DNA of 64,000 bases. Source: Diprion similis. Its lineage: Eukaryota; Arthropoda; Insecta; Hymenoptera; Diprionidae. Where the stretch lies: positions 5,835,501 through 5,899,500 of the forward strand of contig NC_060106.1 of NCBI RefSeq assembly GCF_021155765.1, read 5' to 3'. The notes beneath the pieces were generated by a model. It did not search any database. It was not told the origin of the DNA and was given only the letters and a program-made list of their open reading frames with translations. Of the stretch, positions 1 to 64,000 are shown piece after piece. The translations under genes and the position numbers were made by a program. Positions within the stretch are counted from its first letter, which is position 1, and the number at the start of each line of letters is the position of its first letter.

Positions 1-342
1 TACAAGGACCCATCTTGTGTTCAGTATTATTATCATCGCACATTACAACAGCTTGTTAATCCAAGCACAGAAACTTTGTCACAAAGTTGTGTTAGGATGT
101 GAGGTCCATTATCAATATCCTCGAACACATGACAGCGGCAGTAACGTCGGCATTGCCGCGTTTCAGCCGGTGTTCAGTTTCAAATTGTCTTTAAACTGTA
201 CAATGACGCGCGATAAAAGAGAGACCTGAAAGCGAAAACGATCGCGCGAATTGAACGTTATCTAAAAGTCGACTGATCTCAGGATAGACAACGGAGTTTT
301 ATAACCTCTCGTGTAGGAAGGGGGTATACACTGATTACCCAC

Positions 343-3300
343 CTGCTGTCAGAAACGTTATCGGAAATTTTTTTGTGGGACGACGTGACGCTATCGGTTT
401 CTGCCTGGCGCAAACAAATTTGTTCGTAAGCGTGTTCGGTGTCCTTGATCACGTTGGACCTTATCGGTACGCCATTAGTGATCGGTTTGTAGTTATTGTT
501 GTGGACATTGTTGTTGTTGTTGATGATATTGTTGTTGATAACGTTGTTCGCGTGGATGTCCACTTTGACTGTTGAAGAAAGCAAACACGAATTATAAAAC
601 AAATTAGTTATTATAGTACACACTTGTGTACAACAGCTTCATAGCCCCGATAAGTACCTCATCATGAAACCTACGTCTCTCGTATGCACACACTTTCACC
701 AATGTGATTACGCTGTTTTTCTTTCCGTTTTTCCGGATGTTATAAATGGTGGTTTAAATTCATATGATCTGTATCTACATCCTGTCTGCGATCGCGCAGA
801 GCAGGATATGAAAGAAGAGTAGGAATCTGTCAGCCCTGTCGATGGCTGTCCGAAGTTGGTCAATGCATGTTCGACCTGGTCTCACTTCGAGAAACTCAAA
901 GTTTATTGATAGATTCTGCAGGTGACGGTTTGACATGGTAAATAATAGTTCCAGTAAAATCGCTCACGTGCTCGTTCAAAATGAGAAAATATTTTTTTAC
1001 TGCATGGGCATTGAAAAGTTCACTTTTTGTCGCAGTTTTCGTTCCGTAAAGTGACGCTTTATACGGCAGCGAACAAAGTTGCGGAATAAAGTCTTTATTC
1101 CGCAGTTTTGATGCGCAGTTCGAAGTGCGCATCCCAAATTGCTGAATAAAGTAGCTTCGTCGAACAGATCGCAACAAAACCTCACTCTTCGTTTTGCTTT
1201 TTAATGCCCATACCGTAAAAAATATTGAATGTGGCATGCCCGTAAACCGTTTTTTGGCTCGGATAATTTCAGTACTCGCTTCCGGCTCGCCTTCAGCTCG
1301 TTCTGAGATCTTTATCCTTACCAAAAAACAGGCGGTTTACGGGCATGCCACATAAATAGCTAATTTCGGTTGATTAGATATCGTCAATTGCCTGGCGATT
1401 CTCTTAAATTTTCCACCCGTTCTTTGTTTCCCGAAAGTTTTTACTGAATCTATTTATTCGACAAGCTGAAGTCGTCCATCTGAGGAATGATCTTCTAGTA
1501 ACTATAGAAATCATTGTATTTGCCGTCGTCACACCGATTCGACTAAATAAAAGACCAAAGCATGATGAAGAGTAAATCTTTCTCACATCACGCGCTTTCA
1601 AACTGTGAAATTGACTTTTTCCCATACCGCGACAAATAGATGTTTCGACGGACTAAATAGTACATCCATAACTCCAATCAACTCGAAATTCTATGTACAC
1701 TTTCGCAGCTAAACAAGCATTGGAAACATAATCTGATCGGTTTGAACAGCCGACGAAATTTCTCCCGCATTACGTACGAATTTGTCCTGCGTTATAGACA
1801 CGTGTAGAAAATCATTCAGGTTTAAAAAACGATCCACCATGGCTCCAACATGGATGAACTATTATTATATGACCTATTACACAACGTCCATATGAATTCC
1901 ACCACTCCCCTAAGCGGTTCCATCTGATTTAGCACAAACACGCGCAGCATCGCGTTAGTCAAAGTTGATCCGACGATTGCGTGTTCGGCGATTTAATTGG
2001 CCGTGGTGAACGCCTCCGTAGCGACACATCCAACATCCCCGAGGCTCATCTGCTATAATCTAGGAGAAAATGTGGGCATCGAGAGGGCCGTCGTGCTAGA
2101 TCGAGGTCACCTTGGGCGGAGCAGACACCGACACTCGGAATATCTGGGACGTGCCACTTACCTGTTAACGTCTCATCTTTCCTCTCGACGCCCTCCCGAG
2201 TCCCGGATTCGCCGAATAGAGGCGTTATTCGCGTGTACACCAGGTCGTTCGGACTGTGAAGGTAAAAGGACTCGGTGTCCTTCGGTTTTGGCGGTGTGTC
2301 CGCTATGAATGCGGTCATTGGATTTATGTAGATGCCATCCCGCGGTCTCGCGCTTGGCGGGTGAAGGTAAAATGGTTCTTGAAACATTTCGCATCCGCGT
2401 AGAGAGCACTGGAATTAAAAAAAAAAACACGATTCATTAACGTACAGTAGAATTATCAGTGAGGTAGATTTATCTGACGATATATAACAATGTTGATGAT
2501 AACGTGATAAGATGATGATCGTGCCGTCCTTTAAACTTTTCGAAAGATGTCGTGAACTCGAGAAAGTTTCGTTCAAAATTCATCAAACGTGTTGCATAAT
2601 TTGGTGAAAAGGTGGAAAAAATTCGTCTAGTTTCGCGTGAATGAAACAAGGAAAAAAAAAAATATGCCGCTGATGTCGAATTTTTAATCGATAAATTCTA
2701 CTTATTGTCAATTTTGGAAAGTTAAAATCTTGCAGTAGACGGTCTAAAATGCTAAATTGTATCTTATATATTGACAAATTTGTATCACGACTGAGGCTTA
2801 TTTTGATTATTTTCTAAAAATCACATGTTATCAGAAATCTATTTTCATCTACTTGTCTACAGGATTCTCTAATTTGTAAACCAGTTTGGCATTTCAAAAA
2901 TCATACAATCATAACAACTCCTTGAACTCCTTACAATAACTAAACTTTTCCGATTAAGATTCTCGGACTGTCAATTTCTTCAGTATGAAGAAGATCATTT
3001 TTCAATAAGATTTAACTTGGTCCTCAACTTTAATCGCACGATTAAAACGATACTCTCGGTAGTTTTTCGAGGGAACCATATTTGTGCATGACATGAACTT
3101 AGACAAGTTCAAGCATAAAAGTACACATTATAGGAAATTGACATTACCAAGTGATTCCAGATGATATCAGGCAAATGCTTTACGCGATTTCAAATTTCTG
3201 CAGACAACGTTTCGAACGACTTATCGCGACTCTACCCGACACAAAAATTCACCATGAAGTCCTCAAATGAATTCAGACTACCTCTCAGCAGGACGTGTAA

Positions 3301-3887
3301 TCAACTTCAAAAGTGTTCTAAATCTCGTAAACATACTCGATATGTTTAATTTCGTTTACGCAAGCTAGCATTAGGTACAATTATATTTATTCACGTATAT
3401 GTATAATATACTTATATGCCACCTGTAGCACGGAAGGAAAAAGGGCATGGCAAACAACAATCGCCCAGTGTCACCTGTGATTCTAGTTTTTATTCGAAAC
3501 CGTGAGAAACGTTTTTTGTTTGTCCAAGTGTTTGTTTTTATTACCTCAGAATTAGTCGGCTATGTTAACAAAGTGAACAACCGAGGCCGAAAACTAGTTG
3601 GTCGAGTTGCAACAGCTCGATGCTGCACACGTAATGCAAAACCAAACTAATTATGACTAGTGGAATGAACATGACAGTTTTGAAAAAAGAAAAGCAAAAG
3701 GTGAAGAAGAAAATGAAAAACAGCGATACAACGAAAAGTCAAATCAAGTTATACCTTGTCAATGGAACTTGTCGCGCAGCTGCAGGTTGTCCCGTCGCTT
3801 AGATCTTCGGAAAAATCAGATCCTATAAGCTGATGCTGCGCCATTGTCTTGGCCCCAGCATCAGAACGATATCTGGTCACTAATTTC
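343..3887 (-). CDS. Partial gene for an unidentified tyrosine-motif-rich protein, probable cytoplasmic tail
   Basis: Three minus-strand exons with good splice sites and matching phases: 3755-3887 (acceptor after a T-rich tract, donor AAG|GTATAA), 2162-2408 (acceptor TTCCAG, donor CAG|GTAAGT) and 343-568 (acceptor CTTCAACAG, donor CAG|GTGGGT). Phases join as 0 and 1 with no stop, giving about 200 residues. The product is polar, with no domain I recognise. It has repeated tyrosine contexts (FYLHPP, IYINP, FYLHSP, LVYTRI, HAYEQI), a Cys-containing CSCATSS segment and an Asn-rich run encoded by a GTT-type microsatellite near 500-545. Such tails are typical of single-pass receptors or adhesion proteins, but that is inference. 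If the last donor is not used, the frame stops at 279. Upstream exons, including any transmembrane exon, were not found; they must lie above 3.9 kb. The 3' end may lie beyond the left edge. Exon calls are fairly sure; identity is unknown. Confidence 0.6.
497..545. repeat. GTT/GAT trinucleotide microsatellite inside a coding exon
   Basis: A run of GTT and GAT triplets on the plus strand encodes the poly-Asn stretch of the minus-strand exon 343-568. It is in frame, so length changes would alter only the Asn run. Confidence 0.7.
979..1229. mobile_element. Foldback (MITE-like) element with about 30-bp inverted ends
   Basis: The left arm at 984-1017 (with TGCATGGGCATTGAAAAG) pairs with the right arm at 1195-1227 (with TTTTTAATGCCCATACCG), with a few mismatches. 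Inside are a near-perfect 23-bp palindrome at 1081-1103 (GCGGAATAAAG, one centre base, CTTTATTCCGC) and an 8-bp-arm hairpin at 1110-1133. It carries no coding frame of note and lies in an intron of the minus-strand gene. Target duplications are not clear. Confidence 0.6.
1229..1354. mobile_element. Second foldback element abutting the first
   Basis: TGTGGCATGCCCGTAAACCG at about 1230-1250 is repeated as its exact reverse complement at about 1333-1352. The pairing continues inward through a T6/A6 run and a diverged GGATAA segment. It makes a 125-bp hairpin directly next to the preceding foldback element. Confidence 0.6.
1355..2161. other. Intronic sequence of the minus-strand gene
   Basis: Lies between exons 343-568 and 2162-2408 together with the two foldbacks. 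I see no further exon or repeat. The open frames on both strands around 2000-2160 are extensions of the adjacent GC-richer exon. Confidence 0.5.
2409..3754. other. Intron of the minus-strand gene
   Basis: AT-rich sequence between exons 2162-2408 and 3755-3887. No convincing coding segment or repeat was seen. Confidence 0.5.
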
Positions 3888-6800
3888 CTGTTGAAAAAAA
3901 TCGATTTACGATTTGGCACGTAACACGTAATACATCGTATTTCTCAAGTCATCGCAGCGTATCTGCGCGAGATTGCGAAATGTTATTTTTCGCGTTACAA
4001 GCAAAATCGAAGCATACACAATGTTGAATACAATTTGAGACGCTCGGATAATTGTAAAAATTGGACACAGCCATGCAGGTGCTCGACGACTCGCTGCAGG
4101 GACATCTGATCAACAAAACATCGATGGTGAAATACGGATAAAAAATCATTGCCCGATGTTGAAATATCTCATTGAAACCGCTGCCCAGTCACGTACATCT
4201 ATATACAGCCGTTTTGTTCCGTTGTTTAAGTCTTGTTTTATTTATTTATTTATTCCCTCTGTGTACCTATACAATCCGTGACGTGTGCGGATTCGGGCTT
4301 CCGTCTGCGTCCGTTTGCCGTGTGGAATTAGGCGGAAATGTATGCGGCGATAAATTAGTAATTATTAATACAATAGCGAGAATAGGCGTGATAGGAGATC
4401 ACCGTAGCGCATTTTCATTGCCCTCGACTTTCTCAAATTTTCTCTGCGACTTGAATCACGTTGGTTAGCATCGCCTCTATAACGTCAAATAATAAGAACT
4501 TTCGCGAATTTTTATTCCAGCGACAACGATGCTCCATTCATGTATGTTACGCACCTGAAATATTTGCGTGGCATAATATACTCCTAATGTTAAAACTTTC
4601 CAAAATTAGAGTTGAAAAAGTTTTTTCATGCCTATACAAAAAGAAACGATGCTATCCACTAGGTGTTAGCATTAAGGAACGAGGAACGAGTGACGCAACC
4701 TTTTACTATTATACCTAAATGCAATTCTAAAAAGTAATTGTGCAGAGCAAGGCACGTGGAACGATAGGGGGAAACTGTAGCTACAGGTACGTTCACAATG
4801 GCGGCAAAATCGCTAATAATTCCATCAGTCTAAATCTTCGTTCGCCTGTGTCTCTTGCGCTCTACTAAACACACATGTATATATTTATACACGCTAAATA
4901 CGGAGATCATGCATTATACACTCGGTGAATATTACTAATTTACATAACTCGTCGGATTTTATTCACCGCCACGGAGCAAATAAACAAATGAACCTTTCTC
5001 TGCTTGGGTACAAGACCGGAGCAATTTCGGACGATGCCTGTAATGTAACGAGGATAACCCGTATAATGTACATACACGCGTGTGTAAATCACGGTCATAA
5101 GCCTCGGCTCACTACATTTGCATGGAACTTACGTAGGCAACGAGATGTGAACGGCTGATAAGAACTGTAAGTTTTTAACAGCGTAATTGAGCGAGCGATC
5201 GATTTTCGGTAACTGCAGTAGGATTAATTGACCGGTTATAATATATCATACAAGGCTTATAACCACGCATCAACGTATGAAGAAATATCTGCGTGTACGA
5301 AATGCGGTCGTGTAACTTATTTCAGCTCTACCATCTGAATTAATTCAGAACACAGATCTGCGGATGAACTGTAACCTATTAGCGAATCAAGGATGCGTTT
5401 CAGTTCGGGTAAAATTATTCCAAATCTACACGCTAATCTATTCAGTCCAGAAGCTGAAAGGTTCGCAATTAAAAACTATCGAACCATTGGATATATGTAT
5501 ACTGGTGTATTATACACTGTAATTTCTGTTCTGGAAAGATCTCTTCGCGTAGCCTACGGCAATATTCTATAAGAAAGACTCCGAGGTGTTAAGGATGAAT
5601 AACAAGGTAGGAGAAGTAAAAAAATTGATTGAAATGTCGCGAGCAATGTCATTCACGCCAATGATAATGAACACGAATTATACGACTTCCTTACTACATG
5701 CTATAAAAGTGGATCTGAGCAAATTGGAATAGCACAAGCTGAGAATTCTGAGATTTGAGAAAAGGTTATGCAATTAGAGATGTTTCAAATCAGTAAACTC
5801 TTGTATTTTTACCCAATTCCAATGATTTTTAACTTATTTTGCTCACGATGTATAAAAGTTTCGAGAGATCACCTGACAAATACAATTGTAACAATAATTT
5901 TGTGTAAATATGGTTCAATAATCTCAGAAACATTAAAGCCGACCAAGAAATACCAGAGTTTGATCATTTTGAAGATTTGAATTATAAAATCTTATTTTCA
6001 AATAGTTTATATCTTAGCTGGCCTTGTTAGAATTCGCTTACATTAATTTGAATTACAGATTGTGGATTTTTCTTCGTTCACCTTCACTATTACTGGCGGA
6101 AATAACATTCCTGGAGATTTTTAATAGGTTTCTCATGTTTTTCTAACTCTTGATCCAAACGGTTACGCAGATTCACCTTCGAGCTTATCAGGTATACCGA
6201 AATGAAACTCATGCTTTCAGACAGTTTGAAAATGCAGTTTAGATCGCTCGTCAGACGTTGCGGCGATTAAGACGTCGAATTAGATAAAGATTAAACGCTT
6301 TCCCGCATTTAAACAATTATCTGCAACATTCTAAGTTCCTATCCCCCGGAGGTTCAACTTTCTATAGTGGCAAAGGAAGCAATTAGGAAGCGGAGTGGAT
6401 TCGGTACCAACGACTCGCCAATTCACAATATTTCTCAACTGCACGATTATTCAGATTGCAACACCAGTTCCGGTATAATCAAACTTTAGTATCATACCTA
6501 TATACGTACGATTAATTGATCAATCACTAAGAAGACTTACACTGCGTTCCTAAAACCGTGTTTGAAAATATTCACTCACGTATAAGACGCGTGCTTATAG
6601 TATAGCTGTCGGTGAAACTTGGCGTCTGCAATGCTCTTAATTACATCTACTTTTTACTCACTGAACATGAACACCGCTAGCTCGACACAAACGGAAGACC
6701 ATAACAGAAATAAGTGTATAACTTATTAGAATAAATGACAAGAACTGCTACATCGTAACAGAAAATAGGTCACTCTTGTTTGAAATACGGAATATTATCG

Positions 6801-8181
6801 TCGTACATAAGTAAATACGATCATGCAATACATCCAAGCTTTAACGTCTCGGCTATATTGAAAATTGCAATATTAGAAAATTGCTGTATAATCGTTGACT
6901 ATACTGTAGTTTTAAATAGCACGATGGCCACGCTTTCCGGACACCCCGTAACCGCGTCGCACCTAGAATTATACATACCATTACACGCATTGGAACAGAG
7001 GAAAGCACTACGAAGCTTTCGGATTTAAAGTACAGAGAACAGTGTCGATGAATGAGATTTTCGCTTCGGATTTCAACAGTCAATTTATCGGCAGTATTGT
7101 CACCGGATGGTTTGTGTCAGAATACACGTCGGTATAGCAATGGGAACCGGAAGTAATGAAATAACAAAAGAGAAAGAGAAGAGAGGAGCGAGGTAGGCAG
7201 GTAAAAGTAAAAGGTAGATAATAAATTTTACTGCATCAATCGCAAGTCTTGCGGTTAATTATAAATTAGAAACAAAAAACGTCATTCCGATTCTTGTCGT
7301 AAACAGTTTCTCATCTGTAAAGCTACACAAGTGTGTGTAAAATAATAAATTCTTCTGCACATTCACTCGAAACTACACGCAGGTTTTCATGTATCAGTCT
7401 GGCGAGTCTCGCACGATTGCGGTCAATCGATTTTACGACTTTTTTCACATCTTCCTTTTTCTTTATACTTGTCCCAAAGAGATTGACACTAAAAATCAAC
7501 TTTCACGCGAAGAGGATGCATCGGGAGAAGATAGCGATCTTCGCGTCATATCTCTGCAGCCATATCACGAGTCGTCTTTTCAAGTATTTATTAAACCTGG
7601 CCTCATCCAGACCGACAAAGTCACGGATCGCAATTCGTTTTCATCTAACGACTGGCTTACAGTTATCCGTGTTCTCTTCAGTCGGCCAAACTTTGCCCTA
7701 AATACATCGATTTACTGTATATATTTACATAGTGGCTTAACGCTATAAACACGTACACATGCACCATATAACCATAGTCGCAAAATCGGTCCCTGCAGAA
7801 AGAAAAAAAAAAAAACTAAACTCAAGTAAATGCACAAGTAATTCATACCTTTCTCCGCTGTCCCTTTGTCAGCGTAAACCCGGTTCTCTCTTCACACGCG
7901 AGGAGAGAAACGATTGTCACCAGTATTAGTTTGTTACTTCCTTTTTTTTTCCTGTTGCACACTTTCCAGCACGATTTAAACCCTAGGTAAACAAAGTCCC
8001 TCGGACTTAGTAACCGCTGCAACGCACAACACAGAACGACTCACACAGTTGGTGCTTTTCACCATCAGGCCCAACTACAATGTTAACTATGATTCCGATT
8101 TCTTCAGCGGTTCGGCTTCCGGCATTGAACGGGCCGCTGATTAATTAGTATTAATAACACCGTTTGTCCATTCGTCCGTCA

Positions 8182-8452
8182 GTCCGCGAATCTTGAAGAG
8201 TCGCGAAGAGCGTGATCGGCGGGCAACGAACCCTCGGCAACCGACATCCAGGTGCAGAAAGCGACAGACCGGGACTCCGGCCCAACACCTGCCTCCACCA
8301 ACTGTTGCCCGAGCTTCGGTCCGAGTTCTGTGCCAACATCTCCCACCACGTCCGCCTCCGCTGTGTCGGCATTCCCATCACCATCGGCACTGGGTCCACG
8401 AACTGTGTCGACAACCTGCCTCAATTTTATGCATCTTCGACGCACAGATCGG
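8182..8452 (+). other. GC-rich exon-like island, strand and frame unresolved
   Basis: This block is markedly GC-richer than its AT-rich surroundings. It follows a pyrimidine-leaning CAG acceptor-like site and ends at an ATCG|GTAAGC donor-like site. Two plus frames and two minus frames are open across most of it, and none starts with ATG. It could be a 5' UTR exon, an internal coding exon or a remnant. I recognise no protein. Confidence 0.25.
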
Positions 8453-11400
8453 TAAGCCATAAGTGTTACACCATTTCGCAGGGGCTTTATCGAGCTGTTT
8501 TTCGTTTTCTTGTACCATTTTTGGTAACTTATAGTGTCTTACGTTCTATGAGGTCGTCGACGAGTTGGATATTTCTTCCATTTCTCATGCGTAAATATTG
8601 TCGAGAAAGCATTTCGAGCAAAAATATGCCGATACTGATGCTTCGAGGTCTGATTCTGAAGTCCGTGGTTTGGAACTTGGAATCTGGATAAATCATAGGC
8701 CGCCGATTGAAGGAAGGAACACCTTACAGATCTCAGACTACTTGTTGCGTTTTCAGTAGATGTAAATCAAAGTATAACTACCTCAAAGTAAAGGAAGTGC
8801 TATGGGATTAAAGAACTTTATCACGACATGTTGAATCAGATATGGAGAATTCATTGTCCAAATGAAATGATCGCGGCTGGATTTCATTGAACTTTTAAAG
8901 TCGAGGAAACGCGGGTTACATCATATTCACCTCGATGTAATGAGCAGTGGCCACCGGAGTTAATATATGAAAGTGTGTCGAGTATTCCACATAATTCCTC
9001 CGTTTTCGTAAAACGTTTCAGATTGGAGCTATTGTCGAAGAGAGAATCGTGATGTTCACATAATCATTATAACTCATGTGTAATAAGTTGCAGTCCTCAT
9101 ACTGAAGATGTTGGTAACCATCAGGTTGTATCTGACTACACGTAACTGGTCAAAGATTAAATTTCTGTCGTCTTTTACGATCTTTCGGAACCATCGTTGT
9201 ACGTACAGTGAAACTCATGGTGTACAAAAATTGCAGGCATAAAAGTCTTGCTGAAACCTGATCACCTCATAACTCATCGACTGCTGGGGAATCGAATTGA
9301 GGTGATTCCAGAGGCCGTTTTGCTTTTTTACATTGTTACGGTGGTCAAGCATGCAGAACCGCATGCCGATAAGTGCCAACATGCCATTTTGACACGCTAA
9401 ATTGGTTCAATTCGCTAGACTGTTTGAAGTATAGGGTACAATAGATAGAGGATCGAAGTAGTCGCTGTAGCTCCGGTAAAATCGATGCTAATTTTGAATG
9501 CAAATGTTGACAACGAATCCGTCGATGCTTGTGCCTGCTTACAAGGTAAATAAAACTAACTGCATACTTGTTATTATCTGAGACCGTAAGAAAGTAGAAC
9601 TTTTCTCCACGGATACTTCCGTGAGCCTTGGAACGGCGTTAAACTAACGGAATTTAATGTGCCAGTGAGCTCCCGCACCTTTGAGTGTCGTCTTCGAGCA
9701 CTTTAGTGTGAAACGGGAGTTTGGAACTAATCGTGTTTACGTTGTTTGGGTTTTCTGTTTCTCTTTTTGCGCTATTAACCACAGTATCCAAGAATCTAAC
9801 TCGCAAATAGTGAGTCACCGAAGTTAAACGACTACGTATATACGACGTACATGATAAAGTCTCTTCGGTAGTTTTTTGGTTCGAAGGACGCTGAGTCGTA
9901 CGTGGTCTTGGTATCCCGTAAATATCTACCGGTAAGTAATGATCTCTCAGCAATTGTTACGGTACATGAAAGCAATCAATCCGATTGATAAATCTTTTAA
10001 TGCTTGAGCAAAGTAGAGATGTAACTGTAAGCGTATGTACCGATGGACTGTAAGCCAGAGAGCCGCAACGATTATTTTGCAACTACAAAGTGCCCGAAAT
10101 ATTAGACGATCGACGGCAGTTCATCAGTCAGCTCTTCCAGAAGAAATCAAAATTTAACATCCATCGTAAATTGACGAGTCGACCTAGAAGCTCAGCGTCG
10201 TGAGAAGCTGTTTGAAGAATCAATAAACCAGAGCATAGGATCAGACCAAGAGGTTTCATCGACTTTCATTTTTCCCAGATTGTACCGGGATGAAAAATAA
10301 ATTCTAATCAACACCGTAGAAAACCGTGCTAGAGATGATTTGAAATGGTATAAATTGCCCAGATGGTGGAACGATGCCTATACTCAAAGAAACGTGAACA
10401 CGAACCAGCTGTTAATCACGTCTTGAGAGCTCACCTACCACCATATCCGCAGCTTCTACCTTGTTACACATTTTTTTCCCATTTCTACGTTTTCAATCTC
10501 ATGCCTCGTTGAGTTACTTGCAGCTACATATATAGATATATATATATATATACTGTATCGGGGTCAAATGCAAGGGCAAGTCGAAAGCACCCTCGAGTCC
10601 CTTCTTCCAGTAATTATTTTCACTAAATTTACGTTCATTTCGTATTACAGATACACCATGTATAAGCTGTGCACCATAATTCGCTTGTGTACGACAAAAA
10701 AACTTGTTCATCCATCGCAGTGTACCTTATGCAAAGGAAAGTCCGTTTATGCATGCCGTGGTTAAAGAAGCGTTTCAACTTTACAGGCCCTCGCATACGT
10801 ACATTATAATATCTAGGTAGCGTATTGTTTCCATGCGAATTACAATGGAACGATAATTTAGCGAATTTCTCATTGATTTCGAAAACCGCCGTCCCCTGCA
10901 GTAGGGGGAAAAAATATTACAGATGTTGCTGTGCCTTAATTGGTTAGATCCATCGTCCAATATATTACTATTTATAATGAATAAGTATCTGAATCCTTTT
11001 TCACTACTAATTCAAACTCATGAAATAGTTATAATTTAATATGAACCTTTAATTTAGGAGAATAAGATTCCCGATTGATATGTTGTTGCTTTATGGATTG
11101 TGATCTTTGGGTTGAATATAGATTCCAGAATAGAAATAATAATTGAAGTTCTACAGCGTGTTTCCTCATAGATTTAAATAATTTTAAAAAACTTATCTTT
11201 GGACAGAATCTTTTCTTAAACCTAAAACAAACTTTTTGGTGGTGCCACGGAGGAAAATGATTTTAATTAAGTAATAATAATTATTATAATTAATAATATA
11301 ATGTACTAATTAATTGTTTCTTAATATTTTTTTTTTAAATATACCCTGACATATACCGTGCATAAACCTGTTACTGTGCTTGCTTTCCAAATGGTGAACG

Positions 11401-12059
11401 TTGTTTTCTGTAGAAGAAGACAACACTTGTGATGCATAATCTCAAATACAGAATTAACGTATGGTTTCCTTCAACACGAACCAATTTTCATCTATTTATT
11501 TTACGCATGAAGATTGCATTGGATGTTGACTGTTTTTTCCACGATATAAAACGCATTTTCCAATCTACCACAGTTGCTGACTCGTAAAACTCACGAAATA
11601 AAACTTGAAGCAATTCGATTACTTTCTATAAATTTCCAGGCTTTCTATCCTATATAATAATACTGTTATTATTCTTAACAGATGGCGTAACAAAGAATAA
11701 TATTGTTTGTTCATCAATTTAAAGAGAATCATTCATCATTTCCCCTAAATTTTATACTTCAAAAACCTTTTTGAATATGTACAGTACAAATGCGCTATCC
11801 CTATTCCTAAATTACAGATACAAACGCATGACTGTGCAATATAACAAGACTATTTCTTATCGTCACTAACTTTTTCATCCGTGTTGTTACCGTCAGGCAA
11901 TCAAGCGAAGATCCCCAGCATAAAATGCAAAACTACCAGGAAGCTCCCGTTTAGCAAACGACTGAAGCAATTACCTAACGCCATGCTTAAGCCATTTTTT
12001 ATCATGAAGTGGCGGATGCCGATCGCCAAGAATCAAGCGCCAAGTAATCGCGCCACCGG

Positions 12060-12600
12060 GTGATAAAAAGCGTGTGAAAAAGGAAAAGAAAAGATTCTCG
12101 CTTTCCTCTCGTTGACCTTGACCGACCGGGATTCAAGCGGAGGAAGGAAGTCGCTTTGTTGTGCGATCGGCGTTACTCTGCCGATTTGAATTTGGCTCCA
12201 GGCCATCAAAGAACGAAAGTTTTTACGCCGTCCTGGAATCCACCAGAGGTAGGGTCACGCCTGGGTCGCCAATGAATCGAGCATAGACTCTCCTGACCGG
12301 CGAACGGTAGAAAATATCTTCTTTCTTATCTGAAGCACCGGTTTACGCGTACTAAAATACTGCCAGGAATAGAATTGCCGCACGGTAAAGAGATGCCGAT
12401 TACACGCTGTTTGGTACCCGTCGTCCGATCGAGTCTGAACGCCTCTCCTCCGCCTCCGGAGAACTCGTATCTTTTTCCCCTGGCTCGGATAACTGTAAAA
12501 CCCTTCTCTTCACCGTGTCGTAGGTATGCCTCTTGCACTGCTGCTTCTCTTTCTTCCTTCGGAGGCTCAGTTTTATTCTTATTGAAAAACAAGAATATCC
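12060..12600. other. GC-richer island with open frames on both strands
   Basis: Base composition rises here relative to its neighbours, and a minus frame (12326-12592) and a plus frame (12375-12659) are both open. The minus product would be charged, with a Gly-rich patch. No splice pair or family could be assigned; it may be a promoter or first-exon region. Confidence 0.2.
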
Positions 12601-14876
12601 CAAGTAATTATGAACCGATTAGCTTAACGATGAAATTTCAGAAAAAAGAGAATAAATAAAAATTTTGCTGAGTTGACATACGTGATTGGAATCGGTTTAA
12701 TTGAATTGGTTTATTTGAATCAGCTGATAAGTGCTTGATGTATGGTGCAGAAATCAGCCGACATTAATTGAGTAATTATAATATGCAGGTATATATATGA
12801 TACAAGCGGGATCAGCTGATCAATTGACGTACTTTGCAGATTTCAGATTCAGATTTCTCCGTGTCTAATTTCTGTCACGTTATACTGTCGCACTTCTTTT
12901 TCTGTTTATGGTTGGAAGGCATGATGGTGAAAATAGTTCAAAAGAGAGCGAAACTGAAGACGTTTATCTGCTAGATACATGACTACATTTTTCTGTGGAA
13001 TATGTACCGTTTATCGTCGAAGTTATTAAGCGTTGTGTAAAACATAACTATCTATGTTACATAAATAATGCCGAAATTACGAAAATAAATAATTTACTTA
13101 TGCTTTTTACTACCAAACGCAACCATTCTTTTACCCATTAAATCCATTCAGTTCTGTCAAAAATAATAAAAAAAATTTGTTTCTAAGAAACTGTTTTTGG
13201 GCACGGAATATCGGCCAATCCTTATTTACACGTCTGTACATAGAATTTGTTGAGATGAAAAACTTGAAGCGAAAAAATTCAAGAATGAGACAAAGAAAAA
13301 TTGAATAATGTTATGAAATATTCCCCAATCTTCGTACTGCATTGTGTATTATGCATACCTGTTTACGTATATCTGCAGGTAATCGTCACAGCAAAATATC
13401 AGATTACCACCAAGAACGGTTTTAAATCGATTTAAAATGCCTATACAAGTTAATAGATAGTAAGAGTGCGAAATCTAAGCCGTCGCGTCGCTTTTACTCA
13501 TTGAACGGGTGATCCGTGTATGATGTAAGAGTAAAGCAGGACGGAGGATCCAAGTCTGCGTTACGTAACTTGACTTCTTGATTATAATCTAATGACTATA
13601 TTCTAGCAATTTATTGTGGATGAACGCATGCTTATTGAAAGGGAATTGATCACGTGGATCTTTCTTGGATGACAACATGAAGTATAAGTTCAAATCAAAT
13701 AATGTTCGCACTGAACAAACAATTATAATTGTTCTAAGGTGCAACGGATGGAATTAACAAAGAAATACGATAATGTAACAGAGTAAAAACGTTGCGCAAG
13801 CTGCTACAGTAACATTCTGATAAGTGAAGGAACTCCAAACGTCTCGTTGAGTTTTTACTATAAAATACTGCTATTCGGTGTTTTTCTTTTTCTTAAAAAC
13901 GCAATAATATTACTCAGATTTTCCATTGCCTTTCAAAATCACATTTTTCTTAAACAAACGGAAAAGTGTAGATAAAACATATCGTTCGTTTTCCACAATA
14001 TAGTCAAGCAACGTGAGAATCGCAAAAAAAAAATTAGTCAAAACAACGTTGGCCAATTCTTGGACTGCAGTGTCCGATGAGTATTTGAATATTCTTTAAC
14101 TATAAGAATTTAGTTGATATATTCGTAATCGGTGAAAAAATTGCCGTATCTAGTGGTTGTTCAGGCACTTGTTTTGCCACTTCCAAACTATAAACGTCAT
14201 TACAAAAAAGCGTCCTAGAAAAGTATGTCTTTTTGTAATAGCTAAAGTAAGGACGTGTCAAACGCGTGCCTGATTTATCGAAACGACAGACCATCAAGGA
14301 TACGCAAACACGAGAGGAAAAAAGTTTTTAGACAGATTAGAATATCTGATACGAAAGGAAGAGCATCTTTTTTAACTCAATGTTTGTGAGGCCTAATTAA
14401 CTGCATACTTAATTCTTGTCATGAGCATAATTCTTAGTCCTTACGAAAGGTGACATTTGATTGTTCGGAACAAGTTAGCAGACGTGTTGAGGATAATAAC
14501 ATGGAACTCTGCATTGTACAAACTGTGATATCTCATGTGTGTAAATTTTTTTGATTTAAATATGTTTGGAATTACACATGAAATTTAGTCTCAAAATTTT
14601 CACCCAGTATCACTACTAATACAAGTTAATTAGCCACAAATTCCTTGTACTTTGATATCCTATTTTGTGAATTTTAAAACTTATCCTCAGGTATTTTGCT
14701 TCTTGACCTTCCTTGATCTTTCCTGATCGTCTGGATCCACCGAGATATAAAACCCACTGAGGCATCAGGTATCCCGAATTTTCCAATGTATCGTTATTGT
14801 TGCCGATTTTTCATTACCATATGTCGTACTTTTTCACGGAATTTTACGCCTTCGATAAAATAATTTCAATATGCGT

Positions 14877-14908
14877 AACTTCTGTAATATCACAATATTA
14901 CAGAAGTT
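14877..14908. repeat. Perfect 14-bp-arm hairpin
   Basis: AACTTCTGTAATAT and ATATTACAGAAGTT flank a CACA loop. No longer inverted ends were seen outside it, so this is a short palindrome rather than a recognisable element. Confidence 0.7.
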
Positions 14909-15518
14909 ATAAATTAGCTGAACAATTCTCTTGACTCCGCCATATCGTAGGTTATCTCGAAAAGTGACTCGTGCGATCAGTTATCTTTCTCTGAATGATG
15001 ATTTACTCTGCGTTATGTTGCTATTACCTACGTCATTGTTTAACTCTATCCGAAGTAAGTGAATGTAATAATAGTCGGTGAACAAGAGGTAAACTCTTTT
15101 TGAGCAGTTCTGTACTTACTATGAAATTTTCTACAAGTCTGTTACTACAAATTGCACGCACTTGTCGCTTGCACGACTAGATTCTTCTATAATGTAGGTG
15201 CTGAAGCTTTAACAAACTTGCCGTAGTTGTTTACAAGAGAGTATCATTATCAAATATGATAATGTGATCAGGGGCTCGTCAGTCGAGAAGAGCGACTTGT
15301 GTACATTTTACTTGTACAATATCAGGAACTTGTGGCGTGCAAAACCTGTCGAGATGGTCGCGCCTTCATAAACGGGGTATCCGATTGGCTGGAAAGCTGA
15401 GTCGTAAAAACGATTTGCATAAATTTTATCTTGTTGACACCGTCTTAAGGTCAAACGACGTTTATAAAATGACGAGGAGCATAGAATCGCTTATTCAGTT
15501 GAAAACTGCGCGATCGCG

Positions 15519-18412
15519 ATGAAGGACGAACTTAAGGTATGTATCTAGTTTTATCTAACGCTACGCGTGACACTCACACTTAAGAAGCATCAGAATCAGG
15601 TTGAAATTCTTTAATTTCATTCTTGCCAGTACCTCACCGGTTTTGGCTCCGAATTTTCCACCGAGGACGAACGCTGTCCAAACTCGTTGCCAGTTGGCCA
15701 AAACAATCCACAAAAGTGCCCTTATGGCCTTTACGCCGAACAACTATCTGGCACTGCTTTTACTGGTGATTATAATATCAGGTCTCAAGCTTACGAGTCT
15801 CTTCCCCTCGAACTTACTTGACAAAGATTTTCATTTTCGAAGCACCGAGATTAGAGAATAAAAGAAGCTGGCTGTACCGCATCAGGCCATCTGTACTTCA
15901 TAAACCGTTTGTTCCTGCAAATGAAGCCACACATCTAACACACAACTGGGATGAAATTCCACCAAACCCAAACCAGGTTTGTTCATAATAAAAATGAATC
16001 TTATTGAAAGCAGCTGTTAGACAGTACGATCGTCGACTTCCTTACTACTTTTTCGTAAGACAAGGATCTCGACGCAAAAACAATCCAAGAACTGATTTGA
16101 CTAGTGACGAAGAGTCGGTCGCTCGGAAAAAAGTGACACAGTGATTGCAAACTACACGGACTACATGAAATTTTTTATGTTTACAAAGGATTTCCTTCTT
16201 CTTCTAAGTGTTAAAATTTAACTATATATGACTGGAGAAAAATTATATGACTATTTCGGTTATAAAAAAAGCAATCATCTGTAATCATCAGTAATTTTGT
16301 ATTTGCTTTCTGACAAACAACGAATAAGAACATCTTGCTGGAACAATTTCAAAATTTCATGTAACTAAGGCCAAAGTTTTAAGGATTTTATGATTATTGT
16401 AATCACAATAACTACGATATTATTGCAAATCATTACATGAATAAAAAATGATTGTTAGATTGCAGACGTTTTCATGATTACAACGCGATTACAATCATTA
16501 CAACATTACTACAATATAAGGGGCGACATAATGACTGCTGTGCGGCCGACTCGACGGGTATTGAGTGCAAAATTTGTACTCGAATATGAAGTCCCTTACT
16601 TGGCAAATAACGATATGCATAAATAAATAGTAACTGTAACCTAAATACCGTTTGGACGATATCATCTCGCCATATTGAAAAATTATATTGATGTACCGAA
16701 ACAACGTTGTGTAAAGTACTGATCGGCAGCAATGAATTTCGGCCACACGCAGATGCGGTGGAAACCCTTTGACGTACCGACTCGACAAGACCCTGCAGTT
16801 GACTTCGTTCAAGGTCTTCACACAGTCTGCGGTGCCGGAGACGCTCGGGTTCGTTCTGGTATCGCCATCCACGTTTATCTTTGCAACGCGTCGATGCGTG
16901 ACAAAGCGCTCTACAACGCTGATGGCGACTTCTTGATCGGTGGGTAGGATATAAATAGTAAATACACTTTGTTAATAAATTGGCATACTGATCGAGTAAA
17001 TAATTTATAATTGATCCGTACTCACGATTGATCATTCCGCTCGTTCGAGTACGCTTCCATTATGCGAAGCAGGCTCTAGATAGTCAGGGTACTGTACCGT
17101 TGATCTCAGATAATTGCGAGTGATTGACATGGCTTTCGAAAAATATTCCAGTGCCCCAACTCGGCGCTTTGCAAATCACAACCGAATTCGGCAAGATGAG
17201 GGTGGAGCCGAACGAGATCTGTGTCATACAGCAGGGCATGCGTTTTTCGATTACTGTGCTGGGCCCATCGCGAGGCTACATCCTCGAGGTCTTCGACAAT
17301 CACTTTCAGCTACCGAACCTCGGACCGATTGGTAAGTTGCACCTCCGTCAAGGGGCAAAGGCTTCTGAACATTCAAAGGTGTAACGAATGGCACCCTTTT
17401 CCTCTGATCGATGAAGGTGCGAACGGACTTGCCAACCCTCGTGACTTCATGACGCCAGTGGCATGGTTCGAAGAGCGCGAAGCACCCTTCACGATAATCT
17501 GCAAGTATCAGGGTAAACTGTTCGCCGCATCTCAGGGTCACAGTCCCTTCGACGTTGTGGCCTGGCACGGAAATTACGTACCCTATAAGTACGATCTGGA
17601 TCGGTTCATGGTCGTGAACTCTGTGTCCTTCGATCACTGTGTCAGTATTTAAACTGTTGGCGTTTATAATGTTGAACGATCTTATGCTCGCATTGCATTG
17701 TAATTTCGCTCCTTGCAGGATCCGTCGATTTTCACTGTCCTGACGTGCCCGTCCAACAAGCCTGGTACCGCCGTTGCAGACTTTGTGATATTTCCACCAA
17801 GATGGTCGGTTCAAGAACACACGTTCAGACCTCCGTATTACCATCGTAAGTTCCCGCACATTTACTTAACGAACTGCAATCAGATTAAAACTACATTTCT
17901 CTTAGTTGCACTTTGATCTCGTTCAACCCACAACCCTCGTCGACAAATACTATAAATTAGTTTTACCTTCCGTAACATCAGCAGCTTTTGTATATGGTCA
18001 TTACAAATATGGAGGACCTGCACTCCAAGAGTGCTACGTGCTTCAACTTGACGATTTGTTGTTCATTTCTACAGGAAATTGTATGAGCGAGTTCATGGGC
18101 TTGATAAAGGGTCGTTACGAAGCCAAGGAAGAAGGATTTCAAGCCGGAGGTGCTTCTCTGCATTCGATGATGACGCCACACGGACCGGATGCCACGTGCT
18201 TCGAAGGTGCATCAAACGCAGAATTACGAGCTGAACGAATCGCTGATGGTACCCAAGCATTCATGTTCGAATCCTCCTTTAGTCTTGCTGTAACAAAATG
18301 GGGTGAACATACTTGTCAGCGTCTTGACGCCGAATACTACCGCTGTTGGCAAGGTCTGAAGAAGAATTTCAATCTTCAGGCTCTTGGGGAAAATTTACCG
18401 GGTGGAAATTAG
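15519..18412 (+). CDS. HGD: Homogentisate 1,2-dioxygenase
   Basis: Opens the aromatic ring of homogentisate to maleylacetoacetate in tyrosine catabolism; an Fe(II) enzyme of the cytosol. Exons: 15519-15536, 15630-15765, 15843-15976, 16753-16939, 17152-17331, 17417-17640, 17719-17845, 18075-18412. All have GT-AG borders and compatible phases, giving 447 aa (human 445). Residues match the family end to end: the N-terminal YLTGFGSEF and NKRSWLYRI blocks, then the C-terminal barrel. The iron ligands fall at the human numbers, His335 (YYHR), Glu341 (SEFMG) and His371 (TPHGPD), with the active-site His292 in FDHC. The first exon encodes only MKDELK, which matches the short N-terminus of the family. 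No break or missing key residue was seen, so it should be functional. Confidence 0.96.
16265..16515. repeat. Low-complexity ATGATTA/ATTACAATC-rich tract in HGD intron 3
   Basis: Short variants of ATCATTACAATCATTACA recur on both strands through this stretch of the intron between HGD exons 3 and 4. It looks like degenerate simple sequence rather than an element with ends. Confidence 0.35.
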
Positions 18413-18482
18413 TTTCAGACATCACGCAAAACTCTGTTATATAATAAGCACATTGGTGTGCATCGGAATATTATATACTAAC

Positions 18483-18530
18483 AATAAATGTGTTTTTGAC
18501 TGTGTTCGCATGTGTTGTGTTTTTGATGTT
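18483..18530 (+). terminator. HGD polyadenylation signal and GU-rich downstream element
   Basis: AATAAA lies 71 bases after the HGD stop. It is followed within 10-45 bases by a TGTGTT-rich stretch, the usual metazoan arrangement. Confidence 0.65.
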
Positions 18531-19278
18531 TATTCCTCCCACCAAGGTTTGTATCAATTTTGCATTGCAGGAAATTTAAAAATAGGCTCGTTATTTTATC
18601 TATAAATAATGAATATGAAAATTCTTAATATTAAGGAATACTGCCAAAACACTGTTCGCTTTACAGCGCGTCTTATGTATACTCTACATTTACTTGTTAT
18701 ATACAGAACTACAGTTAACGAAAAAAAGCTTCTTCGCCATCATTGCTGTAAAAAATATTGCCCGCATAAACAAGAATAAATTCAGTTAATTGACTGAAAA
18801 ACAGCAAATAAAAAAATTAATCCAAAGTATTTAACAAATTAGACAATAAATGGTACCAGTTGTGAAACCATGGATTTCCCTTTCGTGTCCACTAGCTGAC
18901 CAATCGTTATTGTCGGAATTCATCCCAGTTATCGCAGTTATCTCGCAGCTGCAGTAGTTTGGCAAACCTTCAGCACTGGCGCTACTGAATGGACCAATCA
19001 GAAGCGCCATCCTCGAGAATTGCAGTGAAAACAACATTCGCTAATGTAGTAACAAATTGACGCATAAGATGGCGTATTGTTCAAACTGCATAAAATAGAG
19101 TAGAGTTGGCTATCTATTGTACTGTTTTACCAGCGGTGTAAATCCACGAGGCTAGCCTGAAAGTAGTGTGAAACTGTAAAACACACAGCTGCATATGTGC
19201 TCATATGTGTATTGCATGCTGCATTCAGTCTCAGTCGTGTGATAAAAGGCTAGGAAAATAGTATGGTAATAAACCAAT
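18531..19278. promoter_or_regulatory. Spacer between HGD and UPRT, probable UPRT upstream region
   Basis: No coding segment was recognised. Two CCAAT boxes (GACCAATCG near 18899 and GGACCAATCAG near 18989), with GC-richer sequence around them, suggest promoter sequence for the downstream gene; this is inference. A minus-strand frame at 18831-19037 overlaps these motifs and shows no family match. Confidence 0.3.
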
Positions 19279-19895
19279 ATGGGAAGTGGAGACACGGCAA
19301 CTGTAATAAATAAAATATCGAGTGACAGTAGTAATGAAATTATCGAAGAGTACGGTCCGAATCTAAGAGTCTTACCAACAAATAACCAGGTCAAAGAATT
19401 GCAAACTATATTACGTGACAAGTAAGTAGAGATCGCAATAATCCTTCGACGACAAGTCAATGCGACGGCATTGCTGAAACACGACAAGCACATGGCATCG
19501 ACGGTGTTTCAATGTCTTTTTACAATTTTCTTCGTTGCAGGAACACAACGAGAAGCGATTTTAAATTCTACGCAGACCGTTTGGTGAGAATATTAACGTT
19601 ACGTTAACAATTTTTTTTTCTTTTTTTTTCTTTTTTTTTTTTTTTTTTTGCGTACCTACTTGCCGACCCCGGTTCGTTAACCGTTGCGTCAATCCCACGG
19701 TGACGTGCGAATATGCACACAACCGTGAATTAAACTGACAAATATGCGCAATAGTATCGTAGAATCTACTAAAAAATATGTTGCTTGAAAGAATCTTCTG
19801 TATTTTATTTACAACATGGACGTTTTGTGCGTGCAAATCACGAGCGAAATCATGACCGACGAAAAGCTAAAATGTATCTACATATATATTTTATA

Positions 19896-19935
<40 letters not shown>

Positions 19936-22695
19936 TTAGACTGGTTCAAAAAAATCGACTATTTTTATTTTTCAAAATCCCCTCTGAAATAGATTCAGGG
20001 AGGTGAGAAAAGATGCCTGTAAAAAGCGGAACTCTTAATATTATTGTTTAAAGGTCGTGCATCGCGAATTTCTGTTTTCCATAAGAATAACACAGGATAA
20101 AAATCGACTATTTTTATTTTTCAAAATCCCCTCTGAAATAGATTCAGGGAGGTGAGAAAAGATGCCTGTAAAAAGCGGAACTCTTAATATTATTGTTTAA
20201 AGGTCGTGCATCGCGAATTTCTGTTTTCCATAAGAATAACACAGGCAAAATGGTTTTTGTAGGAAATTGAACGCTATACAAAAGAAATCTCTTATCGATT
20301 TACAATAAATCTACTCTTTCAAAAGTTATACGAGGTCAAAAATCAACAAAGGATTCTTATGGAAAATAGAAATTTGCGATGTGCGACCTGTAAATAATAA
20401 TATTTAAGAGTTCCGGTTTTTACAGGTATCTTTTCTCACCTCTCTGAATCTATTTCAGAGGAGATTTTGAAAGAAAATAATATTCGATTTTTTTGACCAG
20501 CCTAATATGTATATATATATTTATTTTACTTACAGATCAGACTTGTGATAGAAGAAAGTCTCAATCAATTACCATTTTCAAAATGCTCAGTGACAACTCC
20601 GACAGGTGCCAAGTACAAGGGACTCAAATATCAAAAAGGCAATTGCGGTGTGTCTATAGTTAGGAGTGGCGAAGCTATGGAACAGGTAATTATTCATCGT
20701 CTGTTTCACAGGGCTGGTTGCTACAAATTATTATTAATATTATTATTATTTAATCCCACACTATTTGCTCCGATCACCTGTTTTGTTGCAATTATACCAT
20801 GTATTCTGAAGCTGCATTCAAGTTATCAATATGATATTTGTATTCTATTTTTCAATTTAAGTAATGACCCTGTGCTATTAATTTTACGGATCTAATATCA
20901 TTTTCGTACAAATGAATGTCGAAATTTTACATGCAGCTTCAAATGACTAACTAGAAAAAAATATCGTCAATTTTACCATTCTTAATCTATAATGTAGGTT
21001 CTTCTTATTTTTATAAGAAAAAAGCTTTACTACCAGCCCTAGATTTATCCTCCATAGATAAATCGATCGATCTACATACATGTGAGCGGTTTGCCAATAT
21101 TTTGAGTTATTTCAGGGTCTCAGGGACTGTTGCCGTAGTATAAGAATTGGTAAAATATTGGTCGAAAGTGATGTTGACACTCATGAGGCCAAAGTTGTCT
21201 ATGCTAAATTTCCAGACGATATAGCTGAAAGAAAGGTTCTTTTAATGTATCCGATAATGAGTAAGTATACAATATAGATACAGAAGAATTGTATGTAAAT
21301 TGCCATTCGCTAAAAGCAATTAGCCATTTACTAAAAGCAATGTGTGGCACAAAAGTACAGAGTGAGAAATGCATACATATTTTGGTCAGAGTTGGCAACT
21401 TTGATGCGAAACTATTAAGATACGATTAGTTCAATTAATAAAGACAAAATAAATGCCAGCTTGGAATACTATATTCATATTCAACGACCATACTCTTATG
21501 GAATGTGTGATATAATGTTATATATAGTACACTTTTTCTCTAAATTTTCATAAAATCAACTTCATCATTGTCATAACTACATCTTGGTATTCGCAATATG
21601 GAAAATTATGAAAATACCCTCACTACTTTTATGAATTGGAAACATTTATATTTTTTCTGGCTCGTCTAATTTAGCATCAGACCGACTTGATTCATTCTAA
21701 TTAATGGCAACCCTGACCTTTTTCTGTTGCAAGAATTAATCGTGAAAGTTGAATAAGCAACAGATATGCATTTATATGATCACCAAACTGTAATTTTTCA
21801 TCCTTATTGAGCACAGTATGTAAATGCATTGTTGGCACTGTGAATAAACTGTTGTGATACAATTTAAATTATGTATCCATCTGTGAAACCCAATCAGATA
21901 ATTCTTCACTATTGTTTAACGTTAAGTTGAAATTATACATTTAATTGACAACTCATAGACATTATTTTCTTTTCTCTAATTCAAGGTACCGGAAATACTG
22001 TGATAAAAGCGATAGCTGTATTAAAAGAACATAACGTGTTGGAGGAAAACATCATCCTCTCTAATTTATTCTGTACACCGTTTGCTGCCAAAACTCTAGT
22101 CACTGCCTTCCCTAAGGTATGTAATTTACGTCAATTATAGGCACAGGTAAGACCTTTTATTTCACTGGTAGTTTAATAGTCTAACAATAAGTAGCAAATG
22201 AAATACTATTGTTTCTTGTGTTATTCACTGTCGCATCTTGTATCGGTAGCCATATAGATATTCTTGTCTAATTACATGCTAGTTTCTGTTCAGAAATTTC
22301 GTTCAATATTTACTAACAGCAAGCTTGAATATTTGTGAACATCTCAGATTTGTTTTTGAACAAGTCATACGTAATACCTAATTCTTTTCTGTTTTTAAAA
22401 AAATTTTCTTTGCAAAAATACTATCCAGAATCTATTTACTTGAATTTTTGTCTTTCTGGTCTTGTTTTTACTCAAGACCATAAAATTTTCATTCAATTAT
22501 GATTCCATCGATCATTGAAACTATGATTAGACGTCTGATTCATTCAGACACATACAAATTTGTAATAATATTGTCTTTTGGAATGAGGGGACTTGACTGA
22601 AATTGGATTGCACTTTGCAGATGAAGATCTTGTCCTCGGAAATTCACCACGTCGCGCCGAATCACTTTGGGCAAAAGTACTTTGGTACGGATTGA
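19279..22695 (+). CDS. UPRT: Uracil phosphoribosyltransferase homolog (animal UPRT type)
   Basis: Type I phosphoribosyltransferase fold, expected to act in or near pyrimidine salvage. Exons: 19279-19421, 19541-19583, 20536-20685, 21116-21260, 21986-22116, 22621-22695, all GT-AG and in phase, giving 228 aa. The start MGSGDTATV precedes the conserved EEYGPNLRVLPTNNQVKELQ block. The PRPP-loop region reads YPIMSTGNT at residues 157-165, the form typical of metazoan UPRT proteins rather than the microbial enzyme. It ends HFGQKYFGTD. Known of the family: animal members have departures from microbial UPRT at uracil-contact positions, so catalytic activity should not be assumed. Intron 2 (19584-20535) is expanded by a poly-T run, a TA repeat and a foldback element. 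The gene looks complete. Confidence 0.93.
19611..19649. repeat. Poly-T tract in UPRT intron 2
   Basis: Near-homopolymer T run interrupted by single C residues. Confidence 0.8.
19880..19932. repeat. (TA)n microsatellite
   Basis: Alternating TA repeat immediately left of a foldback element. A shorter TA run follows the element at 20508-20520, so the insertion seems to lie within a TA repeat. Confidence 0.8.
19936..20505. mobile_element. Foldback element with an internally duplicated arm
   Basis: The terminal inverted repeat begins TTAGACTGGTTC on the left and ends GACCAGCCTAA on the right, both next to T/A runs feeding CGA. The left arm, about 145 bp (19952-20096), is repeated in direct orientation 149 bp on (20101-20245). 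The right arm (about 20350-20500) is its diverged reverse complement. The element has no coding capacity and lies wholly inside UPRT intron 2. The two left copies look identical, so the arm duplication is younger than the divergence of the two arms. Confidence 0.8.
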
Positions 22696-25600
22696 ACTGA
22701 TTAAAACTATCCTACAGTGAACGTAGTTCTTAAGTTTGGAAAAAAAAAGAAAAAAATGAGAAAAGAAAAACAAAAAATTAAAAAACATGCAAAGACTAGA
22801 CTTAATAATAGACAAAATGAACTACTGGTGGCTAGAATGATAACTGACTGGTACGAAATTTAGCTTCAATAATCGATACAGTGCTACCTCAAAAGAGTTT
22901 GCTGAATTAAAATTTTTTACTGCTTTACTGAGATCAATCTAAAACTGATTGAATCCGATCAATTATTTGAACAGCTTATTTTGTCACATATTTGCCCTGG
23001 TAGTTTCATTTCCGTCGAGAAAGATAGAACAGTATATATTTTGCACTATTTTTTGTCAGTGGTTATGATCATGTGATAGATATTAAATATCTAAGATCAT
23101 GGTACCTTATCAGGACCATCATTGATTAATTATTATCCCGCTTACGGTCGTTAGGTGCTCGAATTTTTTACAATCTATTATGATCACTTGTATAAAGTAA
23201 GAGAAGAGTATCTCGTTTAGTATTAAAGAATGAGATTTCCATGTATAAGTGGGGATAACGCAAGACATTGCTACGCTATTTCCTCGGTTATTTTATTTCG
23301 TGATAAGTTTCACAAAAATTTTTACTTTTTGTTAACTTGAGTTCGTCAAGAGTCGAGAATTCGAGTCAATAGACGGCTCTACTAAAGCAAACATTCGTTC
23401 TTGAGTATCACATAAATATTATAATTTCACCAAATGTTGGTAGCTATACACAGCAATTTTATGTGATTGAAAAATAAGAGTACGTTCTTGAATTATGCCT
23501 CAATAATTTTTTTTTTTTTTTTTAATGGGCGTATCACATTGTAAACCAATGCAAAGATAAATCTATTACAATAGCATGAAGTTGGAACAATTTCACGTAA
23601 TATTTGAGCTGGTACAGTTGCACAAATTTTGAAATATAATTTGAACAACTGCATTCTCTAAAAATTTTCCAACATCACAAACTTTTGTTATTCGAAACGA
23701 AAGTAGTAAAACAAAAAAAATTTCCAAAGTTGAGATACTTTAAATCACGAAATGTCTCAAATTTTCGAGATGGTCTCTAGCGAGTTACCCTCCAATACCC
23801 TACAAAATAACCTCATTTTTTTTATTTTTAATATAAATGCACAGGTTGTCTACAATGTAAATACTTTGAATTTTTCAATTTAAAGAAGAAATTTTGCTAA
23901 ATTTTTATTTTACAAATATTTATACGATATATGTATTGCCTTATCCTCCTGTTATGGAAAACCTTATGTCATTCGACTTAATAATTTTTTAATGTTTAAT
24001 ATTTATTAGCTACGGTTATAATTTTGCTTTACTTTTATTGTTTATGTACCCAAAAAATATTTGCATAATCTCTTATAGAGAGAATAAAAATTTGTCAGGA
24101 TTAATTTATTAAAAGATAAGAGAAATTTAGAATATTGCTTTTGAAGAAGGTTTAGTTTTCTTTTAAGCGTTAAAGTACTTTCAGTATAATACCCATTGAT
24201 ACTGTCACATCGAATCAGTTTCTCTTCACACACGTGATACATTGCTTATCATATGCATAATTTCCTAATAGATTATCCACCTAAATAGGTACCTTCAAAC
24301 GTAACTTAGTAAATTACATATCCACTTTGTTTGCAGAATTATTTTTTTCCCTTTACATAGATTAAGTAAAAACTTTGATTACTTTGTAGCTATTCACTAT
24401 TGATTATTATATGAAAAGTACACATACTTAAGAACTTGTCGATCGATACTAAATGTCTGCAATCTCATAAAAACGTAAATTGTATTATTAATATTGAATT
24501 AATATTGATATTTATGAAAATTTTCGAAAAAAAAAATAACCAAAAAAACTATGAAAGCGACATATCTAATTTATGAAAACTACTTCAAAGACTCTTTTGA
24601 CTGATTACCGCATTTAATTCGATTTTCTTTTAATTTCTTCTAATCTCCTATTTTTTTCAGAGCTGGCATTATTTATTATACGTCTTGTTCAAATATTAAG
24701 TATTTTCATCATCTTTGCCACCAACTTTTTCTAAATTTATTAAATGTACAAACGAGTTTTAAATATGACCCCCAAGTGAAAATCAGGGAAAAATGTCGAT
24801 TTTTAGTTCACATAGTACGTCTTAGTCTTTTCATAGCCCTCGTTACCCCTCTTGTTGGATGCTGCAAGTTCTGTAGTATTGTTTACAATAACTGATTCTT
24901 TCCAGTATAGCTAGCTCTGATGAACGTATTTTTTTTATTTTTAATGATAAAACACGCGCAATGCATAATATTTGTATCACTTTTACCCATACTTATGATG
25001 TGTTAGCGTATTGCATATGTCTCTAAGGATTAAGGATATTTTTATTTATTCAAAATGTATTTCGTACTAAGCCTGTCCGTACTTATTCAATAATCATCTA
25101 TACTTTGTTAAGATGATTTAAAATGATGCAAATGTACAATGACTTTTGCGTGATTATACTACGCATTATTCTTCAAACTACCGATAACATTGATAAGACT
25201 TTTTACACGTCTAATCATTTTTGCACAGAAATTATCGGACACGTCCAATTCTTTTAGCTATTACTACACTTTTACAAATTATAGATAAAGCCACTTCGAC
25301 AAATATGATAATCAGTATCGCTAAATTGATAACAATGAAAAATCATGATTCGAAGTTTATTGCACACACACTTCCAAGTAATTCTTTGATTTCCATTCAA
25401 TTCTTTGTCTCCACAAAATTAAAATATCAAATTGTATAAATCGGTAAAAGGATTGTACATTTGCATTACGTGTCACTTGAAAAGTCTAATTTCATTCAAT
25501 GAGCTGAAAGGGAAAATATTGAAACACCTGAGGCATGTAAACGTGCACACTTGTAGAAAATACAAGAAAAATATGAAAGAAACAAACTTATTGTGACTGC

Positions 25601-28600
25601 CTTCTAATAAATACAAAGAATTTGAAAAGATCTTATTTTATTTATGATTTTTTATTCAAATTAGCGTATTTTCATATGCATTAGCATTCATTTCCCGTTA
25701 CGTATGTACCCATAAATTCGGCTATAATATACATTAGTTAATTGAAGATTCGCCTAGTCATCAGTCAGTTTAATAATTGCCATTCTAGTATTTGCTATGT
25801 AACGAAATGTATATGGTGAAAATCGTTTCGACAATTGTTTCTTGTAGTAAGTCAGTATCATTGAGGCGGTAGTAGAGAAACTCATATTCAGTCAGTGGCC
25901 ATCCCGATTTTGATTATGCCATTTCAAGTCTTTAAGTAATTTTGAAAGTAGTACAATGTGTTGGGTATAATCCTGAATGGAAAAACACCGCCTAATATAT
26001 ATTTATTGATTATCCAAGATATCGTACTACAAAATCCAGATTTTAACATTTTCCCTCGAGATATCTCAGCATGTAGACTCGTATCTTAAATTCACTGTCC
26101 AGTCGATATTTATACATTACATATAGGAAATATGCAACACTCTGGAAGAAAAAAATACTTATGTAAAAAATTTTTTAAAACCAAAATAAGGTCATGGATT
26201 TTTTTTAGTATTTTCACACGTTAAACTTTAAGATGTCATGCCAAGACCGTAAAAATTGTCCAAAATCTTGATGCAGGAAAGAAACGTTCAAAATTGTTGT
26301 TTTCAGGCTGTTCATACCATGGTGTGACGGGCCCTCCTAATGCACCAATGAAAAATGTTTGAGGAATCGATTTGAAACATCTAATATTTCCCTGAGAAAT
26401 TAAGAAAAAAAAATATGGGGATAGGTCATTATCGGATATCATTCCGAGTTGGTCACAATACAATGTTGATATAACATTAAAGATATACATATAGCCTTAA
26501 TGGATTGCATATATATATACCTATATATATATATATATACATCATTTCTGAATACGTTCTTAGCATATAGATATATTTAATGTAATGGCGAATAAATTCA
26601 ATGTATCAGTTATTTACCAAGTGTACAAAATATGAATAACAAGCATTTGTGATTTACAAATCAAGATACCGTATTATTCCAAATATAAGTCAACCCATAG
26701 TTTCAGTATACATTTCAGACCTTTTTTGGTACTGAACATAAGTCGACTTTTATGACAAAATTGATATGACAAAAGTATGTCTACATACAAACTTAAAAAC
26801 TGCAATTTTTTTAAGTAGATACATTCATCAATGGAACTTAGATAGATGAAAACATCACAGCATTAATTCCATTGGTCTAATTTTGTGATTGAACTGTTCA
26901 TAAAATAGAATTCCAGTCTGTAAGGCAAATTTCGTTAAAGTCCCGAATACAAGTCGAGGACGATTTGGACAATTTGGGGGTCATGTCTGCAAACAAAAAC
27001 TTCGACTTATATTTGGAACAATACGGCAAACATTTTATGAGCTATCAATATAGTATATATGTATTATTTTTCTTACATGATATATTTTGATAGTATCAAC
27101 ATGTAGTTTATACATACCTATAGTATTATTATAGATCGTAGACCAAATGTATTTACATCATTTTCTACTAAGCAATCAATTCGCATAAGTATAGTAACAT
27201 CAGATTGACTCAATCGAACAATCGGTACAGTATGGGGTCTTAACTGCTTGAGGTAAATGTACACGTCGACGTAATTTTAGCACCAAAACTGTATAAACGT
27301 TTACTCTAAATGAAAAAGTACCAAAAATTTTTCTTAATTTTACAAAAACTTGAATAAAACACAAAATAAATGTATAAATTAATTTAAAAATTCATGTGAT
27401 GAAAAATTGTATGTTTTATTAAATTTTTTTTGGGATCAAACACCACTCGACTTTGAACGAAATATTTGAATACTAAATAAATAACATGTTATGTTAATTT
27501 TTACTCTTTTTAAATCATACATGAAATAGAAAGTGGCCTTCAAATTGTTCCAAGTAAATAAACTCTGAGCAACGCATAGGCCAATCTCGTGAAATTCTTA
27601 ATCGTGTGTGTAATGAATATATCAATGACACCATCAACTAAATACATGCTGATTGCGTATCGAATATATTTTGTACAAATTGATGTTTATGTATATATTA
27701 TAATGTCCTATGAAATATGAAGGATCTAATGTTTAAAAAGAAAATTTCAAACTTGGAAGCCATGGACTGAAATTTTTAGCGTTTCATAAAATTTTGATAT
27801 TGCACAAGCGGAAAAAAGTACAAACGTTAATAAGCTCTGCAGTTACAATGATTTTAGAGTCACATGGAAGTGAAAAGAAAGGGGGAAAAAACCATAATAA
27901 AAAATTGGCAACTACCTAATTTGCAAGTATATGAAACACCATAATTTATGTAATCCAATGAACGAAATGTCTTGACGCGCAAGTCACGTGAAGAACACAT
28001 ATTTGTAACTGTGAAATAGGCCTTAAAAAATTTTGAATGAATGACAAAATATTCTAAGTAAAAGATTACTACATTAAATTACTAGGCGACTTTTATAGAT
28101 AATTATAAAACTATTGTACTACCTCGATGTTTTTATAAAGAAGAAATGTGTAGTCAGTGGTCTAGTGAGATGAAAATTTACACAAAGTTCTATTATGAAA
28201 TATGAAAATATGCCAAAGCTTAGCGAGTTGTATACAAGGTGACGCGCAGTACAAAATGTTTGTACTAGTAATAATACCAGGAAGTGAGTTGTCTTTCTTC
28301 GTATCATTATCAATACTATTGTTTATGGGTACAATGAATCATTTTTTCTGCTGAGTTACATGATTATTCAACCTGGAAATATGCAAAATATCAAGTTAAA
28401 GCTAATCGATGTAACGGAAACTTTCCAATTGAAAGAATTTTAGTAACCTTATGCTAAGTTCAGTTTGATTCTGTTTTTGCAATATTCAAAACATCGGATA
28501 AAATTTTAGAATTTTTTTTTAGACGTATCAACTCGTGAATAATAACACAATAATAAAGATATACATGTAGATAACGACTCCGAGCAACAACTTGTAACAA

Positions 28601-29281
28601 TATATACCCAGCCCATTGTTGAGAAAATAACTGTAAACATTGACTTGAATACAGGTTGTAGTGAGTAATATTTACTGTTACGCAAATTGGAGAAAAATTT
28701 AAACCTGTCACTAACTCCGAAAGAATTTTCTTAGTTTAAGAAAAATGTACCAAAAGATTACAAAGCTTATATCAAAATAAGCCATGCAAATAAATGTGAA
28801 TACTAAAATTCTTTATTTGTTTTTTCTCTTATATCTTGTAAAATCCTCGTATCCTTACCTAATTAATATGAACAATGAATACGTATTTCTCAATTTATAT
28901 CACTGTTGAATATATTATCAAGGGGTCTGAAGATTTCAAGCATAATTCATTGTGAAACACAATTCATATTATGACTGTTAAAGTTTATCAATATCATGGA
29001 TGAAATTTTATGATGCATAATTTTGAAGTAATCCTAATTGTTTTGATACGTTTTGAATCGAAAAAGAAAATCGTTAATGCCCATACAGTATGAAAATGAC
29101 TTATTTCTCTCATTTAAACCCCTTTCTTTCATAAAGCGATGCACACAACTTGGCAGTAAATTCCTTTGGCCTTACCTGCATAATAAGCATCTTGCTATAA
29201 AGAGCCATTAATAAGAGTAAACGAAATTCAAAAAGTCGTTTTCGATATATTATTTGCTTCACATAAACGTGTGACTTATAT
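22696..29281. other. AT-rich spacer between UPRT and the SH3BGR-family gene
   Basis: About 6.6 kb with no coding exon recognised on either strand. It contains short A/T homopolymers, a TA-rich run at 26509-26540 and one MITE at 26669-27026. It also holds the 3' untranslated regions of both convergent neighbours. Confidence 0.6.
26669..27026. mobile_element. MITE with about 25-bp terminal inverted repeats
   Basis: The left end CCGTATTATTCCAAATATAA pairs with the reverse complement of the right end (CCGTATTGTTCCAAATATAA) and continues through AGTC. Further AAGTCGA-type motifs occur inside (near 26750 and 26950). There is no ORF. The ends resemble those of Tc1/mariner-pogo-derived MITEs. TA is present at the left flank but not clearly at the right. 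Confidence 0.65.
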
Positions 29282-31172
29282 CTATTCTTCCTTTGCTTGG
29301 TCGTCAGATTTCTCTTCATTTTTATCAGCACCATCGTCAGGTAATTCAGTGTTATCATCTTGTGTGTCTTTTACCTCATCTTTGGGTGCTTCCAATGATT
29401 CGTTCGCTTCGGCAGTCTCGTTTTTTACCACCTTCGGTTCACTCGTTTGAGTCTCTTCAATCGTCGAAGATCTCCTTTCAGCAGCACTAGAAAATTCCGA
29501 AGAAATTAATAACGTAACGACAATCATAATGTTTATGTTTTTATTAAGTTGAATAAAAAACCAAATAAAGTTTGAAAAACAGCCAAATGTAGGAACTAGT
29601 TTAAAAAATCAAATCTCTTTCAAACTTTGATTAATAGTACACCTTTATATCTGTCGAAATACCTGTAAACAAACTCTTCTCAGAGGTGGTAATTAAAATT
29701 AGACATTGTGGATTAACAAGTTCAATTTTCTTTTGTCATTCTTACCTTTCTGGTTCAGTCGTTGATGCAGGTTTTTCGATGGACGGCTACAACAATGCAT
29801 TAAAACAAAATGTATATAACTTTTATTGAAATAAGTGGACATCAGAATCTTCAAAATATTTGCAAATTTGCTAATTCTATGAGGCAAAGAATACATTATG
29901 ATAGGAGTATAACTAAATGTATAAAAATTCTGTATATACCTCTCGGCTAGATGTATTTCCATTTTGTTGAGTTTCTTTAGGCGGAGATTTACTTCCAAGA
30001 GTTATTTCTGCAGTGCTAATTGCAGGTGTCACTTTTAGGAACTTCTCTAATTCGTCAATTTCATTGGCCAAATCAAAGTCTTCATAATCCTAGGAAAACA
30101 AAAAAGGGCCATAACAAAATTTGAGTAAAATCAGCGAAAATAATATGAAAAAAAAAAAAAAAAAAAAAACTACTCCAGTTGATATGATGCTTGAAAAAGC
30201 AATCTTGCATATACCATAAGTTGTTTAATAAGAAAATGATTTATTTACTCCACAATATTCTTCGTCGTTGAATAATTGCGGTGGTAGTGGATATTTGCTA
30301 TCTTTTGGGTTACTTTTACTCTGCATGAACTCCTTCTCCGCCTCTTTTCCTGGCTCTGTGATATCCGTTACTTCATATGGAACATTTTTACTCTCCAGAA
30401 TCATAAGTACCCGCTGCTGTCGTTTTTTTACCTATAAAAATGGAATATACTCATTGCTCTGATTGCATTAAGTAGTTGTCGAACCATTATTCACATGTTT
30501 ACTTAATAGTTGCTACATTCCGTGTCCATTAGATAAGTTGAAATAATAGATGCAACTTCTTTCTTTTCAACATGTGCAACATTTACTGAAATTCATTAGT
30601 AATTTTGTAGCGCACACATAAGGATTGTACGGTTACTTTTCCACAACTAAGGGACAAAATTCGTGCATAATGAAAAATAAAAAAGAAATTGTCACCGTAA
30701 TTGAGTCATTTCTTAAACAGGAATCTGATATCATTGGTTAAAAAGATTGTGAAATGAAAATGAAACGTTGAAAATGGGTAATGTTTCGTTATAAGATTAA
30801 AAATTGCCGAATATAATTATTGGCAATGCCATTTTAAGAAGCTGACAATCGGTATGTGTTGACTAATAAATTAATTCCATTGTGTAACGCAGGTAGCAAG
30901 CATAGCGGGAGATGTGGTAAACCGGCTCTACGAATTCATACAATCATATAGATAGTTTTTGGTCCTCGTCGACAATTGGTGCATAATATGATGAGTAATT
31001 TGATATATTATCGACAAGTATATATATGGAATAATGAAATGTCATAGAGCTGCGGTAATCGCGATAGATTGGCACTGCCCAAGGTCTAGCTGCCTTTTGT
31101 GTACTCCGTTATAATTCCGGTACTTACTTCCTTATTTCCACTAATCCCTGATATGTAAACTTTCACAACCAT
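29282..31172 (-). CDS. SH3 domain-binding glutamic acid-rich protein family member
   Basis: Small thioredoxin/glutaredoxin-fold adaptor, presumed cytosolic. Minus-strand exons in order: 31128-31172, 30249-30431, 29940-30089, 29746-29786, 29282-29486. All have GT-AG borders and compatible phases, giving 207 aa. The N-terminus MVVKVYISGISGNKE, the QQRVLMILESKNVPYEVTD block and the proline motif PLPPQLF (residues 63-69) are diagnostic of SH3BGR/SH3BGRL. The fold ends near residue 95. The rest is a low-complexity Glu/Asp/Ser/Thr tail ending KSDDQAKEE, the acidic C-terminus that gives the family its name; short SH3BGRL forms lack it. It corresponds to Drosophila Sh3beta by family, not by alignment. 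Its start codon lies 773 bp from that of ABCB7 on the opposite strand. Confidence 0.92.
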
Positions 31173-31945
31173 TGTCGCTTATTGTTTCACTTTCAATAAA
31201 TCACTAATAAATACTGTCAACTAAATATCAAAGATAATTCCTCCTAAATAGTTCGTATAAATAAGTCCGCGAGAGAATTTCAGACAACTGCTGGCTATGG
31301 TCTGACGGTGAGAACCGCTCATTCGTTCCCTTGATTGCTCAGCGCTCGCTGCTTTCCCTGCCTGCCTGCCTGAATACTACGTCACAATATGCATGAAGAA
31401 CCAAACCACTCAGTGCTACCCAGATAAGACGTCGAATGAAATATTTTTCCAATATCAAAATACGGGCATAATGTAAGAAGATATAAGGGAGTGACGGCGT
31501 TGACTCGGTAATCGGAGTTCCTGCGCAGTCTATGTGCGCAGCTATCTCTAAGAACCAATCGCGTTCCCGAACCATATGAAGACCACTTTGTATTTTCGTG
31601 GAACACTCATCTCATACAATAATCATAGAAATGCGGGAAATTACTCGATTTCTGTGAGTATATTAGTCACGAGGTAACGTTTTTTTTTTCTTAAACCATC
31701 TGAAGAAATGCACTAAACCAACTATCACGAGTCTAAAATTAGAGATTGTCTAGAAATTAAGAATCTGACAACGAATTTTTGGCAGCCCAAATTATAATGC
31801 CAAACAGATTAGAAGTTTGACCATCTGACTAATTCTTATAGTCGATGTTTTAATACTGTCATACTAGATTCACAATCAGTCTCGAGCACACCACGGTCTC
31901 GAGAGTTGAGACGAGGGGAAACGGATCGGGCTTCGCGTGGCGAGG
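31173..31945. promoter_or_regulatory. Divergent promoter interval between the SH3BGR-family gene and ABCB7
   Basis: 773 bp separate the two opposed start codons. The interval is GC-richer than nearby spacers and contains an inverted CCAAT box (ACCAATCGCG near 31554) and repeated TGCGCAG/GCGCAG motifs near 31524-31540. No other gene was recognised here; open frames at 31339-31606 look incidental. Shared or back-to-back promoters are inferred from geometry. Confidence 0.5.
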
Positions 31946-34900
31946 ATGTTGGGGTTCACTTTATGGAATCGTCTTCTAAAATCTGGGCTAAATGACAGAG
32001 AACTTTGGATAAAAACTGTCAAATTTTCGTCCTGTGCCGCGAGACCTGTCCTTTTGTACAGAGGTTCGACACACAGGTATCACCTTCGTGGATCGCCTAT
32101 TACAGTAATCGGACTAAGGGTAATATTTATAGGACTCCAGCTGATTTTAAAGCTATTAATTTTTAATTACACTGAATGAATTGACAACTTTCACATAAGT
32201 TTTACATACAGTAAACTCACTTTACCTGCCTCGCTTCTGTGTAAATTTATATTCTTTGAATTTCAAAGTGAAATAAGAAATGTTTCTGAACGTGTAAATG
32301 TTTTATCAATTAAAAACTAAGGATTCTATACCTAATGACTTTTGCGCTGAGTCAATATGGAAATCTGTTTACTACGGTGTCAATAAAAAAAAATTGAAAT
32401 GGAATGACGACATTTTCAAAATACAGTAAATGCAGCTAAATGTGTTACTAACCTTCCCACGAGTTTTTGGAGTAACAGATGAGTCTTTCACTAGCTAAGA
32501 AGAGAATTTTTATTTCAACAATAATAAAATCCTTTTCACGTACTCAATTGTCATGATTAACATATCTTTAAGGTAATGTATATTGCTAATGAATTTTCAA
32601 TTAGCATTGGCATGATACTTTGGTCGCATAATTACATAACCAGCAGTATGTGAGCGTTACAATTGACATGTAGAAATAGTAGTCAATCCGTTGAAACATA
32701 ATTTTCATTAATGTTTTGATTTGCGGGTAAGATGATTGAAAAATGATGTAACTAAATGACATTTATATGGAAAACATCATGATTCTTCGTCTGATAAATG
32801 TTTTCTAATATACATCATTATCTCAAGATTTTTCGTAACAATCTGTCGCAGTTTTATGATTGTAGTTTGTGGCGGTAATTCAACAAATATTAATATATCA
32901 ATATATGAATTTTTGATTCATACATAGAATTTATAACAAGCATTAAGTTTGTCGTTTGAGTAATAATTTATTTTCCAATTGCTAAAGTACCTGAATTTCT
33001 CTTTATATTTTGTTTTATTAACTTCACAAACTTCAACCTCAGAATGTTGACAGTTTTTTTTATATACGTCAAATTGTTTTATTCCTTCTGCAGATATAAA
33101 TAACCACCTCAATAAATGGGTATGGGTCGTACGTTGAGAAGTCGTCGTGCAAAAAGGAAATATTCTTCGTTTCAATCAGAACTCCAAGATGCTATTGTAC
33201 TTGATCGCTTGTTAGTCTGGATGCGGTCCAAGAACTGGTCCTCAACCTGTAGTTTAACTTGTTATTACTTCCCTGAAACAGGGCGGGGTTTAAAAGCACT
33301 GAAAAAAATCAAACAGAATGAGATAATAGTAGAAATACCTAAACATTTATTGATTACAACAAATACTATTTCTCAGAGCCCTATTCAGCATATACTATCC
33401 AATCCAAAAGTATCTGATGCTCAAAGTGTTTTGGCTGCATTTTTGGTCTATGAAAAACATCTAGCGGATGAATCTGAGTGGAAACCGTACTTAGATTCCC
33501 TTCCCAAAACATTCACTAATCCATATTTTTGTACCATGCGAGAGAAAAAACAATTGCCCAACTTTATACTTGAAACGCTGAATCTACAATCAGCTCAAAT
33601 TAAGAGTACATATTTAGCTCTAATCGCTGCCCTTAAAGATGTTCGTACTCAATGCAATGGCAATGGTTCATTTTCTGAAAACATGGAAAAGTGTCGGCAC
33701 TGTTATATGAGTTATGAAAATATTTTTACTTTTTGTAAGTATCAGTGGGCATATTTCGTTGTAAATACACGAGCAGTTTACATAGATCTTGGAAAAGCAG
33801 ATAGCAGATTTAGGAATAATAATTTGGCGTTGGCACCTTTTTTGGATTTATTTAATCACAGTTTTGATGCTTCCGTTAATACTGGTCTCATGAAGAATCA
33901 AAACCAAGCAGAGTGTTATCAAATTACAACATTGAAGTCCTTTGATCATGATTCTCAAGTGTTCATAAATTATGGTTCTCATGATAATACAAAACTATAT
34001 GTTGAATACGGATTTTTCATACTTGATAATCCACTGGATGAAATAATTTTTAACATATCAGATATTAATAGCTGTATTACTTTGTCCGAAGTTCAGTACA
34101 ACTTTTTAATAACTTGTGGATTTGATAAAAAAATGGGTTTTAATTCAACTGGACTTAATTATAATGGAAAAATGGCACTGTTTATTGCAGTCACTAAATT
34201 TAGGCGGAAAGATTGGCTGATGAAAATATATGGAGATGATCTGCATGACGATGAATTAACGGAAATTTATTTGGTTGGGAGAAAAATATTAGAACGGAAA
34301 AAAAAAGGTCTTGTAAATCACCTTAGCGATATGAAAAAATTCCAGAAAACAAGTTCTAGCTTCAAAATTGCTCTAGGACTTGTAGAAGCTCAGATTCGCG
34401 TATTAGAATATTCATTTCAAAAGTTGTGTATAAATTAAGTTGCTTGTAAAATAATTTTCGTTAGGTAATGTTTTTATGCTTTTGTATAATATAAATATTC
34501 GTATAAAATATTCATACACGGATCTACTTTTATATATGTATTATTATTTTTGTGCCTGTACATATAATGTAGAAGAAAATAAGTATTTGAAGAATAAAAT
34601 GAATTATAACTAAGAAGGGCTTGTTCAATTTTGAGCTAATGAAGCCATTTCTATCAAGAATTTGTGCAAAGGTTGGCAAAAATTCGTAGCTGCTCTACTA
34701 ATTCAGCCTAATCTTAAAGCTTTCCACATTGAACCTAAGTTCGTGATACTATCCAAATAGTCGCAATCCGTACACATCACTTTTGAACATAATCCAGTGC
34801 AATTTTATCCGCAGCATTTTTATTTTGTACAGAAAAAAAAACAAATTAGAAATCTGAAGAGTTGAGTGCAAATTGGCATAGGTATTCATTCGTTTTTATT

Positions 34901-37900
34901 AATTTCAGTACTGTAGTGGCAATGTCATCGACCGAGCGCAAAAGAAGAAAAATGTACCACAATCAAAACCTGTGGTCACACCGGTTAAAATTCTATCGGT
35001 AGTAACCGGTGTAACTGGTGGTAAACCGGGTCAACAAAAGCGAAACTGTTTTCACCCTGGAGCGTCGAGTATGAGTCGAGATGCGATCAGCTTTGGGGAT
35101 CGACCTCCAGTCACGAGCAAAGACATGATTAAAGGAATGCTCAGTTATATTTGGCCAAAGGTATACGAACCTCTTGAACCTCTATACCAATGAAACGTTT
35201 ATATCAAATATCCATCAATCTACTATGATAAGTGTCAATTAATTATTGCTGAAGGCAATATTTAAACAACAGCAAATTAGTAATTACTGATAACTAACTA
35301 TTTGTTTTTGCACTCTGTAGCAATTGGTTTTGTATTTAGGATGATCCAGCAATCAAGCAAAGGGTTCAATTAGCACTGGGTCTACTAGTTGGCGCAAAAG
35401 TTTTGAATGTTACCGTACCATTCATATTCAAATATGCTATTGACACATTGAATACTCAAATGGTAGCGGTTGGTGGCGCACCTTTACTGAGCATGGGAAC
35501 AGCTCCCGAAACGGTGGCTACCGTAGGAACGTCTCTACTCATCGGCTGTAAAGATCCCTCAAATAGAACATGATTAAGAAAACGAAATTTAATCCAGCTT
35601 TGAAACTGTATCTTTTCTCCGTTTGATTAAATATTTTCATACAGATGGAATAGCGCGTGCCGGTGCAGCTGGAATAAATGAATTGCGAAATGCGGTATTT
35701 GCCAAGGTAGCGCAGCACTCGATACGTAAAATAGCTAAGAACGTATTTCTCCACTTGCATAACATGGATCTGGCGTTTCATTTGGGCAGACAAACTGGTG
35801 CCCTTTCCAAGGTAACGTGATAATTTTAGTCTCAGGCTCGTAAGTTATAGCCGGATTTAAAAGATCTGAATTAACTCTTGTACAAATGTTACTAATGTAT
35901 GAAATGTAGACAATAGACCGAGGCAGTCGAGGTATAAATTTCGTGCTTACTGCCATGGTGTTCAACGTTGTCCCAACGATATTTGAACTTGCATTAGTGA
36001 GTACCATTCTGGGCGTTAAATGCGGGCCCGAGTTTGCTGCCGTCGCTCTGGGGTGCGTAGGAATTTATACAGCTTACACCCTGAGTGTAACGCAATGGAG
36101 GACAAAGTTTCGCGTGTATATGAATCAAGCTGAAAACGAAGCTGGTAACAAAGCGATTGACTCCCTTATCAATTATGAAACAGTAAAAGTGAGTTCATGA
36201 AAATCATATACTTATAATGTTACTAGGAAATAATTTCACTCTTAATACTTAGTCGCATGGTTTGACAAATTGTGCAGAATTCATGATCTGGAGTTGAAAC
36301 TTTTGTTTTGTATCTGAAAATTGCAGGTATTTTTTTCTGGTAGAACTTGTTCTATATTGTGAAATTATGAATTTTTCAGTATTTTAATAACGAACAGTAC
36401 GAAGCCGACAGATACAACCAATCATTAAAGAAATACGAAGCAGCCTCTTTAAAAACTAGTACCAGTTTAGCAATGCTAAATTTTGGACAGCATGCCATAT
36501 TTAGTGGTGCCTTGAGCTTGATAATGGTCTTAACCGCTAAGAACATAGTCAATGGTAAGCATTTTCATACTGTTATAGATAAACATCAGACTATTGTTGG
36601 AAAAGATACTCTGTACATTTATGATGAACAGCTTACAATTGATTTAACTCAGTACAATCTATATTTACTCTGTTCTATATGTTTTTATAGGAACAATGAC
36701 TGTTGGTGATTTAGTGATGGTCAATGCATTACTATTTCAATTATCAGTTCCACTAGGATTTCTTGGGTCGGTATATCGAGAAGTCAGACAGGCACTTATA
36801 GATATGCAAACCATGTTCACGTTAATGATGATGGACAGTTCAATCAAGGTATAAAAAGATTGTTAAATAACTCATCAATTATAATACATATTCTGAATTA
36901 CAATCAAAAAACCTACAGGTGCAGACTTACTATTTGAATTTAATTTTAACAGAATAAGGAAAACACCATACCTTTTCACGTTACACCAAGTACTTCCGAA
37001 ATCACTTTTAAAAATGTGAAGTTCCAATACATTGAAGGAAAACCAATCTTTGAAGACCTGAACTTCACTATTCCAAGTGGTAAAAAAGTTGCTATAGTTG
37101 GTGGCTCAGGTTCAGGGTAAGATTGCCATTTGTTTGTACAAAATCTTGATTTCAATATGATAAGTAGTAATTTTACAGATGATTCCATCTTAACGTTTTC
37201 GCTCATCATCGTAATTCTCTTGATCTTATGACGTTGCACTACAATGACGGACTCCTTTTTTATCTAGAAAGTCATCTATTGTCAGATTACTCTATCGGTT
37301 CTTTGAACCACAGGAAGGTGACATATATATAAATGGCCAAAATATTCGCGATGTCAATATGGATGATCTTAGAAAATCGATAGCCATTGTACCTCAGGTA
37401 AAATATAAAAAATGCTAGAAGATTACCAAACAACTTGTAATTCAACGGAAATTACCATAAGAAGAAGTTTGATCCCAAGTAAACTGAAACAATTTACAAA
37501 CGTTATCAAACGTATCAGATATAACCAGTCATTTTTAATGTTTTTTAGGATTCTGTGCTATTTCACGATACAATATTTTACAATTTACATTATGGAAATC
37601 TCAGTAGCACCGAAGAAGACGTACATAAGGCGACAGAAATGGCAAATTTGCATGCGTCTATTTTGAAATGGCCTAAAGGCTATCAGACTCAAGTTGGAGA
37701 ACGTGGATTAAAATTAAGTGGAGGTGAAAAACAAAGAGTGGCGATAGCTAGGGCAATATTGAAAAACAGTCCGATCTTGGTATTCGACGAAGCTACGTCT
37801 TCCCTAGACTCAATAACAGAACATGTAAGCATTTGAATTCATATCATTAGTTTTATATATAGTAGGTATGTATCTTTGTTATATTCTTTGAAAAAAAAAA

Positions 37901-38187
37901 ATTGCGATAGCAGTTAATTTTTAGGTATTTCTTATGTTTCCTCATGTTTTCCGTAGAATATTTTGGAGGCTTTAAGACGTGCAACAATTGGACGTACATC
38001 AATAGTGATTGCCCATCGTTTGTCAACTGTTATGGATGCCGATGAGATTTTAGTCCTGGATGGTGGAAAATTAGTGGAGCAAGGAACACATGGCGAATTA
38101 ATTTCCAAACCAAATTCTTTGTACAATAGGCTTTGGGAAGCTCAGCACATGGGCATGACTCAAAAAAAAGTTGATGCTAATAGTTAA
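31946..38187 (+). CDS. ABCB7: Mitochondrial ABC transporter ABCB7 (Atm1 type)
   Basis: Inner-membrane half-transporter that exports a glutathione/sulfur species needed for cytosolic Fe-S assembly. Exons: 31946-32119, 34909-35160, 35340-35547, 35645-35811, 35910-36188, 36380-36554, 36691-36848, 36953-37116, 37268-37397, 37549-37824, 37957-38187; all phases fit, giving 737 aa. The basic N-terminus [14 protein letters not shown] suits a mitochondrial presequence. The transmembrane domain has family blocks such as [32 protein letters not shown] and YETVKYFNNE. The nucleotide-binding domain has Walker A GGSGSGKS (521-528), signature LSGGE (625-629), Walker B ILVFDE (645-650) and the H-loop His681. 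It lacks the cysteine-rich C-terminal end of human ABCB7. I chose ATG 31946; the GTG three codons upstream is not a likely start. Intron 1 (2.8 kb) hosts the SETD4-like gene. Confidence 0.95.
33116..34438 (+). CDS. SETD4: SETD4-like SET-domain protein methyltransferase, intronless
   Basis: Lysine methyltransferase of the SETD3/SETD4/RuBisCO-methyltransferase class. One uninterrupted frame of 440 aa (human SETD4 is 440). The N-terminus [12 protein letters not shown] matches the basic start of SETD4. The SET fold begins at [20 protein letters not shown], with an inserted iSET helical region and NTRAVY. The cofactor/catalytic motifs are DLFNHS (residues 244-249) and FINYG (283-287), followed by VEYGF. 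A Rubisco-LSMT-like substrate-binding region follows. A second ATG two codons downstream is possible. The gene lies entirely in ABCB7 intron 1 on the same strand and has its own AATAAA at 34593. A TTCTGCAG 26 bases before the ATG could be an acceptor for a 5' UTR exon. Confidence 0.9.
   Translation: MGMGRTLRSRRAKRKYSSFQSELQDAIVLDRLLVWMRSKNWSSTCSLTCYYFPETGRGLKALKKIKQNEIIVEIPKHLLITTNTISQSPIQHILSNPKVSDAQSVLAAFLVYEKHLADESEWKPYLDSLPKTFTNPYFCTMREKKQLPNFILETLNLQSAQIKSTYLALIAALKDVRTQCNGNGSFSENMEKCRHCYMSYENIFTFCKYQWAYFVVNTRAVYIDLGKADSRFRNNNLALAPFLDLFNHSFDASVNTGLMKNQNQAECYQITTLKSFDHDSQVFINYGSHDNTKLYVEYGFFILDNPLDEIIFNISDINSCITLSEVQYNFLITCGFDKKMGFNSTGLNYNGKMALFIAVTKFRRKDWLMKIYGDDLHDDELTEIYLVGRKILERKKKGLVNHLSDMKKFQKTSSSFKIALGLVEAQIRVLEYSFQKLCIN
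34593..34598 (+). terminator. Probable SETD4 polyadenylation signal
   Basis: AATAAA 155 bases after the stop, before the ABCB7 exon 2 acceptor. Its position supports SETD4 having a transcript separate from ABCB7. Confidence 0.45.
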
Positions 38188-39453
38188 ACTCACTGAGTGC
38201 ATGAGTTAAGTATTACAGTCGTAATCTGCATTTTAAAAACTGTTCTGGCAATATTACAGCTTTTGCCTAGTCGGCTCATTTGCAAACTTTGCAGCTATAA
38301 AATCTGCACTTTTCCGTTTTTGCTTACCAATGAAAATTGTTGATGCTCACCATCAGAAAAATTATTAACTATCTTTTTTTAATAACATCGATTCAATACT
38401 GTAGATTTTTTACAAGCTCTGTACTCAGATTGATATGGAAATAAGGTTTTATCAGCGTTACGACTGACCTTAGTCTGGCCCTAGGACTGAGACAATACAG
38501 TTATCCTATGAGAGTATTGTAAATATTTTCTCCCTACGTTGTTGCACTCTAGTGAATATACATATAGATAGTTGATAAGAATGTAAATAGAGTTGTACAG
38601 AAATCCAAGGTATACATCACTTTGAAAAGAATTGGACTATATCATACTACCAGATGTTCTGGAATGATATTGGCAATTCAATAATTCAGACGTAAATTAT
38701 TTATCAATGTAGAAATATATTTTTTACAAAATAGATGGCTATCAATTGACGAATCCTTCGAATATACCATCAATCACTGTAATACTTTAACACCTCACAC
38801 TACTTTTTCATAATATAATTAATAATAAGAATCTGCAATACACAAACCAAAACTTTCCGTTTATCTTTTACACGCACTTCTCCATTGAACTTCATAATTA
38901 CATGGGTAATTATTTCTCCAAATTTTAATATTGTTATGTTATTGTTGTGCTACAGTATAAATTATATAGCTATTAAGATTTGATTCTGTGTTATGTACCA
39001 TAAAATTCGAAGTAATACCAAATAAAAAAACTTGTTATATCATTTTTGTTCAAAGTATTTTACCAAAAGATCAAATAAAAACTCAATATGTAGCTATGCT
39101 AAGTAAACTGATTCAGTCTCTTGTAGAATAATTCTCTGAACGACTATTCAAAAAGAATCTTTTATTATCCATTACTCTTGGTAATCTATTGTATTATCAG
39201 GTAATAATTTTTCAGCTTAATTTTCAGAAAGTACGAATAGTTTATAGAGAAAAACACGTTGTGAAAATCAATTATTGGTCAATATATAATGCATGTGGCG
39301 TGTTGCCGTGGTAACTATTTAAAAACAATCATGGATGCCAATCAGCCAGCAATGTATTTCTGTCAATTGCATGTAATCCAAAAAATATAATGTCCGGAAA
39401 TATGCTTGCAATGTAGAAATCTAATAACCATTTCTAGTAGTGCTTGTTGCAAA
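38188..39453. other. ABCB7 3' flank and spacer before the lebercilin gene
   Basis: AT-rich, with no coding segment. AATAAA at 39021-39026 and 39074-39079 are candidate ABCB7 polyadenylation signals, which would imply a long 3' UTR. Confidence 0.45.
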
Positions 39454-42400
39454 ATGCAAACCGAAGTGCCGGCACTACCTGTAGTATGCTCAGATGGGTG
39501 TAAGCAGCTTACTAGGTAAACATGTAGCCATTACATGTAATTTTTATTTTATAGTTATTAATTTCTTACAGCATATCTCAATTATTGTTTACTACACTTA
39601 TACTTTCTGATAAATCCACACATTTTACTTTTTCTTATTTATTTCTCCATACTTCACTGCTAAATGTTATTTGGCTTCCCCAATGTGGTGTTACTCATAT
39701 GTAGTGATTCGATACATGCTCATAATGTAATGTGATCTAATAAATATTCGACTGCGGACATCAAAAATGGTCGTTATACATCGCAATCCAAGTTTGTTTA
39801 TCTGCTGACAGTGTATCATGAGAATTGAAATTTTTTAGGAAAATTGCCGACGATCCAAGCATTACAGCAGCTTCAATAAAAAGTCAATCGGCATGCAAAA
39901 GTGCCGCTATTCTTTTAGCCAAACGAAAGCAGTTACATCCTTTACTCGGTTCGTATGCGTGAAAAAATATGTATTGTTAGCCATGAAGATTAAAAAAAAA
40001 AATAGAAAAGAGCAAAGTCGAAGAACTGTAGGAACAATTTTATAAAATCAAGGTTTTTCAGAGAGCTTGTTTGCGCACTTGTCACAACAATAAATCAATT
40101 TTCATGGACGCATAAAATAAAATAAGACAACAGTTATTCTTGTCAGTTTTCACATGGAGCATTCGCATACAAATTACTTCATAGGAGCTTTCCAATTCTT
40201 TTCTTACAAATACTGTTTTATTTTCATTACTGTTACCATTGTTTGTATTTGTATTCCTCATCAACCGAATCACATTGTAAGTAATTCTCCATAAAATTTG
40301 ATAAACGACAGCATATTATCTACGCCACTGCTACAGACTTCAAAAAATATAAAATCGCAAATGTAAGATGTTCACAGGTATTTCCATTGCACTTTCAAAC
40401 TGGTAGTTCACAAATTCCAGTAAACATACTTGATAATGTGCACTACATTATGAAACATATGTCAACAGGCGGTCCTTATTACAAAAACAGTGCACGGGTA
40501 TATACCCTCACTGAGCCTACAAAATCTCTGGCGAGGAATCCTGTAGGGCAAAGGGTGCTCTCAGCAAAAATGTTGCGTGTGAAACAACTGCAAAATCAAT
40601 TAACCGATGCACATTACCACTTGAACGTAAGTCAAACGGTTCTTTTTCGCCATTAATTCCATGTAATATGGGTAAAAAGCATGGGCTAAGTTTAAACGTA
40701 ATTGTATAATATTCATTTTGTAGGAATTAGCCAATGAAAACAGGCTCTTGAAAGCACTGCAGAAACGACAAGACTCGGCACTACGACGTTACGAAGGAAC
40801 CAACGCTGAGTTACCACGTATCATTAATTCACACCACGAGGAGCTTAGGGTTCTTCAAACTAAGTATAAGAAACTTAAAGCCCAACATAAAGATACTTGT
40901 GATTTGTTAAAGGAGAAAGAAAACGAGCTGCATAATCTACAGGTATTTGTTTGAATAGAACAGAAACAACTTGCATAGACATATTATCAATCCCTGATCA
41001 ACCTCATCATTTATACAGGCACAAAATAAGCATCTCTTGCAGTTGAGCAAGGATCGCAGTCTCGGTGAAAGAGAAAAACTGCAAGGCCAAGTCTCAGATT
41101 TGAATCATAGAATCAAACGACAGAACGAAACCATTCAGGTATTTAAGATCTTCAAATTTTATCTAGTTTTTATGCTCATGATTATTATATTTAGAATGTA
41201 AACTTGTAACGACCGAAAATGATAAGGTCATAATCGACAAAATTCTTTTTATGATATTTAGATGTTTAAGATCTTGGTCCAATTAGATTTCATTTAGTTG
41301 ATTATCAATTGAATATTCTTCCCCCAACAGATGTTGCACAGGAAATTGGCACTTGAGAGTAAAAGTTTGAAACATCAATTAAATTCTGAAATAGCTAAAA
41401 ATAAAATAGCACAAAGGCATTTGAATAAAACGATGGAGAAACTGAAATGCTTAGAAGAATTATTGGATAACAGAGAAAAAAAGCTATATTATAGTGGCCA
41501 GTTGCCGGTCTTCAACAAACGTAGAAATATGACTAGTCAATCGCTTACGAATTTAGCAGCCGATGGAAGGTAGGATTTAATAAAACTAGCAGACTAGTAA
41601 TTGTGAAGAACAAAAAATATGTTGATATTATTCCTTCAAATATATGTGATTTTCCGCATGAAATAATAGCGTTTACCAATTTTGAAGAGAATGATGAAAT
41701 CTGTAGAAACTTTTTACTCACATGTTACTTTGAAATCACATGGTACTTATTCTGTGATACGAGTATTTGTAATGGACTATTTATTACAGCAATGCCACAG
41801 AAATTAGAAAGACTGTCATGAGAAACAGAAATATTCAAGACCATGAAATATCAGATAAAACTTTGGTAAGATCCAACATTTTCAACTTTGCTTTTTTCAA
41901 GTAATGGCAGATATTTGTATACTATACAAAATTGAGTAAAATATTTACATTTGCAGTCAACTCTGGAAGAGTGCGAACCAGATGTGAATCCAAAAATAAG
42001 TGAAACTATCACCAATTTGACAGTGGATGCTTCATCAGTAGCCCCTAAAACAGAGACAATGGCTAGCTTGGATCAAGTCCGCAAATTCAGACTACAAAGG
42101 TCTCCTTTAACTCAGAAATTGAGTGCTCGAGATAGATTGAGGGAAAGATTAAATGAAGCTGAATTTGAGGAAAGAGAAGATACCGAAAATTCTCTTGATC
42201 CTGAACGTTTCCAGAATTTATACGCCAACTCAAACACAAATCAGCAAGATATCAGTGTGTATGAATCAGAATTATTGAATATTGAACAGGGTCTGGCGAA
42301 CCAAAACGAAGGAAGTGCGTACAAATTACCGCGAGAACTCAGAAAAGAATTTGGCTATTCGACTAACGAAAGTGAAACTGAAGACGAAACTATTCACCAT

Positions 42401-44089
42401 ACAGAGAAAAAGCAACCAAATGAAGTCGATCCGACTATAGCTTCGAAAGAATTGCACGCAAGGTATGTGTTATTATAGATATATTTCCTCATAATGGTTT
42501 CAATTTCAATCTTCATATCCTGAGTAGCTTCAAGTATCGATGGCTTTTCCAGATTGGTCAAAAAAATGTCACCTAATATCGATAGTAAAACATTGGCTCA
42601 AGAAAAGGAGAATAGAAAAGCATTTACGGAAGAAGAATTGGAAAGGTTCGTTAATGAGAAGCTTAAGTTTAAACGAGAATCCATTGTGCAAGAATTGTCA
42701 AAGAAAAGTTTCAGCAAAGCTGAGTGCAAAGCTGAAATGAGGCAACTCCGGGCAGCCGCTGGCATATCTGAAAGTGATTCTGAGACTGACAGTGGATCTG
42801 AATCAAATAAAGAACAAGACAAATACGGTTTCGTTCTCAAGAATGCACCTGAAGATTCTGAAAGGGAAAATATTCATCATCTGAGCGAGGAGTTTTTTAA
42901 ATTTGATGTTCATAATCAATCTGATTCAGGTTCAGAAGCAGAAAAACCGGCAAAACACACCAAGTCTAGGGTACCCAAGAGTTTGGACGTAAAACGTAGG
43001 TTTTCCAAAAGCCCAATTCTTTCAACTAATACGAACGAAGATGTGTGTTCAAAGTCACCGGACAATACATATGAAGGTGGGAAGCAACGTTTAATGGATA
43101 TAACCAAGTCTTGGAGTGAATTACAGGAAAAGATTATGAGGGAGCGTGAAACATCCGAAAAGCAAATTCTGGCTTTAGAGACTGAATTGGAAGATGGTGT
43201 GATATTAGAACGAAAAGGTGTACAAAGAAAGGACGATGATGAGATAAAAAAATTGTTAAATAATAAAAAGCTTTCTTTACCTCTGAGCAGCAGAGATAAT
43301 TTGAAAGAAAATGTTGAACAGAAATTACATGAAATTGATAACAAAGAAGGTAAAAAGTTCGCACAACCACGAAGAAACTCGATTTCTCTGGGAAGTATGA
43401 ACCTAGGAATAGAGGCGCATGGAACTGCAGCAAGTAAAGATTGCAGGTCAGCCAATAAATTTGAAACTCAGGAATCACAATCAAGTGAATGTAAGTTAGA
43501 TGAAAAAACTCATGAAAAAGATAAAACTACAATGGAAAGGGATCTGCTTGCATCATACCCAAGTGCTGGAAGTAAGTTTACATCAAACATTGAAAACGAT
43601 TTGAGTGATATAGATGCCACACAAGCTGCACTTCAGAGTATGGTATTAGAAACCAAGAAAGAAATAAACGAAAGTCTAAAATTGAAGTCAAAGCCGAACG
43701 GTATAATGAAAATGGATAATTTGAAGAAGATGTCTAATCATACGGAGCAAGAAATAGATCTCCCTAAAAAAGGTAAAGCCTTGGATAAAACCTTACAGAA
43801 AAAAACTCCTGCATACAGGGAAGAAATGTCTGCAGAGGCAAAAATGATAAGTTATAATAAAGAAAAGTTACTAGCTGCGATGAAAGCTATCGATAATAAT
43901 GAAAATGTAGAGTTTCTAGATTTGCAAAAGTCCCAACGTGGTAACGGAAGCAGCAGATCGCAAATAACCGAAAACCTCTATCGTGGCGTACCAACTCATA
44001 CCAAGAAAAAAGATGATCTCATAAAAGAATTATTCGGGGATGGCAAAGGTGACACGAAATCTCGAAATGGATGTACAAAGATGCACTAA
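39454..44089 (+). CDS. Lebercilin (LCA5)-family coiled-coil ciliary protein
   Basis: Lebercilin is a ciliary protein linked to intraflagellar transport; in insects cilia occur in sensory neurons and sperm. Exons: 39454-39515, 39839-39952, 40407-40626, 40724-40942, 41019-41138, 41331-41569, 41790-41865, 41957-42462, 42553-44089; phases fit, giving 1030 aa. The lebercilin domain spans about residues 110-305, with the conserved SAKMLRVKQLQNQLTDA start and the LPRIINSHHEELRVLQTKY heptad stretch, a long coiled coil with little proline. The remainder is a highly charged Lys/Glu/Ser-rich tail, mostly from the 1.5-kb last exon, with a short ELFGDGKG motif near the C-terminus. The exon 2/3 junction is the weakest: donor TC|GTATGC and acceptor GGTAG were chosen because alternatives bring stops. 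The N-terminal exon is plausible but not checked by homology. Confidence 0.85.
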
Positions 44090-44807
44090 GCGAAATTATA
44101 ACTGTGCAGTGGTTTGTACACGTAGGAATTGAATTGCTGGTTGCATAAAGGTTGTAGGAGCAATATAATACATGAGTATTTGGAGATGAACATGTGCTGA
44201 CTGACACAAGATTGAATGCAGCTATGACGAGAGATGCAATCATTAAATTGGGACGGTATACCTTTGAAGATTCAAAATATACGAGTTATAGAAAACGAAG
44301 ACAATCCATGTTGTCAAGTCTTGTGGGGTCTATGAATATTATATTAATATTCAATCCAATAGGATACTTGAATATTTATTAATTTTTGAGCTAAACTATA
44401 TGTTAAAAAAATTATATTTGTACAAAATGTATGTTTTCTATCAGTGTACAAAGTGTAATGTCAAATATCATATATTATTACTATAATTCAACTCGTGGAG
44501 AAGAATTAAAGCGATTTCTGATACGAATTTATCTTCTTGTTGTCCGTAAAATACATGATATGATAATGTATATAAATATATGTATGCAGTATCAAGAGAC
44601 TGAGTAATCTCGCGCCAAATACGTTTAAAAAAAAAAATAAAATAAAAAAGTCACGTGCAAGCCTACGCAGTTTCTCTACTGTGAAGAGAAGCCTACCACC
44701 TATCTGAAATATACAATTTTTTGTACGTTTAATCTCGTCGAAATCGCCAGTTCGACCAAGTATTTTCGACGTCTTCTTCAGACCACAGATACAGATACAG
44801 ATAGGTA
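44090..44807. other. 3' flank of the lebercilin gene
   Basis: No gene assigned. A frame at 44194-44382 is open but has no partner splice site or family match and probably lies in the 3' UTR. AATAAAATAAAA at about 44638 is a candidate polyadenylation signal. Confidence 0.4.
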
Positions 44808-45160
44808 CAGTAGAACCTTGATTATCCGAACGATGACTTAGTTTAGCTAAATGATCCGAAAGTTGGAAAAGAAAAAAAACGAAAGGAACATTGTTGCTCA
44901 CTGCGGTATTGCTAGAACCCCGCTCGACGGTGAATTTTGAGTGCTAGCTAATTAAAAATTGACGATTTTATAGAAAAAATATGAAAAAAGCATACAACAT
45001 TTTTCAGACGGTTAAAATATATATTTAAACGTCAATATAAATATATAAATTGAATATATATTTGCTGTTTCTATGTGAAAAAGTTTTATTTATGAACCCA
45101 TCTCCAAAAAAACTACGTTTCGATTATCCAAACTAGTCTCGGTCCCTCAAGGTTCTACTG
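44808..45160. mobile_element. pogo-like MITE with TA target-site duplication
   Basis: 353 bp bounded by CAGTAGAACCTTGA on the left and its exact inverse TCAAGGTTCTACTG on the right. TA lies immediately outside both ends (44806-44807 and 45161-45162). Next to the ends are ATTATCCGAA and ATTATCCAAA motifs. This terminal sequence and the TA duplication are characteristic of pogo/Tigger elements of the Tc1-mariner superfamily. There is no transposase ORF, so it is non-autonomous. Confidence 0.88.
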
Positions 45161-45162
45161 TA

Positions 45163-46252
45163 CATATGTTTCATCAGGGAGCGGTGAAACCAAGGACAAT
45201 AATTGCGACTCATAGATGATATTGAACAGTTAAGGTATGTTTCATTACCTTCCTGCACTCGGTAGTCCGAAGAAACACTAGCTCTTAGTTTGACGTACTT
45301 TACTGCAAACACACTCACAAGCACTTTGCACCTTGGGCTATTCCTTGACTCTATGAAAACACAAGCACATTGTTAGGTCAAACATGTTAGGTACAGAAAT
45401 ATGCAACCGTAGTTGCAACTTGTCATCTCACTATTGAAATTGTAACGCTCCGTTGCCTATCTATAGGCACCGAAGTGGCTTGTGTCCAAGTTTAGGTCCG
45501 GTAGAACTTTTGTATCATTTTTCTTCAACTTTCTTAATTTTATACGTATACAATTTCACGCAGCAATATAGCGGCACGTACCGTACAACCGTATCGCGAA
45601 AATCTCCAAAGTTATACAATTGATATTCAATTTATTTGTTTCTTGTTTCTGTGTCTGTTTAATTTATTACCGAAAATTCTCCACCCAAACTGACGGATAC
45701 ATAATAAATATAAATATAAATAAAGCTATATAAAGCTGTGTTATTTATATAGCGCCATTATTTATACAACCAAATTAATATAAAATTGTACTTGGAGAAA
45801 GGTTTTTGCACCACAGATGCTTCTTGGGAGGATATAGACACAGATAATTTCATAAATCTCAAGATAGTGTAATAAAAATATAAATTTCTTTATTATAGTA
45901 AACAAGTCGATTAGTTCATTTGTGCTATAAAATATCGCGATTTTGATCTCTATAATACCTCTGTACAATGCATGCGTTTGTTCCACTACCATGTATTAAT
46001 AATAATAGTAATAATAAAAATATGTCTTGATAAAAACGCGATGTAGTTGCACAAGTCAATTACATTTAATGATGCAATAGTAATACTCACGAAGATTTTT
46101 TAGTATTTTATACTGAATCTTGATCATGACCACTCTGTAGTGGAGATATTTGATATCTAATACTATTCAAACTTAACAATGGACGGATTGGAAGAACTGA
46201 TTTCTGGGCTAATTATGTCTCAAGTCTCACTGTACGTTTGATATAATTCTCG
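45163..46252. other. Spacer, including the PDSS2 3' flank
   Basis: AT-rich. TTTATT at 45889-45894 is a possible minus-strand polyadenylation signal for PDSS2. No exon was recognised. Confidence 0.4.
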
Positions 46253-48825
46253 TCAAAAATCTCCCATTGCTACAATGATATTTGATAATGCTGTTCTTGC
46301 ATCACTTTCTTCAAATACAGCTAATACTTCCATAGCACGCTGCGAGTGCTCCTTTTGTAACTGTTTTGTCAGTTCAACACCAGGTCCTGACACAATAATA
46401 TCATGTACCTGTAATTCAGTTCAACAACATTAAACATCAAACCACAGTAAAAAATTAAGAGGAAATTAACTAGGTAGAACGTATTTTATTATATACCTTG
46501 GTGTAGTCCACGTTCTGAACAGATTCCAGTCCTTTGTCAATTTCAGTTAAAATAGCGGGATCATGTTCGATATGAAACATGACTGGTGCAGAGCACAAAC
46601 TGAATGGTACAGTTTGATCTTTACCAGTGAATGGACCCAAGTCTAAACAAGCCTGAAATATTTTATGAAGAAACATATAAATATTGTTTTAGCAAGGTAA
46701 CGTAAAACTCTGCAGTAAAGAATACTTTAAAGGTCGGGAGGCTGAAAAATTCATCGACTAAAAAGCGCAAGTAGAAATTGCTTGATTTATTACAGACAAC
46801 TGTTTCGTATGCAACAATAATTGAATGAAATATATTGTAAAAACCTTTGCTTGTTATTATGAATTCAATAACATTACCTGCCAGGCAAGAGCCAAATGTT
46901 TTCCAAAATTATAGCCTTGCTCCTGTATTTCATCGCTATGACCAGCCAGCTTCAAGGTTCCCTGACAAGACTTTCCGAGCAAAGCACCAGCACTTAGAAC
47001 ATTCCTAAATGTCCATTCGGTAACTGCATATCCGGTACGGTCTGCAGGTGGTATAGATGGTAACGGATTATTCTGATTATCTCTTCGCCCAACGAATTCA
47101 CCTTCTGCTAAGTCACGAACTGCGCTTGACATCAGTTCAACAAGCTATAAGATCAAAGAATATTATTAACAACGAAATGTTATCCCTAGGCTAATAGGGC
47201 TAGTATCAAGACTGATATTCTCCGATGGATAATTACAACCGACATCAATTTCATATGCAATTTCAAAACTCACAGTTTTCAACTTTAAATGTTGAATCAG
47301 CTCAAATGTTCAAGAACCTGTTAAGCACATTGCTAAAATCTGTTATATTCCGTGATGTTATTCAGTGATTCTAAACCGTTGATCTTTTATTTCTTACTTT
47401 TAGGTAACTATGTGCTTTTGTAAATTATTTTACAGAGACAGGCAGTTAGTGACCTAACCATTGTATAACAGTATGTCTGTGGTTTCAAGTAAACAAGTAA
47501 ATAAATAAATTGGCAAGATGTCGGTCATTCACGAATATGATTTTTGAACAAGCGATTAGCACTGAAGTACACACCGTACACTTACATCTTGATTTCTAAG
47601 CGAAGCTAACTCTGCGCAGCTGTTACCCAGGAGATAATCACCACTTAAGAGGGCAATTTTGTTACCGAACGTCATATCGTTCATTTCAGATGCCTCTGGA
47701 TAAACTCCAGGTTGGATATTTACCAAACCCTTATGAACAAGATGACTCGTCCGTATCATTTCCGTAACCTCAGCTAGTGCTCTCTGACTGTAACGCAACA
47801 TTACCGATTATATTGTGAATCTAAATTAAATGTTGATAGATTGAATATTTTTATGCCTCTGATTTCTTACCTGTGTAAGACTCCGGCAGCTTTGTCCTCC
47901 TCCATATCATCGACACTCAAATGGCCAGCTGCTTTTGAAATTAAAAGTACAATGAGGCCCCATGCCTGCATATTATTGCGGCCATTATATATGAGACTCC
48001 TGCAAAATTTTATAGAAATTTTTATAATTTAGCTAGATGAAAAATTTTAAATAATATAAATAACTAATTATTTATTTTTATAACTAACTATTATGATAAA
48101 AATAACGTATTGAATGTGAGAGAGATAGATATAATTTGAGTCAATACGTTTTTGTAAAATGGAAACATTTTGGAAAGTTGGCATATTTATTACAATATAT
48201 AAGCATATCTTTTTAATAATTGTTGAAAACGTTTAAATAGTTCGAGATAAAAATGCAAGGAGCACTCAATTTATGTTCAAAAAAGATTGGAACTAGCAAT
48301 TAAACAAAAATGACCTGCTCTTGGATAGGACAAGTGATTCTGCCTTTCTAATTACAAACCAATTTTACAGGAAATTCCTATGACTGAATTTTCATTAATT
48401 GCAGTGTTTCTACAATTGGTAGCAATTTCACATTGTGTTGCTTGCGTTATCAACTTTACGAAGTAAATTGTAATGAATTTGTTTAGACGTATGTGAATGC
48501 TCCGTACTTACTTGGCTGTTTTTAGAAGAGGATGATTAGATCCGACCAACTTTCTTAAATGAAGAGCAACATTGGCAATTTCGTCGCTCAGAAGCCATCT
48601 CAAGCTCAAAAATGATGTCGGATATCCGACTATTTTTTCAGCCTCAGATACAGCTCTATTCCAATCAGGTTTTGGATTAGTCGCAGTTTTGACAGCGAAT
48701 CTATTTTCCTTAGTTTCATGAAACTGTCTTCCTTGGGTACCGATCACCTTGTATTTATTATATAATATCGACGATATTGCGTTACTTCTTCTCAACAAAT
48801 TTGCGGCGGTATTATTTACAGACAT
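46253..48825 (-). CDS. PDSS2: Decaprenyl diphosphate synthase subunit 2
   Basis: Non-catalytic partner of PDSS1 in the mitochondrial trans-prenyltransferase that makes the ubiquinone side chain. Minus-strand exons in order: 48512-48825, 47871-47999, 47586-47787, 46878-47144, 46497-46652, 46253-46408; all phases fit, giving 407 aa (human 399). An Arg/Ser/Asn-rich N-terminus ([16 protein letters not shown]) suits mitochondrial import. Recognisable blocks are [65 protein letters not shown] and a C-terminus ending IIVAMGDF. As known for this subunit, the aspartate-rich motifs of active prenyltransferases are gone: the first site reads HLVHKGLVN and the second [10 protein letters not shown]. The start ATG at 48823-48825 is the first in frame. 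No damage was seen. Confidence 0.95.
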
Positions 48826-49761
48826 TTTAGTGAAAATAAATTTCCTGTAAACACCAAGGGTAGCAAGAAAATTTCACTCCAGTGTCGGTCGACCGTAGGC
48901 TTATTGACTACTAGTTACTTCTACACTAATGCCTCATCAAAAAAAACTTTCTCTTCTGTCCTGATTTCCAATTGTTGACTTCTAAACTGAATTCCATCTG
49001 TATTGGACACAAGTTCACGTATTCATCAGTAGTTATTTCCTATTCGTACCCCTTGCTCGTTACTTCACATTATATTTCATCGAAAAACACGAATTTCGTT
49101 TCATAATATTCACAACAAAAACTGATGCTCGTCTCATATTATAAACATACTATTACATACCACCGCTCCAAGTGTCGATGCGAGCGGAGATCACGGCAGC
49201 ACCCGGACACAACCAACTAATTGTGAAAGGAATGTCCGAATGTATCACTATGTATACCCCGTTCGCGGAGAAAGTCGCTTCGAATGCCTACACGAACATG
49301 TGACGTCATATTACCAACGAGATGGGAGAAGTTGATTTGTTATTTATACACAACGTTATTGCACGCGGTGAGCGATGGTAACATCAGTTTCTGTTGCCTC
49401 AACGTACCGACCGCTCGCCGTCTTGAGCACTTGAGTTTCGCGTACAGGGTAGGCGCAGAAGGCGCCGCTTGACGGTGAATTTATCTCGTCCATTTTCGAT
49501 TACGAAAAGCCTCATAGGTAAGTTCTATGCTCATAGGGCTGTATAGCATTGGAATGTGCTATAGAAAATTGCTGATCAACGAAATATTTCACCGCAAAAA
49601 AGATATCCTGCCATACCACCTGAGGTGAGATATTTCTCTGATCAGCAATTTTACACATCTCAATTCGATTTCAGCAGCATTTATCAAGGCTTTATTGACA
49701 ATTCCGGTAATCATAGCACACATCGCTTCAGATGTTTGTAAAAAAAAGTCTCATCGGAAAT
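48826..49761. promoter_or_regulatory. PDSS2 upstream region with a possible divergent first exon
   Basis: Contains PDSS2 5' sequence, then a GC-richer stretch at 49160-49500. At 49511-49524 there is an excellent plus-strand donor, CTCATAG|GTAAGTTC. This could end an untranslated or short first exon of a plus-strand transcript; a frame at 49284-49472 is open upstream of it. No downstream exon could be identified. Confidence 0.3.
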
Positions 49762-50544
49762 ACAAAAGATTTGATTAGCTGGAACAGACAAAAAATTTGA
49801 TTAGCTGGAACAGACAAAAAATTTGATTAGCTGGAACAGACAAAGATTTGATTAGCTAAAAGTGACAAAAAGTTTCATTAACTGAAACAGTGGAAAAGGA
49901 TGGTTAAGTAAAACAGTTAAAAACATTGATTAGCTAAAACAAACAAAAGGTTTGGTTAGCTGAAACAGACAAACGGTTTGATTAGCTGAAACAGACGAAA
50001 AATTTGATTAGCTGGAACAAACAGAAAATTTGATTAGCTGAAACAGACAAAATATTTGATTAGCTGGAACAGACAAAGATTTGATTAGCTAAGAGCGACA
50101 AAGAGTATGTTTAACTGAAACAGGCAAAAGGTTTCATTACCTGAAACAGTGAAAAAGCATGATTAAGTAAAACGGTTAAAAAGTTTGATTAGCTGAAACA
50201 AACAAAAGGTTTGGTTAGCTGAAACAGACGAAAGGTTTGATTAGCTGAAACGGACAAAAGGTTTGACTAGCTGAAACAGACAAAAGGTTTGATTAGCTGA
50301 AACAGACAAAAGGTTTGATTAGCTGAAACAGACAAAAGGTACGATTAGCTGAAACAGACAAAAGGTTTGATTAGCTGAAACAGACAAAAGGTTTGATTAG
50401 CTGAAACAGACAAAAGGTTTGATTAGCTGAAACAGACAAGAGGTTTGGTTAGCTGAAACAGACAAGATTTCATTAGCTCAAATAGATGAAAGGTTTGATT
50501 AGCTGAAACAGACGAAAGGTTTCATTAGCTGAAATAGATGAAAG
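49762..50544. repeat. 26-bp minisatellite array (long copy)
   Basis: About 30 copies of a 26-bp unit, consensus GGTTTGATTAGCTGAAACAG plus ACAAAA. Units at the left are diverged (GGAACAG, AAAGTTTCATTAACTG) and those at the right are nearly uniform. A GGTACGATT variant marks some units. The array ends at GAAAGGTAAATAC, the start of the 7.1-kb duplicated segment. Confidence 0.92.
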
Positions 50545-50804
50545 GTAAATACTTACGAAAAGATTCTTCACCATCACTATACACTCCGCGATTTCCATCC
50601 CCGGGGATTGACCGCCGGCTTGCAAATGCCACGCGTTCTCTCAGAACCAAAAAGTATCAAGTCAACGCGCAAAAGGCACGGTGAATTTGAACTTGAAAAC
50701 TCAGTTGTTCGTAACGAGATTGATTGAACAGCCGAAAGTTTACTTTTTCACATACTGTTTATGAAATCGTCAAGCTAAAGGATCGATCGATTGATTCGCA
50801 TTAT

Positions 50805-51210
50805 CAAGGTGGCGACAATTTCGCTCAAATATAATTCCTTCACTATATATTTTCTGACTCTTCCCGTCAAAACAATCAGAATTGACCGATATTTTACCAC
50901 GAAACTTAAATTAGGTAATGTTGGGCAGTTTTTACGACCAAAGGCTCTAGAATTTATGCACTTTGAATAAGTAAGTTTGGATCTGAAAAACACATTGTAT
51001 TGCCTTCGTTTCACACGAAGAATTAGAAATTGAACGACCCCATTTTTGAAAGTTAACTCAACTGAATTTAAGAAGCATAGCTGAAGTTTGAAAACGATTC
51101 TTTGAAAACAGCAAGTTTTTCTTCTCTATGCCCAATCATATCTCCCTGACGTTTTCCTGACTTTTCCCGATGAAGTGAATTCCCGGTTTTCCCGGTCCGA
51201 CGCCACCCTG
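50805..51210. mobile_element. CAGGGTGGCG-ended MITE, copy A
   Basis: 406 bp, starting CAAGGTGGCGAC and ending with the inverse of CAGGGTGGCGTC. Subterminal TTCCCGGTTTTCCCGG and TTTTCCCGATGAA motifs are typical of insect DNA-transposon MITEs with such ends. Roughly colinear with the element at 54577-54959, but clearly diverged. A minus frame (50775-51014) is incidental. Confidence 0.65.
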
Positions 51211-51345
51211 ACTCGATCACTGGATCACTCGATCTCTCGACCACTCGACCACTGGGTCACTGGATCACTCGGATACGGGGTTACTATCACTGGATCACAC
51301 GATCTCTGCGCCACTGGGACCCTCGATACGTTCGATCCCTCGATC
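51211..51345. repeat. Degenerate 8-bp (ATCACTCG/ATCACTGG) array
   Basis: Repeated GATCACTGG, GATCACTCG and GACCACTCG units follow directly from the end of MITE copy A. Every few units contain the GATC core. Confidence 0.8.
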
Positions 51346-52016
51346 AGTCCGCAAGGGAACGTCAGTAATTTCCGGCCCACATCAATAATCTTCATTGTTT
51401 TTCTACTAGTTATCCGTGTATCGTATAATAGTATTAAACGCCTTCCAACGCACCCCCACGACGGGGGGGTTACAGGAGGGTTACAATTCCAGCAAAATAA
51501 ATTACAAAAAAATGTACAGTCGCTCACGCGAAACTTATTGTACGCATTGATTGAAACATAAAAAGCCTAGAAAGTATCGTCTGCCGCCTAAATTCCACGA
51601 CAAAACTCGTCTTCCACCCACGTATGTAAGTACGTGCGACAAAATATTTAAAAAGCTCATACCTGCAAGGATGAAATTGATTGCAATGCTTTATTTTATA
51701 GTAAGAAACTCAAGAATAATAGTCAACCACCTAAACTATACATCGAAAGTACTCTTCCAAGTCCATGAAGCTGCTCCAGGCACGCAGCTACGATGCTGCG
51801 TCTTTACGAGCTGCCTGAAAGACGATCGTTGCTGTTCTACATGTTGACCGACTGTCATGAAGTTTTTTTTTGTTTTACATTTTTTCAGTGAATCAATTTG
51901 AACTTTGGCGGATAGTTATACTAGATCCCCTACCATGAAAATCGAGAGTTAGATATATTAATGAAATTCTATAAAAAGCTTCAAATTAAAACAACAATGC
52001 TTTAGTATGACATTGA

Positions 52017-52602
52017 TCTTCAATATCAGAATTATTGATTTCACCACCGTCTTCTTCGTCTGATTGATCTTGGTCTTGTTCTGTACTTGTTTTTTTACTT
52101 GTAAATATGTGAATATAATAATTTGTTAATGCCTAGATAATTTTTATATAACTTTTAAAATTTTTTCTACTTTATTTACAATACCTAGACTTTCTGCTGA
52201 ATTAATTGTTATGTCATCGATGGATTTAATTGTACAAGTTTATTATCTGATTCATCCCAACCATAGTCAGTAGGATAAAATTCCTTCGGTTACGGGAGAC
52301 AAGCATGCGTCCAAAGATTTTGTAAATTTTCATTTAAACAAAATTTTCTCCCGCTGCCTGTGGTTGGGAAAAGTCAGATAATAAATTTGTTTCTCAATTT
52401 AATCCATCGATGACATAGTAATCAACTCAGAAAAAAATCTAGGTATTATAAATAAAACATACAAAATTATATACATAATATTACATAAATAATTATTTAA
52501 TCATTACTACATTTTTATATTTATATATTTACAGATGAAGAAATAAATACAGAACAAGACAAAGGGGACAATGCTGGAATCAATAATTCTGATATTGAAG
52601 AT
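52017..52602. repeat. Central palindrome with a transposase-tail-like coding remnant
   Basis: TCTTCAATATCAGAATTATT at the left is mirrored by AATAATTCTGATATTGAAGA at the right. The arms close on TGTCATCGATGGATTTAATT and its inverse near 52211 and 52420. The right arm holds a splice-like TTTACAG (ends 52534), then a 32-codon acidic frame to TAG at 52630-52632 (…EINTEQDKGDN…, ending MDECS). The left arm holds a diverged copy on the minus strand with a duplicated acidic EED segment. Read as the last exon of a transposon gene; that is inference. Confidence 0.6.
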
Positions 52603-53208
52603 TTAAATGTAATAATGGATGAATGTTCATAGAATTACCTTTGTCAAACAAGATGAGCACACGTTATACAGCATGCACATTTTAAATATAGAATTCTTTA
52701 AAGTGAAAATCAATAAGTATTTTTTTTTTACCTCAACTCACGACTATTCAATAAAAGAATAGAGTGAAATATTGGGAAAAGACGCTGTAATATCACCTCG
52801 GCTTTCAGATTTCCGCATATTAGTCTGGATTTTCTCGGAATTAATCCTCAACGTCATTGTAAAAGATTGTTTTTCTTATCGTAAATCATTTTATCGAATT
52901 TCATCGATATATTTGAGTCTCGATTTTAACGGTAGAAGATTTAGTACGACTATCCACCAAAGTATAAATTAATATACTGAACAAATATGCAACATAGAAA
53001 AAAAAAAAAAAAAAAAAAAAAAACTTCAATGTAGTCATTCAACTATTTCGAACAACAGTGATCGTCTTTCAGGCAGGACTTGACGATGCAGCTTCATAGG
53101 CTTCGAAGACGACCTTCGTTGAACCTTAGGGCGGTTCAAATAGGGCGTTATTTAAGATTTCGCTCTTCACTAAGGAATAGTTCGAGTAGAAGGGCTGGGC
53201 TGAGGAAA

Positions 53209-53538
53209 ATTAGGTGTGCAAATGAAAAATTCCATTAGTATCGTCAGATCAAATGTCGAAGAATAATTGACACGTATTATTTCTTTTTTTGATTTAACGT
53301 TCCGTAACAAAGATATAGCAGTTTGAAATTGACACGTGACGTCACAATGTTACTAGATATAGATATACTACAATGTAATAAGTGTACAACATTATGACGT
53401 CACGCGGAATTCTACTAGCTGTATCTTTGTTAATAAGCATTGAATTGAAAAAAGAAAAATTACGTGTCAATCATTTTTCGACATTCTATCCGACGATAAG
53501 AATGGAATTTTTCGAAATTTTTTATTTGTACACCTAAT
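53209..53538. mobile_element. Foldback element inserted in the right arm of the palindromic element
   Basis: ATTAGGTGTGCAAATGAAAA at the left pairs with the right end TTTTTTATTTGTACACCTAAT. Matching continues through GTCGAAGAATAATTGACACG and TGACGTCAC to a centre near 53375. No coding frame. Confidence 0.75.
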
Positions 53539-53547
53539 TTCTTACTA

Positions 53548-53928
53548 CCGCCTCAACGACATTGAAATTTCGAAAAAACGCTATCTTAGGGAATTTCAAA
53601 ATTGAGATATCCTTGGATCCTTCAGCGGCTATGTTCAATTTGTATGACGAAACAAAAGTTATCGTAAGACCTGGCATGCATGTGATTTTTTATAGTGCCG
53701 AAAAATCGGCGTCGAAGTTCATTGCAATGTTTAAAAGTTAAAAATATTCTTCATCTAAGAATTTCAGGATAGATGTTTCAGTACTCAAAAAAATCGGACG
53801 CCTCTCAGGACTCGTAAAAACTTCTGTTTCGTCACACAAAACATATCCACCGAAGGATTCAAGGAATATCTCAATTTTGAAGTTCACGAAAATGGGCTTT
53901 TTTCGAAATTCCATCGTCGTTGAGACGG
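53548..53928. mobile_element. Second foldback element abutting the first
   Basis: CCGCCTCAACGACATTGAAA pairs with the inverse of CATCGTCGTTGAGACGG. The arms extend through GATATCCTTGGATCCTTC against GAAGGATTCAAGGAATATC, about 110 bp per arm, with a centre near 53735. Confidence 0.75.
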
Positions 53929-54448
53929 AAGTGAAAAAAAATTTACATCCCAGCTATTGAGCGTTGTCTATTTTTTAGTAAAATAGTGCAAGAATCTCGG
54001 GGAAGACCGAAAACCAAAAGAAAGAACCTTTCTCGAACCACCCTGTGAAATGTATTCTGTAGATGGAAGACTATTATTTTTGTGTTTCTCACTATAAGAA
54101 ATAGCATTCTAATCAATTTTATCCCCGCAGGCATGATTTAAAAAAAAAAAAAAATTTCGCGCTTACTTATGTCGGCAGAAATAGAGTTCGTCGTGGAATT
54201 TGGGCAGAAGACGGTATTTTCTAGGCTTCTTATATTTCAATCAATCCCTTCGATAAGTTTCGCGTATGCGGCTATACATTATTTGGTCAATTTCCTACTG
54301 TAAATTGTAACCCTCCTGCAACCCCCCGTCGTGGGGGTGCGTTTTTAAGGCGCGTATATTACTGTTTTGCGATACACGGATAACTAGTACAAAAAAATGA
54401 AGCCTACGGAAATGGTGTAATGAAATACGTCGTTACCTCCCGGACTAA

Positions 54449-54576
54449 ATCACTCGACCCATCGACCTCTCGAACTCTCGGTCACATGATCCCTGGATCA
54501 CTCGATCTCCCGATCACTGGATCACTCGAGCACTCGGTCACTCGATCACTGGACCACTCAATCACTCGATCAAGCG
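54449..54576. repeat. Degenerate 8-bp (ATCACTCG) array, second site
   Basis: The same GATCACTCG/GATCACTGG units as at 51211-51345 and in the same strand sense, here immediately before MITE copy B. The arrays therefore border the palindromic element on both sides without being inverted. Confidence 0.8.
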
Positions 54577-54959
54577 CAGGATGGCGTCAATTTTACTCAA
54601 AGAAAATTCCCTGACTCTTCCCGTCAAAAACTACAGAATTCCCTGATGTTTCCCCACAAATATTAGGCAATGTTGGGCAGTTTTTATGACCAAAAGTTCC
54701 AGAAGTTGTGCAACTTGAATATATAAATTTGAATCTAAAAAACACATAGTATTGCTTCGTTTCACAAGAATAATTAAAAATCGAACGCGATACCATTTCC
54801 GAGAGTTAGCTCAACTGAATTTACGAAGCATAGCTAAAGATTGAAAAAGATTTGTAAAAACTGTCCGTATTACTTTAGGATCCATAATAATTCCCCGACT
54901 TTTCCCGATAAACGAAACTCCCCGACAATCCGCGGTTTTCCCGGTCTATCGCCACCCTG
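54577..54959. mobile_element. CAGGGTGGCG-ended MITE, copy B
   Basis: 383 bp, starting CAGGATGGCGTC and ending CGCCACCCTG. Direct-orientation relative of copy A: both share AATGTTGGGCAGTTTTTA, GAAGCATAGCT and the CCCGGTTTTCCCGG-type end. Confidence 0.65.
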
Positions 54960-57318
54960 ATTACGAATCGTCGCGCAAATGACGCGTCTGATTCCCGTGA
55001 TTAATCTACGCGCAAAAAGGCGCGGCCGATTAATCCGTCTAAAAAAATCTTAAATGTCTAGGACTTGTCGCAAAATTCTGTAGAAAACCAATTCGCATCT
55101 GCGTCTTTTCGAATCCGACACATTGCGATGCGAATTGTTGTTCCGAGATGCGAGTCAAGTCCGGGAGGGAGGTTGGAGGACATGCATTATTGTGTGGCGT
55201 GACGGTCGGCGGTCCTCTTCGACGCGAAGTCTTCGAGCTCAGCATCTCTCCCCATCTAGCGTACCACGGAACGCGATAGATGGTCCAGAGATGCGTTTTG
55301 CCCAGTCAGACGATCACAGAGATCAATTGAGTGAAGTAATTACAGATAATGACTACATAATTGAATTCAATGAGGATTGAAAAATGGTAGCAAAGTGACA
55401 AGAAATGGGAAATTGAACCTCGTTAAGATTTGAAAGTTTACCAGTAAATAGTTCGGCAACTTTTATATTCGGTCTTTCGCGTATTTCTGGATGAAAATCA
55501 CTGTGATCATTTGACGCTGTGGATTACAAAAATTAATAACATCGCGGTGCATCGCGACCTTCCTACCCTCGCCTGATTCCCAACGGAACCACCCAACGGA
55601 AATGATTAAAAGAAATTCACACGCACATCCACATCAAACCCCGCGACGGATCCCACAACGACCACCTACCTACCCGATTACCTATATTCGCTCTAAACGA
55701 TTCTCCATTTTTTCCAACACACATCATTCATCCTCATTTACGCCGTGGTCACCGTGACTTACTTTTTCATTACCTGTGGGGAGCAAAACGTTTTTGTACC
55801 ATAGTCAGCAAGAGTATTATTTTAGACATTGCTGGCGGACTATCGGTACATCAACCTTTTGTAAAATGGATTAAAAACATCCTGTATGCTTATCAGCATT
55901 TTTCTAAGCGAGCTAAGTCTATGGTTGTTCTATAGTTGCTGGGCATTAAAAAATTCAAATTCAAGATTCAAGATATATCATGCAAGCTGATTACATTACG
56001 TTATGCCAGACTTTGAAACGTTATCAATTAAACAATCGTTGGAATATGTTTAAACCTCAGGTTTATCCACCAATTAAACGACATCATTGTAATTATATAA
56101 TCTGTAACTAAACACAATCTGTTTTCGCGAATGTTGAGTAAGTGATGGTAACCTGTCGCGATGCTCATTCCACTTTCAGCAACGTGCAAAATTTTTAACT
56201 TTGAGTAACTGTCGTAAAATAGGTCAACTCTGATGAAAAAGTAAGAGAAAACGAAATTCATTGACTGAAATTCAAGCACCGTTGAGATCGCGAATGAGCC
56301 TATCCATGCAGCTAAGAAATCGAAGATTTATGTAACAATTGTTACCGCCACGCCACGTGATAAAGGACTCCCAGGGAAATACCCGTAACCTAACACATGC
56401 AAACTCACCAACGTTGCTGAGTAATGGAGAAGTTACTCGGATGTCTCTGCTTCACTCTGAAAGAACGGAAAGGAAATTTTAGTTTTTAGATAAATTATTA
56501 CTGTAGTCTAGTTCCATATTGATTCACCGCGTGTTACGCAATGCCAAAAATTAGATTTCAAATGTAACGCATTGAATTATGAAAAACAATAATTAAAATA
56601 AGTTTTCTTACCTCCTCCGGGTTGCTCCACACTTTACATGTGTGTGTAGTAGCTCTCGTAGCATCTCAGGTTGTACGATGGTGACACACTTCTCACACTA
56701 CAATAAGAATATAATAAATTATTACTCACACCATGTACTTGGATCAGATTTCATGACACCACAGACTGTCTGTGTCAAATGGAGTTTCTTTCATGATATT
56801 CAGTGGTTTCTGATTTATTTGCAAATGAACTTTAGAAATTAATACTAAAGGGCTAATAAAATAAGCATAGATATTGAATAAATGCCTAAAATTAATGAGC
56901 AGCTAAAATAATTTATCATCAAAAAGGGACGTAACAATTAAAAATCATATCCAATATATACCTTTCAGGTTTATTCACTGCATAGCGGATGGTTTAGTTT
57001 TAAGTTTGTTGTCAGAGATCGATTAATTGGGTTGCGTCACTTGGACCATCGTTAAATGTGGTCGATAGTGCTGCGATATAGCTGCATATGTGCCCCTGTA
57101 AACAGGTGAGATATAACATTTTATTAGAACTTGTTTTTCAAAATCAATACACAAGACATTGAAAAATTACTGTTATTTTTGTAAAATATCATGATGGACT
57201 GAATAGCATCAATTTCAACTGACAAATTTCTCAAATTGAAATTAGCCCAAAGGTATAATCAAGAACGATCTTAAATGTGTACCTGTTTTCTGGTCTTCCA
57301 CAAAATCGCTACTTATCC
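54960..57318. other. Low-coding tail of the duplicated unit
   Basis: Contains a plus frame at 55123-55380 of 85 codons without a recognised family, a CTTAC|CTCC donor-like site (minus strand) at 56610 and a polypyrimidine-rich C/A stretch at 55550-55740. No gene could be supported. The sequence recurs at +7119 as far as the window extends. Confidence 0.4.
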
Positions 57319-57664
57319 AGACAAACGGTTTGATTAGCTGAAACAGACAAAAGGTTTGACTAGCTGAAACAGACAAAAGGTACGATTAGCTGAAACAGAC
57401 AAAAGGTTTGATTAGCTGAAACAGACAAAAGGTTTGATTAGCTGAAACAGACAAAAGGTACGATTAGCTGAAACAGACAAAAGGTTTGATTAGCTGAAAC
57501 AGACAAAAGGTTTGATTAGCTGAAACAGACAAAAGGTTTGATTAGCTGAAACAGACAAGAGGTTTGGTTAGCTGAAACAGACAAGATTTCATTAGCTCAA
57601 ATAGATGAAAGGTTTGATTAGCTGAAACAGACGAAAGGTTTCATTAGCTGAAATAGATGAAAGG
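57319..57664. repeat. 26-bp minisatellite array (short copy)
   Basis: About 13 units of the same 26-bp repeat as at 49762-50544. It is preceded by non-repeat sequence ending CGCTACTTATCCAG, and its right end is identical to that of the long array. Compared with copy one, units near 57380 are out of register (GGTACGATT where copy one has GGTTTGACT). Confidence 0.92.
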
Positions 57665-60600
57665 TAAATACTTACGAAAAGATTCTTCACCATCACTATA
57701 CACTCCGCGATTTCCATCCCCGGGGATTGACCGCCGGCTTGCAAATGCCACGCGTTCTCTCAGAACCAAAAAGTATCAAGTCAACGCGCAAAAGGCACGG
57801 TGAATTTGAACTTGAAAACTCAGTTGTTCGTAACGAGATTGATTGAACAGCCGAAAGTTTACTTTTTCACATACTGTTTATGAAATCGTCAAGCTAAAGG
57901 ATCGATCGATTGATTCGCATTATCAAGGTGGCGACAATTTCGCTCAAATATAATTCCTTCACTATATATTTTCTGACTCTTCCCGTCAAAACAATCAGAA
58001 TTGACCGATATTTTACCACGAAACTTAAATTAGGTAATGTTGGGCAGTTTTTACGACCAAAGGCTCTAGAATTTATGCACTTTGAATAAGTAAGTTTGGA
58101 TCTGAAAAACACATTGTATTGCCTTCGTTTCACACGAAGAATTAGAAATTGAACGACCCCATTTTTGAAAGTTAACTCAACTGAATTTAAGAAGCATAGC
58201 TGAAGTTTGAAAACGATTCTTTGAAAACAGCAAGTTTTTCTTCTCTATGCCCAATCATATCTCCCTGACGTTTTCCTGACTTTTCCCGATGAAGTGAATT
58301 CCCGGTTTTCCCGGTCCGACGCCACCCTGACTCGATCACTGGATCACTCGATCTCTCGACCACTCGACCACTGGGTCACTGGATCACTCGGATACGGGGT
58401 TACTATCACTGGATCACACGATCTCTGCGCCACTGGGACCCTCGATACGTTCGATCCCTCGATCAGTCCGCAAGGGAACGTCAGTAATTTCCGGCCCACA
58501 TCAATAATCTTCATTGTTTTTCTACTAGTTATCCGTGTATCGTATAATAGTATTAAACGCCTTCCAACGCACCCCCACGACGGGGGGGTTACAGGAGGGT
58601 TACAATTCCAGCAAAATAAATTACAAAAAAATGTACAGTCGCTCACGCGAAACTTATTGTACGCATTGATTGAAACATAAAAAGCCTAGAAAGTATCGTC
58701 TGCCGCCTAAATTCCACGACAAAACTCGTCTTCCACCCACGTATGTAAGTACGTGCGACAAAATATTTAAAAAGCTCATACCTGCAAGGATGAAATTGAT
58801 TGCAATGCTTTATTTTATAGTAAGAAACTCAAGAATAATAGTCAACCACCTAAACTATACATCGAAAGTACTCTTCCAAGTCCATGAAGCTGCTCCAGGC
58901 ACGCAGCTACGATGCTGCGTCTTTACGAGCTGCCTGAAAGACGATCGTTGCTGTTCTACATGTTGACCGACTGTCATGAAGTTTTTTTTTGTTTTACATT
59001 TTTTCAGTGAATCAATTTGAACTTTGGCGGATAGTTATACTAGATCCCCTACCATGAAAATCGAGAGTTAGATATATTAATGAAATTCTATAAAAAGCTT
59101 CAAATTAAAACAACAATGCTTTAGTATGACATTGATCTTCAATATCAGAATTATTGATTTCACCACCGTCTTCTTCGTCTGATTGATCTTGGTCTTGTTC
59201 TGTACTTGTTTTTTTACTTGTAAATATGTGAATATAATAATTTGTTAATGCCTAGATAATTTTTATATAACTTTTAAAATTTTTTCTACTTTATTTACAA
59301 TACCTAGACTTTCTGCTGAATTAATTGTTATGTCATCGATGGATTTAATTGTACAAGTTTATTATCTGATTCATCCCAACCATAGTCAGTAGGATAAAAT
59401 TCCTTCGGTTACGGGAGACAAGCATGCGTCCAAAGATTTTGTAAATTTTCATTTAAACAAAATTTTCTCCCGCTGCCTGTGGTTGGGAAAAGTCAGATAA
59501 TAAATTTGTTTCTCAATTTAATCCATCGATGACATAGTAATCAACTCAGAAAAAAATCTAGGTATTATAAATAAAACATACAAAATTATATACATAATAT
59601 TACATAAATAATTATTTAATCATTACTACATTTTTATATTTATATATTTACAGATGAAGAAATAAATACAGAACAAGACAAAGGGGACAATGCTGGAATC
59701 AATAATTCTGATATTGAAGATTTAAATGTAATAATGGATGAATGTTCATAGAATTACCTTTGTCAAACAAGATGAGCACACGTTATACAGCATGCACATT
59801 TTAAATATAGAATTCTTTAAAGTGAAAATCAATAAGTATTTTTTTTTTACCTCAACTCACGACTATTCAATAAAAGAATAGAGTGAAATATTGGGAAAAG
59901 ACGCTGTAATATCACCTCGGCTTTCAGATTTCCGCATATTAGTCTGGATTTTCTCGGAATTAATCCTCAACGTCATTGTAAAAGATTGTTTTTCTTATCG
60001 TAAATCATTTTATCGAATTTCATCGATATATTTGAGTCTCGATTTTAACGGTAGAAGATTTAGTACGACTATCCACCAAAGTATAAATTAATATACTGAA
60101 CAAATATGCAACATAGAAAAAAAAAAAAAAAAAAAAAAAAAACTTCAATGTAGTCATTCAACTATTTCGAACAACAGTGATCGTCTTTCAGGCAGGACTT
60201 GACGATGCAGCTTCATAGGCTTCGAAGACGACCTTCGTTGAACCTTAGGGCGGTTCAAATAGGGCGTTATTTAAGATTTCGCTCTTCACTAAGGAATAGT
60301 TCGAGTAGAAGGGCTGGGCTGAGGAAAATTAGGTGTGCAAATGAAAAATTCCATTAGTATCGTCAGATCAAATGTCGAAGAATAATTGACACGTATTATT
60401 TCTTTTTTTGATTTAACGTTCCGTAACAAAGATATAGCAGTTTGAAATTGACACGTGACGTCACAATGTTACTAGATATAGATATACTACAATGTAATAA
60501 GTGTACAACATTATGACGTCACGCGGAATTCTACTTGCTGTATCTTTGTTAATAAGCATTGAATTGAAAAAAGAAAAATTACGTGTCAATCATTTTTCGA

Positions 60601-63600
60601 CATTCTATCCGACGATAAGAATGGAATTTTTCGAAATTTTTTATTTGTACACCTAATTTCTTACTACCGCCTCAACGACATTGAAATTTCGAAAAAACGC
60701 TATCTTAGGGAATTTCAAAATTGAGATATCCTTGGATCCTTCAGCGGCTATGTTCAATTTGTATGACGAAACAAAAGTTATCGTAAGACCTGGCATGCAT
60801 GTGATTTTTTATAGTGCCGAAAAATCGGCGTCGAAGTTCATTGCAATGTTTAAAAGTTAAAAATATTCTTCATCTAAGAATTTCAGGATAGATGTTTCAG
60901 TACTCAAAAAAATCGGACGCCTCTCAGGACTCGTAAAAACTTCTGTTTCGTCACACAAAACATATCCACCGAAGGATTCAAGGAATATCTCAATTTTGAA
61001 GTTCACGAAAATGGGCTTTTTTCGAAATTCCATCGTCGTTGAGACGGAAGTGAAAAAAAATTTACATCCCAGCTATTGAGCGTTGTCTATTTTTTAGTAA
61101 AATAGTGCAAGAATCTCGGGGAAGACCGAAAACCAAAAGAAAGAACCTTTCTCGAACCACCCTGTGAAATGTATTCTGTAGATGGAAGACTATTATTTTT
61201 GTGTTTCTCACTATAAGAAATAGCATTCTAATCAATTTTATCCCCGCAGGCATGATTTAAAAAAAAAAAAAAATTTCGCGCTTACTTATGTCGGCAGAAA
61301 TAGAGTTCGTCGTGGAATTTGGGCAGAAGACGGTATTTTCTAGGCTTCTTATATTTCAATCAATCCCTTCGATAAGTTTCGCGTATGCGGCTATACATTA
61401 TTTGGTCAATTTCCTACTGTAAATTGTAACCCTCCTGCAACCCCCCGTCGTGGGGGTGCGTTTTTAAGGCGCGTATATTACTGTTTTGCGATACACGGAT
61501 AACTAGTACAAAAAAATGAAGCCTACGGAAATGGTGTAATGAAATACGTCGTTACCTCCCGGACTAAATCACTCGACCCATCGACCTCTCGAACTCTCGG
61601 TCACATGATCCCTGGATCACTCGATCTCCCGATCACTGGATCACTCGAGCACTCGGTCACTCGATCACTGGACCACTCAATCACTCGATCAAGCGCAGGA
61701 TGGCGTCAATTTTACTCAAAGAAAATTCCCTGACTCTTCCCGTCAAAAACTACAGAATTCCCTGATGTTTCCCCACAAATATTAGGCAATGTTGGGCAGT
61801 TTTTATGACCAAAAGTTCCAGAAGTTGTGCAACTTGAATATATAAATTTGAATCTAAAAAACACATAGTATTGCTTCGTTTCACAAGAATAATTAAAAAT
61901 CGAACGCGATACCATTTCCGAGAGTTAGCTCAACTGAATTTACGAAGCATAGCTAAAGATTGAAAAAGATTTGTAAAAACTGTCCGTATTACTTTAGGAT
62001 CCATAATAATTCCCCGACTTTTCCCGATAAACGAAACTCCCCGACAATCCGCGGTTTTCCCGGTCTATCGCCACCCTGATTACGAATCGTCGCGCAAATG
62101 ACGCGTCTGATTCCCGTGATTAATCTACGCGCAAAAAGGCGCGGCCGATTAATCCGTCTAAAAAAATCTTAAATGTCTAGGACTTGTCGCAAAATTCTGT
62201 AGAAAACCAATTCGCATCTGCGTCTTTTCGAATCCGACACATTGCGATGCGAATTGTTGTTCCGAGATGCGAGTCAAGTCCGGGAGGGAGGTTGGAGGAC
62301 ATGCATTATTGTGTGGCGTGACGGTCGGCGGTCCTCTTCGACGCGAAGTCTTCGAGCTCAGCATCTCTCCCCATCTAGCGTACCACGGAACGCGATAGAT
62401 GGTCCAGAGATGCGTTTTGCCCAGTCAGACGATCACAGAGATCAATTGAGTGAAGTAATTACAGATAATGACTACATAATTGAATTCAATGAGGATTGAA
62501 AAATGGTAGCAAAGTGACAAGAAATGGGAAATTGAACCTCGTTAAGATTTGAAAGTTTACCAGTAAATAGTTCGGCAACTTTTATATTCGGTCTTTCGCG
62601 TATTTCTGGATGAAAATCACTGTGATCATTTGACGCTGTGGATTACAAAAATTAATAACATCGCGGTGCATCGCGACCTTCCTACCCTCGCCTGATTCCC
62701 AACGGAACCACCCAACGGAAATGATTAAAAGAAATTCACACGCACATCCACATCAAACCCCGCGACGGATCCCACAACGACCACCTACCTACCCGATTAC
62801 CTATATTCGCTCTAAACGATTCTCCATTTTTTCCAACACACATCATTCATCCTCATTTACGCCGTGGTCACCGTGACTTACTTTTTCATTACCTGTGGGG
62901 AGCAAAACGTTTTTGTACCATAGTCAGCAAGAGTATTATTTTAGACATTGCTGGCGGACTATCGGTACATCAACCTTTTGTAAAATGGATTAAAAACATC
63001 CTGTATGCTTATCAGCATTTTTCTAAGCGAGCTAAGTCTATGGTTGTTCTATAGTTGCTGGGCATTAAAAAATTCAAATTCAAGATTCAAGATATATCAT
63101 GCAAGCTGATTACATTACGTTATGCCAGACTTTGAAACGTTATCAATTAAACAATCGTTGGAATATGTTTAAACCTCAGGTTTATCCACCAATTAAACGA
63201 CATCATTGTAATTATATAATCTGTAACTAAACACAATCTGTTTTCGCGAATGTTGAGTAAGTGATGGTAACCTGTCGCGATGCTCATTCCACTTTCAGCA
63301 ACGTGCAAAATTTTTAACTTTGAGTAACTGTCGTAAAATAGGTCAACTCTGATGAAAAAGTAAGAGAAAACGAAATTCATTGACTGAAATTCAAGCACCG
63401 TTGAGATCGCGAATGAGCCTATCCATGCAGCTAAGAAATCGAAGATTTATGTAACAATTGTTACCGCCACGCCACGTGATAAAGGACTCCCAGGGAAATA
63501 CCCGTAACCTAACACATGCAAACTCACCAACGTTGCTGAGTAATGGAGAAGTTACTCGGATGTCTCTGCTTCACTCTGAAAGAACGGAAAGGAAATTTTA

Positions 63601-64000
63601 GTTTTTAGATAAATTATTACTGTAGTCTAGTTCCATATTGATTCACCGCGTGTTACGCAATGCCAAAAATTAGATTTCAAATGTAACGCATTGAATTATG
63701 AAAAACAATAATTAAAATAAGTTTTCTTACCTCCTCCGGGTTGCTCCACACTTTACATGTGTGTGTAGTAGCTCTCGTAGCATCTCAGGTTGTACGATGG
63801 TGACACACTTCTCACACTACAATAAGAATATAATAAATTATTACTCACACCATGTACTTGGATCAGATTTCATGACACCACAGACTGTCTGTGTCAAATG
63901 GAGTTTCTTTCATGATATTCAGTGGTTTCTGATTTATTTGCAAATGAACTTTAGAAATTAATACTAAAGGGCTAATAAAATAAGCATAGATATTGAATAA
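57389..64000. repeat. Second copy of the 7,119-bp duplication, cut by the window end
   Basis: Repeats the first copy at +7119. The components are at: MITE A 57924-58329, 8-bp array 58330-58464, palindromic element about 58430-61567, central palindrome 59136-59721, foldbacks 60328-60657 and 60667-61047, 8-bp array 61568-61695, MITE B 61696-62078, low-coding tail from 62079. About 0.4 kb of the unit lies beyond the right edge. Confidence 0.92.

Follow-up and report, generated by a model that had tools for sequence, protein, structure and literature searches.

Four tandem copies of a 7.1-kb unit in the sawfly Diprion similis and the dispersed family, possibly of spliced noncoding RNA genes, to which they belong

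Mammalian SNORD115 and SNORD116, in SNHG14, are tandem host-gene arrays in which noncoding exon units lie downstream of single 5' exons, and some Helitron-like elements of insects bear minisatellites. The locus described here lies in a 64,000-nucleotide stretch of the Diprion similis assembly (NC_060106.1, forward strand, positions 5,835,501 to 5,899,500; the window) and can be compared with both. Like SNORD115/SNORD116 it appears to carry noncoding exon units in tandem behind 5' exons that are present once, transcription here being putative. It differs in that the window holds no recognised snoRNA (no Rfam gathering-threshold match) and in that its family is spread over about 73 loci. With the minisatellite-bearing Helitron-like elements it shares short tandem repeats within a dispersed element, but no sharp ends were seen for the family, and in its repeat one 3'-splice-site-like unit follows another. 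We propose, tentatively and at slightly less than even probability, that the sequence signals mark a multi-copy family of spliced noncoding RNA genes, amplified at this locus downstream of its 5' exons.

Compared with itself at an offset of 7,119 bp, the window gives an ungapped match that runs from 50268 to 56881, over 6,614 columns that reach the window's last base at 64000, with a sole mismatch, A53417/T60536. This bears out the sequence-only reading, which had described a near-identical 7,119-bp tandem duplication with that single difference. Both of the copies it claimed are present, but its count was incomplete, the assembly having four units head to tail from window-relative 50268 to about 78677 (C2:5914177). 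A search of the assembly with one query returned matches 7,119 bp apart at C2:5886500, 5893619, 5900738 and 5907857; a control stretch of the window (24001-26000) had no match but itself in the 269-Mb assembly. Copy 2 is cut off by the end of the window, copies 3 and 4 lie beyond, and the copy number at this locus, read from one assembly, would be four. The features of the array and its breakpoints are:

49762 to 50546, minus strand: 26-bp minisatellite M0, about 30 units (TRF)
50268 to 57386, no strand assigned: copy 1 of the 7,119-bp unit, ungapped identity to copy 2 from 50268
50557 to 50566, minus strand: end of a putative exon, then donor GTAAGTATTTACC; copy at 57676-57685
57283 to 57317, minus strand: truncated putative exon X (3' part only, donor GTACAC), fused to the minisatellite by the duplication
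57310 to 57320, no strand assigned: tandem junction, unique ...CTACTTATC joined to minisatellite CAGACAAACGG, with CAG (plus strand) as 3-bp microhomology
57318 to 57665, minus strand: junction minisatellite M1, 13.5 units, to which M2 and M3 are identical and from which M0 differs
57387 to 64000, no strand assigned: copy 2, cut by the window end

The sequence supports a young tandem duplication that has one of its breakpoints in a minisatellite; near-identity starts at 50268, within M0. Three junctions, identical each time, join the four copies. The junction reads TTTGTCTGGATAAGTAG and has in common with the minisatellite unit TTTGTCTGTTTCAG the 3-bp word CTG alone, with one further base changed. 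At its right end the last copy continues into other sequence (minus strand GCAGAAACTGAATAAGTAG) and not into minisatellite, which is found at the left breakpoint only. Because the second breakpoint lies in unique sequence with 3-bp microhomology, exchange between arrays would not have been the initiating event; the earlier proposal of an origin through such exchange, or through slippage, is not supported, given a right flank of copy 4 that has no minisatellite and only that 3-bp microhomology. A comparison of the four copies over 50268-57316 shows seven variable sites. Derived bases at 51503 and 55180 are common to copies 1 and 2, those at 53975 and 55976 to copies 3 and 4 and that at 56073 to copies 1, 2 and 3, while 53417 alternates between copies and 57253 is ambiguous. 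Since derived bases are shared mosaically, later unequal crossing-over fits, and unequal exchange is supported solely for the step from two copies to four. The order of events that we infer is that a 7.1-kb piece with one end in exon X and the other in the minisatellite would have been duplicated via a microhomology-type join, the tandem then being enlarged to four copies through unequal homologous exchange.

The unit makes up part of a locus that belongs to a large, dispersed family. Its core 42-mer, picked from a near-invariant stretch and searched with up to three mismatches, has 86 copies genome-wide (65 perfect, 17 with one mismatch, 4 with two and none with three) at 73 loci on 13 contigs (C1-C4, C6-C14), split 48/38 between the strands. 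The words compared with it were themselves chosen as conserved or variable: a variable-stretch 42-mer about 1.35 kb from the core word has 5 copies, all in two C2 loci, and a control word in a nested block (52868-52909, also picked as conserved) has 27, of which 17 are perfect, 8 have one mismatch and 2 have two. With 17 of 27 perfect for the control word, high identity is not specific to the core among loci that bear the nested block. Identity of the core block to the window array is 97.7% over 14 loci; for the remaining 250-bp bins of the unit, where these were found at two or more loci, the figure is 81-96%. The same conservation scan gave seven segments at 54981-56448 and seven more at 51142-54545. 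The main features within the unit are:

51211 to 54609, no strand assigned: nested block, rich in inverted repeats, flanked by two direct repeats of about 350 bp (50854-51211 and 54611-54960)
54981 to 55025, minus strand: conserved segment
55057 to 55316, minus strand: strongly conserved core block, 260 bp; copy at 62176-62435
55548 to 55590, minus strand: conserved segment
55647 to 55724, minus strand: conserved segment
56148 to 56198, minus strand: conserved segment, possible exon
56287 to 56326, minus strand: conserved segment, possible exon
56409 to 56446, minus strand: putative 38-bp exon C; copy at 63528-63565
56612 to 56632, minus strand: 3' end of putative exon B, then donor GTAAGA (12/15), GTAAAA (2) or GTGAGA (1)

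A copy on contig C8, L054, has a single repeat of about 350 bp and no nested block. Three other family members also form tandem arrays, with different periods and breakpoints and a divergence between copies of up to about 1.2%, and the core lies inside each of the four arrays thus found in the family. A viral origin was rejected, as a 38-bp core word had no exact match in viral contigs. Constraint across copies might equally come from the source lineages of a mobile element.

Minus-strand exons and splice sites appear to be conserved across the family, as judged from sequence signals. Putative exon C has its acceptor CAG in 14 of 15 sequences, the exception being L031, and its donor GTGAGT in all 15. 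Exon C diverges by 2.1% and is free of gaps, the intron between exons C and B diverges by 17.8% and holds 152 gap cells, and the stretch flanking exon C opposite that intron diverges by 6.8%, again gap-free. Exon C followed by GTGA, with up to three mismatches, has 52 copies genome-wide (20 perfect), 50 of them within 2 kb of the core word. Putative exon X is intact only where the array ends on the right (window-relative 78640-78769). In the aligned sequences its acceptor is kept in 7/7, and putative exon Y keeps its acceptor in 7/8 (lost in L029) and its donor in 7/7; both exons contain non-triplet indels. The M0 unit, read on the minus strand, is CTGTTTCAGCTAATCAAACCTTTTGT, with a branch-point-like CTAAT, a pyrimidine tract and CAG, and there are 21 CTAAT and 27 YYYYAG within its 785 bp. 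Conservation of the minisatellite columns was compared over the arrays of 9 loci. At 36 of 37 loci a minisatellite is found no more than 8 kb from the core word, and in the window the putative exon at 50557 to 50566 is directly upstream of the minisatellite in the transcript sense.

From these signals we infer transcription, splicing and a function for the core. The dispersed family would comprise about 73 or more loci, one of them in the window, each a multi-exon, non-protein-coding transcription unit (on the minus strand in the window, and so with its 5' exons to the right there) that continues through short conserved exons to a strongly conserved core of about 260 bp, a donor and a minisatellite of 3'-splice-site-like units. 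Because the array has 5' exons at its right end alone, its transcript, if one is made, would most likely be a single long RNA with the conserved core repeated four times, and the last donor of each unit may join minisatellite acceptors ahead of the next. A fuller version, which we consider rather doubtful, is that spliced noncoding RNA genes, dispersed and numbering at least about 73, have in the minisatellite a chain of alternative 3' splice sites after the core, the arrays being concatemers that give multi-core RNAs; the literature matches listed, so far as their text was available, contain no description of such a family. If the family does make RNA, dozens of dispersed, constrained noncoding genes, several of them tandemly amplified, would exist in one insect genome, which would allow us to ask whether selection acts on how many copies of a noncoding RNA there are and whether splicing can use a minisatellite as a signal.

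Membership of a known RNA family was rejected, as Rfam 15 at the curated (gathering) threshold gave 0 matches on the window and two weak hairpin matches to miRNA models, obtained with an E-value threshold and scoring far under the thresholds of those models, lie in a nested inverted repeat. No tRNA was found in the window. Folding z values were -2.3 and -2.95. A kept RNA fold is not supported by covariation or by the column test: 52/174 paired columns are variable versus 34/107 unpaired, two double-change pairs were observed, no more than the mean of 2.5 in shuffles, and in 9/34 pair 44-84 is disrupted.

A close rival is that this is a large family of non-autonomous transposons whose conserved blocks are cis sequences for an absent or separate autonomous partner, kept by selection in source lineages, the tandem arrays having arisen later by ordinary duplication. 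We regard this as possible. The spread over 13 contigs and both strands (48/38) would fit, as would the internal nested repeats and insertions, the position of members beside unrelated genes (five flanking frames carry the different Pfam domains HOOK, ADP_PFK_GK, CSTF2_hinge, DNApol_Exo and zf-tcix) and a nested block that is kept as well as the core among the loci bearing it. However, terminal repeats were not seen in the two loci tested (that of the window and L054), pairwise and multiple comparison gave no common sharp ends, similarity fading at differing places, and stop-to-stop frames include no long open frame common to copies. In addition, an element acting only in cis would not need conserved splice-like signals flanking a 38-bp segment. 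A non-coding mobile element with such signals would also be unusual and, on either reading, the duplication itself would be merely the latest trace. An ordinary young tandem duplication of functionless, repeat-derived sequence, as the sequence-only reading had it, accounts for the near identity, the absence of a long reading frame, the many nested repeats and even the well-kept nested-block word. We consider it unlikely, as among words chosen as conserved or variable the core has 86 copies and the exon 52 versus 5 for the nearby variable-stretch word, and the splice-like signals are conserved.

Another alternative is that the family consists of protein-coding genes whose exons are short and whose frame was overlooked. 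Short open stretches and plausible splice sites are present, and an 88-amino-acid minus-strand frame over the core is open in 10 of 15 sequences, but a shift breaks it in 3 and a stop in 2, the putative exons contain non-triplet indels and 15 of the 52 exon C copies have a change creating a stop in one frame. The codon test reached a top z of 3.85 among 5,823 overlapping windows, the best being spread over both strands, and four short fragments searched had no Pfam match. Taken over stop-to-stop frames, codon-position and synonymous tests, Pfam fragments and the core frame, a coding reading is not supported; we hold it to be the least probable of those considered, and the family probably lacks a protein product. 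Slightly less improbable, though still quite unlikely, is an assembly artefact in which haplotypes or mis-resolved repeats inflated the copy number at this locus. Copies 1 and 2 do group against copies 3 and 4 at four sites, as two concatenated haplotypes might, but site 56073 groups copies 1, 2 and 3, and two haplotypes could alter copy number but not by themselves create a junction that is identical three times. Contig C1 starts in a TTAGG repeat, which is in keeping with an insect and suggests a contiguous assembly. Biology rather than artefact is favoured because three other loci of the family bear arrays that have different periods and breakpoints and show internal divergence.

The 7,119-bp tandem duplication starting at 50268 is real in the assembly. 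As the sequence-only reading had it, the window matches itself from there to its last base at an offset of 7,119, with A53417/T60536 as the sole difference; that reading described two copies, but this is half of what the assembly shows, where four copies follow one another head to tail up to window-relative ~78677. In the assembly searched (269 Mb, 60 contigs; the window is C2:5835501-5899500), the one control stretch, 24001-26000, had a single match, itself. The four copies vary at 7 of the 7,049 columns compared (50268-57316), and M1-M3, the three minisatellites at the inner junctions, are identical.

This duplication is the most recent layer of a larger whole. An assembly search with a query from the unit matched many places (40 of 125 candidates scored), and the unit aligned together with sequence on either side of it at ~70-97% in each of 20 retrieved 10-kb stretches. 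A 42-bp word from the core of the unit (55057-55316, minus strand), chosen from near-invariant columns, has 86 genome-wide matches at ≤3 mismatches: 65 are perfect, 17 differ at one base, 4 at two and none at three. They cluster into 73 loci on contigs C1-C4 and C6-C14, with none on C5; more diverged family copies may escape such word searches. A word from a variable stretch of the unit, ~1.35 kb from the core word, has five matches, four of them inside the window's array, and a conserved word taken from the nested block (51211-54609) has 27 (17 perfect, 8 with one mismatch, 2 with two). Loci with the nested block are thus similar there too, so the weight of core conservation lies mainly in its spread over all 73 loci, block-less ones included. 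Nine core-word loci of C4 lie between 14.2 and 23.7 Mb and none in its first 14 Mb; pairs in opposite orientation occur at C12:3657045/3665652 (8.6 kb apart) and C14:9597740/9614229 (16.5 kb apart). No description of such a family was found in the part of the literature searched.

Other arrays of the family, found with the core word (arrays lacking the core could be missed)
C1 10.21-10.27 Mb: six copies of ~10,268 bp; two inner copies 99.97% identical, vs edge copies 99.2-100%
C2 7.61-7.63 Mb: three copies of ~8,524 bp, 99.7-99.8%
C1 11.98 Mb: two copies of ~7.3-7.5 kb, 98.8-99.2%

Homology of their inner copies to the unit ends at ~57166, 55827 and 55985, vs 57317 at the window's locus, and because these ends differ we take the arrays as independent events. 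The core is present in all four arrays and exon C (described below) in every copy of two; the genome-wide match list of exon C (≤3 mismatches) contains no additional array. A compact form, L054 on C8, holds the left part, the minisatellite, one ~350-bp repeat, the core and the right part within ~5.4 kb, without block 51211-54609. The distance from minisatellite to nearest core word is 0.65-1.9 kb at 26 loci and 4.5-6.6 kb at nine; at C1:11984167 it is 2.1 kb, the core word in question belonging to the adjacent copy in that locus's array, and one further locus has no nearby core word. The two groups would match, as expected, the absence and presence of a nested-type block. An inverted-repeat element at 53207-53540 occurs in the window's array and at the C2 7.6 Mb locus (L027-L029) and is unaligned in 13 other loci; it is probably a recent insertion common to the two C2 loci. 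The family copy in L021 is interrupted by an open frame (3437-3979, reversed orientation) with no Pfam match, which presumably resembles a portion of a non-LTR reverse transcriptase.

Across 14 loci, 250-bp bins of the unit (those present in more than one locus) are conserved at 81-98%. Scanning for conserved segments at least 40 bp long gave 14, seven at 54981-56448 and seven at 51142-54545, the latter lying in simple repeats and the nested block; the longest of all is the core itself (260 bp, 97.7%). Its sole indel among the 14 loci is a one-base deletion in three, and over 34 loci single-base indels occur at two further places. The core is crossed by an 88-aa minus-strand frame that stays open in 10 of 15 sequences; a frameshift interrupts it in three and a stop in two. 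A plus-strand frame is broken in all 14 other loci, mostly at its end. No window stood out in a codon test (top z 3.85 among 5,823 overlapping windows, those with the highest z being scattered). We read the core region and the unit, without certainty, as noncoding.

A kept fold of the core is not supported by the structure data. The sequence folds slightly better than its shuffles do, with z -2.3 (plus strand) and -2.95 (minus), 2/200 shuffles doing as well on each strand. Over 34 loci, with a structure derived from the same sequences as the covariation counts, pairing cells reached 98.2% vs 98.0 in shuffles (0/500 as high), double-change cells 10 vs a mean of 3.8 and the covariation score 0.032 vs 0.028, no shuffle being as high in either; double-change pairs (2 vs 2.5) and further pair types (24 vs 26) showed no excess. 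Pair 209-230 is compensated in 5/5 changed sequences, at pair 44-84 five sequences show compensation and nine a broken pair, and variable columns do not avoid pairs (52/174 paired vs 34/107 unpaired).

Putative exons, all minus strand
56409-56446: exon C, 38 bp; pyrimidine-rich stretch, then acceptor CAG (14/15); donor GTGAGT (15/15)
78640-78769: exon-like segment X, right of the unit; acceptor AG in 7/7 aligned sequences
78953-79051: exon-like segment Y, right of the unit; acceptor AG in 7/8 and donor GT in 7/7 aligned sequences

With these signals the locus resembles a spliced transcript read right to left. In the other sequences exon C departs from the window's version in 2.1% of cells, ungapped; for the intron towards exon B the figure is 17.8%, with 152 gap cells, and for the stretch flanking exon C opposite that intron it is 6.8%, again ungapped. 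Exon C plus GTGA has 52 genome matches at ≤3 mismatches (20 perfect), 50 of them with a core word ≤2 kb away. For X and Y ten sequences were searched, one having no alignment there; the Y acceptor is lost in L029, and both segments carry indels of non-multiple-of-three length. The 5' part of the putative transcript looks to be present once only, at the array's right end. Our best reading, held tentatively, is that the dispersed copies may constitute a family of spliced noncoding RNA genes; that they are instead a family of non-autonomous transposons is only somewhat less likely.

The breakpoint had been placed in a minisatellite, which holds on the left (M0, 49762-50546, 26-bp unit) but not on the right, where copy 4 runs out into other sequence. 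On the plus strand the inter-copy junctions read CTACTTATC/CAGACAAACGG and the end of copy 4 CTACTTATTCAG, with CAG in common and one adjacent base changed. The proposed origin by exchange between two repeat arrays is thus not supported, as the left breakpoint alone has a minisatellite; such a join is what microhomology-mediated or replicative joining would be expected to leave. When the sites are polarised with 14 other loci as outgroups wherever alignable, copies 1 and 2 share the derived bases T51503 and A55180, copies 3 and 4 share C53975 (with one parallel case, L031) and C55976, and the derived A56073 is common to copies 1-3. Site 53417 alternates A, T, A, T over the copies (T in L029, the sole outgroup), and site 57253 is ambiguous in polarity. 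This mosaic would fit later unequal exchange.

The spliced-RNA reading raises the possibility that the minisatellite, whose unit on the minus strand is CTGTTTCAGCTAATCAAACCTTTTGT, is a chain of acceptors. A putative donor, GTAAGTATTTA, lies immediately upstream (transcript sense) of the array at the window's locus and also occurs in L013, L015-L018, L020-L025, L030 and L054; it is missing from L014, L019, L026-L029, L031 and L032, some of which fall short of or lack the region. In nine arrays the acceptor A and G are conserved at 92 and 94.5% and TAA at 93-94%, with non-acceptor columns kept equally (TT 95-98%, TTT 94-96%, a single A 94%); the C in CAG stands at 82% and the three weakest columns at 62-67%. 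This is compatible with an acceptor chain and is no proof of selection. A core word lies ≤8 kb from 36 of 37 minisatellite loci (collapsed from 40 of 73 candidates scored), the exception being C6 18.3 Mb, which matches the family's right part. Since the duplication fused the minisatellite to the final 35 bases of segment X, ahead of its donor, splicing from unit to unit would be possible on paper.

Frames flanking the array
48511-48873, minus strand: open frame left of the array, no Pfam match; we take it to be PDSS2
82575 onwards: gene right of the array with a zf-tcix domain; presumably C2orf42

Four other tested members have nearby frames with HOOK, ADP_PFK_GK, CSTF2_hinge and DNApol_Exo domains. 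Elsewhere in the window, a 440-aa open frame at 33116-34438 has a SET domain and is assumed to be SETD4-like, and a perfect 149-bp tandem duplication at 19950-20245 has a third, inverted copy (88-89%) at 20353-20524. The start of C1 carries a telomere-like TTAGG repeat array (C1:5-524 and onwards).
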